Source of the DNA: Verrucomicrobia bacterium LW23 | GTDB lineage: Bacteria; Verrucomicrobiota; Verrucomicrobiia; Methylacidiphilales; UBA1321 | Reading direction: 5' to 3' | Assembly (NCBI GenBank): GCA_003054695.1 | Contig: QAZA01000050.1 | Coordinates: 310,001-374,000, forward strand | DNA: 64,000 nucleotides | Part shown: positions 1-64,000 of the stretch, piece after piece | Position numbering within the stretch: the first letter of the stretch is position 1 | How the letters are laid out: every line of letters begins with the position of its first letter | Made by a program: the position numbers and the translations under genes | The notes under the pieces: model-generated | Database searches by the model: none | Seen by the model: only the letters and a program-made list of their open reading frames with translations | Told to the model about the DNA's origin: nothing

Positions 1-130
1 TATGCCATCTCGCAACAATGTACACGAGCCACGTAGCGAGTCATGCTGAAAACGCTGGGCTGAAGCGAAAAATCGCGATTCCGGAACTGGACAGGCAGGT
101 TATGCGCCACGATTTCCGCCACAAAATAAA

Positions 131-163
131 GGCGTCCCTGGTGATTGAATCACCGGGGACGCC
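131..163 (-). terminator. Intrinsic terminator of the RG-rich protein gene
   Basis: A GC-rich stem pairs GGCGTCCC with GGGACGCC, with further pairing inside around GTGA/TCAC and a very small loop. Read on the minus strand it is followed by TTTATTTT, the usual U-tract. It lies about 80 nt beyond the stop of the minus-strand gene ending at 245. On the plus strand the stem is followed by TTTCTCTT, so it may also stop transcription entering from the left edge. No gene is supported in 1-130. Confidence 0.75.
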
Positions 164-244
164 TTTCTCTTACCCCTGCCAGCGGAGCCGCCCAAAACTC
201 AGGACTCGGGCGGGCGCGGCAGAAGTTTGATGGACGGTAAGACT

Positions 245-2341
245 TTACACAAGCGCGCCGACTTCTTCGTCGCGGGTAGCTTCAGCCTCAACGCTGTCGG
301 ACTCCGAGGGAGATACGGAAGCAATCACCACGGCGGTCTCGGGCGCTTCGACGGCGGGAACGGCAGCGTGCTGCTCCACGGGCGCGGCCTGCTCGGCAAC
401 AACTTCAGCAGCAACGGGTTCCGAAGCAGCGGGTGCTTCTTCGGCCTGGGCCTCCTGGACAGCAGCGGCAGCAACGGGCGCCGCCTGAGCGACGACAGCG
501 GCCTTCTTCTGCTGGCCGTTGTTCTGCTGCTGGTTCTGGCCGCCGGAGTTGGGCTGCGGCGTAAAGAGGGTGCCGTTGGAGAGCTCCACGACGTAGCCTT
601 CGTACATTAGCCAGCGCAGGTTGCGCAGGGCGTCCATCTGCTCGGCGGTGAGCTGGGGGCGGGCTTCGGCGGCGGGCGCCTGGGCTACGGCTGGAGCGGC
701 TTCGGTGGTTGCCGCAGCGTCGGCAGCGGGCGCTTCCGCAGGGGCGGAGGCTTCCACCGCTTCGGCAGGGGCTTCGCTCGCAACCTGTTCCGTTGCAGCG
801 GCTTCGGTAGCGGCTGGGGCCGGCGCTTCCGCGGGTGCGGCGGGGTGGACCACGGTCGCCTCATGGGCGGCGGCCTTCAGGGATTCGTCGGTGACGCCGG
901 CGAAGTCGTGCAGGAAGGTCTGGCGGGTTGCCTTGGGGGTTACCAGCAGCCAGTCCACAATCTTGCGTACGCCAACGGCCATCGGCGTGTTGACGAGGTC
1001 GATGCGGCGGGGGCGGGCGACGCCGACGTAGGTAACGTTGTCCTTGTTGCTGAGCTTGAAGACGTGCAGGCCGTGGCGGTTAAACTCCATGCGCATCAGG
1101 TTCACCATCGAGATGGGGAAGCGCTTCTGGTCGTCAATCGTCCAGCGCACGGCGTTGCCGATTTCCTGGCTCAGGTTCTTGACGTGCTCCGGCTTGCTGA
1201 GGGTGACGGAGGAGCCGCGGTAAATCACCTCGCCCATGTGATGGGTGCGGAAGTGGGCTTCGACTTCGCCCTTGCCCTTCAGGCGGTCGTCCTCGGGGCG
1301 CTTGACGCTGACGTACTCCACGCGGGAGGACTGCTCGTCCAGCCAGGCCTTCACAAGGGCTTCATCGCGAACGGTTTTGATGCGCTGGCGGTAGGCCTCG
1401 AACGGGGTGTGGGAGAAGCGGGCAGCGTGGATGGCGCGCAGCTTGTTCTGGTAGTCGTGGTGGTTGGGCGGGCCGAGGTTGGTGCCGCTCATGCCGCACA
1501 CGGCGACGAAGGTGAAATTGCCCTTAGGTGCTTCCGTCGCAACGGTTTCCGCCGTATAGTAGGCGTCCAGATGCTTCTCGAGGATGTGGCGCACGGCCTG
1601 GGACTCGGTCAGCCAGGGCGTGTGGTCCAGGCGACAAATATAGAAGGGATTTGGCGCCTTCTCTTTAACTTCCTCCTTTGCCTCGGCGGCGGGGGCTGCC
1701 TCGTGCTTCTCGTGCTTCTCGTGCTTTGCGGCTTCCTCGCCGTGGCGGGGCTTGCGGTTGCCATGCTGCTGGTTGTTGCGGCCGGCGCCCTTCTGGGAGA
1801 TGCGGATCTGGTAGCGCTCCGGGCTTTGCAGGATAACGCCGGCGACATCAAAGATGGGATACGCGCGGGCGGACGACTTGATCTGCTGCGCGAGGGCCGC
1901 CACGCTTACGGACGTGGGGATGATGGAAACTTCCAGCTCGTCGAGAATAGCCGGGGGCTGAGGACGCTCGAAGCGGCGCTGATGGCCGTGGCCACCGTGC
2001 CCATGCCCGCCCTGCTGGGGGCGGTCGGAGCGCTCGCCGCCGGTATCTCGGCGGGTGTAGCTGCCTTTGGCCTGCGCACCCTGGCCGCCATGGCCCTGGC
2101 CGCCGCGGTCGCGATTGCCACTGCCAAAATTGCCGCCGCTGCGATTGTCTCGCCGATCGCGATTGCCGCCGCCGCTGCGCGAGTCGCGGCCGAATCCGCG
2201 GTCGGGACGTCTGCCGCCAAAGCTATGACCTCCACCCTCCTCGCGGGCCTCAAACTCGCGCAGCTTGGCTGCGTCCATTTGGGTGCCCCATTTCGGGCTT
2301 AAATCGAGTCCGCTTAAATCAATAGCCGTGGCATCGCTCAT
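245..2341 (-). CDS. RG-rich, low-complexity protein with a conserved central region, function unknown
   Basis: The protein is 698 residues. I start it at the ATG at 2341 because AAGGAA lies just upstream; an in-frame ATG 39 nt earlier has no such site. It has three zones. Residues about 30-130 are rich in Gly, Arg, Asp and His with RGG/RDR-type repeats, typical of disordered RNA-binding tails. Residues about 130-480 are ordered and contain a run with one Cys and spaced His (starting FYICRLDH and ending HILEKH) that resembles a C2H2-like metal site, though this is only a visual match. The rest is Ala/Glu/Pro-rich with a small ordered patch near RNLRWLMYEGYVVELSNG. I do not recognise a named family. 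The RGG tail suggests nucleic-acid binding. It ends at a strong terminator and appears monocistronic. Confidence 0.8.
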   Translation of the reverse strand: MSDATAIDLSGLDLSPKWGTQMDAAKLREFEAREEGGGHSFGGRRPDRGFGRDSRSGGGNRDRRDNRSGGNFGSGNRDRGGQGHGGQGAQAKGSYTRRDTGGERSDRPQQGGHGHGGHGHQRRFERPQPPAILDELEVSIIPTSVSVAALAQQIKSSARAYPIFDVAGVILQSPERYQIRISQKGAGRNNQQHGNRKPRHGEEAAKHEKHEKHEAAPAAEAKEEVKEKAPNPFYICRLDHTPWLTESQAVRHILEKHLDAYYTAETVATEAPKGNFTFVAVCGMSGTNLGPPNHHDYQNKLRAIHAARFSHTPFEAYRQRIKTVRDEALVKAWLDEQSSRVEYVSVKRPEDDRLKGKGEVEAHFRTHHMGEVIYRGSSVTLSKPEHVKNLSQEIGNAVRWTIDDQKRFPISMVNLMRMEFNRHGLHVFKLSNKDNVTYVGVARPRRIDLVNTPMAVGVRKIVDWLLVTPKATRQTFLHDFAGVTDESLKAAAHEATVVHPAAPAEAPAPAATEAAATEQVASEAPAEAVEASAPAEAPAADAAATTEAAPAVAQAPAAEARPQLTAEQMDALRNLRWLMYEGYVVELSNGTLFTPQPNSGGQNQQQNNGQQKKAAVVAQAAPVAAAAVQEAQAEEAPAASEPVAAEVVAEQAAPVEQHAAVPAVEAPETAVVIASVSPSESDSVEAEATRDEEVGALV

Positions 2342-2626
2342 AAAGGAATTTCCTTGCGTGAAAAAAGACTGAAATAGCAATTATGCTAATATGGTGTTAG
2401 ACCTTTTCGCAAAAAAAACGCTATAGCGCAAGCCTGCAATTTCCACGTCATTGGATTGTTACAGGCAATCCCGCGTCAGTTAACACCTGGGCTTTTACAT
2501 GCAATCGGCCCGCTTAGCATCCACAACATACTGCCAACCAGCATGTTGCATTGATTGCATTTAGCGGCAGTGATTTAGCTGTTGTATGAAAGTTTTAACG
2601 AAAAAGAGCAAGGAAACGTCGTAAAA

Positions 2627-3388
2627 TTATAGGAAAAGCGGCGTCCACTCCTGCGAACGGTGAAACCACGGCACCGGGTGGGGCGACGTCGACGACATGA
2701 CCGGACGAGGCTCCGGCCGGGTGTAGTCGTAGCGGGAGACAGACACCGTAACATCCTCACCCTGAACGCCTTTTGATGCGCCGGCCATGAGTGCCCGCGG
2801 GACCGCCACAACACATCCCCATCGTTCGCCCTCGCTAACGTGCAGCAGGCGAAGGGCAAAAAGCGGCTCCTTTACCGTAAAGCGCTCAAGCCCCTCTTCC
2901 ACTTTCGCAATCCGTTCTTCCCCCGTAAGTTCCGACTTTTTAGGGGCTTTGTGCTGCGCGGCGGGAAATCGCAGTTGCAGGATCTGACCCTGCGGGGAGA
3001 CGTGGATTTCGTAGTAAGGCTCCTGCCTGGCGGGGCGCCAGAAAAGCTCGAAGACATCGCCCCTCAGGAACCCGGCCTGATTAAAGCGTGTGGCGGGGTT
3101 AAAGACATCCTTATCCGTAAACTCCACGCCCACAACCACATCCGACGTTGTGGCGGCAAACCAGGCGGTGCCGGGCGCGAATTGCGGAACGGGCGCCTCC
3201 AGCCACGTCTGGCCAAGCTGCAGGCTGGGCCACGCGGCGCGGGCAGCGCAGAAGCTGTCCCACGAGGCGAGATCGCCGGGGTTGACGCGGGCGGGGTGGA
3301 TGCCGGGTAAGGGCGCGGTGGACGACGAGGAAGCTATCGCGGGATTATTCAAGGGGTTGCAACGATTGTGATCGCCGGAAAGCGGCAA
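2627..3388 (-). CDS. CBM9/DOMON-like carbohydrate-binding protein
   Basis: This 253-residue protein has the look of the CBM9-like (DOMON-fold) beta-sandwich that occurs in many verrucomicrobial sugar-active proteins. Visible landmarks are a TWLEAPVP strand near residue 62, VGVEFTDKDVFNP near 86, then RGDVFELFWRP and YYEIHVSPQGQI, the usual strand order of this fold. No signal peptide is evident. The start is uncertain: the only in-frame candidate after an upstream stop is TTG at 3388, and there is no clear ribosome site. It diverges from the GspF-like gene, the two start codons being about 25 bp apart, so their promoters must overlap. A role in sugar binding is inferred from the fold only. 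Confidence 0.65.
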   Translation of the reverse strand: MPLSGDHNRCNPLNNPAIASSSSTAPLPGIHPARVNPGDLASWDSFCAARAAWPSLQLGQTWLEAPVPQFAPGTAWFAATTSDVVVGVEFTDKDVFNPATRFNQAGFLRGDVFELFWRPARQEPYYEIHVSPQGQILQLRFPAAQHKAPKKSELTGEERIAKVEEGLERFTVKEPLFALRLLHVSEGERWGCVVAVPRALMAGASKGVQGEDVTVSVSRYDYTRPEPRPVMSSTSPHPVPWFHRSQEWTPLFL

Positions 3389-3412
3389 TGGGTGCTATGT
3401 TGCCAAACCATC

Positions 3413-4399
3413 GTGGATACATCAACACGCATCAAGTTTTTCGAGCAGCTGGGCACGATGTCCAGAGGCGGCCTGCCGCTGCGGACAGCGCTGGACAAGC
3501 TGAAATCGCGGTTCAATGACTTTGAGGTGCAGACACTTGCGAGTGCGATCAACGACGGCATGCCGGTCACCGACGCGTTTGACAAGGCCGGCTTCTCCGA
3601 GTTTGAGGTAAATCTGGTGCACGCGGGGGAGCGCAGCGGGCGGCTGGAGGACATCTTTTCGCAGCTGGCGCAGTTTTGGCGCAATGAGGACACGCTCGTT
3701 GGCGGGTTGTGGCGCCAGTCGCTCTATCCCCTTGTGGTGTTGCATGTTGCGGCGTTTTTTTATCCGCTTCCCGGTGCTTTGGAGCGGTTTAATGCAAGCC
3801 CGGCCAACGCGGCCTTTGTATACATGCTAAGCCTTGCGTTTGTGCTGTTTATGATGTACGCCACGGGTTTCGGCGTTTACATGATTATTGGCTGGCTGTG
3901 GCGCACGCCGCCGGGGCAAAAAATCCTGCTGGCCGTCCCCCTGCTTGGCCCGGCGTGGAAGGCGACGTACGCCTACCGCTGGATCATAGCCCTGCGCCTG
4001 GAGTATGCGGCGGGCCTGCCCCTCTCGGACGCCGTGTACGACGCCTGGCAGGCGACCGGTTTTGCGGAGCGCGATGAACCGGCGGAGCAAGGCAAACAGC
4101 ATATCCTCTCCGGCGAGCCCCTGAGCACCGTCTACCCCAGGTGGAAGCAGTACCTGCCCATCGACTGGCAGGACTATATCGAAACGGGCGAAATCTCGGG
4201 AAAGCTTTCGGATACATTTGTGGCGCTGGAGGAACAGGCGCTCCACAGCTGGAAGCTGGCGATGGCCGCGGTTAACGAGTGGATGCCCCGCTTTTTCCTG
4301 GTAGGCATTCTCATTCTGGCCGTCGGCCTTTTCTTCTCCGCATTTGCCCCGCTCTTTTACAAAGTCTACAACATATTTCAGGGCGTGCAGCTGGGCTAA
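3413..4399 (+). CDS. GspF/PilC-type inner-membrane secretion platform protein
   Basis: The sequence FFEQLGTMSRGGLPLRTALD followed by helices and hydrophobic stretches near residues 115-135 and 145-170, and again at the C-terminus, is the pattern of T2SSF-domain proteins, the inner-membrane platform of type II secretion and type IV pilus machines. At 328 residues it is somewhat shorter than the usual 400, with the second T2SSF half from about residue 185 to 310. I prefer the GTG at 3413; a GTG at 3368 would add 15 residues unlike the family. TATGTT at 3396-3401 could be a -10 element. No gspE, gspD or pilin gene adjoins it, so it may serve pseudopilins encoded elsewhere, such as the cassettes at 21.2 and 36.5 kb; that is inference. 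Confidence 0.8.
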   Translation: MDTSTRIKFFEQLGTMSRGGLPLRTALDKLKSRFNDFEVQTLASAINDGMPVTDAFDKAGFSEFEVNLVHAGERSGRLEDIFSQLAQFWRNEDTLVGGLWRQSLYPLVVLHVAAFFYPLPGALERFNASPANAAFVYMLSLAFVLFMMYATGFGVYMIIGWLWRTPPGQKILLAVPLLGPAWKATYAYRWIIALRLEYAAGLPLSDAVYDAWQATGFAERDEPAEQGKQHILSGEPLSTVYPRWKQYLPIDWQDYIETGEISGKLSDTFVALEEQALHSWKLAMAAVNEWMPRFFLVGILILAVGLFFSAFAPLFYKVYNIFQGVQLG

Positions 4400-4441
4400 G
4401 CCGGGCCAAGAAAAGGTCGCCCGCCATGCGGCCCGCCTCAC

Positions 4442-5401
4442 TCACGCCTCCCCTCGCGCAGGCCGGCGGCGCCACTGGGCGGGCGGGGTGCCAAACTGGG
4501 CGCGAAACCACGCCGTAAAGTAACACGCCGAGGAGAAGCCGAGCGTGGCGGCGGCCTGCTTGATGGGCAGCGCCTCCTCGCGCAGCAGATGCAGGGCGGC
4601 GCGTTTACGGCGCTGCTGGTAGTACTGGCGGGGCGTGGTATCGAATGCCTCCACAAACAGCCGGTTCAGGTGCGCGGGGCTGAGTCCGACCCGCGCGGCC
4701 AGGCCCGCCAGGTCCCAGGCCTCGTGCAACGGCATGGTGTTGAGCAGTTGCGCGGCGCGAAGCGCACGCTCGTCTGCCCGTGCCGGGGTGGTGGGCGGGC
4801 AACCGGCCTCGGCAAGGCGTGCCACAAATTCCGTAAGCCAGGCAAAGAAATGGCGGTTGAGATCCAGGTACTGCACGGCGTCCGCCCGTTTCCATTCCAT
4901 GCCCGTATCGGCCTGCGTAAAGTTGCGTGTGGCAAAGCGTTCCAGCCGCTTGGCCAGGCTGGATAGCTCCTGCGTTGCATCCCGCGGCAGTACAAAGGCT
5001 AGCCGGGGATCGATAAGCGGGCGGCCGTCGGGCCACAGCGCGTGAAGCCGCACGGAAAGTATGGCGGCGTCCGCGCTGAAGCTGTTGCGGTGCCGGCTGC
5101 GCGAGGGCACCATCCAGTCGCCCACTCGCGCGGTTGCCTCATGCCCGCCTGTGGCGACAGTCACCGACCCGGCACGCACCAGCCACGCGGCGGTGTGCGA
5201 GGCGCCGACGCCCTCCCAGCGCATGCCGCCCACGTGGTGCGCGCGGTCGTGGATGAAGATGGGCCAGCAGCTCAGCCCGGACCAGTCGCGCAGACGCAGG
5301 CGCCCCTGATGCGCCGCCGCCTCCTCCGTACGCGGGGGAACGGAGCTGTCGCCGGGGGGGCTGGCGGAGGCGGTGGAAAGTGCGGGGCGCCGGGAGGGCA
5401 T
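4442..5401 (-). CDS. AraC-family transcriptional regulator
   Basis: The 319-residue protein has a cupin-like sensor region (about residues 35-190) and a C-terminal AraC DNA-binding domain (about 215-315) with two helix-turn-helix units, seen in AWDLAGLAARVGLSPAHLNR and IKQAAATLGFSSACYFTAWF. Start chosen at the ATG at 5401, because longer forms would run into the divergently transcribed oxidoreductase gene. The two genes are separated by 82 bp, so the regulator plausibly controls that neighbour. It resembles the regulator at 60533-61438 over the sensor region (both have RLxDW near the N-terminus and a similar ILSV stretch), so the two look paralogous. Ligand unknown; a sugar is the family norm. 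Confidence 0.9.
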   Translation of the reverse strand: MPSRRPALSTASASPPGDSSVPPRTEEAAAHQGRLRLRDWSGLSCWPIFIHDRAHHVGGMRWEGVGASHTAAWLVRAGSVTVATGGHEATARVGDWMVPSRSRHRNSFSADAAILSVRLHALWPDGRPLIDPRLAFVLPRDATQELSSLAKRLERFATRNFTQADTGMEWKRADAVQYLDLNRHFFAWLTEFVARLAEAGCPPTTPARADERALRAAQLLNTMPLHEAWDLAGLAARVGLSPAHLNRLFVEAFDTTPRQYYQQRRKRAALHLLREEALPIKQAAATLGFSSACYFTAWFRAQFGTPPAQWRRRPARGEA

Positions 5402-5483
5402 GATGAGAAATCTATACTTTTTGCGTAAGTTTGACAAGGTGCCGGCGTTGTGTCCTGCCGTCCTTTTCGCCACTATCGATGTC

Positions 5484-6899
5484 ATGAAATCGTTCTCCCT
5501 TTCCCCGCGTTCCCTTCCTCTCGATGAGTCGTGGGACGTCATCGTTGTCGGCGGCGGCCCCTCCGGTTGCACAGCCGCCGCAGCCGCCGCCCGCGAAGGC
5601 GCCCGCACTCTCCTTATCGAAGGCATGGGCGCCCTGGGCGGCATGGGCACCAGCGCACTGGTACCGGCATGGTGCCCCTTCTCGGACCGCGAGAAGATTG
5701 TGTACCGCAGCCTGGCCGAGCGCGTGCTTGTCGAGAGCAAAAAGACCACACCGCACGTGCCGAAGGAGCAGCTGGACTGGGTGCCGATCAACCCCGAAGC
5801 CCTCAAACGCATTTACGACGATCTGGTGGCCGAGTTTGGCGCCACGCCTCTCTTTCACACCACACTGGCCAGCGTGGAGATGCGTGCCGATGGCGAAGTT
5901 GACGCGCTTATCGTCGCCAACAAGGCCGGGCTAAGTGCCTTGCGCGCCAGGGTTTATGTGGATTGCACCGGCGACGCAGACCTGTGCTTCCAGGCCGGCG
6001 CGGAAACCGTAAAGGGCGACGGCAAGGAGCCCGCCTCCCTGATGCCCGCCACGCACTGCTTTGTGCTAAGCAACGTGGACGACTACGCCCTGCGCACCGG
6101 CGAGCCCATTTACGCCGGCAACCCCAAAAGCCCGCTCTACCCCATCCGCGAGTCCGGCCGCTACCCGATTATCCCCGACACGCATTTGTGCTCGGCCGTC
6201 ATCGGGCCCGGCACGCTGGGCTTTAACGCCGGGCACGTGTTTAATTTTGACAATACCGACCCGTGGAGCATCTCCCGCGGGCTGACGCACGGCCGCAAGC
6301 TGGCGCAGGCCTACCGCGACGGCCTGGCCGAGTTCGCCCCCGCCGCGTTCGGCAATTCCTTTCTCGTGATGACCGGCGCCATGATGGGCGTGCGCGAAAC
6401 GCGCCGCGTGATGGGCGACTACCTGCTCACCTTCGACGACTATATGGCCCGCCAGTCCTTTGACGACGAGATTTGCCGCAACAGCTACTTTATCGACGTG
6501 CACCGCAAGCAGGAGGAAAGCGCGAAAAACTACCAGGAGCGCATCGCCTCGCAAAAGAAGAACGAGCTGCGCTACGGGCCCGGTGAGTCGCACGGGATCC
6601 CCTATCGCTGCCTTACCCCCAGGGGACTGCGCAACGTGCTGGTGGCCGGGCGCTGCATCTCCACCGAGCGCATTGTGCAAGGCAGTGTTCGCGTGATGCC
6701 TACCTGCCTGGCCATGGGCGAAGCCGCCGGGCTGGCCGCCGCACTGGCAGCCACGGCTCCCGAGCCAAATGTGCATGCCGTGGATACGAACCACCTGCGC
6801 GCCAAACTGCGAGGCTACGGCGCCTACATCTCCGCCGACACCGCATCGCCGGCCGAAGCGGCCCGAACCGAGGAAGCAGCGGTGGCGGTGGCCGGGTAG
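5484..6899 (+). CDS. FAD-dependent oxidoreductase (FAD_oxidored family)
   Basis: Near the N-terminus (residues 18-45) lies the dinucleotide-binding motif VIVVGGGPSGCTAAAAAAR followed by a strand ending in E, the typical FAD-binding Rossmann start. Further along are VDCTGDADLC (about 160) and a C-terminal region NVLVAGRCISTER that closes the FAD site in this family. The 471-residue length fits. The ATG at 5484 follows an 82-bp gap to the divergent AraC gene. Family members are widespread in Verrucomicrobiota and Planctomycetes near sugar-degradation genes; their substrates are generally unknown. A second member sits at 42480-43730, also beside an AraC regulator. It converges with the large hydrolase gene downstream, 39 bp apart. 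Confidence 0.88.
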   Translation: MKSFSLSPRSLPLDESWDVIVVGGGPSGCTAAAAAAREGARTLLIEGMGALGGMGTSALVPAWCPFSDREKIVYRSLAERVLVESKKTTPHVPKEQLDWVPINPEALKRIYDDLVAEFGATPLFHTTLASVEMRADGEVDALIVANKAGLSALRARVYVDCTGDADLCFQAGAETVKGDGKEPASLMPATHCFVLSNVDDYALRTGEPIYAGNPKSPLYPIRESGRYPIIPDTHLCSAVIGPGTLGFNAGHVFNFDNTDPWSISRGLTHGRKLAQAYRDGLAEFAPAAFGNSFLVMTGAMMGVRETRRVMGDYLLTFDDYMARQSFDDEICRNSYFIDVHRKQEESAKNYQERIASQKKNELRYGPGESHGIPYRCLTPRGLRNVLVAGRCISTERIVQGSVRVMPTCLAMGEAAGLAAALAATAPEPNVHAVDTNHLRAKLRGYGAYISADTASPAEAARTEEAAVAVAG

Positions 6900-6938
6900 G
6901 CCCTCCGTGCGGCGGCGTAGGGCTGCCTTGCTGGCCCT

Positions 6939-9900
6939 TCACCCCTCCACAATGCAGATCTCCGGCGCGGCAAGCAGGCCCGACGGAAAGAGCTGAGGGT
7001 GAAGGGAATAGCGAGGCTCATCCGCTGTGCCGATATCAAACGGGGCAAGCGCCGAGCGGAAGGAGGCAGGGCCAATGTGCGTTTGCTCCCGCGGGACGAG
7101 ATGGAGCGGCCCGAACAGATTGCGACGCGTAAGCACCACCTCCACAACAACACTCGCGCCCACTCCCGATGGACGGCGGATACCTGCCGTGTGGGGCGGA
7201 AACGGCAGCACCTGCCTCCGCCCGTCCGCCTCCTCCACGCAAACTACCGCGCCGCCAAAGGCCGGGACACGTAACTGGCATGCCTCCGCCCCTGACAGTA
7301 CGCCGGCTGCTAGCGGGATCTCGTACCGAATGCGGCCCGTATAAAAGGGGAGCCCCTGCAGGGTAACATCCCCCACGTGCAGGGCTGCCGGCAGGACGCC
7401 AAGCCAGAGGCGGGGCGGCTGGCACCGGGAAGCAGAGATGCTGGAAGCATCCTGCTGCGCGTTATCTTCACCCCGCAAGCCATACACACCAAACGAGCCG
7501 AGCAGATAGATCGCCTCCAGATCCAGCTCGGCGTCAAACGTCGCGCAAAATTCCAGCACATTCTCGCCATCGCGGATGGCCTCTGCAGGCAACGGCACAA
7601 TGCGTATGCACGGATCGACAAACCACTCGCGGCACGCGCATCCCCCGGACACCCGCGTTCCATTCAGGGAGATTGCCCAGCGGTGCGGTTGCTCCATTGC
7701 CAGCGCGGGCGGAGCAGAGGCCCAGTGTTTGAGGTCGCGTACTGTAAAGGCCGCGCGCAGAAAGACTTGAGTTACAGTGACGGGCTTACCCACTTGCAGG
7801 TTATGATCCGGGCCGGAGTGCGCCTCAGCCGCCGCCTTACGCCGGGCCCAGGGCTGCATCATAGCCCCCGTTCGGCGCGGGAGGCGCAGAGCTGTCCTCA
7901 CACTGTCATCAATCGCCAGGATGTCCGCCGCCGGGCGCCATTCGGGCGGAGAGTCGGACGATGCTGCACCCTGCTGCCGGCTGAGCCACTCAAACTGGTC
8001 GATAACGAGCACGTTAGGTTCATCCAGCGAGTACCGCCAGGGGCCCGCGACCGCATTCCTCTCTAGGGCGACGGCTGGAGCATTCGCGGCGCCCGCATCC
8101 TCGGCAACCGCGCGGGCCTCGCGAAGCAGCGCCACGCGAAACAGGCGCTCGCCCAGGCCGTGCAGGCTGGTGCGCCACGTTACGGCAGATGCAAGGCCGT
8201 CCTTCGCATCGCATTGCAAGGCGCTGGAAGGCAGAGACTTGCGCGATCCCGTGCGGCAGTCCCACTCCTCCACGCAAAACATTGCGCTGGTGGGGCGGAT
8301 TGCGGCGGCTTCCCAGGCACGTGGCGGGCGTGGCGCAAGTGTCACTTCCAGCAGATCCACGCTTCTGGCGGGGTCCGTATTGCACAAGCCTGCCATCCAC
8401 GCGCCCCACTCGCCCGGAGCCGCCGCGGTTTCCTCCCGCACGGTAAGCAGGACGGGGCGCGTCAGATCCGTGCTCTCCGCGCCCGCACTCAGGGTAACCA
8501 CCGGGGGGGCTGCCCGGCGCAGGGCGGTGGTCAGCGCGTTGCGCTCCAATGGCACGCGAACCGACGAGGCGCTTTGAGCCAGACGGCGCGGCGCATCGGA
8601 GCGCACGGCGTCTGTGTATTCGGGAGGTTTTCCGGCGAACACAAGAGTACCTCCGGACGCCTGAAAACGCTGCAAAAGCTCCAGCGTAGAAGAACGAATG
8701 GTCTCCACGCCCGCAACAACCACAGCGCGGTAGCGGCCCTGCCCGAGGCAAAGCACGGGGGGCTCGTCGCCGTTTCCGGGCAGGATGGAGCCGAGGCGGG
8801 CAAGCTGATCTTCGTCGCCGTAGTCGTAGTCAATTTGCGCGCCGAGCAGCCACTGGCATAGCATCACAAAAACGTCGTCAATCGGCGCAATGTCGGGCGA
8901 CTGATTCTTGATCCACACCGCCCAGCTTGCGTGCACCTGCGCCCACACGCTTTCGACGGGGTGCAGGACCAGCACGTCGCACACGGCGCGTCCGGTTTGC
9001 AGGGCCGTGTGCAGGCGGGCAAAATAGTCTTCCACCGCGCGGTACTCCGGATGCCACGCGCTTTGGAACGAGATGCTGGCCGGGAAATCGCGCTTGGCCT
9101 CGCCGGCCATGCTGTACCAGGCCAGGTGGTGGCAGCGGATGTTGATGCCGAGAAACGCCTGCCAGTCGCCCAGTTCCTTGTGCCCGGCAAAGTCCAGCTG
9201 CCAGCCGGTGCAGCCATATAACTCGCTGATGGCCCGGGACTTACCCATCTGCCGCACACTGGAGGCCACCTGCTTGGCGGTCCAGAAGCAGCGGTTGTCC
9301 AGGTTTAGCTGGTCCATCCCCGGCGTGCCCATCCGCTCGTAATAGCGCAGTACGGAACCACACGTAACACTTTGCGCTCCAGGCAGATCCTCCGCCAGCA
9401 CGTGGCCGGTAACGCGCAGGTTATGCGCCTCACACCACTTCTGGATCGGCGCCGCCCAGCACTCCAGAAAGCGCGCGTGCAGCGCCTCCATATAACGCCA
9501 TTTGACGGGCGAAAACCGCTCGCCGCCGAGTCGCAGAAACAGCTCCGGCAGGCGGGGTATGAGATCCTCTCCAAAGCGGTTGCGGAAATCCTCCGCAAAC
9601 CCTTCCGTCCAGGGCACAGCCCAGCCGGAATCGGCGGGATAGATCCAGCCCTGGGGTGTGTCGCACATCACAAAACCGTGGTGTGGCTCGTCGGTAAAAA
9701 TGCCGGGGACAACGGAGCCGAAGTGCTCGCCGCACGTCTGCGCATAGCGTTCGTGCGTTACATCGATAAAGCGTTGAACGGTAGCAGGATCGAGCGTGTT
9801 GAGATAGGCGCCGCCATTAAAGAAATCGTGCGTCGGCACCTCCTCCGTAGAGAAGACAAGAAGGCAGTGATGCGCCGGCTCCGTATCGACGGACGCCCCG

Positions 9901-10454
9901 CACGTGGCCGCCGCAGCAATGTCGTCAGGCGCCAACATCTTGTATTTCAACAGGTTAACCCCTTCCACCGTGGCACTGAATGCCGCAACCAACGCGCCCG
10001 CACGCAGCAGGCTCGGGGGGATGGGGCGCCCGGGCTCCAGCCGGGTGCAGCGCAGGTAGCGCATGCGATAGCGGGGCTCGCGCGTAACGAGGCCGCCGGC
10101 GGCGCCGCTGGGCCAGCGGTCCTCGTCGTACAACCAGGCCTCCAGGCCCAGCGCGGCTGCTTCCTCTACAGAATGGGCAACCGCATCCAGCCACTCAGTG
10201 CCCATGTATTCAGTATCCAAACCGGTTCGGGAATGAATAAAGAAGCCGCCCATCCCCATGCGGGCAAAGGTGTGGATTTGCCGCACGAGTTCATCGCGTT
10301 CGATACGGGAGTTCCACGACCAGAACGGTTTGCCGCGATAAGCCGCGCCCGGCGTCTGAAAAGCATCGGCGGTGGCAGGCAGTGGCGCAGTATGCTTGGC
10401 CGGTGCGGCGGATGCGAGCGGCGTTGCGGGCGAAATGGGCATGACGAGGGACAT
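6939..10454 (-). CDS. Large GH106-like glycoside hydrolase, putative alpha-L-rhamnosidase
   Basis: The 1171-residue protein starts with KPFWSWNSRIERDELVRQIH, then GMGGFFIHSRTGLDTEYMG and LEAWLYDEDRWPSGAAGG, the N-terminal barrel signature of the group that includes GH106 alpha-L-rhamnosidases. GHVLAEDLPGAQ (about residue 355) and ISELYGCTGWQLDFAGHKEL (about 415) carry conserved Glu residues likely in the active site. The last third looks like beta-sandwich accessory domains. I see no signal peptide, so it may be cytoplasmic or exported atypically. ATG at 10454 used; a second ATG lies 12 nt downstream. Substrate is inferred from family resemblance; an unassigned related hydrolase is possible. 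Confidence 0.7.
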   Translation of the reverse strand: MSLVMPISPATPLASAAPAKHTAPLPATADAFQTPGAAYRGKPFWSWNSRIERDELVRQIHTFARMGMGGFFIHSRTGLDTEYMGTEWLDAVAHSVEEAAALGLEAWLYDEDRWPSGAAGGLVTREPRYRMRYLRCTRLEPGRPIPPSLLRAGALVAAFSATVEGVNLLKYKMLAPDDIAAAATCGASVDTEPAHHCLLVFSTEEVPTHDFFNGGAYLNTLDPATVQRFIDVTHERYAQTCGEHFGSVVPGIFTDEPHHGFVMCDTPQGWIYPADSGWAVPWTEGFAEDFRNRFGEDLIPRLPELFLRLGGERFSPVKWRYMEALHARFLECWAAPIQKWCEAHNLRVTGHVLAEDLPGAQSVTCGSVLRYYERMGTPGMDQLNLDNRCFWTAKQVASSVRQMGKSRAISELYGCTGWQLDFAGHKELGDWQAFLGINIRCHHLAWYSMAGEAKRDFPASISFQSAWHPEYRAVEDYFARLHTALQTGRAVCDVLVLHPVESVWAQVHASWAVWIKNQSPDIAPIDDVFVMLCQWLLGAQIDYDYGDEDQLARLGSILPGNGDEPPVLCLGQGRYRAVVVAGVETIRSSTLELLQRFQASGGTLVFAGKPPEYTDAVRSDAPRRLAQSASSVRVPLERNALTTALRRAAPPVVTLSAGAESTDLTRPVLLTVREETAAAPGEWGAWMAGLCNTDPARSVDLLEVTLAPRPPRAWEAAAIRPTSAMFCVEEWDCRTGSRKSLPSSALQCDAKDGLASAVTWRTSLHGLGERLFRVALLREARAVAEDAGAANAPAVALERNAVAGPWRYSLDEPNVLVIDQFEWLSRQQGAASSDSPPEWRPAADILAIDDSVRTALRLPRRTGAMMQPWARRKAAAEAHSGPDHNLQVGKPVTVTQVFLRAAFTVRDLKHWASAPPALAMEQPHRWAISLNGTRVSGGCACREWFVDPCIRIVPLPAEAIRDGENVLEFCATFDAELDLEAIYLLGSFGVYGLRGEDNAQQDASSISASRCQPPRLWLGVLPAALHVGDVTLQGLPFYTGRIRYEIPLAAGVLSGAEACQLRVPAFGGAVVCVEEADGRRQVLPFPPHTAGIRRPSGVGASVVVEVVLTRRNLFGPLHLVPREQTHIGPASFRSALAPFDIGTADEPRYSLHPQLFPSGLLAAPEICIVEG

Positions 10455-10684
10455 GACGGAGTTGATGCCAAGAATATCGTCAATCGCAATAGCATGCCCT
10501 CTGCCTGATGACCAGCGAAATATCTAACGATTGATGCATGACAGCAAAGCGGAATGGAAACGAAATGGGCTCTTAACCAGATACCGTCGACATGCGAACT
10601 CGAACCGACCGAATTGTGCAGATTTGTTGTGGCAACGAGTCTAAAGCCCGACTGGCCTTCCTCTTCCTCCCCACCCAAACAAAA

Positions 10685-10744
10685 AGCCCCAGCCCCGGGC
10701 TGTATCCCGCTTTCACGCAAGGGGATACAGTCCGGACCGGGGCT
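10685..10744 (-). terminator. Intrinsic terminator of the FKBP gene
   Basis: Long inverted repeat: AGCCCC pairs with GGGGCT at the ends, and CTGTATCCC pairs with GGGATACAG inside. On the minus strand the structure is followed by TTTTTGTTT. It begins about 24 nt after the stop of the FKBP gene (10768-11286). Confidence 0.85.
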
Positions 10745-10767
10745 GTGCGCTCGGGCAGACGTCCCGC

Positions 10768-11286
10768 CTACTTCATGGTCTCGCCTTCGGCGGAGATCAG
10801 CTCAATCTCAAAGAGGAGCGTGGCGTTGGGGGGGATGGAACCGCTGCCATCGCTGCCGTAGCCCAGGCGCGGGGGGATGATGAGCTTGCGTTTACCGCCG
10901 GGCTTCATGGTGCTGACGCCCTCGCTCCAGCCCACAATTTGCTGGGAGACGCGATGAAAATAAGTGTAGGGCTTGCCACGGGCCAGAGAGCTGTCGAACA
11001 TTTGGCCGTTGGTAAGCCAGCCGGTGTAGTGCACGGTTACGGTCTGGCCCTTGAGGGGGGGATTTCCCTTGCCTTCCACCACGTCGACGTACTGCAGGCC
11101 GCTACTGGTCTTTACCAGCTTTTCCTTCTCCCGGGGCGTAAGGAAGCCCTCCGGCAGTGTTTGGGCCGAAGCAGTGACAGTTGCGATGAAAAAAGACGCG
11201 AAGGTCATCAGGCACGCGGCGAGCACGGCAACCAGGGCCGGGCCTCGCCCCCGCGCCGCTTGTAACAGCGGTAGGCGCAAAATCAT
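10768..11286 (-). CDS. FKBP-type peptidyl-prolyl cis-trans isomerase, exported
   Basis: Residues about 1-43 form a signal peptide: a basic start, a hydrophobic stretch LVAVLAACLMTFASFFIA and an ASAQ cleavage region. The rest is one FKBP domain with the standard landmarks VTVHYTGWL, MFDSSLARGKPY, IVGWSEGVSTMKPGGKRKL and IPPRLGYG followed by IPPNATLLFEIELIS. These are the aromatic pocket residues of active isomerases. At 172 residues it is the size of single-domain periplasmic FKBPs, with a short N-terminal helix region rather than the dimerisation domain of FkpA. It probably assists folding of exported proteins. Monocistronic, with its own terminator. Confidence 0.93.
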   Translation of the reverse strand: MILRLPLLQAARGRGPALVAVLAACLMTFASFFIATVTASAQTLPEGFLTPREKEKLVKTSSGLQYVDVVEGKGNPPLKGQTVTVHYTGWLTNGQMFDSSLARGKPYTYFHRVSQQIVGWSEGVSTMKPGGKRKLIIPPRLGYGSDGSGSIPPNATLLFEIELISAEGETMK

Positions 11287-11346
11287 AGATGCAGGAGCCT
11301 AGCCCGGAATCGGCGAACGTCCACCGCAATATGCAGAAATTTTGGA

Positions 11347-11369
11347 CGGGGCTGAGATATGCAGCCCCG
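11347..11369. other. Perfect 8-bp hairpin between fkp-like gene and HTH gene
   Basis: CGGGGCTG and CAGCCCCG flank a 7-nt loop AGATATG. No T-run follows on either strand, so it is not a classical terminator. It sits 60 bp upstream of the FKBP start and could be an operator for either divergent gene. Function unknown. Confidence 0.4.
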
Positions 11370-11481
11370 TGCGGACCGGATCGCCGGGCGACACCGGACG
11401 CAGGATTGGTCGCGAAAGCGCGGTGACACTAAACAATTGCCTTGCCCTCGGATTTCAAGTGTATTTAACGTACTCGCATGC

Positions 11482-11487
11482 TATAAT
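11482..11487 (+). promoter_or_regulatory. Perfect -10 box TATAAT for the HTH gene
   Basis: TATAAT ends 7 nt before the GTG start at 11495, leaving no room for a ribosome-binding site. This implies transcription starts at or next to the start codon (leaderless mRNA). No clear -35 box is seen at 17 bp. Confidence 0.55.
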
Positions 11488-11494
11488 TCTACGC

Positions 11495-12067
11495 GTGAAG
11501 ACACTTTCGCTCGATCTGCGCCAACGCATAGTCGCTTGTTGTGACGAAGGAACCGCCACACAGCGGGAGATAGCCGAACGTTTCTGTGTTTCGCTGCCCA
11601 TGGTAAAGAAGCTATTGGCGCAGCGTCGAAAGCGAGGGGATATCGCGCCGATTCAGCGGCGACAAAGCCGGCAGTCGATGTTTACGGAGGAGGTGCGCGT
11701 GCGGTTGCGGGAGTTTCTGGCCGCCGATCCCTCGATGACGCTGGCGGAGCTGCGCGCGGCACTGGGGATGTCGTGCTCTCTGCCGGCGCTGCACTATGTG
11801 CTTAAGGAGATGGACCTGACATTTCGCGGCAGCTCTGCCCGGCGGCGCGCACGCGTAGCACCCGCCGCGGAGGCGGAGCGCGTGGAGCTTGCGGCGAGTG
11901 CGCGAGGGGACGAGACGCTGGCGGACACGAATGTTGCCGTCGCGACGTCGCCGCCCAAAGCGAAGGCATCCAAGGTGTCCAAAGCTTCTAAGGCACCCTC
12001 GCCCGGCGCCAGCGCCCCGGTCTCTGCCCCGGGCAGCAGGCGAAAGGGCGGCGGAAAGCGGGTGTAG
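11495..12067 (+). CDS. IS630-type helix-turn-helix protein without a transposase domain
   Basis: Residues 1-115 match the N-terminal DNA-binding half of IS630-family transposases: LSLDLRQRIVACCDEG then REIAERFCVSLPMVKKLL (first HTH), a basic linker RRKRGDIAPIQRRQ, and MTLAELRAALGMSCSLPALH (second HTH). Instead of the DDE catalytic domain, the protein continues with a Lys/Ala/Pro/Ser-rich low-complexity tail (residues 120-190) ending in RRKGGGKRV. It is thus a stand-alone DNA-binding protein of 190 residues, possibly domesticated from a transposon. GTG start at 11495 chosen since no ATG precedes the conserved region and a TATAAT lies just upstream. No terminal repeats of an IS were found around it. 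Confidence 0.75.
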   Translation: MKTLSLDLRQRIVACCDEGTATQREIAERFCVSLPMVKKLLAQRRKRGDIAPIQRRQSRQSMFTEEVRVRLREFLAADPSMTLAELRAALGMSCSLPALHYVLKEMDLTFRGSSARRRARVAPAAEAERVELAASARGDETLADTNVAVATSPPKAKASKVSKASKAPSPGASAPVSAPGSRRKGGGKRV

Positions 12068-12225
12068 CTACGGCGCTTGCCGCGGTTTGCCAAGGTTGCA
12101 GCGCGCGCGGAGGCAGGGACGTGCCAAGCGCAGGTGTCATCCCCATCCCCACAAAGGTTACACAATTTGTGCTGGCATTTCTTGCGTGGGCCGACTAGAT
12201 TGCGTGCACAAACTTTTTTAGCACT

Positions 12226-12432
12226 ATGACATTCACTCCCCCCTTCTCCGCCGGGCCGCAGTTTGCAGGTGCCAATGACTCCGCTTCGCAAAGCGGAGCC
12301 GCCGGCACTAAAACCACCACTATTTTGCTGCTTTCCGGCGTCGTCTGGTTTGTGGCGCACGTGGTGGTGGAGCTCGTGGCCCATATCCTCATCGGGCTGC
12401 CCGTGTTTGGGATGGCGGCGCCGGTTATCTGA
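12226..12432 (+). CDS. Small single-span membrane protein
   Basis: A 68-residue product with a Ser/Ala/Gly-rich N-terminal half and one strong hydrophobic segment, ILLLSGVVWFVAHVVVELVA, near residues 33-52, rich in His and Val. I do not recognise a family. There is no clear Shine-Dalgarno sequence. A TAGATTGCGTG element 20-30 nt upstream recurs upstream of the next gene, which supports it being expressed. The gene lies between a regulator-like gene and a transporter, all on the plus strand. Confidence 0.5.
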   Translation: MTFTPPFSAGPQFAGANDSASQSGAAGTKTTTILLLSGVVWFVAHVVVELVAHILIGLPVFGMAAPVI

Positions 12433-12522
12433 GCGGCCGGCGTGCGGGGACGGCCGGAGATGCTTTTCCCCATGGACGCAACGCGCCGGCGCGGCTAGAT
12501 TGCGTGGGCCGCACAGCCCTGC

Positions 12523-13428
12523 ATGATCGCCGCACTCTTTACTCCTCTGCTCTTCTCGCTGTCCGTTATTTTTGCGGGGCGATCGGCAAAGCAAGTGGGG
12601 CCATTGCCGGCCAATCTGGGTCGGCTGCTGGTGGCCACTTGCCTGCTGGGAATCTGGGCGCACTATTTTGGCAGCGGGTGGACGAGCTCGGTATTTGGCT
12701 GGTTTTTCCTCAGCGGATGCATCGGCTTTGGCATTGGCGATGTCGCTCTCTTTCTGGCCATCACTCGCATTGGGCCGCGCCTTACCATTTTGATAAGCCA
12801 GTGTCTGGCGGCTCCGTTCGCCGCGCTTATCGAGTGGGGCTGGCTGGGCACGCAGCTATCCTTGGCACAACTCGGCGCCGGCGCTCTGGTACTGGCCGGG
12901 GTGGCAGTGGCGGTTACTTGCCGGCACGGCATGGCGGTGGAGGGCCGCGGCGGCAGCTTGGCGGCGGGCATTGCCTACGGAGTGCTGGCCGCACTGGGGC
13001 AGGCAGGCGGCGCTGTCATCACCCGCTACGCGTTTGGGCTAACGCATGGCTCCGGAGAGTGGATTGACGGCGGGTCGTCCGCGTTTCAGCGCATTTTGGG
13101 CGGCTTGCTGGTATCCGCCGTGTTTTTGCTGGCGGCGCGCCGGTGGTTTCCCACGGATACAGGGGTGAAGCCCCCCGTGTCTCGCCTTACCGCCACCAAG
13201 TGGATCTTCCTCAACGCGCTGGCCGGCCCGGCGCTGGGCGTGGCCTGCTACCAGTGGGCGCTGAGGGAGGAGGCAAGCGGCGTGGTGATGGCCATTGCCG
13301 CCACCTCACCCGTCGTCATCATCCCCCTGGCCTGGCTTATGGACGGCGACCGCCCAACCGCGCGCTCCGTAGCCGGCGGCCTGGTGGCGGTTGCCGGGGT
13401 TATCCTGCTTATTTTTGTGACGTTTTAG
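12523..13428 (+). CDS. EamA/DMT-family transporter
   Basis: At 301 residues with about ten hydrophobic segments arranged as two similar halves, this fits the drug/metabolite transporter (EamA) fold. Visible pieces include GCIGFGIGDVALFLAITRIG in the first half and PALGVACYQWALREEASGVV, then AIAATSPVVIIPLAWLMDG in the second, the repeat-end signature of EamA domains. It acts in the inner membrane; substrate cannot be told. ATG at 12523 used. TAGATT about 27 nt upstream may be its -10 box. It is followed by a large gene-free repeat island. Confidence 0.88.
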   Translation: MIAALFTPLLFSLSVIFAGRSAKQVGPLPANLGRLLVATCLLGIWAHYFGSGWTSSVFGWFFLSGCIGFGIGDVALFLAITRIGPRLTILISQCLAAPFAALIEWGWLGTQLSLAQLGAGALVLAGVAVAVTCRHGMAVEGRGGSLAAGIAYGVLAALGQAGGAVITRYAFGLTHGSGEWIDGGSSAFQRILGGLLVSAVFLLAARRWFPTDTGVKPPVSRLTATKWIFLNALAGPALGVACYQWALREEASGVVMAIAATSPVVIIPLAWLMDGDRPTARSVAGGLVAVAGVILLIFVTF

Positions 13429-13544
13429 TGCTGTCTCATTGATGTAATTTAACATTTATATAGCTAAATTCTCCCCCAATTATATCTCTGACACAGCACT
13501 AGTCTCCTAAGTCAGAAATACGTACCATTAGCTTGCTACCCCCT

Positions 13545-13670
13545 CCGTTCCGCCCCTTTGTGTCTTCGTGTCTTTGTAGTTAAATAATCCCCATTCCCAT
13601 TTTCACAGAGAAGCAGAGAGGAGGGGGAACATTAACCACAAAGACACGAAGACACAAAGGGGCGGAACGG
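13545..13670. repeat. 39-bp inverted repeat pair (CACAAAGACACGAAGACAC type)
   Basis: Arms at 13545-13583 and 13632-13670 are reverse complements with one mismatch in 39 bp, separated by 48 bp. The arm contains AAAGACACGAAGACACAAAG, a motif of a type that recurs between genes in several environmental bacterial genomes. A related tract, TACTCCGTGTCCTCCGTGGT, occurs at about 14176-14195. Confidence 0.85.
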
Positions 13671-13706
13671 AACTTATGATATTTACTTCTGACTCACGAC
13701 ACCAGT

Positions 13707-13723
13707 ATCACTGTATCAGTGAT
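13707..13723. repeat. Perfect small hairpin inside a divergent direct repeat
   Basis: ATCACTG-TAT-CAGTGAT is a perfect 7-3-7 hairpin. It opens the first copy of a roughly 70-bp imperfect direct repeat (13711 to about 13784); the second copy starts at 14053 with the same CTGTATCAGTGAT. Confidence 0.7.
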
Positions 13724-13814
13724 TCTTCGTCTAATTAAGTCCATGTTTTTTTAGAGAAGGGACGGCGTCAATAGTTATATAAACGGGCAAAGTAGCCTGC
13801 CTGGCACTATCCCT

Positions 13815-13945
13815 CGTTGCGTACGTTGCGAATCCGCCCGTTGCGTAAGAGTCTGCTCCACACATCGCTTCAACTGTTCGCATGGCAATACGATACCGGA
13901 TTTTCACGCAACGGTCGCAACGGCGGATACGCAACATACGCAACG
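13815..13945. repeat. Inverted repeat with GTTGCGT-rich arms
   Basis: Left arm 13815-13846 and right arm 13906-13945 are reverse complements, except for an 8-base stretch extra in the right arm. The arms are built from repeated TTGCG/CGCAA units, so each arm is also internally repetitive. Confidence 0.75.
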
Positions 13946-14229
13946 GCAGAATGTTAGAGCAGGCATCAGTTGAACTCCGAAGCCTCATAAGAGAGCCGTG
14001 TCTGTCGCGTGGGGACTGTATACATCCGTAATTAGACCGCTCCAGCCTCCTCCTGTATCAGTGATCCTACGTGTAACTGAATGCCTGGATTTTTAGATGA
14101 AATGCGACATCATTAATTATAGTACTCTTTATAACTAAGGACACTAGACTATAGTGGAGAACATTCCCTTCCATGTACTCCGTGTCCTCCGTGGTAAATA
14201 TCTCCCCTTTAGAGCATTTTCCAGATAGC

Positions 14230-14651
14230 TTGTCGCGAATTTGCCAGGCTCCGAGAACGGCGGAGCCGTGACGTTCGCAAAAGGGCGTTGCCCCAGGCAT
14301 ATCGCTCTTAGAACGGCGGAGCCGTTCCATACCCTAGCCCGGGGTTGCCCGGAGCATTCTGATGCAAGGACTACCCCGGGAAAGTTCGCCTCAGGAACCC
14401 TACGCGAAGCGTTCTTATGTCGATCCACTTGCGCTCGTTTACTGCATATGCGAGGCATTCTCTGTGGCTCTGAACATGGCCCGCGCGAGGAACGAGCGCG
14501 AACGGTCCAACGGGAGAACGCTTCGCGTAGGGTTCCTGATTCCAGCCTACCCGGAGTAGTCCTCGCATCAGAATTCAGAATGCTCCGGGCAACCCCGGGC
14601 TAAGGTATGGAATGGCTCCGCCGTTCTCGGAGCTTGGAAAACTCGCGACAA
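14230..14651. repeat. 422-bp long imperfect palindrome
   Basis: Left arm 14230-14415 and right arm 14515-14651 are reverse complements over about 130 bp. The left arm carries an extra stretch of about 56 bp flanked by two copies of GAACGGCGGAGCCGT. Pairing continues inward through GCGCTCGTT (about 14432) and AACGAGCGC (about 14491). No coding sequence is convincing inside it. It could be a non-autonomous mobile element or a large REP-like structure; no target duplication was identified. Confidence 0.8.
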
Positions 14652-14890
14652 CCCATTCAGCCGCTCGTACGCATCGAGGCGGGGGGGTGCCAGGCAGGCT
14701 GCTTTACCCGTTGGTGTCAACACCTGTACCTGTACGTAACCTTCGCCGGTGGTTCCCGCTCGCGGACCCGCTCCGCCACCGGCTCATCCGCGGTCGCGCT
14801 TCCGTCGACCCGGAGCACTTGCTATGTCTATACCCGAGTTGAAACTGCTTGTTAAAGCTGATCCTCGAGTCAGTGCAAGGCCGCTACCCA

Positions 14891-16345
14891 CTACGGAAGC
14901 CCGCACGGCAGGCTTCCCTCCGTTACAATTACGCGGCGAATCAGCAAGGGATCGTTACTCTCCGGCGGCTTGAGGCCGAACGCGGGGTAGAAGCGCAGGG
15001 TGACGGGCTCCGGCGTTTCGGCGGCGCCGTCCGCCGACGTCGCGGGCCCGTCGATGGTGATGCCCGAGGTTACCAGCCATACCCAGCCACCCTTGCCGCT
15101 GTTCACATCCCCAAACGCAAAGGTGCGCCGCTTGCCCCCGGACTGGCATACCACCGTTGCAAAAGCCCTTGGCTGCGAGGAAGATGCGCGGATAAGGGAG
15201 GCCACGGAAATCGTTTTGCCGGCCAGGCGCTGCAGCTCCTCTCTCGTCAGCACCTTTTCAAAAATCGCCGCCTGCTTGCCGTTGGGCCGAATCGCCAACG
15301 CCGGCTGCCCGTCCGCATCCACCCTCTCCACCGTGGCGCCCTCGGAGGCGCGCCAGCCCTCGGGCTCGTTGCCGGGGCCCTGGGCAAAATCGCCGTTGGC
15401 AATAAGGTTCTCGCCGGGAGTCTCCGCCCACGTCAGCCGCGGCGAAGGGGAAGGCGCGGCGGCAGGGACAGAGACAGGGGCCTCGCTCTTATCGGTGGCC
15501 CGCCAGGAGGCCAGCAGCGCATCGGCAATCAGCCGCGCCCCGGCGTTGGCGTCGGCGGTGCGGTCGGACGGGTGGATGTCATCGCGATACAGGTCGGCCC
15601 GCTTCCCGGCTTCCACAAACAACCTGTAAGTATCGATGAGCTCCACCGCAGGCTGCAGCGTTGCCACGTCCACCATTGCGTCGTACACCAGCCGGAACCT
15701 ATCCGAGCCGCGCCATGGGTTCTGGGTCACCATAACCTGGGGCACACCGGGCCACTGCAGCGACGTGTTCCCGATGGCGGCAAAAAACAGCCCTCGCGCG
15801 GTGGAGCCATCCTCCGGGAACGCGCGGGAGTGGTTGAGCATGTTGTGGCCCTGATGCAGGATCGCACAGTCGGGCCGCGGTATCCCCTCCAGCGCCTTCG
15901 CTCGGCGCGCCTCCGCAAACATGTCGCCCGCTACGCCGCCGGGCAGCGAGGCGAGGTACACGCGCAATGTCGCCGTCGCGCTCCCCGAGGCCTCGCGCAC
16001 CACAACGGGTGCTGCATAATCCTTTGGGCCCGAGGGCTTTGAGACTTCCCACTCCGCCCATCGGTACAGCACCACCTTACAGTTGGCGTCATCCCCAATC
16101 GCCCGCGCCAACAGGTAGTACGGCCCATGCTCCGAGTAAGACGTGCTGTCACCATTAATGAAAAGCACCGCCTCCCCGCCCTCGCGCAACTTCTGGCGCA
16201 GCGGCCCAAAGGCACTGCCGGGCGCAGAAACTGCCGGGACCGGCACAGGTGCGGGCGGAGAATCCGGCGCGCCGTGGGAGGAAGGTGCCAGCATGAGTGA
16301 AAAGAGAGATGCGGCGACGACCGAAAAGAGAGCAAGCGGCTTCAT
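14891..16345 (-). CDS. Secreted SGNH/GDSL-type hydrolase with C-terminal binding-like domain
   Basis: This 484-residue protein begins with a signal peptide (MKPLALFSVVAASLFSLMLA, cleavage near SHG-A). The SGNH fold is shown by LFINGDSTSYSEHGP (nucleophile Ser in the GDS motif, about residue 66), NMLNHSR in the region of block III and YRDDIHPSDRT (catalytic Asp-His, about 255). After a Pro/Ser linker, residues about 310-484 starting ENLIANGDFAQGP look like a jelly-roll carbohydrate-binding module. It probably removes acyl groups from extracellular polysaccharide. It is divergent from the GH39-like gene with 153 bp between them. TAG stop at 14891; the right edge of the repeat island lies just beyond. 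Confidence 0.85.
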   Translation of the reverse strand: MKPLALFSVVAASLFSLMLAPSSHGAPDSPPAPVPVPAVSAPGSAFGPLRQKLREGGEAVLFINGDSTSYSEHGPYYLLARAIGDDANCKVVLYRWAEWEVSKPSGPKDYAAPVVVREASGSATATLRVYLASLPGGVAGDMFAEARRAKALEGIPRPDCAILHQGHNMLNHSRAFPEDGSTARGLFFAAIGNTSLQWPGVPQVMVTQNPWRGSDRFRLVYDAMVDVATLQPAVELIDTYRLFVEAGKRADLYRDDIHPSDRTADANAGARLIADALLASWRATDKSEAPVSVPAAAPSPSPRLTWAETPGENLIANGDFAQGPGNEPEGWRASEGATVERVDADGQPALAIRPNGKQAAIFEKVLTREELQRLAGKTISVASLIRASSSQPRAFATVVCQSGGKRRTFAFGDVNSGKGGWVWLVTSGITIDGPATSADGAAETPEPVTLRFYPAFGLKPPESNDPLLIRRVIVTEGSLPCGLP

Positions 16346-16417
16346 TCAATATGTCCTGGATAAGAGTGTGCGGACCGAAAACGCGAACGAAATTATCAGC
16401 ATGAACGCACATCTACT

Positions 16418-16442
16418 TTGACAAGTTCAGCGAAATCTGTCA
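16418..16442 (+). promoter_or_regulatory. TTGACA -35 box within a TGACA-N14-TGTCA motif
   Basis: TTGACA at 16418 could be a -35 box for the GH39-like gene. TGACA and TGTCA form an inverted pair with a 14-bp spacer. The identical arrangement occurs at 21174-21197 before pseudopilin cassette 1, so it may be a shared operator. Confidence 0.45.
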
Positions 16443-16498
16443 TTTCTTTTTTAGTAACAGTTGATTGATTTTTTGGAAGCATCGCACCCGATCCCTCT

Positions 16499-19144
16499 AT
16501 GGCCCTTCCCCCGTCTACACCCATTCCTCTGCATCGCCGCGTTTGCACCGCCGCAGTCCTCTTGATGGCGACAGCAATTGCAGCGCTGTTACACGCACTG
16601 CTGTCCCCTGCCCGCGCCGATGTTAAACCCGATCGCACCGTCGACGTTTATCGCAGCGACGAACAGGTCGCCATGCTCATCGATCTCCCTCCCACCTCCG
16701 CCCCAACCCGGGAGGTTACCTGGCAAGTAGCGGACTGGCAAGGCGTTGTGGAGCAAACAGGGACCGCCGCGCTCCCCGCCGGCCCGCTCGTGAAAGCCGC
16801 GCTTGCCCTCAAACCGCTCCCGCCCGGATGGTACGAAATCGCCTACAAAATCGACGGCAAACCTGCTGGCACAAGAACCTTTGTGACAGGTACTTCCTAC
16901 AAGAGCCATGGCGAAGGGTTCCGGTACGGCATCTGCGCGCACATGCTACGCAACGAAGGCGAGGACGCCGCCAAAATGGCGGAAATGATGCGCGCCCTGG
17001 GTATCGATATCCAACGCATGGAGATCCCCTGGGCCGGTGTGCAACGCGGCCCCGACGCCCCGTTTACCTTCGAGAAACAGGACGCCATCCTTCGCACCCT
17101 GCAAAAGCTGGGCATCGAGCCCGCCGTACTGCTGGACTACGGCGTACCCTGGGCAACCACGGCCCCGCCCGACGCCCCCCCTCACGACAAATGGCGCTAC
17201 GCCCCCCAGATGGAACCGTGGCTGGCCTACGTGCGCGCCTGCGTGCAGCGCTACGGTAAGTCCGTGCGGTACTGGGAGATATGGAACGAGCCGGATATTG
17301 GCTTCTGGAAAAGCCCAACCGCCGCCTACCTCGACCTCTTCTCGAAAACGTCCGCAGAGATCGCGCGCCTCGATCCCGGTGCGCAGATCCTGAACGGAGG
17401 ATTCGCCATGGTGTCCCGCGAGCCCAACCGCGACTTCCTCCCCCGCTTTATGGAGAAGGCGGATCGCACCAACTGGCACCTACTGGCATATCACGATTAT
17501 ATGACAGTGGCCGAAAACCGGGAGCGCTTCGGCATGGTCCGCGACCAGATGAAGAAATTCGGAGACCAACTCCCCCTCTGGATCAATGAAGGCGGTTTCC
17601 ACACCCTCATGCATGGCGGCGAGCGAGCTCAGGCCGTCATGCTGGTCAAAAAGATGGCCCTCAGCGCCATCCAGGGAGTGAAAGCCTACTTCTGGTACAA
17701 CATTCGCGATGACGGCCTTGACCCCAGAGAAACCGAACACCACTTTGGCCTCACCCGACACGATTTCCAGCCCAAACCAGCCTTCGCCGCCTACCGCGAA
17801 CTGATACGCCAAACCGCCGACCGCGCTGTGCTAATCGGCCGGCCCGGCGCCGACGACGACATATGGGTCGCCTCCTACGGCCCGCGCAAGCGCGACAAAG
17901 AAACCGCCGGCAGCGTGCACGTCGTCTGGCGGGAGCGCCCGGGCCCGGATGAACCGATGTGGTTGAGCAGCAACAACATCGACGACGCTTTGGAATTCGT
18001 CGACATCATGGGCCGCCCCATCGCCGGCCCCGTAGTCCGCGGCCGCGGCCTGGCCATGGTCGGCTCCACCCCCATCTACGTCAGGTGCGCCAAAGGATCC
18101 GCCCTGGAAGTAAGGCGAATCCTGCAAATGCCTGAGCGCGTGGTTGTTACACCCACACACCCTGCCTCTGCCATCTCGCTTCGCCTCACCAGCCCCTTCA
18201 ACACCGCCACGGAACTGACCGCCGCGCTGCGCTGGAAAGCTGGGGACGGAAACGAAACGGAAATCGCGCCGGAGCTTCGCATCCCGCTCCCTGCCGGCGA
18301 GACAAAAGCGCTCGACTTTATCCCGGATGCCGACCGGCTGTCGGAGCTCATCCGCGCAGGCAATGTCCAAAGCGCCGGCTCGGGCAAAATCATCCTTCGC
18401 TTCACCTCACCCCAAAGCTCGTCGGAAGCCCCCGCTACTGTCATTACTACCTCTGTGACAATCGCCATGGAAGTGCCCCAGGTCATCGGCAAAAAAGACA
18501 CGCCCTGGAGGGTAGAACTCCTCAACCGCACCAACCTGCGCAATCTGCACGAAGGCGAACCCAATCCTGCGATGCACTGGGCCGGGCCGGACGACCTGAG
18601 CGCCGTGCTCGCTATAAGCGCGGAAACGCCTGATACCCTGCACCTTGTGGCCACGGTGCGAGACAACGTGCACCGGCAAGACTTCGAATCCGCCGCCCTG
18701 TGGAAAGGTGACAGCCTGCAACTCGTTATCGCACCCACAAATAAGGCGGATGATTACCTGGAAATTACACTCGGCCTCAACAAAAAGGGTACTCCGGAAG
18801 GCTGGATTAATCGCGCTCCCTCTCAAGGTCCACTCAAGGCAGGCCCCTTGCCTGTCGCTACTCCCGATAAACCGAATGGCATTCGCTTTCGGATCGAGCG
18901 CAATACAGCCGATTCTGTTACGACATATGAGATAACTCTTCCCTCTCATCTGGCCCGCCTCAGCGGAGCCCCGTTCCTCCTCAACGCCCTTCTAAACGAC
19001 GATGACGGGGGAGGCCGCAAACAATGGATGCATTATACCCCGGGCATCGGCGAGAGCAAAAATCCGCGGCTCTTCCGCACTTTCGTGATCCCGCCCGCAA
19101 GCCCTGTCACTGAATCTACAACTCCCTCGACAGCAACCCCTTAG
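16499..19144 (+). CDS. Exported GH39-like (clan A) glycoside hydrolase with CBM9-like C-terminus
   Basis: The 881-residue protein has an N-terminal hydrophobic segment (residues 15-38, ending ARA-D) that looks like a signal peptide. A TIM barrel spans about residues 135-450: VRYWEIWNEPDIGFWKS holds the acid/base Glu of clan GH-A, and LPLWINEGGFHTL the likely nucleophile Glu. This spacing suits GH39 beta-xylosidase-like enzymes. The final 200 residues resemble a CBM9/DOMON module (WKGDSLQLVIAP, YEITLPSHL, FLLNALLNDDD). It is followed 14 nt later by a small binding-like protein, forming an operon. The precise substrate is unknown; plant or algal polysaccharide is likely. Confidence 0.85.
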   Translation: MALPPSTPIPLHRRVCTAAVLLMATAIAALLHALLSPARADVKPDRTVDVYRSDEQVAMLIDLPPTSAPTREVTWQVADWQGVVEQTGTAALPAGPLVKAALALKPLPPGWYEIAYKIDGKPAGTRTFVTGTSYKSHGEGFRYGICAHMLRNEGEDAAKMAEMMRALGIDIQRMEIPWAGVQRGPDAPFTFEKQDAILRTLQKLGIEPAVLLDYGVPWATTAPPDAPPHDKWRYAPQMEPWLAYVRACVQRYGKSVRYWEIWNEPDIGFWKSPTAAYLDLFSKTSAEIARLDPGAQILNGGFAMVSREPNRDFLPRFMEKADRTNWHLLAYHDYMTVAENRERFGMVRDQMKKFGDQLPLWINEGGFHTLMHGGERAQAVMLVKKMALSAIQGVKAYFWYNIRDDGLDPRETEHHFGLTRHDFQPKPAFAAYRELIRQTADRAVLIGRPGADDDIWVASYGPRKRDKETAGSVHVVWRERPGPDEPMWLSSNNIDDALEFVDIMGRPIAGPVVRGRGLAMVGSTPIYVRCAKGSALEVRRILQMPERVVVTPTHPASAISLRLTSPFNTATELTAALRWKAGDGNETEIAPELRIPLPAGETKALDFIPDADRLSELIRAGNVQSAGSGKIILRFTSPQSSSEAPATVITTSVTIAMEVPQVIGKKDTPWRVELLNRTNLRNLHEGEPNPAMHWAGPDDLSAVLAISAETPDTLHLVATVRDNVHRQDFESAALWKGDSLQLVIAPTNKADDYLEITLGLNKKGTPEGWINRAPSQGPLKAGPLPVATPDKPNGIRFRIERNTADSVTTYEITLPSHLARLSGAPFLLNALLNDDDGGGRKQWMHYTPGIGESKNPRLFRTFVIPPASPVTESTTPSTATP

Positions 19145-19158
19145 CCATCTACCCCAAC

Positions 19159-19782
19159 GTGAACTTCCAACCCGCCGCCTTCGCCCGCACCACGCTATCC
19201 TGTATTGCCGCCGCGCTGCTGCTCTCCAACTCCACCGCCATCGCTAAAGCCGAAGACTTCGACATCGACATGCTCTCCGAGAGCGACATCAAAGTCGGCG
19301 TCGGAAAGAGCTCGGACGGTAGTGTTATATCACTGTCATCTGATAAACCCCGAACCGGAAAGCAGGCCCTCAAGCTTATCTATAACATCTTGCCCGGCAA
19401 CGGCTACGCAGAGTTCGTCTTCAATCAGCGCAGACTTTCCCCCAGGCTGAACGCCGCCGGCAAGTGGAAAATCGCCATGTGGGTTCGTGGCGATTCAGCG
19501 ATCAAGGCCGGACCGGTTGGGCTGCGGTTCCTCGACGGACGCGGCGAGGTGTTTCAGTTCATGCTACCCAAAATGGAGGAAGCGCTTCGCAGCTCAGACT
19601 GGACTAAGTACGAAGTGACACTTGACCTCGACGTCTCCCAGGGGCACTGGGGCAACAACTCGGACGGCATTGCGGACGCGCCACTGTCACTCTTTAGCCT
19701 GGCCGTCAACGGCGGGCCCGATGGCGACGCAGGCACTATCTACGTGGACGACATCAGCTTTGAGCCCGACACTGGTAAATAA
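19159..19782 (+). CDS. Small secreted carbohydrate-binding-like protein
   Basis: A GTG start 14 nt after the GH39-like gene gives 207 residues with a signal peptide (TTLSCIAAALLLSNSTAIA) and a single beta-sandwich domain. The pattern SDKPRTGKQALKLIYNI, then WKIAMWVRGDS and a closing IYVDDISFEPD is characteristic of jelly-roll carbohydrate-binding modules such as the CBM4/CBM11 type. It probably helps the neighbouring hydrolase bind substrate. Its 3' end faces the GntR-type gene, 29 bp away. Confidence 0.75.
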   Translation: MNFQPAAFARTTLSCIAAALLLSNSTAIAKAEDFDIDMLSESDIKVGVGKSSDGSVISLSSDKPRTGKQALKLIYNILPGNGYAEFVFNQRRLSPRLNAAGKWKIAMWVRGDSAIKAGPVGLRFLDGRGEVFQFMLPKMEEALRSSDWTKYEVTLDLDVSQGHWGNNSDGIADAPLSLFSLAVNGGPDGDAGTIYVDDISFEPDTGK

Positions 19783-19811
19783 CTTAGGCACAAGGCGTTA
19801 GCGCTGCCTCA

Positions 19812-21044
19812 CTACGGACGCAGCGCCTCGGCGGACGGGGCAGGCACGGGCGACGGAGCGGCGCCCTCCTCCACCAGTGCGGTGGGGATAAGTGTCATTT
19901 GTGGGAAATGCGGGAGTTTGCCGAGCGCCCGGTTGACGGCAAGGCGCGCGAGGGCGCGGGCGACATCAGGAAGGTGCGTGTCAACCGAGAGCGGCGATTG
20001 CCACCCCTGTGCGGCCCTGGCATAAGCGGGGCTGCAACGGGCGAAAAGCACGGTCCAGTCCATTTCGGCCCACACCGCGTCGTAGCCGGTCACACGGATC
20101 CGCTCCAACCCCATCTCCTGCAACACGATACGTACAAGCGCCGCCTGTGCGTCGTTGAGAGCCAGTATGGTGTCCAGTTCCAGCCGCTTCACGGCATCGG
20201 CCAGCACGCGCCGTAGCTCATCCATCTCAGACTCAACAACATACGACACCCCGAAGTGCGGTGCCTCCAGAGTAAAACCCGTGCATGCAGGCGCCTCCTG
20301 CAGTGCGGCGCGGTAGCCGGCCTCCTTGCACAGCTCAAAGTTCCAGCGGCCGGCCACCTGAAAGCGCAGCATGCGCCGCCCGCCCGACGCAATGACGCGG
20401 CGGGTCAGATCAAACTGCCCCTGCATAAAGTCGGCGCGAGCGCAATCCAGGCCCTCCACCTCCATGCGGCTGCCCTGGTGTACAACCGCCACTCCCTTGC
20501 GACGAAGCTGCTGCAGCAGGTGAATCGCAGCCGGTGTCACTTCTTCTGGCTTCGCAAAAACAATAACACCCGGAGGGCTTTGAAGACACTCCTCCAGCCG
20601 CAACGCAAAATCCGCCTCGTTGCGCCAAAAAGCAGCTTGCATGCGAATGAGCGGCTCATGCCCCAGGTACCACATCAGCCACTCATCCACGGCGGTAAGG
20701 CGGTGCGCAAAACCGGACGGATACTGCTGCGCCAAAAAGCTGTGATGAAGTGGTGTAAATACCTGTACGAGAGGCTTTAACCGTTCCCGCTCCGGCGCGG
20801 GGAATGAGCGTACAACCTGCACGCCCCGGCCGTGGAGGCGCCGAACAAGGCCCTCCTTTTCCAGACGAAGAATCGCCTGATGTACAGGCGCGCGGCTGAT
20901 CTGAAAACGTTCAGCCAGGTCCCGCAGCGACGGAAGGTATTGCCCTGGAACGAGATCCCCTTCCTGAAGTGATCGAACGACATGATCGTAAACCTTCGCC
21001 AGGGAGGTTCCCTCGCGATGATTTGCGGTGCGGATTGGATTCAT
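19812..21044 (-). CDS. GntR-type HTH regulator with LacI-like sensor domain
   Basis: Residues 15-80 are a winged helix of the GntR type: VYDHVVRSLQEGDLVPGQYL, LRDLAERFQISRAPVHQAIL and the wing LEKEGLVRRLHGRGVQVV. Residues about 90-390 resemble a periplasmic-binding/LacI-type sugar sensor (DTILALNDAQAALVRIVLQE, IRVTGYDAVW). Such GntR-LacI hybrids, like AraR, respond to sugars. It is 410 residues and starts at the ATG at 21044, divergent from cassette 1 with a 164-bp intergenic region. A TGTCA lies just before its start codon on its own strand, and a TGACA-N14-TGTCA motif precedes the cassette, so it may control both. A paralogous architecture is at 59371-60522. Confidence 0.88.
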   Translation of the reverse strand: MNPIRTANHREGTSLAKVYDHVVRSLQEGDLVPGQYLPSLRDLAERFQISRAPVHQAILRLEKEGLVRRLHGRGVQVVRSFPAPERERLKPLVQVFTPLHHSFLAQQYPSGFAHRLTAVDEWLMWYLGHEPLIRMQAAFWRNEADFALRLEECLQSPPGVIVFAKPEEVTPAAIHLLQQLRRKGVAVVHQGSRMEVEGLDCARADFMQGQFDLTRRVIASGGRRMLRFQVAGRWNFELCKEAGYRAALQEAPACTGFTLEAPHFGVSYVVESEMDELRRVLADAVKRLELDTILALNDAQAALVRIVLQEMGLERIRVTGYDAVWAEMDWTVLFARCSPAYARAAQGWQSPLSVDTHLPDVARALARLAVNRALGKLPHFPQMTLIPTALVEEGAAPSPVPAPSAEALRP

Positions 21045-21172
21045 CTTTAATGACAGTTACATCAAAGCATAACTCTTTCCAATCAAATTCTCGCGAAATC
21101 GCGAAGTTCTTCTCTGTAAGGCATAACACTTCGCGAGGCTTTACTTTTTTCACAGTCCAGGCAGATTCTTGG

Positions 21173-21208
21173 TTGACACCTCCGCATGAGTCTGTCACTA
21201 TTGAATGC
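21173..21208 (+). promoter_or_regulatory. Promoter of cassette 1, probably leaderless
   Basis: A perfect -35 box TTGACA lies exactly 36 nt before the ATG at 21209; with 17-bp spacing the -10 region is CACTAT, placing the transcription start at the start codon. TGACA-N14-TGTCA (21174-21197) overlaps it and would suit an operator. No ribosome-binding site is present. Confidence 0.55.
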
Positions 21209-21874
21209 ATGACACATGACTCCCGCCGCGCATCCCGCAAGGGCTTCAGCCTGGTCGAGCTGCTCACTGTTATCACTATCATCTCGCTGGTGACTGCCCT
21301 TAGCGTCCAGGGGCTGGCAGGTGTAGGAGGGAGCGCAGGGCGCCTGCGGCAAAGTGTCACTCAAACCGCCTCGCTGCTAAGCCAGGCGCGCATGTTGGCA
21401 ATCAGCCAGAATACCTACGTCTATGTGTTCTTTCAGCCGGATCAAGCCCGGCGGCGCGTGGACGTGATGATGGTTTACTCCCGTACCGGAATCAACCCCT
21501 GGCGGGGAGCGTCGGCGACTCCCCTGCCCGCCGCTTCCGGCGACCTTGCACCGGCGCATCTGCTTGTGACACTGGAAGATACGCAATTGCTGGAGCGCTC
21601 CGCCGCACCCACACAGGGTGACTTCGCAATTGTGCGGCCTCAGCCGGCATTTGTTATGGACCTGAGCTCCAGCTATCAGCTCTCGCACCAGAACACGGTG
21701 TACGGGAAGTCGGTCGTGTTTCGGCCCACTGGCGAGGTTTATGTGCCTCCGCTTAGCTATACCGGGGTGGTGGAGCTTGTGCTGGGGCCTGCGACGGCGG
21801 AAATACCGGAGCAGAGCGCTGCTGTTTTGCAAATTGTTGGTGCAACGGGGCAAACTCGGGTGTATCAGCGATAA
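21209..21874 (+). CDS. Verru_Chthon cassette protein D, GspH-like pseudopilin
   Basis: After a short basic leader (MTHDSRRASRKG) comes a type IV prepilin N-terminus, FSLVELLTVITIISLVTALS: Gly at -1, Phe at +1 and Glu at +5, the signals for cleavage and methylation by a prepilin peptidase. The remaining 180 residues form a C-terminal head, with ARMLAISQNTYVYVFF reminiscent of GspH/FimT proteins. At 221 residues it fits the family called Verru_Chthon cassette protein D. It is the first gene of a five-gene cassette (D-B-C-A and a fifth). The ATG at 21209 gives the shortest sensible leader. The product would sit in the inner membrane before assembly into a pseudopilus. Confidence 0.85.
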   Translation: MTHDSRRASRKGFSLVELLTVITIISLVTALSVQGLAGVGGSAGRLRQSVTQTASLLSQARMLAISQNTYVYVFFQPDQARRRVDVMMVYSRTGINPWRGASATPLPAASGDLAPAHLLVTLEDTQLLERSAAPTQGDFAIVRPQPAFVMDLSSSYQLSHQNTVYGKSVVFRPTGEVYVPPLSYTGVVELVLGPATAEIPEQSAAVLQIVGATGQTRVYQR

Positions 21875-21943
21875 GGTACGAGGCGTGTCCAACTGCTTTG
21901 CGTCCAGCTGTCACTGTCACTATTTTATCCATCGTTTTTGGCT

Positions 21944-22453
21944 ATGGTAACTGCACTATTGCCTCGCATTTCGAGTCGACCGGGATCGGCGTTCAGCCTG
22001 CTAGAGGTGGTGCTTTGTCTGGGGCTGGTTTCGTTTTGCCTGCTTGCATTGCTGGGGCTGCTGATTGCCGGGATAAGCCAGGGGCAGAATGCTGCGCAAA
22101 GCGTTCGGGCCTCGCATCTTATGTCCAAGCTTGTTGCATGGCGGGCGGCTTCGCCGGCGGGGTTGCAGGCGGCGGATGGGTCCGTGCTTGCGCTGCCGCC
22201 ACTGACGACCGCTGCGGATTCGATGTCGCCATCGTCGCCGATATATCTCGGGCAGGACGGGGAAGTTTTGCCCTCTGCGGAGGGCGCGGTGTTTCAGCTC
22301 AACTATCGGGTTGTGATGCCTGGGGCGGGCGATGTAAATACTGCAGCGGCAAGGCTTTGTAAAGTTTGGGCAGTGCTGTCGTGGCCGGGAGCGGCGCCTT
22401 TGGAGCGGGCGAAAGGTACGTACGAAATCACTTATTTTCACCCGATTCCGTGA
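21944..22453 (+). CDS. Verru_Chthon cassette protein B, GspI-like pseudopilin
   Basis: The N-terminus MVTALLPRISSRPGSA precedes FSLLEVVLCLGLVSFCLLAL, a type IV prepilin helix with Glu at +5 but Ala instead of Gly at -1. The head domain (about 120 residues) ends in YEITYFHPIP. Size (169 residues) and place in the cassette match protein B, which parallels GspI, the minor pseudopilin that nucleates the tip complex. ATG at 21944 preferred over a TTG two codons upstream. Its stop codon overlaps the next start as GTGA, so translation of the two is probably coupled. Confidence 0.85.
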   Translation: MVTALLPRISSRPGSAFSLLEVVLCLGLVSFCLLALLGLLIAGISQGQNAAQSVRASHLMSKLVAWRAASPAGLQAADGSVLALPPLTTAADSMSPSSPIYLGQDGEVLPSAEGAVFQLNYRVVMPGAGDVNTAAARLCKVWAVLSWPGAAPLERAKGTYEITYFHPIP

Positions 22454-23310
22454 CTACGTGTAAACCCTCCTCCATCCGTTGTGCCACCGCTGGTTTCAGC
22501 CTTGCGGAAGTTGTTGTAGCCGTGGCTGTTCTGTCAGTTTTGCTTGTGATGATCGGTTCGTTAGTCGGGCAGATCAGCCAGACGTGGCAGCAGGGAAAGG
22601 CGCGGGTGGACAACATGACAAAGGCGCGGGTGAGCCTCGATCTGCTGGAGCGGGATCTGCGCTCTGCGTTGCTGGCGCGGGGGCTGCCCGGATTTAAGGA
22701 CGCCGCGGGTGCGCCGGCGATGACGTTTTTCTCGGCGCAGCCTGGGCCGGTGGGGCTGGAGGCTGGGGCGCCGCAGGGTAGCACGAGGCCGCTTTCCCTG
22801 GTGGGCTACCGGGTGCAGGACAACCCGGCGGCGCCCTATGACCGGGGGTTGCAGCGGGCAACGCGAGGGTACTCTTACGAGGAGAGGGCGCCTTTTCAGC
22901 CGTCGGGTGCGGAGTTTCCCGCAACTGTTATTGCGCCTGATGACAGGTATTATCAGGTCATCGGGCCGGGCGTGCTGCGTATGGATTACCGGTTTCTCAG
23001 TAGCAGCGGGACGGTTACCCGCAAGTTTGTTTGGGATGCAGCGGTGCTGGAGAACTGTTCTTCCACTGTTACTATTTACTTGCTGGTGGCGGACGAGAGT
23101 ACCTTGCGGAAAATGGACGCTGTGCCGGGCGGGTACGCGCTGTTTTTGAGCAGGTTTGACGCCGCAGTTGCAGGCGTTTCGGATAGCGGATTTCCGCATG
23201 GTGTATGGCGGGCTGCACTGGACTCAGACGCAGCGTTCCCGGAGTTTCCCGCAGCATTGCGGCACAATATTCATGTTTATGAGCGCACACTTTCCATTCC
23301 TTTGCATTAG
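22450..23310 (+). CDS. Verru_Chthon cassette protein C, GspJ-like pseudopilin
   Basis: Start taken at the GTG at 22450, which overlaps the previous stop (GTGA). The leader VTTCKPSSIRCATAG is followed by FSLAEVVVAVAVLSVLLVMI (Gly -1, Glu +5). Right after the helix comes WQQGKARVDNMTKARVSLDL and LLERDLRSAL, very like the GspJ pattern in which a long helix leads to an ERDLR motif. The head holds about 210 more residues, to a total of 286. It matches cassette protein C in size and features. Its 3' end overlaps the start of the protein A gene by about 30 nt. Confidence 0.85.
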   Translation: MTTCKPSSIRCATAGFSLAEVVVAVAVLSVLLVMIGSLVGQISQTWQQGKARVDNMTKARVSLDLLERDLRSALLARGLPGFKDAAGAPAMTFFSAQPGPVGLEAGAPQGSTRPLSLVGYRVQDNPAAPYDRGLQRATRGYSYEERAPFQPSGAEFPATVIAPDDRYYQVIGPGVLRMDYRFLSSSGTVTRKFVWDAAVLENCSSTVTIYLLVADESTLRKMDAVPGGYALFLSRFDAAVAGVSDSGFPHGVWRAALDSDAAFPEFPAALRHNIHVYERTLSIPLH

Positions 23311-26300
23311 CCCGGCGCGTCGGCGGCGCGAGCGTAATCGGCGTGGAATCGCACTTGTGGCGATTCTTGCGGTGATTGCCGCAGCCACTTTAATGACAGT
23401 GACCTACATGATGCTGATCCGCGAGGAATCGATTACCTCGGCCAGCTACAGCCAGTCCGTGCGTACAGGGGCACTGACGGAGGCCGCGTTGCAATTGATT
23501 GGCAGCGAAATACGACAGGAGATTGCGCTGGGATCGGACGCCGTGACGCCGCTGGGCGGGTACGGCGAACCTGCACAGCTTGTGTACCTTCCTCGTAATG
23601 AATGGCTTTCGCAGCCGGCGGTGGTGGCGACGGGGGACGAGAAGGCGCGCTTGCCGAATGTGCTGCGGCGCAGCGGCCGGAGAGCGTTTTTGCAGACGAA
23701 CGCTCCCGTGGCAGCGCGATATCCTTTTGCAAGCCAGCCGTTTACGTTGGTGGCATCCGATGTATCGACAACGACTCCCTCCGCGAACAACCGGGCGATG
23801 GCCCGGGACCGCTGGAACGCGCCGGCGATGATGGCGGGAACGAATCTGTCGAGCTTTTCGGCGCCGGACTGGATTATGATGACTCGCGGGGGGCCTCTTG
23901 TGTTCAGCTCGCCCACAGCTGCCGCGGGGCTGGATGGTACGGAGGTGACGCCGCGCCCGGCAGATCCTTCGCCGGCAAATACCACTTTAGTGACAGGGCG
24001 TTTTGCCTTTACGATGTATCGGACCGACTATGGGCTGGACGTTGGTGCGGTGGGCGCACCCGCGAGCGGGCTGCCCGCAGCGGTTGCCGCGCGGCGTCGG
24101 ACGCTGCCCTTTGCGAATCTCGACAGAGTGCCTGGCTTTAGTGCGTCCCTGCAGCAAAAGTTGCTGGATTTTCGCAATACTTCAACAGCAGCAACGGTTT
24201 ACAATGCGGCAGCGCCTGCTGATCCCGGCACGTTTTTTGGCTGGGCTACGCGTACCAGTCACGGGTTTTTGCGGCCGGCGGCGGGGGATCAGCAGTTGTT
24301 AACGCGGCGGGAGCTCTTGCAGTTTCTGGAGAGCAACGGGGTGGACCTGGCGACGTCGTCGCTTCCGCAAATGCTCACCGTGTTTACGCGGGAGGTGAAC
24401 TCGCCCAGCTATGTGCCGGCAACGGGTCGGGCGCGTATCCAGGCGGGGTTCCCTTATGCGGGACAGGATGATGCATTGAACCCGGCGTTTGCGCGCCTCG
24501 TCTACCCGGTAACAGTGACAGTGCCAGTGGATGGCACCCTTTCCGCTCCCCTGCAGATTCGTGCGGGCGATCCCCTGGTGATGCGGAGGTTTGCGTTGAG
24601 CCGGCTGGCGTGGCTGACGCGGCGCGGGCCGAGTGCGGACAACGGGGGCGATGCGAACGGGACGGCGGCCAATATTCGCCGCTATTTTGGGTTGGAGTGG
24701 GACGCCTCGTCGCATCGCTGGGTGTATGATCATGGCGATCCCGATAAGATCCTGACGTTGAACGAGTTGCAAGCAAAGATGGTCGCCGGGCAGGAGCTTC
24801 GCGAGCCTGACTTTTTTGAGCTGTTGAAGGCTACGCTGAACTGTGGATCGCTGGCGATGGAGGGCAATACGTCTACTTCGCAGCCGAATGTTAAGGATGA
24901 GAGCACCAATCTGGACCTGCACGTGCTGAAGATCGGCGCGAACATGATTGATCAGGCGGACGCGGACGGGTACCCGACGGTGATTGCGTACAGCAATGGG
25001 GGCGGATTTCCCGAAGTATATGGCGTGGAGGATCTTCCGTACATAAACAAGGTATACCATCTGTTCTTGCGCACGCCGGCCAATCTCACGCGGCTTAACG
25101 CGTATTTGTTGCCGGAGATTTTTCGGCCGCATTATGCAGCGTCGTCTGCGCCGCCGGTGGATGCGCCGACGCGGTTTCGAGTGGTCGTGCAGGAGGGCTC
25201 CACGCTGTCAGTAACCTCGCAATATACGGTTAACCCGGCGGTGCGGTTTGTGCCGGACGTGATTAACCGGCGCACGACGGCGACGTCGCCGGTGGGGACG
25301 ATGGTGTGGGGCGGGGGGACGTCGCCAGCCAAAACGTTTACGCAGGCGGACCAGGAGGCGAGCGCGGTGGAGTTTGAGGTGACGAGCGCGGTTCCGTTTA
25401 CCAGCCCTACGATGCTGACGGGGGATAACTCCTCCTCCCCCAATGTGCAAAATCGTATAACCAACAGTATTTACAGCCATGTGTTTGGCACAGGGTCGGA
25501 GAACTGGACGGGGCCGAACGGGGAGGTGGTGGAAAAGGTGGGGCTTCCGTTCAACAGCTGGAACGTGTTGTACCTGCACTACTTTACAATCCCTGCCAAC
25601 ACAACGGCGGTGCACTATACGCGGTACACCAACCCGGTTATCAGCCTGGCGTTGCAGTACCAGGATGGCGCGCGGTGGCAAACGTGCAGCGAGTGGAAGG
25701 TGCTTTCTCGCATTAATCAGTCCAGCGATTATGGCGACCTCAATGGGGCGGTGCCGCCGGATATCCACTTTTTCCGCAATCGCTATCATTTTATGAAGCT
25801 GGACCCGCGCACGGAGCGGCTGGGCACGGATATGCTGTGGAACGGCACGTTTAGCAGCGACAATCGTACGGTGGAGAACCGGTCGGTGGGGCACCCGGGG
25901 TTTGGCGTTAACGGGTACTTCGGGTTCCTCTATCGCTCGTGGTTTGCGACGAACGGGATTCCCTGGACGCCGAACTATTACTTTCCGCTGCAACGCTTTA
26001 AGTGGGGTACGGGCATTGACGCCTATGCGCGGTGGACCTGGCTGCAGCGCAATACGGATTCCTCCGCCGACGCCAACTCGTGCTACTACCGCGACCCCGA
26101 CGGGACGGTGCGCCCGGGCGATGGCTACTACGCCCCGCAGCACGCGGGCACGGAGGCGAACAAAGTGGGCGCGCCGCTTGCGGATACGGCCAATTTTATA
26201 AGCCGTCCCGTGATGCTGAACCGGCCGTTTGAGAGCGTGGCCGAGCTGGGCTACGTTTACCGCGATTTACCGTGGCGCTCGCTCGATTTTTTTAGCGCGC

Positions 26301-26875
26301 GCAGCGCGGACGCCGCCCTGCTGGATGTCTTTTCTGTCGACGAATCGCCGCCTGTGCGGGCCGGTGTGGTGAGTCTGAACACGCCGTACGTGCAGGTGCT
26401 GCAATCGCTGCTACGCGTGAGGGGCGGTGCGTTGCCGTTGCAGGAGGTTGGGGTGACAAGTCCCGCCACGCCGGCGGGCGGGCTGGCGTTGCAAGATGCT
26501 GAGGCGGACGCGTTTGCGCAGATGTTTCTAGCCAAAACACAGCAGCTTCCGCTCTCCGTGCGCAGCCAGCTGGTAACGCGGCTGGCGGAGGACGCGGATA
26601 TGGCCAACTGTTATGCGCAGGTGAACTCGCGACGCATCAAGGCCAGGCGGGAGAGTTTTGTGCGGGCTTTGGGCAGTGATGCCACGGCGGTGCGCACGTG
26701 GAACCTGATGGTGGACGTGGTGGTGCAAACAGGCCGATACCCAGTAGGCAAACCGGTGTCCGACCTGGGCGCCGACTTTCGCGTAGAAGGGGAACGGCGC
26801 GTGTGGTGGCATTTGGCAATCGACCGATATACGGGTAAGATTGTGGACCAGTTTATGGAGCCTGTCTATGAGTAA
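23279..26875 (+). CDS. Verru_Chthon cassette protein A, very large GspK-like pseudopilin
   Basis: This 1198-residue protein starts at ATG 23279 (an ATG 6 nt earlier is also possible), overlapping the protein C gene. The N-terminus has a basic cluster RRRRERNRRG then IALVAILAVIAAATLMTVTY. Gly sits at -1 but position +5 is Ala, not Glu, as in GspK, the largest minor pseudopilin that caps the tip. The remaining 1100 residues are one long extracytoplasmic region, much longer than GspK (about 300). It includes a helix-hairpin-like piece (ALPFANLDRVPGFSASLQQK shape, near residue 290) as GspK has. It matches cassette protein A in length. No enzymatic motif is evident. Confidence 0.85.
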   Translation: MSAHFPFLCISPARRRRERNRRGIALVAILAVIAAATLMTVTYMMLIREESITSASYSQSVRTGALTEAALQLIGSEIRQEIALGSDAVTPLGGYGEPAQLVYLPRNEWLSQPAVVATGDEKARLPNVLRRSGRRAFLQTNAPVAARYPFASQPFTLVASDVSTTTPSANNRAMARDRWNAPAMMAGTNLSSFSAPDWIMMTRGGPLVFSSPTAAAGLDGTEVTPRPADPSPANTTLVTGRFAFTMYRTDYGLDVGAVGAPASGLPAAVAARRRTLPFANLDRVPGFSASLQQKLLDFRNTSTAATVYNAAAPADPGTFFGWATRTSHGFLRPAAGDQQLLTRRELLQFLESNGVDLATSSLPQMLTVFTREVNSPSYVPATGRARIQAGFPYAGQDDALNPAFARLVYPVTVTVPVDGTLSAPLQIRAGDPLVMRRFALSRLAWLTRRGPSADNGGDANGTAANIRRYFGLEWDASSHRWVYDHGDPDKILTLNELQAKMVAGQELREPDFFELLKATLNCGSLAMEGNTSTSQPNVKDESTNLDLHVLKIGANMIDQADADGYPTVIAYSNGGGFPEVYGVEDLPYINKVYHLFLRTPANLTRLNAYLLPEIFRPHYAASSAPPVDAPTRFRVVVQEGSTLSVTSQYTVNPAVRFVPDVINRRTTATSPVGTMVWGGGTSPAKTFTQADQEASAVEFEVTSAVPFTSPTMLTGDNSSSPNVQNRITNSIYSHVFGTGSENWTGPNGEVVEKVGLPFNSWNVLYLHYFTIPANTTAVHYTRYTNPVISLALQYQDGARWQTCSEWKVLSRINQSSDYGDLNGAVPPDIHFFRNRYHFMKLDPRTERLGTDMLWNGTFSSDNRTVENRSVGHPGFGVNGYFGFLYRSWFATNGIPWTPNYYFPLQRFKWGTGIDAYARWTWLQRNTDSSADANSCYYRDPDGTVRPGDGYYAPQHAGTEANKVGAPLADTANFISRPVMLNRPFESVAELGYVYRDLPWRSLDFFSARSADAALLDVFSVDESPPVRAGVVSLNTPYVQVLQSLLRVRGGALPLQEVGVTSPATPAGGLALQDAEADAFAQMFLAKTQQLPLSVRSQLVTRLAEDADMANCYAQVNSRRIKARRESFVRALGSDATAVRTWNLMVDVVVQTGRYPVGKPVSDLGADFRVEGERRVWWHLAIDRYTGKIVDQFMEPVYE

Positions 26876-26942
26876 GAATAATCTCACCGCTAACAGTGAC
26901 AGTTACAATAACAGCTTAAGCGGCGGAGAAGCTCTCTTTTCT

Positions 26943-27953
26943 ATGCCAGTATCCCCGTGCAACTGGAACGTAATGTCCCCGATAGCGCCTGGACCGCTCT
27001 TGGCGATTGCGTGCGCTATTGCCATGGCCCTTGCCTTCGCGCTTGCCCCGTCAGCGGCGCAGGCACAAGATGCTCAGCCTCAGCCTCCGCAGGTAACGCA
27101 AAAGCCCCCGGCGACGCCTTCCGCTTCCGTGCCGGCACCCGCTTCCGCACCGGCATCGCCTGCGGCAATCCCCGCGCTACCGCCACCGCCGGCGGGGCTT
27201 GTGCCGTTGCGGCCGCAGGCACCCGTGGCGTGGGAATGCAGCGCGTGGATGCCGCCCACGGCGGAAAAGATCGGCGCGCCGGACCTCGGGCCGGGCACTC
27301 TCCAGCCGCGGAGGGAGGGGCGAACCTTTGCGGCAGCGGCTACCACACCCGCCTCCCCCGGGGGTACCCCCTCGGAGTCCCCCGCAGCGCCTGCAGCGGA
27401 GCCCTTTGTACAGGCGCTGCCCGTGAAGGTGCAGGGCTGGTTCGACGGGCGAACGACGCGGCTGCGGCTGCAGTGGACCTCCGGCAAGACGACGGAGAAG
27501 TGGAAAGTGCCAGGGGCATCGGGGGTGACGATGATTCTGGAACAAAGCCCGGAGGACGGGACGATATCGGTGGCCGACAGCCGCTTTCACGAGGCGGACG
27601 TGCAGAAGTTTGGCAGCACTCCGTTTGCAGACCTGTTCTGGATGCAACCGTCGCACTATGTGGGGCCGCGGTACTTTCAGGGGCAGCCCAGCTATTTCTA
27701 TCGCGCGGCCGGGCTGCAGCGCACCAGCCATGCGTGGGATACGCTGGTCTCCGCGGCGATGAGCGTATGGATCGATCCCGCAAGCCGGTTACCTAGGGCG
27801 GCGACTGACGAGAACTCGTTGTGGCTGTACACGTTCGGCTCGGCGCCGGCGGCGGGATCACTGGTGCTTTCGCCCCTGTTTGCCGCTGCGCAGCAGCAGG
27901 CGGAGAGGCGGTATCAGAAGCTTATCGGGCGCTTCAAGGCAGTGAAGCCGTAG
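26943..27953 (+). CDS. Fifth gene of cassette 1, secreted protein of unknown function
   Basis: I start it at ATG 26943, giving 336 residues and a signal peptide (SPIAPGPLLAIACAIAMALA, cleavage near AQA-Q). An ATG at 26868 overlaps the previous stop (ATGAGTAA) and would add 25 residues; translational coupling makes that possible too. After a Pro/Ala linker (residues 50-100) there is a folded region with many beta-type strands, ending in a helical tail (AAAQQQAERRYQKLIGRFKA). It is not visibly related to the fifth gene of cassette 2. The stretch MSVWIDPASRLPRA loosely recalls LolA/LolB-like lipoprotein-sorting proteins, but this is weak. A conspicuous palindrome starts directly after its stop codon. 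Confidence 0.7.
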   Translation: MPVSPCNWNVMSPIAPGPLLAIACAIAMALAFALAPSAAQAQDAQPQPPQVTQKPPATPSASVPAPASAPASPAAIPALPPPPAGLVPLRPQAPVAWECSAWMPPTAEKIGAPDLGPGTLQPRREGRTFAAAATTPASPGGTPSESPAAPAAEPFVQALPVKVQGWFDGRTTRLRLQWTSGKTTEKWKVPGASGVTMILEQSPEDGTISVADSRFHEADVQKFGSTPFADLFWMQPSHYVGPRYFQGQPSYFYRAAGLQRTSHAWDTLVSAAMSVWIDPASRLPRAATDENSLWLYTFGSAPAAGSLVLSPLFAAAQQQAERRYQKLIGRFKAVKP

Positions 27954-27954
27954 T

Positions 27955-27980
27955 AGTGTCACCACTATAGTGATGACACT
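27955..27980. promoter_or_regulatory. 26-bp near-perfect palindrome after cassette 1
   Basis: AGTGTCA and TGACACT flank CCACTATAGTGA, the whole being self-complementary except for one pair. It starts one base after the stop of the last cassette gene. It contains the TGTCA/TGACA words also seen at the cassette promoter but in the opposite arrangement with a 12-bp spacer. AT-rich DNA follows, so it could be either an operator or a weak terminator. Confidence 0.5.
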
Positions 27981-28165
27981 AATATATTTAGCCAAGTCCC
28001 GACGAGTGCCCCCCCGGTACTCGATTGGTGCGCTGTCGCGCTACGCGCTTGCCGCCTTTGCGCGGGACGAAGCGGCAGCAACGCCTGGCCGCGCCGTGGA
28101 CTGGAGTTGACAACAAGCCGCACGCGCCTGCATGCTGCTGCCCGCCCCTCCCGGCCCTTTGCATA

Positions 28166-29152
28166 GTGACAACTCCCTGCTCCGCCCCTTCCCCTTCCAC
28201 CCCGCGGCCGTCCTTTCTTCGCACGGCGCTCGGTGTCTCCCTGCCGTTTGCCCGGGCGCGGCTGCTGTTTGCCCTGGGCCGGGTGGACGCCGCGTTTGCC
28301 CTCACCACGCGAATCAAAGCGCTCAAGATCCCCACTCGTAACCTGGACTTGCTGCGCGCCCAGTGCCGCCTTAAGCAGAACAGCCCGGGCGAAGCGTTTG
28401 AGTTTGCCAAGGAGGAGCTCCGCCTCTTTCCCAACAACGCGGCCGCGGAGCGCCTGCTGACCGACCTGCGCACCCGCTTTACCCCCACCACAACCTACCA
28501 GGACGCCCACTACCGCGCCTGGGTGCAAGTCATCCGCCCCTACACCATGGTGAGCGACGACCGCCTGTGGCAGCTATTCTCCTGGGCCAAAAGGATTTGT
28601 GAGGAAGACCGGCCCGGCAACTTTGCCGAGTGCGGCGTGGCCGGCGGCGGTTCCTCCGCGCTCATCGCCAAAACAATCGCCACCTACAGCAAGCGCCCGC
28701 GCCGCCTGTACGCCTTCGATACCTTTGAAGGCATGCCCGCCCCCCGCGCCGAGGACACGCACCAGGGCGTCGCCGCCGCCGACACCGGCTGGGGCGAAGG
28801 CACCTGCGCCGCCCCCATGCAATCGCTCCGCAACATATGCCGCGAGCTGGCCGTGACGGACATCGTCGTGCCCGTGCAGGGCTTCTTTGCCGACACCCTG
28901 CCCGCCACGCGCGCCGAGATGGGCGAGCTTGCCTTTCTGCACCTGGACGGCGACTGGTACGAGTCGACCCGCGACATCCTCGTCAACCTGTACGATCAGG
29001 TCGCCCCCGGCGGCTACATGCAAATCGACGACTACGGCTACTGGGAAGGCTGCCGTCGCGCCATCCACGACTTTGAACGCGAGCGCGGCCTCACCTTCGA
29101 GCTCCACAACATCGACGGCGTCGGCCACTGGATGACCAGGCCGCAATCGTAG
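28166..29152 (+). CDS. TylF/MycF-like macrocin-type O-methyltransferase with helical N-terminus
   Basis: Residues about 140-328 match the TylF family of SAM-dependent sugar O-methyltransferases: GNFAECGVAGGGSSALIAKT is the SAM loop, LYAFDTFEGMP the acidic strand end, and LAFLHLDGDWYESTRDIL followed by GGYMQIDDYGYWEG the metal-binding Asp residues. The first 110 residues are helical and TPR-like (LRAQCRLKQNSPGEAFEFAK). The GTG at 28166 is my choice; other starts further upstream would encode Cys/Pro-rich sequence unlike the family. It probably methylates a sugar on a surface polysaccharide or metabolite. Transcribed alone. Confidence 0.8.
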   Translation: MTTPCSAPSPSTPRPSFLRTALGVSLPFARARLLFALGRVDAAFALTTRIKALKIPTRNLDLLRAQCRLKQNSPGEAFEFAKEELRLFPNNAAAERLLTDLRTRFTPTTTYQDAHYRAWVQVIRPYTMVSDDRLWQLFSWAKRICEEDRPGNFAECGVAGGGSSALIAKTIATYSKRPRRLYAFDTFEGMPAPRAEDTHQGVAAADTGWGEGTCAAPMQSLRNICRELAVTDIVVPVQGFFADTLPATRAEMGELAFLHLDGDWYESTRDILVNLYDQVAPGGYMQIDDYGYWEGCRRAIHDFERERGLTFELHNIDGVGHWMTRPQS

Positions 29153-29226
29153 TATTGCCGGTTGTAAATCTCCAGCCGCGCCGGTAGAGGACATAACAGT
29201 AGACGCGGAGGCGTTGGAGGCGGAGA

Positions 29227-29255
29227 CCAGGCCGGCGACAGCGCCGGCGGCCTGG
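29227..29255. terminator. GC-rich hairpin downstream of the methyltransferase gene
   Basis: GCCGGCG and CGCCGGC (7 bp, loop ACAG) with flanking CCAGG/CCTGG-type pairing form a stable stem. Only TT follows, so it would be a weak or rho-assisted terminator. Confidence 0.35.
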
Positions 29256-29431
29256 TTCATATGCTTCATAACGTGTTGATGGATAAGTACTACGTTAACC
29301 AGGCCTGACGTGCTTGTGGCGCTGGGTACCGATGCGCATCGCGCTACGATCCATACGTGAAAGCAGCCCCAACTTTACTCCGCGCGGTTATTGCCGTTTT
29401 ATCCATCTACGCGTCATCGCCATACGGGACG

Positions 29432-30247
29432 CTAATGTAACACACCCATCGCCATCCCCGGCCTGCGCGGAGGAATCGGCTGCAGAATCGACCGTCGCTC
29501 CGGCGTCAGCCGCTGCAAAAGCTCGTCGGAGTACTGAAACCCGTGGCGCGTGGAGCCCCAGCTGGGGCCATAGCGGTAAATGACAACGCGCCGCTCGCCC
29601 GGATTGGTGCGCGAGGTAGCGCCATGCATCAGCGCATCCACAAACATCAGTGCATCGCCGGCCTTCAGATGCACCTCCATCGCCGCCTCCGGTAGCTCCG
29701 ACTTAAAGTCCTGGCTAAGACCAGGATACGCGAAATTGGCCTTGTGGCTGCATGGCACCACCACCGTCCCCCCGTCGCCCGGCCCGATGTCCGTAAGCGC
29801 CAGCAATATGTTCACCTGACCGCACCGAAACTGCCCATTAACCACCCGGTACTGATTGCGCACAATGCCATCCTGCCCCCCGGAGTGGATCGGAAAAAAG
29901 CCGCCCGTGCGGCGAATGGACGCAAAGCACTCGTCGATAAACAGCCCCTCAACATACGTATTCTGCTCACCACAATAGCGCAGCAGTCGCGGCGTCCACA
30001 CGGGGTGATCGATCAACCGCTCAAACGGCTCGCCCGCCTCCACAATGTTCTGCAGCTCGCAGCCTGCGTAGCCATTGTTATCCAGCCGCTGCACATTGCC
30101 ATGCCAGCCCTTGAAGGGAAGATCCGGAAACTCGTCGAAAGCGGCATTAAGTTCCGCCAGATGCGCAGGATCGACCGCCTGCTTAAGGATGGCAAAGCCC
30201 CTGAGGTCGAAGAGGTAATCGATCATGTCGATGTTGGTGTAAATCAT
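29432..30247 (-). CDS. PhyH-family (phytanoyl-CoA dioxygenase-like) protein
   Basis: 271 residues. The fold is recognised by LRGFAILKQAVDPAHLAELN at the N-terminus, VNILLALTDIGPGDGGTVVV and PCSHKANFAYPG in the jelly-roll core and MHGATSRTNPGERRVVIYRY, which supplies the distal His and Arg of 2-oxoglutarate dioxygenases. The usual HxD metal motif appears as FFPIHSGGQDG: a Gly replaces the Asp at the expected place. Whether it binds iron is therefore unclear. Start at ATG 30247. It diverges from the AraC gene with only about 26 bp between start codons, which suggests the regulator controls it. Confidence 0.82.
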   Translation of the reverse strand: MIYTNIDMIDYLFDLRGFAILKQAVDPAHLAELNAAFDEFPDLPFKGWHGNVQRLDNNGYAGCELQNIVEAGEPFERLIDHPVWTPRLLRYCGEQNTYVEGLFIDECFASIRRTGGFFPIHSGGQDGIVRNQYRVVNGQFRCGQVNILLALTDIGPGDGGTVVVPCSHKANFAYPGLSQDFKSELPEAAMEVHLKAGDALMFVDALMHGATSRTNPGERRVVIYRYGPSWGSTRHGFQYSDELLQRLTPERRSILQPIPPRRPGMAMGVLH

Positions 30248-30273
30248 GCCCCTATCGTACGCCAACGCCCGCG

Positions 30274-31226
30274 ATGAGGGAATTGACGCTTAACCCAAAA
30301 ACATATAATATCAGCCTATTCCCTCGCCCGCCCTACCACCCGTTACTCCATCCCCTCCCCCCGGTCCGCTCTACGCCCGGTACTGGGATTTGCGCGGTGT
30401 GTGCCACGGCTGGCGCCCGGCGGGCACGCGCGACTGGCTGCTGCTGTACGGCGAACGTGGCGCTTTCACCGTGCGCCCCGTTCGAGGGCACGCTCTGCAA
30501 CCTGCTGATCCCCAGGCTTTTACCGGAGGCCCCGGCGACATCATCATCTACCGGCCCGGCACCCCGCAGGACTACGGCCAGCACCGGCGCGATGCCCGCT
30601 GGCGCCACATTTGGGTGCATTGGCTGCCCCGCCCGGAGGTAACGGATTGGTTGCGCGAGTGGCCGGAGCTATGGCCAGGCGTCCATCATGTGCACGTGCA
30701 CAGCACGCACCGCGCGCCCATCCTGCGCGAGCTCGTCCTCACCGACACCGCCCTCAACGGCCGCCATCCCCACCGGGAGCAGCTCGCCCTCAATGCCCTG
30801 GAGCGTGCGCTACTCCTTATCGCGCAATACGTTGCGACTCATCACACCCCCGCCGGCGCCACCCCCTCCGCCACGGCGCCGCACCTCCATCCTCACACAC
30901 AACGCATCGAGCGCGCCGCGCGGCTCCTTGCCGGCGACCTGACGCAAACTCCTGCGCTGGAGGATCTTGCCAGGCAACACGGACTCTCCCGCTCCCGCTT
31001 CGCCGCGCTCTTTACCCAGCACATCGGCCACACCCCGCGCCGCTACCAGGAGCTCCAGCGCCTGGCCCGCGCGCGCGACCTGCTGCTCTACACCAACCAG
31101 GATGTGCAACACATTGCGGAACAGCTCGGCTTCTCCACGCCCTTCTATTTCTCCCTGCGCTTTCGCGGACACTACGGGCACAGCCCGCGCCATTTTCGCC
31201 AGCGCGCGCGCCGCGACGCCGCGTAG
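30274..31226 (+). CDS. AraC-family regulator interrupted by a 1-nt frameshift in a C tract
   Basis: The C-terminal 100 residues are a standard AraC domain (LEDLARQHGLSRSRFAALFT, VQHIAEQLGFSTPFYFSLRF). In the frame that encodes it, the only start codon is a TTG at 30390, which would omit the conserved sensor N-terminus. The reading frame from ATG 30274 gives a family-like N-terminus (MRELTLNPKTYNISLFPRPP) but leaves frame after the run of six C at 30357-30362. Adding a single C joins the two frames and reads HPLPPGPLYARYWDLRG, as expected. So either this gene is broken, the tract is variable, or the sequence has an error here. Divergent from the PhyH gene. Confidence 0.8.
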
Positions 31227-31269
31227 CGCGGTAAAACCGCACATTTTCGTCTCGCAACCGGCACACACA

Positions 31270-31294
31270 GCCTCTAAAGGTAGAGGCTTTTATT
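31270..31294 (+). terminator. Hairpin with T tail directly before the double SBP gene
   Basis: GCCTCTA and TAGAGGC pair over 7 bp with loop AAGG, followed by TTTTATT. It fits a terminator for the AraC gene ending at 31226. The next start codon lies 4 nt after the tail, and the only Shine-Dalgarno-like AAAGG is inside the hairpin. Confidence 0.65.
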
Positions 31295-31297
31295 GCT

Positions 31298-33499
31298 ATG
31301 GTGGCCGAATCATTCCGCAGCCTAATCCTTGGAATCACGCTCATTGCCGTGGTGTCCGCGCTTATCCTCGCTCGCGACTGGAACAACCGCACATCCGTCA
31401 AGATGGCGCGCCTGCAGGCTGAGGAACGCGCCCGCAAGGCTGCCACTCCGCGCGATAACACACTGCCCGCCAACACTTTAGACACCAACGCAACAGCGTC
31501 GTCACTCCCACGCCACGCGCCGGATAAAGTCTGGCGCATCGCCATCTTTCAGCATGGCTCCATGGCGGTGCTCGACGAGATCGCCAACGGCATGGTCGAC
31601 GAGCTCACCAGCGCCGGCTTTCTGAAGGAAGAACAGCGCAAGCAGGTCCTCAGCACCGGCTACGCCGAAGGCCCGCGCTGCACCGTGCGCCGCCTTAACG
31701 CGCAAATGGACGCCAATACCACGCAAGCCATTGCGGCGCAACTTACTAGCGGCGACTACGACCTTGTCCTCACCATCAGCACCCTTTCGCTGCAGGCCAT
31801 GCATCGCGCCAACAGCAAGGGCGAGGTGATCCAAGTGTTTGCAGGCGTGGCAGATCCGTGGGGTGCACTGCCCGAGCTCAGGCGCGGCGAGCCGCTGCGC
31901 CACCCCCCTCACCTCGTCGGCATCGGCAGCATGCAACCGGTGGACCAGGGCCTGCGCCTGGCCAAAAAGCTGCGTCCAGAGCTGGCGAAAGTCGGCGTCC
32001 CCTACAACACCTCCGAGGCCAACGCCGTGGCGCAAATCGCCATCGCCCGCGCCACGTGTAAGGAGTTGGGCATCACACTGTTAGAAGCAAACGCGGAAGC
32101 CCCGACAGCCGTGCAGGACGCCGTGCTTTCCCTGCTAAGCCGCGGGGCGGAGGCAATCCTCATCCCAGGCGACATCACCGCGCTTTCCGCAGCCGATGTC
32201 ATCGTCCGCTTTTCGCAACAAGCTGGCGTTCCAGTGTTTACGTTAATTCCGCCGAATGTGAAACGCGGGGCGCTTTTTGATCTTGGCGCCGACTACTTCC
32301 GCGTCGGCCAGCTTGGCGCCGGCCTTGCCGTGGAGATTATGAACGGCCGGGACCCCGCCGCAATCCCGATCGAAAACGTTATGCCGGAGCAACTTATGAT
32401 TAATAAGAAAGCTCTGGCCGACCTGAAGGAGCCCTGGACCATCCCCGACGACATCCTGGAAAAAGCCGCGCTGGTGATGGACGAAACCGGCAAAATTGTC
32501 CGCGATAATCTGGCCAATCGCCCCAAAGCCGTCTCTCTGCCCGCCAAACCGGCCGCCCCGGCGCGGAAGCCGGAGCCGGGGCGCACTTATAAAGTGGGCC
32601 TCCTCTACTTTGGCCCGGAACCAGGAGTAGAGAACTGCATGCGCGGCCTTATGGATGAGCTTAAGCGCCAGGGGTTTACGGAGGGCGTGAACCTGGAGAT
32701 GCGCCGCTTGCACGCCGCCGGCGAGATCTCCACCATTCCGGCGCTGATCAGCCAGCTGGATAACTCGGACGTGGACGTGATTATGCCGCTCAGTACGCCG
32801 TGTGTCTCGGCCGCCTGCAGTCTGGTCAGGAATAAACCTGTTGTCTTCAGTTATTGCTACGATCCGATCGCTGCCGGCGCCGGCAAAAGCTTTACCGACA
32901 AGCTGGAGCGCGTTACCGGCATCGGTAGCTTTCCGCCGCTGGAGGATACGGTAACCGTTCTGCAACAACTGGTTCCGGATCTCAAGACAGTCGGCACGCT
33001 CTACAATCCCGGCGAGGCTAACTCCGTCAAGGCGGTGGCTGTGGCCAGGGAAATCATGCAAAAGCGCGGCATCACGCTCCTGGAGACGCCGGCCAGCAAC
33101 ACGGCCGAGGTGCATCAGGCCGCCCAGGCCCTTGCCGGCAAAAGCCCGCAGGTGGTGTGGATTACCGGCGACAACACGGCCCAGCAAGCTTTTCCCGCCA
33201 TTATGCGTGTAATGACGGATAGCCGTATCCCCGTGGTGGTCAACGACATCGAAGAGCTTCCCCACGGGCCGGTGGCCGGTGTGGGCGTGGGCTTCTATGA
33301 GTCCGGAACCGCCGGCGCCCAGGTGCTGGCGAGGGTGCTGCTGGGCGAGAAAACGGCCGATATCCCGATCACCAACGTCAGCCGTAAGCTCGTCAGCATC
33401 AACGACAAAGCCGCGGCGGAGCTGGGCATCGCGATCCCGGAGTCGCTGCGCAGGGAGGCCGCCGCCACGCAATTGCCCGTCCCTGCCGGTCAGAAATAG
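31298..33499 (+). CDS. Membrane-anchored tandem ABC_sub_bind protein (TrpX-like, duplicated)
   Basis: The 733-residue protein has an N-terminal hydrophobic helix (residues 7-25) with no lipobox, then two similar domains of the ABC_sub_bind type (TrpX/YtxM-like amino-acid binding). Domain 1 begins near residue 78 (WRIAIFQHGSMAVLDEIANG) and domain 2 near 430 (YKVGLLYFGPEPGVENCMRG). Each shows VGTLYNPGEANSV or KVGVPYNTSEANAV followed by a conserved GITLLE strand, proof of an internal duplication. No permease or ATPase gene adjoins it. It may therefore be a scavenging or sensing protein, or serve a transporter encoded elsewhere. Confidence 0.85.
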   Translation: MVAESFRSLILGITLIAVVSALILARDWNNRTSVKMARLQAEERARKAATPRDNTLPANTLDTNATASSLPRHAPDKVWRIAIFQHGSMAVLDEIANGMVDELTSAGFLKEEQRKQVLSTGYAEGPRCTVRRLNAQMDANTTQAIAAQLTSGDYDLVLTISTLSLQAMHRANSKGEVIQVFAGVADPWGALPELRRGEPLRHPPHLVGIGSMQPVDQGLRLAKKLRPELAKVGVPYNTSEANAVAQIAIARATCKELGITLLEANAEAPTAVQDAVLSLLSRGAEAILIPGDITALSAADVIVRFSQQAGVPVFTLIPPNVKRGALFDLGADYFRVGQLGAGLAVEIMNGRDPAAIPIENVMPEQLMINKKALADLKEPWTIPDDILEKAALVMDETGKIVRDNLANRPKAVSLPAKPAAPARKPEPGRTYKVGLLYFGPEPGVENCMRGLMDELKRQGFTEGVNLEMRRLHAAGEISTIPALISQLDNSDVDVIMPLSTPCVSAACSLVRNKPVVFSYCYDPIAAGAGKSFTDKLERVTGIGSFPPLEDTVTVLQQLVPDLKTVGTLYNPGEANSVKAVAVAREIMQKRGITLLETPASNTAEVHQAAQALAGKSPQVVWITGDNTAQQAFPAIMRVMTDSRIPVVVNDIEELPHGPVAGVGVGFYESGTAGAQVLARVLLGEKTADIPITNVSRKLVSINDKAAAELGIAIPESLRREAAATQLPVPAGQK

Positions 33500-33530
33500 A
33501 CATACGCACGAGCGTCCGCAGGGCGCGCTT

Positions 33531-34121
33531 CTAATTCTCCGCTTCCTCGAGGCATGGGCTGCACATGCCCAGCAGGCGTGTGCCTTGCACAAAAACGCCT
33601 GTGGCTGTGAGGGTTAGCGCCACCATCAGGCGCACGTCGGGGGTAAGATGCAAGACGTCGGTGACGAGCAGCCCGCCACAAGCGCTGGAGAGAATGATGA
33701 CGGACCAGTCGAAAAAGAACCAGAGCAGGATGCCGCCGGCAATACCGCCCAGCACCACGCACACAACGCCGGCAGCCCACGGCTGGGCCATTTGTAGCTC
33801 GGCGGGGAGCTTAAGCAGCGCGCCGATGGCGGAGGAAAGGCCGTAGCCAACGTAAGATCCTGCCATTGTGCCACTTAGCACAACCGCGGCGCCCTGCACG
33901 TAGCGAATGAGCAGGATGCCGGTAACGCCGGCGCCCAGGGAAATCATGGCGCGCACGCTTTCGCCCAGCGCATCGGCGCCCATCAGCCGCGCGGCTTCCA
34001 GTCCCATCATAAAGCCCGCAACGGCAACGAGAAACATGTAGAGGCGGCGCCCCGCAAGGAGGAGGAAGAGGCCGACCGCCACATAAATCAGATCAAGCGC
34101 TGGCATAGCGGCGGACATCAT
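33531..34121 (-). CDS. Multi-span membrane protein, DUF4203/TMEM198-like
   Basis: About 196 residues with six or seven hydrophobic helices, rich in Gly and small residues (FLLLAGRRLYMFLVAVAGFM, GTMAGSYVGYGLSSAIGALL, IILSSACGGLLVTDVLHL). The GG-ALxG rhythm resembles DUF4203/TMEM198-like proteins. Start at ATG 34121 preferred because GGGGAC lies about 4 nt upstream; ATG 34136 and 34118 are alternatives. Function unknown. Convergent with the double SBP gene. Confidence 0.65.
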   Translation of the reverse strand: MMSAAMPALDLIYVAVGLFLLLAGRRLYMFLVAVAGFMMGLEAARLMGADALGESVRAMISLGAGVTGILLIRYVQGAAVVLSGTMAGSYVGYGLSSAIGALLKLPAELQMAQPWAAGVVCVVLGGIAGGILLWFFFDWSVIILSSACGGLLVTDVLHLTPDVRLMVALTLTATGVFVQGTRLLGMCSPCLEEAEN

Positions 34122-34258
34122 AACTGTCCCCGACATCAAAATGCAAATCAATGAGTTAAGAATTATTTTATCGTAAACTACATAAATACATCCCCGCTGC
34201 ACTTGTGCCGATTTCTGAGGCCCGTTTGCGCGCATTTACCCATGTTGAGCAAATCAGC

Positions 34259-34699
34259 TCAACCCGGTTGGCCACGGCCCCCGGTTTGCAGCTGACTGCG
34301 ACCGAGTTGCGCGATTTTCTCCACCACAAATTGGCGCAGCGCGGGGTCCAGCTCGCCCGCGCGGGCCATAAAATCGGTGATCAGCGCGGCGGTGTCGCAG
34401 GTACCGCCGGGGGCGAGCAAGGGGGTGCGGTTGGAGGAGGCGTCGCCTTCACCGTCGTCGACGCGGTAGTGGGCGACGCTGTCGGGCGCGTTCCACATTA
34501 CGGCATTTTGCGTCCAGGGTTTGCCGTAGCAGAGCTGAAACGAGAGCCACTGGCCGTAGGGGCCGGGGTTGACAATGAGATCCATGGCCTCATCGGCGTA
34601 CCACTCGCGTGGGGCTGCGGATGCGGGTGGGGAGCGCCGGGCGTGGTGCAGGGATCGGAGCATGGCTGGGTTGGCGTGGGGAGGGAGAAATACACACAA
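34259..34699 (-). CDS. Hypothetical protein
   Basis: 146 residues with no recognised domain. The central part (EWYADEAMDLIVNPGPYGQW, then LCYGKPWTQNAVMWNAPDSV) looks ordered and the ends are low in complexity. It contains no signal peptide or membrane segment. The GC-rich background makes chance open frames common, so its reality rests on the protein-like central region. It lies between the membrane protein and glnB, transcribed away from glnB. Confidence 0.5.
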   Translation of the reverse strand: MCVFLPPHANPAMLRSLHHARRSPPASAAPREWYADEAMDLIVNPGPYGQWLSFQLCYGKPWTQNAVMWNAPDSVAHYRVDDGEGDASSNRTPLLAPGGTCDTAALITDFMARAGELDPALRQFVVEKIAQLGRSQLQTGGRGQPG

Positions 34700-34769
34700 C
34701 TGTCACCTGATGTAACGCTTTGCCTGCGAGTACGTTGCAAAAATCTGTTGAAAGACGTTGAGGCAATGA

Positions 34770-35342
<573 letters not shown>

Positions 35343-35679
35343 TGGCAGCTGATCGATTGCCCTGCTTTTAGCTTCCTCGCAGTGCGTCTGATTCCATCAC
35401 GACCACTCGACGCCCGAGCCGGCAGCATCAGGCTGTGTCGGCCCGGGAAATCTGTATTGCCATAGCCGCGCACTGCGCCGCGCTTTTTGCTCGTCCCCCG
35501 TCCATGCAACGCCCCCGGGCGTTGCGCGTGGCGGGGATGGCGGAAAGCGCAGCGCAAGGCGCGGTTTTTTCTGTTGATGTTGCGTCGATAGGCTTCGTCG
35601 GCCGCAGACGTACCGGAATGGCAAAAGGCGGCGATTGCCTTGGGCGACGCTTTGCTTTAGAGTTATCGCTTACCTACCT
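35343..35679. other. Intergenic region after glnB
   Basis: I see no convincing gene in these 337 bp. A palindrome GCAACGCCC/GGGCGTTGC sits at 35506-35525. At 35548-35571 a weak GCGC-paired hairpin runs into TTTTTT and could terminate glnB transcription. Confidence 0.5.
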
Positions 35680-36114
35680 ATGAGAGCCTGGGATGCTACC
35701 GTATTTGGCAACGATAATGCAGTGGACTGGACGTATGAATTTGTAGAGGAAGAGAACAATCAGCTCTCGTTTATCTCCTACACGCTGGACGAAGTTCTGG
35801 ACGCGCCCAAAGGGGAGTTTATCGAAGCGGAACAAGGTTGCTATGCACTGGCGGCCGCCGATGTTGTGGCAAGAATGCTGGGGCGAACGGGTATACGCAA
35901 TGAGTATACGAAGAACGTGGATGACTGGGTAGCGAAGCACAAGATAACTCCCGGCAAAACGGTGGTAAGCAAGGCACGCAAGGCGGTTGATCGCGTCTCG
36001 GGCGAGGACTCGGAGCTTCATCAGTTATGGGAGGACTCCGGCGAGCTGCATCTGTGGACGGCTGAGCTGGACGGGCTGAGGCAGCGGCTGGCGGGGCCTG
36101 ACTCGGGCGAATGA
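35680..36114 (+). CDS. DUF4259-family protein
   Basis: The opening MRAWDATVFGNDNAVDWTYE is the DUF4259 signature (usually MGAWG-xxxF-DND-AxDW). The 144-residue length is normal for the family, whose function is unknown. The rest is helical (YALAAADVVARMLGRTG, LWTAELDGLRQRLAG). ATG at 35680 chosen; earlier in-frame codons would precede the conserved start. It is followed after 16 bp by a broken CBM9-like fragment. Confidence 0.8.
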   Translation: MRAWDATVFGNDNAVDWTYEFVEEENNQLSFISYTLDEVLDAPKGEFIEAEQGCYALAAADVVARMLGRTGIRNEYTKNVDDWVAKHKITPGKTVVSKARKAVDRVSGEDSELHQLWEDSGELHLWTAELDGLRQRLAGPDSGE

Positions 36115-36130
36115 GCGCGAGAGAGCGCGA

Positions 36131-36486
36131 GTGAACGCGAGTAAGCGCCTCTGGCTTGCCTGCCCCGGGGGGATGGATGGACGGCACATCTGTGTCCGTA
36201 GCGACAAGGTAAAGCTGGGCTGCGGCAAGGAGGGCGAGTTCGAGATTTCCGCGCCGCTGGAAGCGCTGGGGCTGAAGGTAACGCCGGGCACCAGGCTGCG
36301 TGGTGATATTGGTATTCTGCGCGGCAACGGCGGGAGACGACAGCGCGCCTGTACTGGTGCAACATGGCCAGCGGCATTGTGTCGGATGTGCCTGCGGAAG
36401 AGCAACTTACGCCTCCGCCGTGGGGGTTGTGGGCGGGGGCGGAACAGGGGCGTCAGGTACAACATTCGTCTCTTATAAAGAGATGA
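36131..36486 (+). pseudogene. C-terminal remnant of a CBM9-like protein, frameshifted
   Basis: One frame encodes FEISAPLEALGLKVTPGTRL then RGDIGILRGNGG, the usual last strands of a CBM9/DOMON module. At about 36331-36334 the sense continues in another frame as ETTARLYWCNMASGIVSDVP and then LTPPPWGLWAG, ending at TGA 36484-36486. A missing base at the GGG would explain the break. The first 150 or so residues of such a domain are absent upstream, so this is a truncated relic. Confidence 0.7.
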
Positions 36487-36551
36487 ATAATTTGTGTATA
36501 CGCTCAGTACATATGGCGCTGGAAATGCCGATCTTGTATCCTGAACGGTAA

Positions 36552-37109
36552 TTGAAGCACCTCACTCACATCTTCCAACGCTGTACGGCACGGCCCCGCG
36601 CTCGGGTCGCGCGGGGCGTCTTCCCCGCGCTCACGCGGCATCGTGGCGCGGCATTGTCGTCGCGTTCCGCCTTCAGCATGCTGGAGGTAGCGCTGGCCCT
36701 GGGTCTTTTCGCATTCGCTATCATTTCCATCCTGGGCCTGCTGGCGGTTACGATGAATCTTGACCAGGACTCCGCCAACGACACCACTGTAACAAGGATG
36801 TCGGAGGAGACCGGCGCCTGGCTGCGCAGCCAGCCGTTTGCTACCAGCCACACGGCGGCGGCCTACGCGCCCACGGACACCACGCCGGATTTTTACTACG
36901 ACGCGGCGGGCCGCATGGCACTGACCTCTACCGGCGCCCCGGCCACCACAGCGCCAGCGGACGCGTACTTTAGCTGCACTGTGACCCGCCGGGCCACGCC
37001 CTCCAACGCCATGGATGTGCTGGTGATGACCTACTCCTGGCCGCTGAAAGCGCAGGAGGCCCATCGGAAGACGCGCCGGATGCACATCAGCATCTCCTCC
37101 GGCTACTAA
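36552..37109 (+). CDS. Verru_Chthon cassette protein B (cassette 2), GspI-like pseudopilin
   Basis: A basic leader of about 39 residues precedes SAFSMLEVALALGLFAFAII, a prepilin-type helix with Glu at +5 and Ala rather than Gly at -1, exactly as in protein B of cassette 1. The head domain includes VLVMTYSWPLKAQEAHRKTR. Total 185 residues. TTG at 36552 is the only start available before an in-frame stop. Unlike cassette 1 no protein D gene precedes it; instead there is a CBM9-like remnant. CTTGTATCC about 13 nt upstream may be a -10 region. Confidence 0.8.
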   Translation: MKHLTHIFQRCTARPRARVARGVFPALTRHRGAALSSRSAFSMLEVALALGLFAFAIISILGLLAVTMNLDQDSANDTTVTRMSEETGAWLRSQPFATSHTAAAYAPTDTTPDFYYDAAGRMALTSTGAPATTAPADAYFSCTVTRRATPSNAMDVLVMTYSWPLKAQEAHRKTRRMHISISSGY

Positions 37110-37127
37110 CCACCAGCACGCACCGCC

Positions 37128-38150
37128 ATGACTACCCCCGCGCAACTGATATTGCCAATCCGCCCCGGCACCCGCAGCCGCCGCCGCGCCTTTACGCTGG
37201 TGGAGCTGATGGTGAGCCTGGTGATGATGACGCTGCTGCTGACGCTGTTCTTCTCCATGGTGGTGGAGATAAGCAAAGTGTGGCAGCAGGCGCAGGCGCG
37301 CATGGAGCCGCGCGTCAGCGGCCGCACCGTGCTGGACATCCTGGGCCGCGAGCTGGAGATGGCCGCGCTGCCCGAGGACAGGCTGATGCTCTATACCAGC
37401 ACCACCGCCACGCCCGTCGGCACGGCGATGAACCTGCAGATGCTGGTGAACCCGCCGCAGCTGACGGCGGCGACGTTCCTGAATCCGCACGCCGTGTTCT
37501 GGCAGGCGCCGGCCGTCTCGGCGCAGGAGGGCAACATGGCGGAGCTGGGCTACTTTATCCGCTGGGATACCACGACAAAGCCGGGCAATCCGCGCGCCAC
37601 ACTCTACCGCATGTGCATTAAGCCGGGCGATGCGCAGTACCGCATCTACTCCGACCCGACAGCCTGGCTCAGCGACTCGATTGTGGATGCTGCCGCACCG
37701 GCCATTGATGCGGCCGCGGCGGATAACATCTACAAGGGCTGGATGGCCGACAATGTCATCGGCCTGTGGGTGCGCTGCCTGGATCCGCTGGGCAACCCGA
37801 TTACCCGCACCGCGCTGGCCACCACTTACGGGCCGTATGTGTATGACTCGCGCCTGGGCTACAGCTACACCTCCGGCACCAAGACGATGGTGTGCAGCGG
37901 GCGCACAGTCAGCACTTCCAACTACCAGATTCTCGCCACGCTGCCCCCTTCCATGGAGGTCGCGATTGTGATTCTGGACGCGGCGGCCGCCGACCGGCTG
38001 ACGGCCAAGCCCACCTACCCCGCATCAGCAACCCCAACGCGCGCCTCGTTCTGGAAGGATATCGACGACTTTGTAGCCGCGCTGCCGCCTCAGGTTCGCA
38101 AGGGCGCACGCATCTACTCCACCCGGGTGACGCTGAAAAGCGGTCAGTAA
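37128..38150 (+). CDS. Verru_Chthon cassette protein C (cassette 2), GspJ-like pseudopilin
   Basis: RSRRRA-FTLVELMVSLVMMTLLLTL is a prepilin-type N-terminus with Glu at +5 and Ala at -1. It is followed by WQQAQARMEPRVSGRTVLDI and LGRELEMAALPE, the same layout as GspJ and protein C of cassette 1. The protein has 340 residues, longer than cassette 1 C (286), with the extra length in the extracytoplasmic head. It starts 18 nt after protein B. Both C proteins share the VWQQxxAR motif after the helix, supporting common descent. Confidence 0.83.
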   Translation: MTTPAQLILPIRPGTRSRRRAFTLVELMVSLVMMTLLLTLFFSMVVEISKVWQQAQARMEPRVSGRTVLDILGRELEMAALPEDRLMLYTSTTATPVGTAMNLQMLVNPPQLTAATFLNPHAVFWQAPAVSAQEGNMAELGYFIRWDTTTKPGNPRATLYRMCIKPGDAQYRIYSDPTAWLSDSIVDAAAPAIDAAAADNIYKGWMADNVIGLWVRCLDPLGNPITRTALATTYGPYVYDSRLGYSYTSGTKTMVCSGRTVSTSNYQILATLPPSMEVAIVILDAAAADRLTAKPTYPASATPTRASFWKDIDDFVAALPPQVRKGARIYSTRVTLKSGQ

Positions 38151-38201
38151 GCCGTCCAGGCCATCGCAAAGCCAATATGTAGTGAAGAAGGAGCCCCTCC
38201 C

Positions 38202-41200
38202 ATGCCCATGCCGAAGCTAATGCCCTTATTAACCCGCAGGATTCACGCCGCCGCTCACCTCCGTCGCGCCGGCTCGGCCCTTATCCTTACCCTGGGCGCA
38301 CTGGCGCTGGTGACGATGATTGTGCTGGCCTACGCCTCGCTGGTGCGCGTGGAGCGTGTCTCCGCCAACAGCGCGCTGGAAGCCCGCCGCGCCCGGCAAC
38401 TGTGCGGCCTGGCGGCGGACGAAGCGATGATCAAGCTGCGCGACAACATCCCGCTGGACAAGCACTGGGCCGCCGGCCCCGGCCGCCTGTGCATCCATGC
38501 GCCGGGCCTCACCCCCAAGCCGTGGCGCTATGTGGATTTGTCCTCCGGCAACGCCGCCACCTCCACCACCGGCAAGGTGGCGCTTAATGAGAACCTCGTC
38601 CTCACCACACGCCCCATCCTCTCCCCCAACGCGGAGCACCCGACGCCCGACCCGATGGAGGTGGCGTGGATCAACGTGCTGGAGGACGGCACCCTTTCCA
38701 CCGCCGCCGACTACGCCACGCGGCTTTCCGCCACCAACAGGATTGTCGGCCGCTATGCCTACTGGACGGACATTGAGACGGGCAAAGCCAACATCAACAC
38801 CGCCGGCCGCGCCAAAACCACCTACTCAATGGCCGAGCCCCGGGTAGGCGACGTGCAAAACCTTACCGGCCACCCCAGCCGGGTGGACCTGAGCAAGCTG
38901 GACGCGGCCGGCGGCGCGATCACGCCCGCGGAAAGCAAAGCCACGTACGACCACACCGTCAGCAGCTACTGGCTCGACGAGGAGGTGACGGCCTCCGACC
39001 CCGCACCGGCCAAACGCCTGCCGCCCAACGGGATGAAGCGCTTTAACTCGCTTCGCGAGTGGGGAAGCATCCCCGGCATCTCGGCGGAGAAAGTGGAGGC
39101 CAACAAGTTCAACATCACCACCCTGGCCCGCGCGCCGGAGCTGAATCCATGGGGCTACAACAAGTGGTGGTGGCAAGCCGCCCCCGCGCATCGCGTCGGC
39201 ACCGTAGGCACCGGTTCCGCCACCACGCGGCCCAATGTGATGAACGGCCAGGGCCTTCCCCTCTATCCCGGGCCGGAGATTACAGTAACGGACACTTACA
39301 CTTACACAGGCAATAATTGCGATACCCGCTACTACGTGTACCCGGCGTTTCTGGGGAGATCCAATACCACGGTCTCCACCACGTTTAGCCAAAACATGCA
39401 GTGGTTTGGCAGTAACGTGAATTATTACGCCTATACGGGCTCGCCCAACAAGAATCTGAACTTTCAGCAGTACATGGTTAACTTTATGAAGCTGATGAAC
39501 CGGAAGGACTGGCCGGGGATGCCGCAGAGGAGCTTTGTCGACAAGTTTGGCAGCGACGCCTGCGAGGACCTGGCGGTCAACCTCATGTACATGTTTGACA
39601 GCTCGGTCGGCGGCGGCGGATCGGTGCCGAACATCTCCGCCAGTGCGGCCAACGCGCAGACGCAGGCTTACGCCAGCTCCACCTACACGTACACGCGCCC
39701 CGACGGCTCGACGCGCCGCCTGATAGGCTCCGGCAGCACGGCGATGATCAACGAGGTGGCCATGCAGTTTACGCCCAACAAGGGGGGCGTGGCCACACTG
39801 CCCGCCACCACCCCGGCCAACCCCACTAACCCGGCGATGTCGGGCGCCAACCCGGGGTTTTGTCAGGCGGTGGCTTCGGCTACACCGGCCACCAACGTGC
39901 GGATTATCCCCATGATCGAGATGTTTCGCCCGCCGGGAATGCCTGGGCGCAACCGGGCCTACATTGGCGGCAACAACAGCACGCTTGGCCTCTCCAACAT
40001 CGAGGTCATTGCCACCGGCACCTACAACGGCGCGCCGGTCACCTACTCCGGGCCGGGCTACATCTGGGGGTTGCCCGATGACAGGGTGGATGATATCGAC
40101 ACGGGCGCCCAGTCTGTCTCGATGTTGCGTTACTGGAACCCCGGCAACTGGGTCGCCTCCAACGGCAGCCGCTATTTCATCCCCAACGCCACGCCCACCA
40201 GTTACTCGTTTCCAGCCTTTTACATCGGCCCGTTTGACTACAACACAACGGCCAGCATTACCGTCAAGTGCAACGCCGTGTACAACCAGTTTAACCGCTG
40301 GACGCGCTTCTACCCCATCCAGATTGTCCCGATGACCGAGCGCGTGGATAAATCGCCCGACAACCCGACCGCGTCGGAAAAGATTGTGATTACCGCCGAG
40401 GTCTTCGTCGACAACATCCTGAAGGAGAGCGTCTACGCCTCGCGCGAAGTCAACGACCCGCGGGTGTTCCGCTACCCGGCGGACTGGCAAGTGAGCACCG
40501 CCCCGCAGGGCCACACCCTCGGAGCGCCCAACACCGCCGTGCAGACGCCGTACCTGGATCCACGCACCGGCGTCCTTGGCGACTCCAGCAAGCTGGCCAT
40601 GCCCAACGTGTACCCCACCACGCTGGGCTACGCCAATACCAGCGATCCCCGGTGCGACCAGTCCGCCTCGCACATCGCCAGCTTCCCCGGCATCGGCTGG
40701 CTCTCCCTGGCCTGCCTGCCGGACGACGCGGGCAAAACGCCGGGCATCCCCTGGCGCACCCTCAACTTTGGCCCCGCCACCGACGCCGGCAACCTGCCGG
40801 ACTGGCTTCTGCTCGACATCTTTGCGATGGCGTACGAGCAAACCTACCTGAGCCAGACGCAAGGGCAGATCAACCCCAACGCGCGCATCTACCCCTTCAA
40901 CTTCAACCGCCTGGCGCCGCTGAAAGCGTTGCTCATCCCCGCCGAAGCCAACCCCTCCACCGACGCGAACGTGATTGCGCAGGATATAGCCAGCCACACG
41001 GGCATCAACGGCGGCCCGTGCTCGCAGTTGCCCGACGACATGTTTGTTTACATTGGCCAGATTTGCCAGGTAACCAGCATGCAGGGCAGCGCAACCTCGC
41101 AGTGGGGCAAGGAGGCGCTCATTCGCGACGTAGCCGGGCTGCTCACCACCAAGTGCAGCGACTTCAAGGTGCACATCATTGCGCAAACCCTCAACAAGGC

Positions 41201-41486
41201 GGGCGAGCCCACCTCCACCCAGCGCATGTCGGCCATCATCTCGCGGGTTACGGACGTGGGCCCCGACGGCGTACCCGGCACCGCCGACGACTTTGCCGGG
41301 CCCGACCGCATCCCCGGCACGGCCGACGACATCAGCTTCAAGGCCGCCGATGGCACCACCATCACCAGCATGTCCTACAACGGCAACGACAAACCGCTGG
41401 AAGAGTACGCCGGCCGCCCCCCCTTCCGTTTCGAAATTACACGTGTAGAGTGGCTCACGCGCTACGCGCCGTACGAGAATAACTGA
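38202..41486 (+). CDS. Verru_Chthon cassette protein A (cassette 2), large GspK-like pseudopilin
   Basis: 1094 residues with AAGGAG 8 nt before the ATG. The hydrophobic N-terminus AG-SALILTLGALALVTMIVL has Gly at -1 and no Glu at +5, as in GspK. It continues into the helix VRVERVSANSALEARRARQL, typical of GspK/PilX. The long extracytoplasmic part includes Gly/Thr/Asn-rich stretches and, near residue 1020, two similar units DGVPGTADD and DRIPGTADD that resemble calcium-binding loops. Shares overall design with the cassette 1 A protein, though the bodies have diverged. Confidence 0.83.
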   Translation: MPMPKLMPLLTRRIHAAAHLRRAGSALILTLGALALVTMIVLAYASLVRVERVSANSALEARRARQLCGLAADEAMIKLRDNIPLDKHWAAGPGRLCIHAPGLTPKPWRYVDLSSGNAATSTTGKVALNENLVLTTRPILSPNAEHPTPDPMEVAWINVLEDGTLSTAADYATRLSATNRIVGRYAYWTDIETGKANINTAGRAKTTYSMAEPRVGDVQNLTGHPSRVDLSKLDAAGGAITPAESKATYDHTVSSYWLDEEVTASDPAPAKRLPPNGMKRFNSLREWGSIPGISAEKVEANKFNITTLARAPELNPWGYNKWWWQAAPAHRVGTVGTGSATTRPNVMNGQGLPLYPGPEITVTDTYTYTGNNCDTRYYVYPAFLGRSNTTVSTTFSQNMQWFGSNVNYYAYTGSPNKNLNFQQYMVNFMKLMNRKDWPGMPQRSFVDKFGSDACEDLAVNLMYMFDSSVGGGGSVPNISASAANAQTQAYASSTYTYTRPDGSTRRLIGSGSTAMINEVAMQFTPNKGGVATLPATTPANPTNPAMSGANPGFCQAVASATPATNVRIIPMIEMFRPPGMPGRNRAYIGGNNSTLGLSNIEVIATGTYNGAPVTYSGPGYIWGLPDDRVDDIDTGAQSVSMLRYWNPGNWVASNGSRYFIPNATPTSYSFPAFYIGPFDYNTTASITVKCNAVYNQFNRWTRFYPIQIVPMTERVDKSPDNPTASEKIVITAEVFVDNILKESVYASREVNDPRVFRYPADWQVSTAPQGHTLGAPNTAVQTPYLDPRTGVLGDSSKLAMPNVYPTTLGYANTSDPRCDQSASHIASFPGIGWLSLACLPDDAGKTPGIPWRTLNFGPATDAGNLPDWLLLDIFAMAYEQTYLSQTQGQINPNARIYPFNFNRLAPLKALLIPAEANPSTDANVIAQDIASHTGINGGPCSQLPDDMFVYIGQICQVTSMQGSATSQWGKEALIRDVAGLLTTKCSDFKVHIIAQTLNKAGEPTSTQRMSAIISRVTDVGPDGVPGTADDFAGPDRIPGTADDISFKAADGTTITSMSYNGNDKPLEEYAGRPPFRFEITRVEWLTRYAPYENN

Positions 41487-41536
41487 CGCGCCGTCCGCCT
41501 CCCCTGCCTCCATCGCTTCCCCCCCCCACCTACGCA

Positions 41537-42442
41537 ATGAAGCTCCACCCCACCCGCCTGCTTGCCTGCCTGACCTGCGCCGTGTGGCTGCTTGCCGCCA
41601 CCGATATAGCCCACGCGCAAGCGCCTGCCGACGAGGACTCCGCCGAAGTCAGGGCCAAACCCAGGCCCGCCCGCACCAGCAACGCCCGCGCCAAACGCGG
41701 CCCCAACAACGACCCGGGCCAGAAGATCGCCCCCATCCCGCCCGCCGAGCTTCTACCGTTGCTTCCCTCCGCCCCGGACGCCGAGTGGAAGCTCACCGCC
41801 TCCCGCGCGTACAATGAGCTGACCGAAGCGCCGCGCATCATGACCTTTGCCAAGCGCGACTTCAAGCGCACGCCGCCGCCCCCCGCCAACCCAGCGCCCG
41901 GCGCCCCCGCACCGCAGCCGCAAACGCTCACCCTTACCGTGCTGGACATCGCCGACGACCCCGAGCGCATCGGCGACCTGACAGAGCTGGAGAAATCCGC
42001 CGCCAGCCCCCCCGCGCCCGCCACCGACCAACTCGCCTTCTACAAGCTGGGCAAGCTAAGCGTGCGCGAAACCGGCCCGGCCCCCGGCGCCGCCCTGGCG
42101 CCCGGTGTCACCCACGGCAGGCGGCTGATTGTTGCCGCACTGCGCAAGCGCTTCCTCATCGTGCTCAACCTCACCAACACGTCAAAGGAAGAGGCGCACG
42201 CCTGGCTTAACCGGGTCGATCTCGCCAAACTCACCGCCGCCGCCGCCACCCCCCGCCAGCGCGAAGGCGTCATCCCCGGCATGGAAGATATCTTCACCCT
42301 CCACAGCGTCGACGAGCTCAACCCCAAAGGCAACCAGACCACGCAAATCTCGCGAGTCAGCCCCGAAGAAATGGCCCGCCGCGAAGCCAGCGGCCGCGCG
42401 CAGTTTCAGAAGAAAGACCCCGCCCCGCCCGACGTGCCGTAG
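41537..42442 (+). CDS. Fifth gene of cassette 2, secreted protein of unknown function
   Basis: A signal peptide (TRLLACLTCAVWLLAATDIA, cleavage near AHA-Q) leads into a basic Pro/Ala-rich stretch, then an ordered region with LTASRAYNELTEAPRIMTFA and GRRLIVAALRKRFLIVLNLT. Total 301 residues. I do not recognise it. It occupies the same place as the fifth gene of cassette 1 but shows no clear similarity, so the slot may hold cargo or an accessory specific to each cassette. Spacing from protein A is 50 bp. Confidence 0.72.
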   Translation: MKLHPTRLLACLTCAVWLLAATDIAHAQAPADEDSAEVRAKPRPARTSNARAKRGPNNDPGQKIAPIPPAELLPLLPSAPDAEWKLTASRAYNELTEAPRIMTFAKRDFKRTPPPPANPAPGAPAPQPQTLTLTVLDIADDPERIGDLTELEKSAASPPAPATDQLAFYKLGKLSVRETGPAPGAALAPGVTHGRRLIVAALRKRFLIVLNLTNTSKEEAHAWLNRVDLAKLTAAAATPRQREGVIPGMEDIFTLHSVDELNPKGNQTTQISRVSPEEMARREASGRAQFQKKDPAPPDVP

Positions 42443-42479
42443 CGCCGGCTTCCGTCCAGAAGCCAGTGTCACGGCGAAA

Positions 42480-43730
42480 TCACAGAACCGCCTCCCCCAC
42501 GCACTGCAACGCCGCGTAGCGCCCGGCCGCCTCGCCCATCGCCACGGCGTTGCCGGTAACGCGGTAGCTGGAGTGCGCGATGAAATCGCCGCTGACGCAG
42601 CGGCCGGCCATCAGGAGGCCGTCGATGTCCTTGGCGATAAGCGCGCGCATGGGGATGTCGTAGTGCTGGATTTTGATATCAACCTTCTCGAACGCCTTGC
42701 CGCGCGACGGATCGGTGCTGTGCACGTCGATGGGGAACGTGACGCGGCACACGGCATCCTCGTGCCGCCGGCCGTCCACCATGTCCTGCGTAGTTACTGT
42801 GTACTGCCCGTGAACGCGCCGTCCCTCGCGCACACCCAGCCTCTCCGCGGTGGTGGCGATGCGCACGTTTTGCCACACGCCGCCGGTGGCCCGCAGCGCG
42901 TCAAACAGGCTGTGCAACTCGCGCCGGGCCTTACGCGTGGCGTCGGAGAGCGCCTGCGCGTTGTCGGCCCGGACCCCGTACACGTGGTTAATCAGCACCC
43001 CAAACAAATCATTGCGAATGGGAAAAAGCGCCGGGCTGGTGTACGAGGGATGGATCCCGTACCCCTCCAGCTCCTTCAAAAAATTCATCTTGGCCACGTG
43101 CGGCTTAACGTCGCGCCCCCGGCATACCCCGCGCGCGTTCAGCACTTCAAAATCCACGCCCGTGATCAGGCACAGCAGTGAGACCGGCTGCGTGTCGCCC
43201 GTGCCCTCGCGGCCGACATCAAAGCCGCATCCCGCTCGGGCCGCCAGATCGCCATCGCCCGTGCAATCAATGTACATGCGCGCCGCCCACGCCTCGCGGC
43301 CGGATTTACTCTCGGTAATCACACACGCGATGCGGTTGGCGGAGACATCGCGCGCGGCGGAGACGATGGTTGTCAGCAGGCGCACCTCCACGCCGGCTTC
43401 GTCGCACATCTCCTCCAGCACCCGCTTCATCACCTCGGCGTCGTAGGCGTTGTCGTGCGCGCGCCCGCCCAGGGCGTCCAGCCGGGCCAGAATCTCCTGC
43501 ATCAGCCCCGGCTTGTTGTCCTTGTCCAGAATCCATGAAAGCAGCCCGGCCGTCCACACCCCGCCCAGGCAGCCGGCGGACTCAATCAGCCGCACCCGCG
43601 CCCCGTGCCGCGCCGCGCTGATGGCGGCCGTTACCCCCGCGGGCCCGGCGCCTGCCACAATAACATCGGTTTCCTCAATGACAGTAATGTCGCGAGCGGG
43701 CTCGCGGTAGCTGGTAAATGCGTTGCTCAT
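42480..43730 (-). CDS. FAD-dependent oxidoreductase (FAD_oxidored family)
   Basis: The motif DVIVAGAGPAGVTAAISAAR near residue 25 binds FAD. YIDCTGDGDLAARAGCGFDV (about 160) and DGLLMAGRCVSGDFIAHSSY with NAVAMGEAAGRYAA near the end complete the family pattern also seen in the paralog at 5484-6899. 416 residues, start at ATG 43730 (a further in-frame ATG lies 30 nt upstream). It follows the PocR/AraC regulator gene by 90 bp on the same strand. Substrate unknown. Confidence 0.88.
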   Translation of the reverse strand: MSNAFTSYREPARDITVIEETDVIVAGAGPAGVTAAISAARHGARVRLIESAGCLGGVWTAGLLSWILDKDNKPGLMQEILARLDALGGRAHDNAYDAEVMKRVLEEMCDEAGVEVRLLTTIVSAARDVSANRIACVITESKSGREAWAARMYIDCTGDGDLAARAGCGFDVGREGTGDTQPVSLLCLITGVDFEVLNARGVCRGRDVKPHVAKMNFLKELEGYGIHPSYTSPALFPIRNDLFGVLINHVYGVRADNAQALSDATRKARRELHSLFDALRATGGVWQNVRIATTAERLGVREGRRVHGQYTVTTQDMVDGRRHEDAVCRVTFPIDVHSTDPSRGKAFEKVDIKIQHYDIPMRALIAKDIDGLLMAGRCVSGDFIAHSSYRVTGNAVAMGEAAGRYAALQCVGEAVL

Positions 43731-43820
43731 AAAAGCAACCTTAGCATCGCAGCTATCCACAAATGTTGCCCGTGGAAAGCATAGTTGTTGGCTGTAACAA
43801 GCACCAGACGGAGGGCGCGC

Positions 43821-44744
43821 CTACACCCCGCTTTCCCGCTTCTCCTGCGATGGCCGCTTTCCCACCAGCCTGGTAAACGTGCGCGTAAAGTGGCTTTTGT
43901 CCTGAAAGCCCGTCTCATACGCAATCTGCGTAATGTTGTATTGCGAAAGCCGAAGCAGGCGCCGCGCGTGCTCGATGCGGATGCGCTGCAGCGTCTCCAT
44001 CACTGTCGCCCCCGCGTGCCGCCGGAAAACGCGCGTAAGGTGCTGCGGATGGCACCGCACCGCCCCGGCAATATCCGCAAGGCTAAGCGGCTCCGCATAG
44101 CGTAACGCCATCACGCGCAACGCCTTACGTACCAGCGGAGGTAATGCGCGGTGCTCCTGCGCCAGGCGCGCGCGGTTTTGGGTGCGGTAGCTATCCATCG
44201 GCAGGCCAAGCGCTTGCAGAATGTGCGCCGCCATTTGCGCCAGGGCTCGCACGTCCTCCCGCGCGCCCTGCACCTCCGCCGCCGTGGCACGGGGCGCGGC
44301 CTCAAACGCCTGCATAAGCGGCCCCGCCGGCACGTGCCGTAACTCGCACCTTCGCAACAACATGCGACGGGCATCCTCCTCAGTCTCCACGGTAACCACG
44401 GAGCCATAGTAAAACACGCCCAAAATGCGCCCGCGATACACCAGCGGCTCCGCAATATCAGTAAGCCCCATGTGACACCTGCCGCACACCCCCTCCCCGG
44501 CGCGCAGCACCGCCCGATTGGCCAGCGCTTTGGACGAACCGCACCCCCCGTTAAGGCCGGCCGACTTCTTGGCCAGCGCGCACAAGTGCGCGGTGTGCAT
44601 CCGGTGCGCGTCGTCCAGATTCAGTTCCGGAACGTCGTAACTCACGCCAGTCAGGTCCTCAAAGCTGAGCCGAAAAGGACGCAATCCCTCCAGCCACAAG
44701 CACATCCGCAAAAGCGGGGATGGCGCTGGCGATGCAATTTCCAT
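43821..44744 (-). CDS. AraC-family regulator with PocR-type ligand domain
   Basis: Residues about 15-165 form a PocR-like sensor: LRPFRLSFEDLTGVSYDVPE at the start, then a Cys/His set in HTAHLCALAKKSAGLNGGCG and GEGVCGRCHMGLTDIAEPLV, and GRILGVFYYGSVVT. PocR in Salmonella senses 1,2-propanediol. Residues about 205-300 are the AraC DNA-binding domain (LADIAGAVRCHPQHLTRVFR, ITQIAYETGFQDKSHFTRTF). 307 residues. The Cys residues could bind a metal. It lies upstream of the FAD oxidoreductase on the same strand and likely controls it. A link to propanediol from rhamnose breakdown is tempting given the GH106-like gene but is only inference. Confidence 0.9.
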   Translation of the reverse strand: MEIASPAPSPLLRMCLWLEGLRPFRLSFEDLTGVSYDVPELNLDDAHRMHTAHLCALAKKSAGLNGGCGSSKALANRAVLRAGEGVCGRCHMGLTDIAEPLVYRGRILGVFYYGSVVTVETEEDARRMLLRRCELRHVPAGPLMQAFEAAPRATAAEVQGAREDVRALAQMAAHILQALGLPMDSYRTQNRARLAQEHRALPPLVRKALRVMALRYAEPLSLADIAGAVRCHPQHLTRVFRRHAGATVMETLQRIRIEHARRLLRLSQYNITQIAYETGFQDKSHFTRTFTRLVGKRPSQEKRESGV

Positions 44745-44928
44745 AACTCAAGCGTAGCGGAAAGGATGTCTGTATTCAATTGGGCTAAGGAAGATTCTTC
44801 GGAACAAGAATACGGAAGGAGAAATCCAAACGATATAAGAAAGCGCGCATGCACGACGCTTCTACGTTTATTGAGTAAAAAGAACAAACAGCCCCACCCC
44901 TTTTTATAAAGCAACGCAATAACGCGTA

Positions 44929-44964
44929 TTGACACACGCCACCAAACCTGCGAAATTGAATTCC
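44929..44964 (+). promoter_or_regulatory. Promoter of the copper operon, probably leaderless
   Basis: TTGACA lies exactly 36 nt before the GTG at 44965, the same spacing as before cassette 1. A GAAATT/AATTGA stretch sits where the -10 box should be. There is no ribosome-binding site. Confidence 0.5.
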
Positions 44965-45381
44965 GTGAGCACCGCCAGCGACATCGCCAAGTTCCTGATC
45001 ACCGCCCTCCTTGCGATGGCGCTCGTTCTGGCGCAGTCTGCCGTCGCCGTCTCCACGCAGCCTCCCGTCCTGGCCATTTCCCCCGCGTGCGCCGCCCACG
45101 CGCACGCCCCCGCAAGCGCTGGCGCTTCCACCGTAAGCTGCTGCGATCGCGGCACTTGTGAGTGCAGCATTACCTCGTCAGACCGCTCCTCCCGCCCCGC
45201 GCCGGCCACAGCATTTCAGCATCAGCACAACGTCAAGCCCGTCCTTAGTGCGGACGTCACGTTCCGTACACCGTCGCACAGTCCCCGTCTGGCCGGCACC
45301 TCTTTGCCACGACGCACGGACACCGCCGCAGCCGCCCACCGTCCCCCGGCGCTGCGCCTTCACTGCATCTTGTTGATCTGA
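44965..45381 (+). CDS. Small exported Cys/His-containing protein upstream of the cus operon
   Basis: GTG at 44965 gives 138 residues beginning VSTASDIAKFLITALLAMAL, a likely signal peptide ending near AVA. The mature part has His and Cys clusters (CAAHAHAPAS, CCDRGTCECS, FQHQHN), the kind of residues that bind copper. It is otherwise low in complexity. A TTG at 44929 would add 12 residues but is used as a -35 box in my reading. I do not know a family; its place 230 bp before a Cus-type efflux operon suggests a metal-related role. Confidence 0.55.
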   Translation: MSTASDIAKFLITALLAMALVLAQSAVAVSTQPPVLAISPACAAHAHAPASAGASTVSCCDRGTCECSITSSDRSSRPAPATAFQHQHNVKPVLSADVTFRTPSHSPRLAGTSLPRRTDTAAAAHRPPALRLHCILLI

Positions 45382-45615
45382 CGCAGCTGTGTGTACAGGC
45401 GTATTGTGCCTGTGCATCTCGGTCGTTCGGCGCGTTTCCTCCGGAGATCCTCCTCCCCGCCGTGTTTCGGCAAGCCCCGCCTCCCCTTCTTTCTGTACAA
45501 CCTGTTGTGCAGAATGTTGTACTGCACGCAACAGCTACGCATGTTTCGATGCCTCCCGGCCATTCGTGTCTTCGTTCATTCATTGCGAAATACCCACTAC
45601 TCTTGGACCCCCATT

Positions 45616-47127
45616 ATGTACATATACAGACTCACTCACTGGATGGCCCTCTGTCTGTTCCTGCATACATATGCCGCGATCGCCGAACCGCCCGTCGCTC
45701 CCTCCAAGCAGACCGCGCCTTCCGCCCCACCGCCAGGGCGCGCCACAGCATCCCCGGCGCTGATCCAAACCCTTGTGCGTGAGGCCGTTGCAACGCACCC
45801 CAGTGCCCGCGCCTCCCTGCAGCGCACGGAAGCCGCCCGCGCCGCCACCCGCTCTGTCCGCCTGTGGGAGGACCCCATGGTCGGCTTCGGCTACATGGCC
45901 GCCGAGCGCGACATGCAGCAGGACGACGGCGACCTGACAGCCATGGCCGAGCAAACGCTGCCCCGCCCCACACTTTTTCGCGCCGAAAAGCGCAAAGCCG
46001 AAGCCGAGTTTATGGCGCGCGCCGCCTCCGTCCGCCTCACCACCAACGAGCTAGCGCTCGCGGTCGCGCAGGCCTCGGTCGAACTTGCCCTAGCGGACGA
46101 AATCATCCGCCTCCAGGACGAAAACCTGGGCTGGCTGCGCACCAACGTGCGCGTGGCCGAGGACCGCGCCAAAAACCCGGACGCCACCGCCTCCGAAGCC
46201 CTGCGCCTGCAAAGCGAGCATGCCGTGCAGGAGCAAACCGTCGCCGCCGCCCGTCGCATGCGCGCCCAGCTGGCGCGCCGCCTCAACATCCTGCTCGGCC
46301 GCCCCCTCACCGCTCCATCGGCCACCCTGTCGCTGCCCGCGTCCGTGCCCGCGCTTCCGTCTCTCCAGGCGGTTGAAGCGCAGCTGCAAGTCGTTAACCC
46401 GCAGCTGGCTTCCATGCGCCACATGGCGGAAGGCGCTGCGGCTGAGGTAGATGTGGCGAAGGCAAAGACCGGCCCCGTCTTCACCGCGGGGGTGGAAAGC
46501 AATACTTTCTCCGGCGCCGGCGCCATAGCGCCGGCAAGCGGCCCGGACCAGCGCAGCACATCCATGACAATAAAGATGAGTGTGCCGTGGTTTAACAGCA
46601 GCGCCAACCGTGCGGAGATTCGCAAAGCCGAACGCCTTCGGCAGGCCGCGCAAAGCGATGTCGAAGCCGAGGCCCGCCGCCTGTTAGCCGCTCTTACCGA
46701 ACAACTTACCGAAGCCGAGAACAACCGGCGCCAGGCCGCGGCCTATACCACCGACGTGCTGCCCCGCACCGAGCTGGCCTCCAGCCTCACCGCCGACGCC
46801 TGGATCTCCTCGCGCGCCACGGTAACGGACGTCATCGACACGCGCCGCACCTACCTTGACGCCCTGCAGACGCGCGCCCGGCTGATCGCTGCCAGGCACA
46901 TCGCCTATTACAACTTCCACGCCACCCTGGGCGATCTCGCGCCCAACATCGCATTAGTCCCTGCCTCACAACGCGATACGTCGAGCCCCGACAGCCAGCC
47001 CCAGGATGCTCCCATACGGCGCAGCGGCCCCGGCACGGCTCCCTCCCCGGGCAAAGGACCGTCCGCGGCCCCCGCCAAAGTCAAAGGCAATACATCGTCC
47101 CTCTCTCAGAAAGGAAAGACATCATGA
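45616..47127 (+). CDS. cusC: TolC-family outer-membrane efflux protein, CusC-like
   Basis: About 503 residues with the TolC/OEP pattern: two long helical repeats (ATASPALIQTLVREAVATHP, LALAVAQASVELALADEIIR and again RRLLAALTEQLTEAENNRRQ), each followed by sequence suited to beta strands. Start at ATG 45616, giving a signal peptide (WMALCLFLHTYAAIA); ATG 45643 is also possible. Its stop overlaps the next start (ATGA), showing an operon with the adaptor and the RND pump. It would form the outer-membrane channel. The C-terminal 60 residues are Pro/Ser-rich, an extension beyond the usual length. Confidence 0.85.
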   Translation: MYIYRLTHWMALCLFLHTYAAIAEPPVAPSKQTAPSAPPPGRATASPALIQTLVREAVATHPSARASLQRTEAARAATRSVRLWEDPMVGFGYMAAERDMQQDDGDLTAMAEQTLPRPTLFRAEKRKAEAEFMARAASVRLTTNELALAVAQASVELALADEIIRLQDENLGWLRTNVRVAEDRAKNPDATASEALRLQSEHAVQEQTVAAARRMRAQLARRLNILLGRPLTAPSATLSLPASVPALPSLQAVEAQLQVVNPQLASMRHMAEGAAAEVDVAKAKTGPVFTAGVESNTFSGAGAIAPASGPDQRSTSMTIKMSVPWFNSSANRAEIRKAERLRQAAQSDVEAEARRLLAALTEQLTEAENNRRQAAAYTTDVLPRTELASSLTADAWISSRATVTDVIDTRRTYLDALQTRARLIAARHIAYYNFHATLGDLAPNIALVPASQRDTSSPDSQPQDAPIRRSGPGTAPSPGKGPSAAPAKVKGNTSSLSQKGKTS

Positions 47128-48833
47128 AGCAACCCGTTGTCATTGTTATTGTTGCGCTGGTTCTCGGCATCGGCGCCGGCTGGATACTGCGCGACCAGAC
47201 CGCCCACGGCACCTCACCCGCCATCCCAGCCGCCGGGCAGGAGCGCAAACCGCTCTTTTACCAAAGCGCCATGCACCCGTGGATCAAAAGCGATAAGCCC
47301 GGGCGCTGCACCATATGCGGCATGCAGCTCACCCCCGTGTACGACGGCCAGGGCGCCGATGCCCCCGCCGGCGGCCTGGAAACCGATACGCACGGCAACA
47401 TCATTGCGCTCACTGGCGGCCAGGTGCAAGTGATTGGTGTGCATACATCTACGGCGGCTGTGCGTCCTCTTGCCCGCACGCTCGCCGTCGCAGGTGTGGT
47501 GGACGACAACGATCGCCGCCACCGCGTCATGAGCGCCTATGTCGACGGCCGCGTCGAGAAGCTTTTCGCGAACCACGTGGGCATTGAAGTAACGGAAGGA
47601 CAACCACTTGCAAACTTGTATAGCCCGGCGCTCCTGCAAGCCGAACGCGAATACAGGCAACTCTCCGGCACCCTCAGAAAAAACACCGCGTTGCGCCTGA
47701 GACAGATGGGGCTTACCGATGCGCAAATCGCCGCCCTGCCCGACAAACCCGCCGATACGCTCCATACCGAAATCCTCGCCCCGATGAGCGGCACCGTCGT
47801 ATCGCGCGATGTCTATGAGGGACAATATGTTACGTCAGGTCAACGCCTGTTCGAAATCGCCGATTTCAGCGTCATGTGGTTCCAGTTTCGCGCCTACGAG
47901 ACGGACCTTCCGTGGATTCGCGTAGGCCAGTCGGTGCAGGTGACGACCGCCTCCGCGCCGGGCAAAGTCTTCAGCGGAAAGGTGGCGTTTATCGACCCCA
48001 ATCTGGACGAAGCGACCCGTTCCACCAACGTACGGGTCGAGATTCCCAACCCGGTCGTCAACGGCCGGCGCGAGCTGCTGCACAAGCTTTACGCCGATGG
48101 CCTGGTGCAACTGGATGCGCCTGAAGTACTTACCATCCCGCGCGCGGCTGTTATCCGCACCGGCGCGGAGGCTGTAGTGTATATCGATAAAGGCAATGGC
48201 ACCTACGCGCGCACCGAAGTAAAGCTGGGACGCAGCGGCGACAACCTGCTTGAGGTCCTCGACGGCCTTCAACCGGGCGACACCGTTGTTACCGAAGGCA
48301 ACCTTCTCCTCGACGGCCAGGCCGAGATGAACCGCACCTACGCATCGGCGCCAGCTCCCTCCAAGTCCGCCGCTCTTACCGAAGAGCAACGTAAGGCGAC
48401 GGAACAGTTCATAGCCCTTGCAGCAGCAATGTCAGAAGCCCTTGCGGCGGATGACCTTACGGCATTCAACAAAGCCAGCGAGCCTGCTATGGACATCACC
48501 GGAAGCTTTGTCAAAGCCGTGCGCCCGCTTGAGCTCGCGCCGGATGCCCTGGCTAAGCTTAACAACGCCAGCCACTTCCATGGATTCTCGGAGATCGCCA
48601 AAGCGCGCGAGGCATTCCACGCTTTCAGTATGGCGGCCACGGCAGCCGTCCAGCCTCTCAAGAACCAGGATGGAGCCCCCCCGTTCAGCGTCTGGGAGTG
48701 CCCGATGGTGGATGAGGCCGTGCCGGGTGCCGCCAAGAAGGGGCGCTGGCTCCAGCCGCCCGGCAAGCCCTGCCGTAACCCCTTCTTTGGCAAGGAGATG
48801 CTGGAGTGCGGGCAGGAGGTTAAGTCCCTATGA
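47124..48833 (+). CDS. cusB: Cus-type RND periplasmic adaptor with heavy-metal-binding and DUF3347 domains
   Basis: After an N-terminal membrane anchor (VVIVIVALVLGIGAGWIL), residues 43-75 are the heavy-metal-binding domain YQSAMHPWIKSDKPGRCTIC-GM with a CxxC pair. The adaptor core follows (VDGRVEKLFANHVGIEVTEG, LHTEILAPMSGTVVSRDVYE, FEIADFSVMWFQFRAYETDL). The C-terminal 150 residues, including LNNASHFHGFSEIAKAREAF and a WECPMVDEAVPGA motif, correspond to a DUF3347 region fused in many copper adaptors. 569 residues. Overlaps both neighbours by 4 nt. It would link pump and channel and pass Cu(I) or Ag(I) on. Confidence 0.9.
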   Translation: MKQPVVIVIVALVLGIGAGWILRDQTAHGTSPAIPAAGQERKPLFYQSAMHPWIKSDKPGRCTICGMQLTPVYDGQGADAPAGGLETDTHGNIIALTGGQVQVIGVHTSTAAVRPLARTLAVAGVVDDNDRRHRVMSAYVDGRVEKLFANHVGIEVTEGQPLANLYSPALLQAEREYRQLSGTLRKNTALRLRQMGLTDAQIAALPDKPADTLHTEILAPMSGTVVSRDVYEGQYVTSGQRLFEIADFSVMWFQFRAYETDLPWIRVGQSVQVTTASAPGKVFSGKVAFIDPNLDEATRSTNVRVEIPNPVVNGRRELLHKLYADGLVQLDAPEVLTIPRAAVIRTGAEAVVYIDKGNGTYARTEVKLGRSGDNLLEVLDGLQPGDTVVTEGNLLLDGQAEMNRTYASAPAPSKSAALTEEQRKATEQFIALAAAMSEALAADDLTAFNKASEPAMDITGSFVKAVRPLELAPDALAKLNNASHFHGFSEIAKAREAFHAFSMAATAAVQPLKNQDGAPPFSVWECPMVDEAVPGAAKKGRWLQPPGKPCRNPFFGKEMLECGQEVKSL

Positions 48834-51800
48834 TCGAACGTGTCATCGAGTGGAGCCTGCGCAACCGGTTTCTGGTTATCTGCGGGGCGCTGCTGCTCAT
48901 CGCGCTTGGCATGCGCGCCGCCTACCTCACGCCCGTTGACGCTATTCCGGATCTCACTGAGAATCAAGTACTTGTGTATGCGGACTGGATGGGCCGCAGC
49001 CCACAGGAGGTCGAAGACCAGGTCACCTATCCGCTCTCCACGGGGCTGCAGGGGCTGGCCGGGGTGCGGGAAGTGCGCGCGACGTCCATGTTCGGCTTCT
49101 CGCTTATCACCATTATTTTTGAGGAGTCCGTGGACCTTTACTTCGCGCGGTCGCGGGTGCTGGAGCGGCTTAACTACTTGCAGGGCAACATGCCGGAGGG
49201 GGTGAAGCCACAGCTGGGGCCGGACGCCTCGGGGCTTGGCTGGGTCTATCAATACTATCTTCACGTCGATCCTTCTCAAGGCACGTACGACCTCGCGCAA
49301 CTTCGTTCGATACAGGACTGGTACATCCGCTATCAGCTTGGCAGCGTGCAGGGCGTTGCCGAGGTGGCGAGCATTGGCGGATTTGTGCGGCAATACCAGA
49401 TAGAGTTGAACAGCAACAAGATGCGCATGCTGGGCGTGACTCTGATGGACGTCTCCACCGCAGTACAAAACGCCAATCTGAACGTCGGCGGCAAAGTACT
49501 GGAGGAAAACGGCGCCGAGTTTGTCCTCCGCGGCGTTGGCCTGATAACCGGCGTGGAGGACCTCGAACTGGTGACGGTGAAGGCGGTGAAGGGCACCCCC
49601 GTCTACGTTCGCGATATCGCCACAGTGCAGATCGGCGGCGATTTCCGGCGCGGCGCCCTGGATATCAACGGCCTGGAAGCCGTTGGCGGCACGGTAGTTA
49701 TGCGCACGGGCGAGAACGCTAAGGCGGTTATTGAACGGATAAAGGCGCGCATTGCCGAGATTGCGCCAAGCCTGCCGCCCGGCGTCTCCATACGCCCGTT
49801 TTACGATCGTAGTGTGTTGATAGACAACACTATAGACATGCTGAAGCACGCCCTTTGGGAGGAGATGCTGCTGGTAACGCTGGCGCATATTCTTTTCCTA
49901 TGGCATTTCCGTAGCATCCTTATTGTTACATTGCCGCTTCCTGTATCCATTCTTATCTCCTTTCTGTTGATGAAGGAGTTCGGCATTACCAGCAACATCA
50001 TGTCGCTTACCGGTATAGCCATAGCTATTGGCGTTCTTGTCGACGCCGCTATAGTTGTTACCGAAAATGTCATACGCCACTGCGAACAGGCAGAGCATGA
50101 CCTTGCACGCCCTCTTACCACGCAAGAGACGTGGGATCAAACACTTGCAGCATGCCGGCAGGTGGGCCGCCCCATCTTCTTCGCAATGGCTATTATCATT
50201 CTGGCCTTCGTCCCTGTGTTTGCGCTGGCCGGGCAGGAGGGTAAGCTGTTCCATCCCCTGGCCTACACCAAAACCTTTGCGATGATCGGCTCTACGCTGC
50301 TGGCCGTCACGCTGGTTCCCGTGCTGTGCTCGCTGCTGGTGCGCGGGCCGTACCATAGCGAGGATCAGAACATACTGATGCGCTGCATGTTACGCATCTA
50401 CGATCCCGCGCTGGACTGGGCGTTGCGCCATCGCATTCTGGTTGTCGCTGGCGCGGGGCTGATCCTGGCGTTCTCGCTGGCCGTGGCATTCGGCCTGCCA
50501 CGCGGCACGGTAAAGCAATTGCGAGATGCTGGTTATCCGCAGGTTGCGTCCCTTTTTACCGGATTTGGCAGGGAATTTATGCCCCCGCTTAACGAGGGAA
50601 GCCTGCTCTACATGCCTGTGCTGGTGCCGAAGACCGGCCTGACGGAAATCCAACGTGTGATGGCATGGCAGGACAAGATTATCGCTAACACGCCCGAGGT
50701 GGAAACAGCCGCCGGAAAGCTGGGCCGCTTTGAGACAGCAACCGATCCTGCGCCGATCGAGATGCTGGAGACGACGATTATGCTGAAGCCGGAGTACATT
50801 CCGGACCCGGCCTGGAAGCGGCTGGCGGAGTGGACCGGATGGGTCATCTACAAGCGCAACCCCTTATGGCGCAACGGGATGACTATGGACAAGCTGAAGG
50901 CGGAACTGACCGAAAAGATGAAGCAGGTGCCGGGCTATGTGCCCGCCTTTTTGCAGCCGATCGAAAATCGCATCCTGATGCTATACACAGGAATTCGCGC
51001 CCAGGTGGGGGTGAAGATATATGGCGACAATCTGGACAAGCTGCAAAGCAAAGCCTTTGATGTGGAAAGACTTATCAATAGCATTGAAGGTGCGGCCGGC
51101 GTCTCGCCCTCGCGCGTGCAGGGCAAGCCGTACCTCAATATCAAGGTGAACCGCCAGGCCATGGCGCGCTATGGGCTGAGCGCCAGGCAGGTGCTGGACG
51201 CGGTGGAAATGGCGATTGGCGGCAAGAACGTGACGACCACGATTGAGGGGCGCGAGCGCTTCCCCGTGCAGATTCGCGTGCAGCGCAGCGAACGGGACGA
51301 CATCGATCGGCTAAGCTCCATCCTGATTGCCGCCCCCACAGGCGGCGCCGCGGAAGCCGCACCTGCAAGCCCTTCCATGTCAGGCACTTCCGCCCCGGCC
51401 ATGTCGTCGGGCGCACCCACGTTCATCCCCCTGGGCATGGTGGCCACCATAACGCGGGAGACCGGCGCTAACGAAATTGCGAGCGAGAACGGACGGCTGC
51501 GGGCCTACGTGCAGGCCAATGTGCAGGTTCGCGACCTGGGCAGCTTTGTGCAGGAGATCGAGGCCAGGCTGCCTACCCTTGCCTGGGAGGGAATGACGTA
51601 CAAGCTGACGGGAGAATACGAAAATCAGCGCCGATTTGTGGATACAATGCTTCTTGTCTTTCCTATGGTATTACTCACCATCTTTATCCTGCTTTATATG
51701 GTGTACAACAGCTTTACAGAAGCAGCCCACGTTATGCTTGCGGTACCTTTTGCATTAAGCGGCGGCGTATTGCTACAAAAGTTCCTGGGCTATCACTTTA

Positions 51801-52234
51801 ACGGGGCTGTGTGGGTAGGTTACATCGCACTGTTTGGCACGGCTGTGCAAACGGGTGTGGTTATGGTCGTATACCTGGAGGAGACGGTGAAGGCGCGGAT
51901 GCAGGCCCTGGGCGACAAGTTCCGTTATGCGGATCTCGTTCAGGCTGTGAAGGATGGAGCGCGCCTGCGTCTTCGCCCCAAAGTCATGACAGTGGCCACC
52001 ATCGTCGCATCGCTACTGCCCATTATGTGGAGCCACCGACAAGGCGCGGAGGTGATGAAGCCGCTGGCGACGCCGGTGATCGGCGGCATGCTCTCCAGCC
52101 TGCTGCATATCCTTATCGTTACGCCAGTTATCTTCCTTTGGCTGCGCAGCCGGGAGCTTCCGAAGGATCCCGAGCCGGCGACCCCGACGGCCCCGAAGAT
52201 CGAAGGCGCGGACTCAGAAACACCTCAGGCGTAA
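48830..52234 (+). CDS. cusA: Cus-type Cu(I)/Ag(I) RND efflux pump
   Basis: 1134 residues of the heavy-metal RND family: MIERVIEWSLRNRFLVICGA at the start and GIAIAIGVLVDAAIVVTENV in helix TM4, with the proton-relay acids. The three Met residues that bind Cu(I) in CusA are all present in the right contexts: LLYMPVLVP, PAPIEMLETTIML and RILMLYTGIRA. That points to copper/silver rather than zinc/cobalt. It is about 90 residues longer than E. coli CusA; part of this is a low-complexity, Met-containing insertion near residues 838-862 (SMSGTSAPAMSSGAP). Last gene of the operon; converges with the PEGA/SUMF1 gene. Confidence 0.93.
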   Translation: MIERVIEWSLRNRFLVICGALLLIALGMRAAYLTPVDAIPDLTENQVLVYADWMGRSPQEVEDQVTYPLSTGLQGLAGVREVRATSMFGFSLITIIFEESVDLYFARSRVLERLNYLQGNMPEGVKPQLGPDASGLGWVYQYYLHVDPSQGTYDLAQLRSIQDWYIRYQLGSVQGVAEVASIGGFVRQYQIELNSNKMRMLGVTLMDVSTAVQNANLNVGGKVLEENGAEFVLRGVGLITGVEDLELVTVKAVKGTPVYVRDIATVQIGGDFRRGALDINGLEAVGGTVVMRTGENAKAVIERIKARIAEIAPSLPPGVSIRPFYDRSVLIDNTIDMLKHALWEEMLLVTLAHILFLWHFRSILIVTLPLPVSILISFLLMKEFGITSNIMSLTGIAIAIGVLVDAAIVVTENVIRHCEQAEHDLARPLTTQETWDQTLAACRQVGRPIFFAMAIIILAFVPVFALAGQEGKLFHPLAYTKTFAMIGSTLLAVTLVPVLCSLLVRGPYHSEDQNILMRCMLRIYDPALDWALRHRILVVAGAGLILAFSLAVAFGLPRGTVKQLRDAGYPQVASLFTGFGREFMPPLNEGSLLYMPVLVPKTGLTEIQRVMAWQDKIIANTPEVETAAGKLGRFETATDPAPIEMLETTIMLKPEYIPDPAWKRLAEWTGWVIYKRNPLWRNGMTMDKLKAELTEKMKQVPGYVPAFLQPIENRILMLYTGIRAQVGVKIYGDNLDKLQSKAFDVERLINSIEGAAGVSPSRVQGKPYLNIKVNRQAMARYGLSARQVLDAVEMAIGGKNVTTTIEGRERFPVQIRVQRSERDDIDRLSSILIAAPTGGAAEAAPASPSMSGTSAPAMSSGAPTFIPLGMVATITRETGANEIASENGRLRAYVQANVQVRDLGSFVQEIEARLPTLAWEGMTYKLTGEYENQRRFVDTMLLVFPMVLLTIFILLYMVYNSFTEAAHVMLAVPFALSGGVLLQKFLGYHFNGAVWVGYIALFGTAVQTGVVMVVYLEETVKARMQALGDKFRYADLVQAVKDGARLRLRPKVMTVATIVASLLPIMWSHRQGAEVMKPLATPVIGGMLSSLLHILIVTPVIFLWLRSRELPKDPEPATPTAPKIEGADSETPQA

Positions 52235-52273
52235 CGCTTTGCAACTCCTGCCGCAGGCAGGCGAACGCTCCGC

Positions 52274-53974
52274 CTACTTAACCAGCAACACGCGGAAGCC
52301 CAGCTGCCGGACGCCCTTCGCCTTCGGCTTATTGCCGTCGGAATCCGGCGCGGCGCGGCGCACGACGCGATCCTGCGTCCACGTCTCCGAGGGCGTGGGG
52401 AAGTTCTGCGCGCTGCTGAGCCAGTAGCCGCCGCGGTAGATGCCCACTTCCTTGGCGGGGTCGGCCGTGTCCGTGGTCCACTCGGCCACGTTGCCCAGCA
52501 CATCGTAAAGGCCCAGGTTATTGGGCGACATGGAGCCGACGGAGAGCGGGCGCGTCAGCTCCGGCGTACGCGGCACGTGCTGGGTCACTGCGGTGGCAAA
52601 CGTGGCGTCGCCCACAAGCTTGTCCCACTGCGCGCTGGTGGGCAGCGCAAAGCGGTAGCCGGGGGGGATGGAACCGCGGTACTGGGCGGTGGCCTTGTTA
52701 CAAAACTCCACGGCATCGGCGTAGGGCACCGTTTCGACGGGCATGATGGCCGCGTCGGCGCCGCCAGCCTTGATGGTGCTCGGGTTCTGGCCCATGATGT
52801 CCTGGTACTGCTTTTGCGTCACCTCAAAGCGCCCGGCGTAACCGTTCAGCTCCGGTATCCAGACCATCTGGATGCCGCCGACTTCAATGTCCTTATTCCG
52901 TACCAGCTCCACCTTATGCTCGGCGGCCTGGCCTTCGCCAACGGCAATGGCGGCGCGCGCCATGGTATAGCCAAACTTCTCTACCAGGTACTCGTAAGTT
53001 CCTGGCCGCACGTCGGTTACGACAAACGGGTCGTTCTCCAGCCTGGCCAGCTGGCGCACGCCGGACTTATCGCGAATGGTGGCACCTGCGGGCACCACGG
53101 TCATCTTGATGGAGCCGTAGGGGAAGGTCGCCTGCGCTTTCGCGGTCTGCTCGCTCTCCACAGTAACCTTTTGCGCAGGCAGCACCCAGCCCTTGTGGCG
53201 AAACTCCAGCGTGTACTCGCCGGGGGGCAGATCCGAAAGCGTGACAGGGAGAGGGCTGTCCTTCGCGAAACCCTTGGGGCCCTTGATGTTGCACTCCGCG
53301 CCGGTGGTGGAAGCAGAGATTTCCAGCTTGCCCGGCAGCGGGGCCAGCTCAAAGTTGAAGGTGCTGGCCTTGGTGGCCTCCAGGGAAATCTTCTGGCTAA
53401 ACGGGGAGTGCTTAGCCAGCTCAATCTTTACAATATGATCACCCACAGCCACATCCGTAAATGTGGCGGGCGCGGTTTTGGTCTCGTTATTGAAGGTAAC
53501 GGAGGCACCCGTGGGGGTAGTATCGATGGCAACCGGGCCGGATTTGTTCTTCTTGGCGGCTTCCTCGGCCCGCTTCCGCTCCTCCTCGGCAATTCGGGCG
53601 GCAGTCGCCCGCTCTTCCTCCAGCTTTTTGATTTGCAACCGTTGTTGCTCCGCCAGGGCCTCCGCCTCGGCAATCGCGCGGTTTTTGGGCACAATCCACA
53701 GGAAATAGAGAGCCAGCAGTGATGCGATACCGACACCGCAGATAATCTTGATGCGATTCGGGTCAGGCTTGCCTGCCGCGCGGCCGGTGCTTTTGCCGGG
53801 GCGGCCGCCTTTTCCTTTGGTTTCCTTTTCGCCGGTGGCTGCAGCTGCGGTATCGGCGGCTCCGGGGGAGGCAACGACCGACTCCGCGCCTTCAACGGCC
53901 GCATCTTTCTTCGCCGGCCCGGGCGCCTGCCTGTCTTTACGGGAACCGCCGGGAATAAATTTGCCTCTGCTCAT
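52274..53974 (-). CDS. Membrane-anchored PEGA and SUMF1 (formylglycine-enzyme-like) domain protein
   Basis: 566 residues. A Lys/Gly/Ala-rich cytoplasmic tail (1-72) leads to a transmembrane helix (IICGVGIASLLALYFLWIVP), a charged coiled coil (about 100-142) and PEGA repeats: VAIDTTPTGASVTFNNETK, LEISASTTGAECNIKGPKG and IKMTVVPAGATIRDKSG. Residues about 370-566 are a SUMF1/FGE-sulfatase fold (MVWIPELNGYAGRFEVTQKQ, PVETVPYADAVEFCNKATAQ, GLYDVLGNVAEWTTD, LGFRVLLVK). The active-site Cys pair of true formylglycine enzymes is not evident, so it is probably a binding or regulatory module, as in many PVC-group proteins. No kinase domain in this protein. Confidence 0.87.
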   Translation of the reverse strand: MSRGKFIPGGSRKDRQAPGPAKKDAAVEGAESVVASPGAADTAAAATGEKETKGKGGRPGKSTGRAAGKPDPNRIKIICGVGIASLLALYFLWIVPKNRAIAEAEALAEQQRLQIKKLEEERATAARIAEEERKRAEEAAKKNKSGPVAIDTTPTGASVTFNNETKTAPATFTDVAVGDHIVKIELAKHSPFSQKISLEATKASTFNFELAPLPGKLEISASTTGAECNIKGPKGFAKDSPLPVTLSDLPPGEYTLEFRHKGWVLPAQKVTVESEQTAKAQATFPYGSIKMTVVPAGATIRDKSGVRQLARLENDPFVVTDVRPGTYEYLVEKFGYTMARAAIAVGEGQAAEHKVELVRNKDIEVGGIQMVWIPELNGYAGRFEVTQKQYQDIMGQNPSTIKAGGADAAIMPVETVPYADAVEFCNKATAQYRGSIPPGYRFALPTSAQWDKLVGDATFATAVTQHVPRTPELTRPLSVGSMSPNNLGLYDVLGNVAEWTTDTADPAKEVGIYRGGYWLSSAQNFPTPSETWTQDRVVRRAAPDSDGNKPKAKGVRQLGFRVLLVK

Positions 53975-54580
53975 AAGTGGGTTACGGGTGCAGCTTGGTG
54001 GGAGTGAATGCGTATGGAAGCGGCAATGGCTAATGCGCTGAAATAAGGAGCCCTCTGCACCACTCTCTTAATCGACGACGCGCGCACATGCCAGCGTAAA
54101 ATGCGGGAGAATCCTCCCAAATAGAGCAGCACGCTTCCATAGGAAGGATTCTTGCATAAACCGGGCATCTGCCGCGAGATAAATGAATCGAACCTTTCAT
54201 ATATTCCTTAAAGCCTTAAAGCAGCCGCCGCGCGGCCCGGTGTCAAGAGCGATAACGCTGATGCACGGCATGCACCCCGGGCGTAACACTTCCGAAAGCG
54301 CGGTGACATTTCGGTCGTCCCCACCTTCGCTGTGCGTAAGATACTTGCGGGAGCAAATCTCGCATATAATGAACGCTCGATCCAGAAAATTATAGTGAAC
54401 TTCTGATTTGCCAAATTTCCGCATTTCGCCTACGTTTGCGTTGCCGCCCCCACCCGCCCGCCCCATTTCGTGCCGACACAAAAAAAGTGTCTCCGCGCGA
54501 AGGGTGCCGTTCGTCGAGAGGTTGATACAGGAGTTTGTTCCTGCGTCGTAACCCTAACCCAAACAAGGACTTCACTCATC
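53975..54580. other. Intergenic region between PEGA/SUMF1 gene and DGPF gene
   Basis: No convincing gene is seen in about 600 bp. TATAAT at about 54363-54368 may be a -10 box, but no good -35 lies at the usual distance. Several short AT-rich stretches near 54180-54220 and 54380-54420 suggest promoter DNA for the divergently transcribed neighbours. Confidence 0.45.
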
Positions 54581-55015
54581 ATGAGCACTCCCACGACAAC
54601 CTCCACTCCCGGCCACCTCCTCCTTTTCCGCGGCAATAACTGGCACCAGGGCCTCTCCGCCGAGCAGATCCAGCAGATCATGACCCGCTGGTACGCGTGG
54701 TTCGACCGCCTCACCCGCGAGGGCAAACTCAAAGCCGGCCAGCCGCTCGCCATCGAAGGCAGAGTCGTCGCCGCCACCGCGACCGGCGCTTTCTCCGTTA
54801 CGGACGGGCCGTTTGCGGAAAGCAAGGAAGCCGTGGGCGGCTATTTCCTTCTGGCCGTGGATGATATCGATGAAGCCGTCGCCATTGCCCAGCAATGCCC
54901 CGCCCTCCCGCACGGCCTCCAGATCGAGGTCCGGCCCATCGCGGGCATGTGCGCCGTTCAATCCCAGCTTAATGCTGCGCGGGAGCAGGAAGCGCTTGTC
55001 GGCGCCAGCGCCTAA
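54581..55015 (+). CDS. DGPF/YCII-family protein paired with an ECF sigma factor
   Basis: 144 residues of the YCII-like fold with the hallmark motif VTDGPFAESKEAVGGYFLLA; the DGPF tetrapeptide is at residues 75-78. WYAWFDRLTREGKLKAGQPL also fits the family. These proteins accompany ECF42-group sigma factors, as here: the sigma gene starts 21 nt downstream. AAGGA lies about 11 nt before the ATG. Their molecular job is not known; a sensor role for oxidative or redox stress has been proposed for the group. Confidence 0.9.
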   Translation: MSTPTTTSTPGHLLLFRGNNWHQGLSAEQIQQIMTRWYAWFDRLTREGKLKAGQPLAIEGRVVAATATGAFSVTDGPFAESKEAVGGYFLLAVDDIDEAVAIAQQCPALPHGLQIEVRPIAGMCAVQSQLNAAREQEALVGASA

Positions 55016-55036
55016 CGCGTTGTTACTGCAACGTTT

Positions 55037-56467
55037 ATGGAGATCGCCCCACTCCGCAAGGCGCAACAAGCGCCGGTCGCCGCCACGTACCCGGTTTCCC
55101 TGCCGGACGACGAAACCCGACCGGCGCTCCCTCGCGAGATTCCGCAACTTACCGAGCACCTGTTCCGCCACGAAGCCGGCAAGCTGGTGTCGATACTGAC
55201 CGGAATTTTCGGAGTGGAGCGGCTCCAGCTTGCAGAAGACGTTGTGCAAGAGTCCCTTATACGCGCCCTACAAACCTGGCCGTACTACGGGATTCCCGAT
55301 AATCCCACCGCCTGGCTGATGCAAACCGCCAAGCGACTCGCCCTCGACGTCGTCCGCCGCGAGAAAAATTTTCACGACAAACAAACCTCCATCATCGCCA
55401 CGATGGAAAGCTGGAGCTCCTCGTTCGACGAGCTCGAGCCCTCCTTTGACGAGGAGATCCGCGATCGCCGCCTGCGGCTTATCTTTGCGTGCTGCCACCC
55501 GCAGCTGCCCCGCGATGCCCAAACGGCGCTGGCGCTGAAGACACTCTGCGGCTTTAGCCCGGCCGAAATCGCCAAAGCCTTCCTGAGCACGGAAGCCGCT
55601 ATCGCCAAGCGGCTTACACGTGCGCGACAACGGATTCAGGAGCTCAAAATTCCCTTCGCGATTCCCTCCGGCCCAGAGCTCCCTGAACGGCTGAACGCGG
55701 TGCGCCAGGTTGTCTATCTCCTTTTTAATGAAGGATATAAGGCTTCCAGCGGGGAGAATCTCCTTCGCGAAGACCTATGCTTTGAGGCCATTCGCCTCGC
55801 CTCCCACCTTACGGAGCTCGCGCAGTCGCCCGCAGCCGTCGCCTCCGGCTCAAGCGCCCACATTCGCGGCAAGGCAAACACCTCTGTTGCAAAGAGATCC
55901 GATGTCGGCGCTCCTGTAACGCATGCGCTTCTTGCGCTCATGTGGCTTAACGCGGCGCGCTTTAAGACGCGGGTGGATACCGAAGGGAACCTTCTGCGGC
56001 TCAGCGAACAGGACCGCTCGCGCTGGGATGGCAAGATGATCGCCCAGGGCATCTCCCACCTTATGCAAGCCGCTGATGGCGAAGAGCTTAGCGAGTACCA
56101 CCTACAGGCGGGCATTGCTGCCTGCCACTGCACGGCGCCGGACTCCGAATCAACCGACTGGGTCACCATCCTGGACCACTACGACCGCTGGATCGCAATC
56201 AACGCCTCCCCGGTCGTGGCGCTCAACCGCACCATCGCCATCGCCCACGTGCACGGCCCGGATGCCGCGCTCAAAGCCGTCAAGGCAATGCCGCATGTGG
56301 AGCTGCTTGACGCGTACTACCTGTACCACGCCGTGCTGGGGGATTTTGAATCGCAGCGCCAGCGTAACACCCACGCAGCCAATCACTTCCGTCGTGCGCT
56401 TGAGCTGACGGAGGTTCCCTCCGAACGCGCTTTTCTGCAAAAGAGACTGGGCGAATGCAAGGTATAG
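55037..56467 (+). CDS. ECF42-type RNA polymerase sigma factor with C-terminal extension
   Basis: 476 residues. Region 2 is seen in VERLQLAEDVVQESLIRALQ and NPTAWLMQTAKRLALDVVRR, region 4 in LALKTLCGFSPAEIAKAFLS and STEAAIAKRLTRARQRI. A long C-terminal part follows (LLFNEGYKASSGENLLREDL, THALLALMWLNAARFKTRVD, then RWIAINASPVVALNRTIAIA and a TPR-like end), the SigJ/ECF42-type extension thought to regulate the sigma. No anti-sigma gene lies nearby, as is usual in the group. Located directly after its DGPF partner. Confidence 0.92.
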   Translation: MEIAPLRKAQQAPVAATYPVSLPDDETRPALPREIPQLTEHLFRHEAGKLVSILTGIFGVERLQLAEDVVQESLIRALQTWPYYGIPDNPTAWLMQTAKRLALDVVRREKNFHDKQTSIIATMESWSSSFDELEPSFDEEIRDRRLRLIFACCHPQLPRDAQTALALKTLCGFSPAEIAKAFLSTEAAIAKRLTRARQRIQELKIPFAIPSGPELPERLNAVRQVVYLLFNEGYKASSGENLLREDLCFEAIRLASHLTELAQSPAAVASGSSAHIRGKANTSVAKRSDVGAPVTHALLALMWLNAARFKTRVDTEGNLLRLSEQDRSRWDGKMIAQGISHLMQAADGEELSEYHLQAGIAACHCTAPDSESTDWVTILDHYDRWIAINASPVVALNRTIAIAHVHGPDAALKAVKAMPHVELLDAYYLYHAVLGDFESQRQRNTHAANHFRRALELTEVPSERAFLQKRLGECKV

Positions 56468-56513
56468 GAAGTCCTTGGCATGCTCATCGCAACATCATAG
56501 TCCTTCGCCTAAG

Positions 56514-56673
56514 ACCAATTGTCGGAATAAACCGGTACGTTGGTGGAGGCGATTTTGAGATGAGGGCAAGGCGAGGCTGAGGGAGTGCATTTGAAAGATG
56601 CATGACCGAAGACTCAACGCCGCCCTCGCTCAAAAGCGTCCCGCCAATGTACCGGTTTATTCCGATAATTGGT
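56514..56673. mobile_element. 160-bp MITE-like element with 33-bp inverted ends
   Basis: Ends read ACCAATTRTCGGAATAAACC and continue CGGTACRTTGGYGG; 30 of 33 bases match between the two ends, all differences being transitions. Both sides are flanked by CTAAG (56509-56513 and 56674-56678), a likely 5-bp target duplication. No coding capacity inside. Further pairing extends inward. One end supplies the stop codon of the AraC gene at 56657-57649. Confidence 0.8.
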
Positions 56674-57649
56674 CTAAGTTACTCTCGCCAAACAACTTGC
56701 GCCAGTCACGCGGCGTCAGTCCCGTGCGCTTGCGGAAGAACCGGGCAAAATAGTTTGCATCCGGCATGCCGATGCGCACCGCTATCTCCGCCACCGGCTG
56801 CACCGTGCCGCGCAACAAGCGGCACGCCTCGCCAAGGCGCTCCTGGGCGCGCCACTCCTTTGGACTAAGCCCGGCGGAGCGCCGTATGGCCCGGTACAGT
56901 TGAAAGCGCGACATCCCCACCTGCTCGGCCAGGCCGTTGCCCTTGCCAATAGCAGCTGCCGGGTGTTGCCGTAGCGCGCTGGAGGCGGCAGTGACGATAT
57001 CGCCACTCGTATCTTGTTTTCCATCAAGCTTTTGCGAAGGCATGGCACTCTTGGTCTGAAGCCGATCGATCCGAAAGGCCCGGGCGTGTGCTCCCAATCC
57101 GCCCCCCTCCGCTAACCCGCTGAGATGCAAGAGAAAGCGATAGGATTCCACGCTTTCGGCCGGAAGATGAGGAGCTGCCTCGCCGCGGGTGCGCAGGAGG
57201 TGCCGGAAGGAGCGGACTTCCGCACTTTCCGGATTCATCCAGAACGTGCGCACCGGTGTCCTGTTTAGGGCATCATAGATGGGCACGGCGGCAGCGCCTC
57301 CCCACATGGCCCAGATAAAATGCCAGGGCTCTGCACCTTTCTTATAATAATAGCAGTGATCGCTCGGAATTCGGACCAGAAAGCATTGCCCTTCCCGCAT
57401 CACCACCTCCTCCTTCCGATCGCCACCGCCAATCAGGATGCGTCCCTCGCCGCCAAGCGTTAGCTGCCACAGCACGCAACCAGCCTGGCCGCGGCGCAAA
57501 CCGTGCCATCGATACCGAATCGTGTTCCGGATCTCCTCGCCCCAGCCGACGTAGCGGATGGGATGAGGCGCCTGGCCGGGGGGCTGGAAGAAGGAGGTAT
57601 GCCTGCGTAAGACGGCGGACGCGGCCGGAAAGGAATCAGCATTTTTCAT
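56657..57649 (-). CDS. AraC-family regulator whose 3' end lies in a MITE-like element
   Basis: 330 residues from ATG 57649 (an ATG at 57712 would overlap the promoter of the divergent GH4 gene). The sensor (residues about 30-160) is followed by a C-terminal AraC domain: GLAEQVGMSRFQLYRAIRRS and VAEIAVRIGMPDANYFARFF, then RKRTGLTPRDWRKLFGESNL. The last residues DQLSE and the stop codon come from the inserted element. Joining the gene across the element and one CTAAG copy would end the protein as GEGL instead. The gene is divergent from the GH4 glycosidase, which it probably controls. Confidence 0.88.
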   Translation of the reverse strand: MKNADSFPAASAVLRRHTSFFQPPGQAPHPIRYVGWGEEIRNTIRYRWHGLRRGQAGCVLWQLTLGGEGRILIGGGDRKEEVVMREGQCFLVRIPSDHCYYYKKGAEPWHFIWAMWGGAAAVPIYDALNRTPVRTFWMNPESAEVRSFRHLLRTRGEAAPHLPAESVESYRFLLHLSGLAEGGGLGAHARAFRIDRLQTKSAMPSQKLDGKQDTSGDIVTAASSALRQHPAAAIGKGNGLAEQVGMSRFQLYRAIRRSAGLSPKEWRAQERLGEACRLLRGTVQPVAEIAVRIGMPDANYFARFFRKRTGLTPRDWRKLFGESNLDQLSE

Positions 57650-57715
57650 CGCACAAAAGTCCTGATGCACATTACTCCTCTTGGCGTTTTGGCCGCAATC
57701 CCTTAGATCCATTAT

Positions 57716-59128
57716 ATGCCATTTTCTTCTCCCAAGATCGTGATCGTCGGCGCCGGCGGCGTCACGTTTCCCCTCACCCTTACTGCGGATATTCTCAGCT
57801 TCCCGGATCTGCGCGACTCGGTTATTTCTCTGTATGATATTGAAGAGACGCGACTTAACCGCACCGCCGGGTTGGTAAAAAAACTCATCTCAGCGCACAA
57901 TCTGCCCACCCGTGTGGAGGTGACCACCGACATGACAACCGCGCTGAACGGCGCCAGGTACATCATCATCACTTTTCAGGTAGGCGGGCTGGACGCCTAC
58001 AAGATCGATAAGGACGCCTCTGCAAAGTATGGCATCGACCTTTGTGTGGGTGATACGCTGAACGCCGGCGGCGTGTTCCGCGGCCTGCGCAGCCTGGGCG
58101 CGCTGCAGGCCATTGCCGAGCGGATGAAGGAGCTTTGCCCGACGGCGCTGGTGCTGAATTATGCTAACCCCATGGCCATTAACTGCTGGGGGCTCAACGA
58201 GTTAGGCATTCGCACCGTGGGCCTTTGCCACAGTGTGCAGGGCACGACGATGATGCTGGCCTCGCTCATTGGCGCGGACTACAAGGATGTGGATTTCAAG
58301 TGCTACGGCATTAACCACCAGGCGTGGATTACCGAGTTTCGCGATCGTGGCGTGGATGCCTATCCTCGTCTGCGCGAGGCACTTAACCAGAAATTCCCCT
58401 CCCCAAGCGTGCAGAGCACCCATGGCGAGGTTGTCCGCGGAGGCAGCGAGGAGCTTGCGGTGGATCACGATGCGGATGTCTATCATTACGAGAAGGTTAG
58501 AACGGAGATTTTCCGCACGTTCGGCGTTTTTCAGACTGAATCGTCCCACCATGCGGGTGAGTACGTTCCGTGGTTTCGCAAAAACAAAACACTGATTGAT
58601 GCGTACATCAAAACGCGCTGGGATTATTACGAATGCGGCATCAATTTCGACATGGACGCGCAGGTGGAGCGAATGGAAAAGCGTTGCCATGAACCACTTA
58701 CAGCGTCGCTGGAGTATGGCGCCGGAATCATTAACGCGATGGAAACGAACGTGCCGTACGTGATGTATGGCAATGTGCCCAACTATGGCGCCCCGGGGGC
58801 CGACGCCGCGACCGGCGCGCACCTGATCCCCAACCTGCCGCGCAACGCGTGTGTCGAGGTGGCGTGCCTGGTGGATCGCAATGGCGTGCAGCCGACGGCG
58901 CCCGGCCCGCTGCCACCCGGGCTGGCGGCGATCAATCGCACCAACATTAATGTGCAGGAGCTTACCGTGCTGGCGCATCAGACGGGCGACCCCAATCTGG
59001 TGGAGCAGGCCGTAGCGATGGATCCCCTTACGGGCGCGCTACTTACGTTGCCGGAGATCCGCAGTTTGACGCGCGAAATGCTGGAGCAGCAGTCGCAGTG
59101 GCTGCCTCAGTTCCGTAAGCGCAGCTGA
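57716..59128 (+). CDS. Family GH4 alpha-glucosidase/alpha-galactosidase
   Basis: KIVIVGAGGVTFPLTLTADI at the N-terminus is the NAD-binding motif of GH4. GGVFRGLRSLGALQAIAERM, NYANPMAINCWGLNELGI and GLCHSVQGTTMML (Cys ligand and the CHSV signature of alpha-glucosidases and MelA-type enzymes), then YGINHQAWITEFRD (His ligand of Mn2+) follow in the usual order. 470 residues, standard size. GH4 enzymes cleave by an NAD- and metal-dependent redox elimination in the cytoplasm. It starts 67 bp from the AraC gene's start on the other strand. The subclass, alpha-galactosidase or alpha-glucosidase/glucuronidase, cannot be fixed by eye. Confidence 0.92.
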   Translation: MPFSSPKIVIVGAGGVTFPLTLTADILSFPDLRDSVISLYDIEETRLNRTAGLVKKLISAHNLPTRVEVTTDMTTALNGARYIIITFQVGGLDAYKIDKDASAKYGIDLCVGDTLNAGGVFRGLRSLGALQAIAERMKELCPTALVLNYANPMAINCWGLNELGIRTVGLCHSVQGTTMMLASLIGADYKDVDFKCYGINHQAWITEFRDRGVDAYPRLREALNQKFPSPSVQSTHGEVVRGGSEELAVDHDADVYHYEKVRTEIFRTFGVFQTESSHHAGEYVPWFRKNKTLIDAYIKTRWDYYECGINFDMDAQVERMEKRCHEPLTASLEYGAGIINAMETNVPYVMYGNVPNYGAPGADAATGAHLIPNLPRNACVEVACLVDRNGVQPTAPGPLPPGLAAINRTNINVQELTVLAHQTGDPNLVEQAVAMDPLTGALLTLPEIRSLTREMLEQQSQWLPQFRKRS

Positions 59129-59370
59129 ACGCTGCGGTAATTTCCGACACGTTTTCGGGTCGCCCGGAGTGGCCATGAGGCCGCCCATGTGCGATGCCGG
59201 GCATCGACCCTGCAGGGGGTGTCGGGAGTAGGGCAGAGCTGGGCGTTTTCGATCATTCCTATCATTTCGCGCATTCAGTCTTGACCTGCTTTTGTGCACA
59301 ATGCTAGCAATGCCAGTAGCCACTACGTAACTCGTCGGCTTCGCTCCCTTTCCCCCGTAACCCGCGCCCT

Positions 59371-60522
59371 GTGTCGAGATCTAAAGCCATACGCTCGCTG
59401 CCGCCCATTGCGGAGGCGTTTTCGGACTGGAACGGCTTTCCCGTCGGCCAAAGTCGCCAGACGCATTTGCTGAAGGTGCTCGGCGGGCTCGCGTCGTCGC
59501 TGCGCAAGGCGCAGCCGCAGGTGTTTTACCCGATGCGCGAGGTGGCGCGCTTTTTTGGCGCCCCGCTGCGCACAGTGGCGCTGGTGTACGAGGCGCTGGA
59601 GAAAGAGGGCGTGCTGGTGCGCATTCGCAGCTCGCAAACCGTACTGGCGGGTAGCGAGAACACGCGGCGCTCGCCCATCCGCAGCGTTATCGGCATCCCG
59701 ATCTGGATGGAAATGCTTGTGCACTCATGGTTTACGCGCACGGTGAACATGGAGCTGGAGGAGCGCTTTCGCAAGCGCGGCTTTGTGGCGGATCTCATCT
59801 TTCACACCAACAAGCACGACGAGACGCATCCTGAGTTTGCGGAGCGTTTGTTGCAGCACGATCTGGACATCGTGGTGTGGCAGAATCCGGAGCCCAAAAG
59901 TCACAGCAATATCCTTACGCTGCGCAATCACGGCGTGCGTATCCTGTTGATACTGAGCACCGAAGCACCGGCCGATCTGCCCGCGATTATCTATCTGCAA
60001 AACTGGGATACCGGCCATCTCAAGCTTATTCGCCACTGGAAGGCGAGCGGCGTGGGCCGGGTGCTGCTGCCGGTTAACCCCGGCGATATGTATTACGAGA
60101 CGGAGCAGCGCGCCTTTACCAGCCTGCTGGAGCGCGAGGGCGTGCCGTACGAGATCTTCCTGGGCTCGCCGGCCGAGCTTCAGCGGCGGTGCCAGTCGCT
60201 GCGGCGCACGCGCCTTGCGGTGGGTTTTCTCGCGTCGTCGTCAGCCGACCGGTTTTGCAATCACGAGCCGCTGATTATGGAGAAGCTGGCCGCGCGGGTG
60301 ATGCTGGCGTTTTGTCGCGGACCGCACGGTGCGCCTTACCTGGAGCACCGCGGTATTTTTGCGGATGTGGTGGGATTCCACCCCGTGGAGACTGCGTCCA
60401 AGCTGACGGAGGATGTTCAGATTTTGCCGCAACTTCCTGATGGCGTACGACATACGTTTCACACCAACTTGTGGTTAAAGGGCAAGCTAAGCTGGGACGC
60501 GGGCCGGCGCCACGGCGCGTAG
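59371..60522 (+). CDS. GntR-type HTH regulator with LacI-like sensor domain
   Basis: 383 residues from GTG 59371. Residues about 30-95 form a winged helix (VFYPMREVARFFGAPLRTVA, LVYEALEKEGVLVRI), close to the GntR type. The remaining 290 residues resemble a periplasmic-binding sensor (VIGIPIWMEMLVHSWFTRTV, LQHDLDIVVWQNP, GVRILLILSTEAP). It resembles in design the regulator at 19812-21044. Located 242 bp after the GH4 gene and followed 10 bp later by an AraC regulator, so the two regulators are likely co-transcribed. Confidence 0.8.
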   Translation: MSRSKAIRSLPPIAEAFSDWNGFPVGQSRQTHLLKVLGGLASSLRKAQPQVFYPMREVARFFGAPLRTVALVYEALEKEGVLVRIRSSQTVLAGSENTRRSPIRSVIGIPIWMEMLVHSWFTRTVNMELEERFRKRGFVADLIFHTNKHDETHPEFAERLLQHDLDIVVWQNPEPKSHSNILTLRNHGVRILLILSTEAPADLPAIIYLQNWDTGHLKLIRHWKASGVGRVLLPVNPGDMYYETEQRAFTSLLEREGVPYEIFLGSPAELQRRCQSLRRTRLAVGFLASSSADRFCNHEPLIMEKLAARVMLAFCRGPHGAPYLEHRGIFADVVGFHPVETASKLTEDVQILPQLPDGVRHTFHTNLWLKGKLSWDAGRRHGA

Positions 60523-60532
60523 GGGCTTAGGC

Positions 60533-61438
60533 ATGAGCGCGTCGCCTTCGCCCGATTCCGCCTCGGCCGGGGGAACGCAGTTGCGGCTGCACGACTGGGC
60601 GAGCCTGCGGTCGGAGCTGATCTGGATCTACGATCATCCGCCACGCGTTGCGCATTTACACTCCGATCACACCCATAGCCTGGGGCATCGCGCCTGGTTT
60701 ATGCGGCGGGGCGGCGTACGTGCGGAAACTCCTGCCGGCGTGTGGGTTGCGGAGGCTGGGCAATGGTTTATCACGCCTGCGGCGCCGCTTCGGCAGGATT
60801 TTACGGACGATGCGCATTTACTTTCTGTGCATTTTCTCTGTCAGTGGCCCACCGGGGAGGATCTGTTTCGGCGCGAGCGGGGTATCGTGTTAAATGGCAA
60901 GGACTTCCCGCGCATGGAGGAGACTGCTTCCGCGCTGGCGGCGCTGGTGCGGCGGCGCTTTCCGCAGTCGGAGGTCCACTATGCTTTCCGGCATGCGGGG
61001 TATCTGGAATTCCTTGAGTTTCAAGGACTTTTCACGCAATGGCTGGCGGCCTGGTTTGCGGGCCTGGCGGGTTCCGGCGCCGGGTTTACGCATTTTCGGC
61101 ACGGGGAGGATCGGATCAAGGAAGCGGTACGCCGGCTGAATGACGCGCCGCTGGACCGGCCGATTCCGAAGGAGGAGCTTGTGCGCGAGGCGGGGCTGAG
61201 CGCAGTGCATCTGGAGCGCCTTTTTGTGCGGGAACTGGGGAGCACGATGCGGCGTTACTGGGAGCTGCGCCGTGTGGAGCACGCACGTATGTGCCTGGGG
61301 CACAGCACCTTGCCAATCAAGGAGATTGCCTTTGGGCTGGGCTTTCGCTACGACTCCCACTTTGTGGCCTGGTTCAGGCGGCAGACGGGGCTCAGTCCGC
61401 TGGAGTACCGCAAGGCAGAAAAGGCGCGGGACCAGTGA
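60533..61438 (+). CDS. AraC-family transcriptional regulator
   Basis: 301 residues with a cupin-like N-terminal sensor (PPRVAHLHSDHTHSLGHRAW with several His) and an AraC domain at about 205-295: PKEELVREAGLSAVHLERLF and IKEIAFGLGFRYDSHFVAWF. ATG at 60533, 10 nt after the GntR-type regulator gene. The sensor region resembles that of the regulator at 4442-5401. Two regulators of different families in one operon beside a GH4 gene suggests control by two signals. Confidence 0.9.
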   Translation: MSASPSPDSASAGGTQLRLHDWASLRSELIWIYDHPPRVAHLHSDHTHSLGHRAWFMRRGGVRAETPAGVWVAEAGQWFITPAAPLRQDFTDDAHLLSVHFLCQWPTGEDLFRRERGIVLNGKDFPRMEETASALAALVRRRFPQSEVHYAFRHAGYLEFLEFQGLFTQWLAAWFAGLAGSGAGFTHFRHGEDRIKEAVRRLNDAPLDRPIPKEELVREAGLSAVHLERLFVRELGSTMRRYWELRRVEHARMCLGHSTLPIKEIAFGLGFRYDSHFVAWFRRQTGLSPLEYRKAEKARDQ

Positions 61439-61557
61439 GGCGCCGGGCTTGGCGCAGGCTGCGCGAGACTACGAAGGGCCGGGTGAAGCCGCGGGGATCG
61501 GACCTGCAGCTTCACCTTTTGGATGGCAAAAGCGCTGTCTCAGAGGACAGGAAAGAA

Positions 61558-61779
61558 TCAGAACGACGCGCTGTTTGCCTGGGCTACGTTATTGGTTATG
61601 TATTGCCACAAGCCGCGAAGCGTTGTGCCGAGCTGTTGCAGGACAAGGATGGACAGGATGGAAATCATCGCCAGAATCAGCGCGTATTCCACCAAAGTCT
61701 GGGCGCGTTTTTGAGTCGCGCCTTTCTTTATCCGCCTGGAGGCCACGGGTGCTTGGGAGCTGGAACTTGTGTGTAACAT
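61558..61779 (-). CDS. Flp-type pilin
   Basis: 73 residues. A basic leader (SRRIKKGATQKRA) is followed by QTLVEYALILAMISILSILV, the Flp pilin helix with Glu and Tyr at +5 and +6 after processing. AGGAGGTG lies 9 nt before the ATG at 61779, an unusually strong ribosome site for this window, as expected for an abundant pilin. No tad genes (cpaF/tadA, tadB, tadC) adjoin it. A PilT-like ATPase gene diverges from it 555 bp away. Similarity at the C-terminus is low, as usual for Flp proteins. Confidence 0.85.
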   Translation of the reverse strand: MLHTSSSSQAPVASRRIKKGATQKRAQTLVEYALILAMISILSILVLQQLGTTLRGLWQYITNNVAQANSASF

Positions 61780-61806
61780 GGTCTTTTCACCTCCTTTCGC
61801 TGCATC

Positions 61807-61829
61807 ATCACCAGAATGGTTGTGGTGAT
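61807..61829 (-). other. Inverted repeat in the 5' region of the Flp pilin gene
   Basis: ATCACCA and TGGTGAT flank a 9-nt loop, 28 bp upstream of the pilin start codon and before its strong ribosome site. It could stabilise the pilin mRNA or bind a regulator. Confidence 0.45.
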
Positions 61830-61918
61830 ACGTACAATTCAGGAGAATGTGCGGGTTTTAGTTGAAGGAGGCAAGTGTTGCGGAAACCGATTTGTGCCCG
61901 GCTTCCTCGTGACTACTT

Positions 61919-62025
61919 TCCGTACAGCGTGTGTGTGAAAAGCTGACACACGTCCGGTTTTGCGACGGGGCGTCATTTCTTTGGTGAAATGCCGTGTGCG
62001 ACAGCCCCGGGAAGTCCCGGCGTGT
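61919..62025 (+). other. Structured, gene-free stretch recalling the 3' end of a group II intron
   Basis: GTGTGTGTGAAAAGCTGACACAC folds into a stem, is followed by CGTCCGGTTTTGCGACGGGG, and then a second hairpin with CATTTC/GAAATG inside GGGGC/GCCCC. The order and wording recall domains V and VI of bacterial group II introns, but I cannot confirm key positions and no reverse transcriptase gene is present. The surrounding 61830-62334 has lower GC than the neighbours and no convincing gene. Confidence 0.25.
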
Positions 62026-62334
62026 TGGGTAAGTAGTTGCACTTCATCGACAAAGAAGCCAAAAGCTCCTTGCCACTGTTCCTGTTTTGAATTTCCTAAT
62101 GATAATTCAAACGGAATTATAAAGCAGTGCTTTCTAAAAAGTAATGCACCCCCCATGCCACATGCAAGCAAAGAAATCGCATCGCTTGAAAATATTTCGC
62201 CCCGATGAACCTGCTGCCGCAAGAGTCCCCTGTATAGCTTGCAACCACAAGCCTTTGCATGCCAACGCCGCCATGGCGACTTTCTTGGCAATGCACCACG
62301 TCTAGCATTGCGAATCCAAGTTTCTCCGCCTACG

Positions 62335-63468
62335 ATGGAAGCAACAGTACCCCCCGCCGCACCTTGCTGCATGAGCGCTTCTGTCCCGATCGATCTTGTT
62401 TATCTCCTCGGCCGCATCGTGGAGATGCAGGCCTCCGACCTCCATCTTTCCGTGGGTTGCAAGCCCATGGCACGGCTTCACGGCGCCATGCGCGCGGTGG
62501 CGGAAGTGGTGCTGGGGGGTGAGGCGTGCCGTGATCTGATTCTGAGCGCGCTGACCGAAGTGCAGCGCTCACGCCTGGAGGACACGCTGGAGCTGGATTT
62601 TGCCGTCAGCGTGGAGGGCATCGGCCGGTTCCGCGGCAACGCCCACTACTGCCGCGGGCAGATGGAGGCCGCCTTTCGCCATATTCCAGACAACGTGCCG
62701 GACCTCTCCACGCTGGGGCATCGTCCCGCCGTCTCCTCACTGTGCGATCTGGAGCACGGGCTGGTGCTGGTAACCGGGATGACCGGCACGGGCAAAAATA
62801 CCACCATGGCCGCGATGGTAAAGGAGATCAGCAAGCGGCGCAGCGGGGTGATTATCACCATTGAGGACCCGATCGAGTTCGTCTACCAAAACAGCCTCTC
62901 CATCATCAAGCAGCGGGAGGTGGGCACCGACACGAAATCGTTTGCCAATGCGTTGCGGCAGGCGCTGCGGCAGGACCCCGACGTGATTTTGCTGGGCGAA
63001 ATGCGGGACCTGGACACCGCGCAGGCCGCCATTACCGCTGCGGAGACGGGCCACCTGGTGCTCAGTACGCTGCATACGGTGGACGCGCCCAAGGCGGTGG
63101 ACCGCATTGTCGACGCCTTTCCGGCCGATCAGCAAAGCCAGATTGTGGCGCAGCTGGCTAACAGCCTGCAAGCCGTTATCTCGCAGCGACTTCTGCCAAA
63201 AGCCGATGGGTCGGGGCGGGTGCTGGCGTCGGAGGTCCTTATCGCCAACCACGCCGTGCGGGCATGTTTGCGGGACCGCCGGTACGAGCAGTTTCTGGGG
63301 CTGATGGAGATTGGCGCCCGGGAGGGGATGTTTACGATAGACGACCACGTGAAGGAGCTGCTGACGCGCGGGTTGATTAGCAAGGAGGAGGCGATGATCA
63401 ACGCGCGGGATAAAGAACGGATGTCGAAGGTTCAGCCGCCTACTACGAGAAAAGGCTTATTCGGTTGA
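62335..63468 (+). CDS. pilT: PilT-like retraction ATPase with altered Walker A motif
   Basis: 377 residues from ATG 62335 (ATG 62371 is also possible). The PilT features are all there: MQASDLHLSVGCKPMARLHG (N-terminal domain), VIITIEDPIEFVYQN (Asp box), LRQDPDVILLGEMRDLDTAQ (Walker B and the PilT GEMRD), TGHLVLSTLHTVDA (His box). The Walker A reads GMTGTGKNTT, with Asn in place of the usual Ser/Thr after Lys. That residue normally holds Mg2+. PilT/PilU proteins retract type IV pili. No pilB or pilC is adjacent; the only pilus-like genes in reach are the Flp pilin and the pseudopilin cassettes. Confidence 0.9.
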   Translation: MEATVPPAAPCCMSASVPIDLVYLLGRIVEMQASDLHLSVGCKPMARLHGAMRAVAEVVLGGEACRDLILSALTEVQRSRLEDTLELDFAVSVEGIGRFRGNAHYCRGQMEAAFRHIPDNVPDLSTLGHRPAVSSLCDLEHGLVLVTGMTGTGKNTTMAAMVKEISKRRSGVIITIEDPIEFVYQNSLSIIKQREVGTDTKSFANALRQALRQDPDVILLGEMRDLDTAQAAITAAETGHLVLSTLHTVDAPKAVDRIVDAFPADQQSQIVAQLANSLQAVISQRLLPKADGSGRVLASEVLIANHAVRACLRDRRYEQFLGLMEIGAREGMFTIDDHVKELLTRGLISKEEAMINARDKERMSKVQPPTTRKGLFG

Positions 63469-63508
63469 ATAACAATGACTTGCAGCATAATTTCCTGAAT
63501 TGTGTGGA

Positions 63509-63537
63509 TTGACTTTTTACGGCAAAGACCATAAAAA
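63509..63537 (+). promoter_or_regulatory. Promoter of the gene at the window end
   Basis: TTGACT and TAAAAA are separated by 17 bp, a good sigma-70-type match. The start codon at 63615 lies about 70 nt after the expected transcription start. Confidence 0.55.
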
Positions 63538-63614
63538 AGCCAAACTTTCCCGGCCACCAGAAGCGCGCCCCACCTCGCGCCCCCTCCCCACGCCCGCCGG
63601 GCCACGCCTTTCCC

Positions 63615-64000
63615 ATGTCGCACGAAATCGTACCCTCGCAAACCAAAGCGCCAGGCAGCCTTTGGCAAACCGGACTTTCCCTCTGGACGCATCGGTCCGA
63701 GATGTACCAGGCGCCGGTCGATCTCCTCTCCAGCCTGGTGACGGGCGGGCAGCCGCTGGAGGCGCAGGACTGGCGCCGCGGCCTCATCGTATGTCACGGC
63801 GACGCGTCGGCCATGCTGCAGCGCACCGCCTCGCTCGTCCATTTATGCCGCGTGTTTCCCGACTGCGAGTGGCACGCTACGTCCAGCCCCGGCACGGACG
63901 AGATCATCAGCAATAACCCGCACCTCGCGCGCACCTGGCCGGTGTTTCCCGACGAGCGCGACAAGCGGGCGCGTTCCTTCGCCTCCCCCCCGGCCGAGGC
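63615..64000 (+). CDS. Partial gene, possibly a glycosyltransferase family 9-like protein
   Basis: The reading frame from ATG 63615 stays open to the window end (128 residues visible). The segment RRGLIVCHGDASAMLQRTAS, VFPDCEWHATSSPGTDEIIS and NNPHLARTWPVFPDERDKR has the strand-helix-strand layout of the N-terminal domain of heptosyltransferase-like (GT9) proteins, in which NPHLDRV is common. The usual GD-xxLxxP motif is replaced by GDASAMLQRT. The match is weak and the rest of the gene is outside the window. Confidence 0.5.
   Translation, partial: MSHEIVPSQTKAPGSLWQTGLSLWTHRSEMYQAPVDLLSSLVTGGQPLEAQDWRRGLIVCHGDASAMLQRTASLVHLCRVFPDCEWHATSSPGTDEIISNNPHLARTWPVFPDERDKRARSFASPPAE

Follow-up and report, generated by a model that had tools for sequence, protein, structure and literature searches.

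A divergent relative of the Verru_Chthon cassettes encodes a predicted giant GspK and a probable alternative pseudopilus tip module in Verrucomicrobia bacterium LW23

Results

The stretch of Verrucomicrobia bacterium LW23 DNA that we analysed, hereafter the window, is 64,000 nt long and carries four consecutive plus-strand ORFs with prepilin-type heads at 21209-26875, in the order D-B-C-A. D (21209-21874, 221 aa) is a GspH-like minor pseudopilin, B (21944-22453, 169 aa) is GspI/PilV-like and C (22450-23310, 286 aa) is GspJ-like, while A (23273-26875, 1200 aa) is a giant, GspK-like tip subunit. The fifth gene of the unit, E (26868-27953, also on the plus strand), encodes an exported protein with a predicted LolA/RseB-type half-beta-barrel; it had been overlooked in an earlier note on this DNA. 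That note described the four genes as joined by stop/start overlaps, which holds for B/C (4 nt) and for C/A but not for D and B, which lie 69 nt apart.

The mature D, B and C proteins carry Glu+5 and A does not. Reading of the paralogue alignments gives the same pattern: D and B never vary at this residue, C does so once (Asp, at locus L093), and 18/18 aligned A proteins lack it. C also contains the motif TWQQ...LLERDLR. The sequences and alignments bear out the earlier descriptions of B as having Glu+5, of C as having WQQ...ERDLR and of A as lacking Glu+5. The minor pseudopilins of type II secretion systems (T2SS) share this Glu+5 pattern (present in H, I and J, absent from K), and their H-I-J-K gene order is that of D-B-C-A.

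The locus also has the Verru_Chthon layout, with four adjacent A-D genes and prepilin heads on B, C and D. The earlier note had accordingly named it a Verru_Chthon cassette, but all four proteins miss the curated NCBIfam cut-offs (TIGR02596, TIGR02598, TIGR02599 and TIGR02600), and their heads are the only matching part. D scores 31.3 bits against TIGR02596 (cut-off 70), B 22.9 bits against TIGR02598 (51.4), C 40.3 bits against TIGR02599 (256.5) and A 9.8 bits against its own family model (332.3). Filing the genes as a canonical cassette is ruled out by these four failures; judged by the curated cut-offs, D-B-C-A is a divergent sister class. The Gsp models behaved similarly: D reaches 28.2 bits with GspH (cut-off 80) and C 20.4 bits with GspJ (64.85), B does not reach the GspI model, and A has no T2SSK match in a Pfam-type model search. 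Among the paralogues, GspH is matched by 15/16 D proteins and GspJ by 11/17 C proteins; for B, PilV is the best outside family (11/15), and GspI is matched by 8/15. All three are minor pseudopilins, D of a GspH-like, B of a GspI-like and C of a GspJ-like kind.

The identity of A emerges from its predicted structure. VIA-align matched the single-chain AlphaFold2 model (pTM 0.81) to four GspK/XcpX chains, 9a1f_T (Z 13.4), 3ci0_K (Z 13.1, covering 242/280 residues), 5vtm_X (Z 12.8) and 6utu_C (Z 12.6), against Z 6.3 for the best unrelated structure. Foldseek alone placed 3ci0_K low (E 2.5), and the match is clear only by VIA-align and profile-profile comparison. In the latter, the head of A matches GspK with a probability of 94%, and the C-terminal region, which carries the GspK pattern PFxSVxEL...GxVNLN...VLxAL, matches with 93% and a score of 50, where shuffled controls (n=60) reach at most about 22. 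The first A region (GxxAYxxYDExGxLDxN) matched the GspK body no better than controls, and PDB sequences searched with the A profile gave chance hits only and no GspK. The predicted model has the hallmark of the GspK fold, a pseudopilin with an inserted helical domain, and a further insertion of about 600 residues that includes a beta-sandwich (model residues about 584-854). Natural A proteins of 702 and 793 aa that lack the insert occur in two genomes; they align only to residues 19-355 and 945-1158 and so delimit the insertion boundaries. The earlier view of A as a K-like giant is upheld by the predicted structure and by a profile match extending beyond the head, and its identity as a giant GspK at the tip is well supported by model and profile.

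The true start of E may be the ATG at 26973, and a proline-rich linker follows its signal peptide. An HMM seeded without this E retrieves it at E 2e-19, and no Pfam family matched below E 0.02 among the 25 family members examined. VIA comparison of its AF2 model places the LolA/LolB/RseB/LppX superfamily at the top of the list (Z 8-12); members of this superfamily are carriers and sensors of lipids and lipoproteins. At 33 loci E comes directly after A, and each of the nine strong E hits of the host genome immediately follows an A gene of group I, the group to which the present cassette belongs. E is an exported protein tied to A, and a LolA fold is predicted for it.

ORFs, TIGR hits and alignment define a second plus-strand cassette, of group II, at 36654-42442, with B at 36654-37109, C at 37128-38150, A at 38202-41486 and an exported protein, E2, at 41537-42442; D was not found in it. 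The E2 family is present at three loci (L084, L085 and L086). We considered E2 as a relative of E, but the likeness is not supported past the signal region. We counted at least 36 giant A genes in the host genome (17 canonical, 11 of group I and 8 of group II); the canonical ones exceed the Verru_Chthon cut-off. The 11 readable canonical cassettes are ordered mostly B-C-A-D (7/11), with two A-B-C-D, one D-B-C-A and one B-C-D-A; unlike most of these, groups I and II hold to D-B-C-A. The canonical A body scores 23 against the GspK body, where controls score 24, and its head alone matches. Because of this, we make the GspK assignment directly for group-I A only and extend it to group II by way of the strong match (97%) between the two groups. 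Incomplete copies also occur: lone A genes at two loci (L089, L091), D-B-C without A at one (L097) and lone D genes at two (L099, L128).

A search for related loci with this A alone found no relative, and a search with the A paralogue alignment found 96 loci. D-B-C-A recurs in 38 of the relatives' loci, is constant over several orders of the phylum and is the sole arrangement of their complete cassettes. This confirms the gene order claimed earlier and argues that the four-gene set is not a product of chance. Group-I A occurs in 21/141 genomes of the class. GspK was found in 18 of these 21 and in 45 of the 120 others (Fisher p 6e-5, in a test that ignores phylogeny); the three genomes without a GspK hit (G293, G296 and G297) may be incomplete or have a divergent GspK.

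Divergent from the cassette, on the minus strand at 19812-21044, lies a gene for a GntR-type regulator (Pfam GntR, E 1.8e-17) with a LacI-like, sugar-sensing C-terminal part (weak Peripla_BP_1 match, E 0.19), which probably controls the cassette. The intergenic region between them contains three TCGCGA palindromic inverted repeats at 21085-21142, the sole tight cluster among the 33 such sites of the window and, from its sequence, a possible operator. A promoter scan of the region found three candidates against 1.9 expected, no excess over chance. A Peripla_BP_3 regulator lies within 2 kb of 5/11 group-I cassettes (0.35 expected). Among the relatives, LacI and GntR are the commonest families upstream, and several glycoside hydrolases lie downstream, often adjoining the cassette. 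These neighbours strengthen the earlier hint of a role in polysaccharide use.

The earlier note had also held that the rest of the secretion machine is missing. This is true of the window, where neither GspD, GspE, GspF and GspG nor the remainder of GspC-G and L/M is encoded with the cassette, but not of the genome, in which one complete T2SS operon, D-E-F-G-H-I-J-K, lies on another contig (C17), physically unlinked to the cassette; the genome gives one GspK hit. Contig C9 carries PilB-type ATPases and a PilC-like gene, and a retraction-type (PilT-like) ATPase is encoded in the window at 62239-63468, 35 kb from the cassette. Among the neighbours of the cassette, no gene was noticed that resembles PilY1.

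Discussion

The cassette resembles GspH-I-J-K (XcpUVWX; PDB 3CI0, 5VTM) in gene order, in having Glu+5 in three subunits and not the fourth, and in the predicted GspK fold and VNLN region of A. It differs in the size of A, which at 1200 aa is about fourfold that of GspK (about 320 aa), in sequence models that stay far under cut-off and in that GspC-G, L and M are not linked. Further differences are the number of giant paralogues in a genome (at least 36), a fifth gene for an exported protein with a predicted LolA fold and the linkage to sugar-sensing regulators. With the Verru_Chthon families TIGR02596, TIGR02598, TIGR02599 and TIGR02600 it shares homologous heads and the same four components, but the head matches are below cut-off and the prevailing gene order is different. 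Our literature search found no paper on the Verru_Chthon families, which are annotated under that label only.

We think it probable that D-B-C-A-E is a sugar-regulated, alternative tip module of a T2SS-type pseudopilus, exchangeable on a shared T2SS. The finding of only one complete T2SS alongside at least 36 giant tip subunits points to many exchangeable tips on one machine. The cassette would be switched on by a carbohydrate signal that the neighbouring GntR/LacI-type regulator detects. Prepilin peptidase would trim all four pseudopilins, which would assemble by themselves with A at the apex and prime a pseudopilus for which the shared T2SS, where we infer that the module docks, provides GspG and the platform. 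Held at the apex, the insertion of A may bind a tip-specific ligand, either cargo or a polysaccharide surface, and E may serve as a carrier or as cargo, partnering A at the tip or in the periplasm. Speaking against a T2SS tip are the GspH/I/J/K sequence models, which stay below cut-off, and the failure of the A profile to find a PDB GspK, as do the lack of physical linkage between the cassette and the T2SS operon and the three group-I genomes without a GspK hit.

Alternatively, the T4P-type ATPases of the genome could make a type IV pilus the docking partner, and B fits GspI no better than PilV. D-B-C-A would then be analogues of FimU-PilV-PilW-PilX, forming the priming and adhesin tip of sugar-regulated adhesive pili in which the insertion of A replaces PilY1. 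The larger number of B paralogues matching PilV, the PilB-, PilC- and PilT-like genes on C9 and in the window, the weak PilX_N matches of two A paralogues (best E 0.12) and the absence of Glu5 from PilX as well (PMC7541494) are consistent with this. We nevertheless consider it unlikely, as A has the GspK C-terminal region and matches GspK over almost the whole fold, C paralogues match GspJ, and the predicted fold of E is not PilY1-like.

A filament may also be dispensed with altogether, the four proteins forming an inner-membrane-anchored complex that works with E in the periplasm, for example in lipid or lipoprotein sorting. Such a role would suit the predicted fold of E and the lack of a major pseudopilin gene, but a common fold does not give function, the prepilin heads, their Glu+5 pattern and a fixed H-I-J-K order suit filament priming, and most genomes with the cassette have a T2SS GspK; we regard it as quite improbable. 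That the cassettes are multicopy decorations, expanded by drift and of little individual function, would accord with their very many and sometimes incomplete copies, but is already disfavoured and very hard to credit given 27 invariant residue columns among 51 A proteins that are 27-35% identical to this A, a fixed order across several orders and the retained linkage to E and the regulator.

Precedent for tip modules of the kind we favour exists in other filaments. In M. xanthus, three clusters of minor pilins and PilY1 are served by one T4aP machine, and the outermost tip position, in contact with substrates, has been proposed for GspK (PMC7541494); tips of the Tad pilus (Kil) are interchangeable (PMC12075869). 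As we propose for our cassettes, few assembly machines serve several tip modules, each of which combines minor pilins with a large, variable component (PMC7541494, PMC12075869). Those systems have three or four modules, compared with 36 or more giant K subunits in this genome, and the large part here is GspK itself, not PilY1 or a TadG-like protein, with ties to carbohydrate regulators. E, in turn, is exported and has the predicted half-beta-barrel of the LolA superfamily, but differs from it in matching no Pfam family, in its proline-rich linker and in being the constant neighbour of a giant GspK.

What is new here is the structural assignment of a divergent branch related to the Verru_Chthon families, as GspH-I-J-K relatives with A a predicted giant GspK, and the addition of a fifth, exported component. 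More speculatively, and on balance doubtfully, a single T2SS might be retargeted by dozens of interchangeable giant tips that are selected transcriptionally, each induced by its own carbohydrate signal and pairing a GspK with a different insertion for recognition with a LolA-fold partner of its own; tip switching would then be a general means by which Verrucomicrobiota direct secretion to particular substrates. Cargo recognition by the T2SS and the role of its tip are long-standing open questions. If a single genome indeed carries dozens of naturally varied tips, many accompanied by a regulator and an exported partner of their own, comparative genomics could reveal tip specificity, and tip swaps could test it.

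Results

The cassette comprises four consecutive plus-strand genes with prepilin-type heads, which we liken to GspH, GspI, GspJ and GspK, respectively: D (21209-21874), B (21944-22453), C (22450-23310) and A (23273-26875). The earlier note had read this D-B-C-A order correctly. B overlaps C and C overlaps A, and a 69-nt gap separates D from B. A GntR-type regulator (19812-21044) lies ahead of D and is divergent from the cassette. Three TCGCGA palindromes (21085-21142), the sole tight cluster of this motif in the window, occupy the interval between them. The Verru_Chthon name given earlier to the cassette requires correction: these are the top NCBIfam families for its proteins, but each score falls far below the curated cut-off, with alignment confined to the head region. 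Among paralogues, 15/16 D proteins matched GspH, 11/17 C proteins matched GspJ, and B proteins matched PilV (11/15) and GspI (8/15). In the paralogue alignments every D and B has Glu+5, nearly every C does, and no A does.

The AlphaFold2 model of A (51 sequences, pTM 0.81) contains an N-terminal helix of 64 residues and a strand at 240-250, and a C-terminal sheet lies at 1142-1198. It was matched by VIA-align to four GspK/XcpX chains at Z 12.6-13.4, with 242 of 280 residues of 3ci0_K aligned along residues 54-1200 of the model; the next unrelated match (Z 6.3) is a beta-sandwich inside the insertion. In profile-profile comparison with Verrucomicrobial GspK the head of A matches, and the C-terminal region, with the head removed, still scores 50, against maxima of 22 (C-terminal region) and 24 (whole body) in 60 shuffled controls. 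Moreover, two genomes carry A-like genes that encode 702 and 793 aa (G013:C1:698693-700723 and G288:C23:376742-379033) and whose matches are limited to positions 19-355 and 945-1158 of the model; they lack the whole insertion and are the natural insert-less form of A. Structure match, profile match and insert-less forms together therefore identify A, by a predicted rather than a solved structure, as a GspK carrying ~600 inserted residues.

Directly behind A on the plus strand is a fifth gene, E (26868-27953), a new component of the cassette. An HMM trained on 20 genes from this downstream position, with the window's E left out, finds that E at 2e-19 and matches in 33 loci, always as the first gene downstream of A and on the same strand; at L152:14209-16225 one A is followed by two successive copies. 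In the same genome as the window, all nine strong matches stand behind A genes of group I, the class of the window cassette, and 9/11 of these A genes are followed by E. E has no match in Pfam. Its AlphaFold2 model (mean pLDDT 72, the domain mostly >80) has a predicted LolA/LolB/RseB/LppX fold (VIA Z 8-12), and Foldseek returned VioE, LolA3 and MucB at probability ~0.9 and E ~0.01.

We surveyed the 6.6-Mb genome (56 contigs; the window is C50, 310001-374000) with TIGR02596, TIGR02599 and TIGR02600 and with head scans of 50 fetched regions. The cassettes fall into three classes: canonical (17 A genes above cut-off, B-C-A-D in most readable cassettes), group I (at least 11 A genes) and group II (at least 8), the latter two retaining D-B-C-A. 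A counts are lower bounds because a lone A and E pair on contig C25, missed by TIGR02600, surfaced through E. At L274:5689-10718, E comes directly after a group-I A that lacks D, B and C and was missed by TIGR02600; a LacI-type regulator is next in line. The window itself holds a group-II cassette (36654-42442) of B, C, A and an exported protein, E2, with no D found upstream and no Pfam match for E2; E2 homologues stand behind group-II A in L084, L085 and L086.

Searching public genomes with a group-I A alignment found 96 loci, of which 80 were kept, all labelled Verrucomicrobiota (Chthoniobacterales or 'Spartobacteria', Methylacidiphilales, Verrucomicrobiales and others). Among relatives' loci with a scored A, 38 read D-B-C-A and the remainder are truncated or have missing members; complete cassettes show no other order.

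LacI/Peripla_BP and GntR regulators are the commonest families just upstream of relatives' group-I cassettes (the scan covered 51 of the 72 neighbours and excluded those of very small or very large size), and many glycoside hydrolases lie downstream. In the window's genome, with 54 Peripla_BP_3 proteins, 5 of the 11 group-I cassettes then known lie within 2 kb of one (expected 0.35; none of 20000 random draws as high), as do 5/20 canonical and 1/9 group-II cassettes. At L097:3421-10121 (minus strand), the place of A behind D-B-C is taken by an exported protein of 1341 aa whose C-terminal domain is CBM9, and a Peripla_BP_3 regulator lies alongside; this is apparently a tip set paired with a carbohydrate-binding exoprotein.

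Elsewhere in the window, we noted by eye a heavy-metal efflux-like operon (45391-52234; outer-membrane factor, adaptor with metal-binding head, RND pump) and a 733-aa protein (31298-33499) with two tandem periplasmic substrate-binding domains of the ABC_sub_bind kind. One minus-strand protein (52274-53974) combines PEGA repeats (Pfam, 5e-18) with a sulfatase-modifying-factor (FGE) domain (8e-14).

Discussion

That the cassette encodes a tip complex with a giant K-like subunit, as proposed earlier, is well supported by the GspK/XcpX structural matches and the C-terminal profile score. According to current views, the four minor pseudopilins of the T2SS prime the pseudopilus and occupy its tip, and GspK has been proposed to form the very end of that tip, in contact with substrates (PMC7541494, PMC6211770). 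From its anatomy, the cassette would build a similar tip with a far larger apex.

Since major pseudopilin, ATPase, platform and secretin are all absent from the cassette, the machine must be borrowed. To this extent the earlier description of a cassette without the rest of the machine stands; for the genome it does not, as contig C17 carries a complete T2SS operon (secretin, GspE, GspF, GspG, H, I, J and K). The search for GspK in the genome found no homologue other than the K of this operon, whose PDB match to XcpX is weak (E 0.011). The main rival is that T4P machinery is borrowed instead: T4P-type ATPases are present, including a PilT-like, retraction-type one in the window (62239-63468; T2SSE domain, E 1.5e-44), 35 kb from the cassette. 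Five secretin genes are encoded in the genome. Of 141 class genomes, 21 contain a group-I A; GspK is present in 18 of these 21 against 45 of the 120 others (p 6e-5, a statistic that ignores phylogeny). The single T2SS is the likeliest machine to be borrowed; docking to it, like the ligand of the tip and the role of E, is something that we infer.

The principle of exchangeable tips has precedents in M. xanthus, where one T4aP machine serves three minor-pilin clusters (PMC7541494) and four Tad tips are interchangeable (PMC12075869), although the scale and the giant GspK seen here are without precedent in the literature searched. The regulators linked to the cassettes suggest that the bacterium may deploy one tip for each carbohydrate condition.
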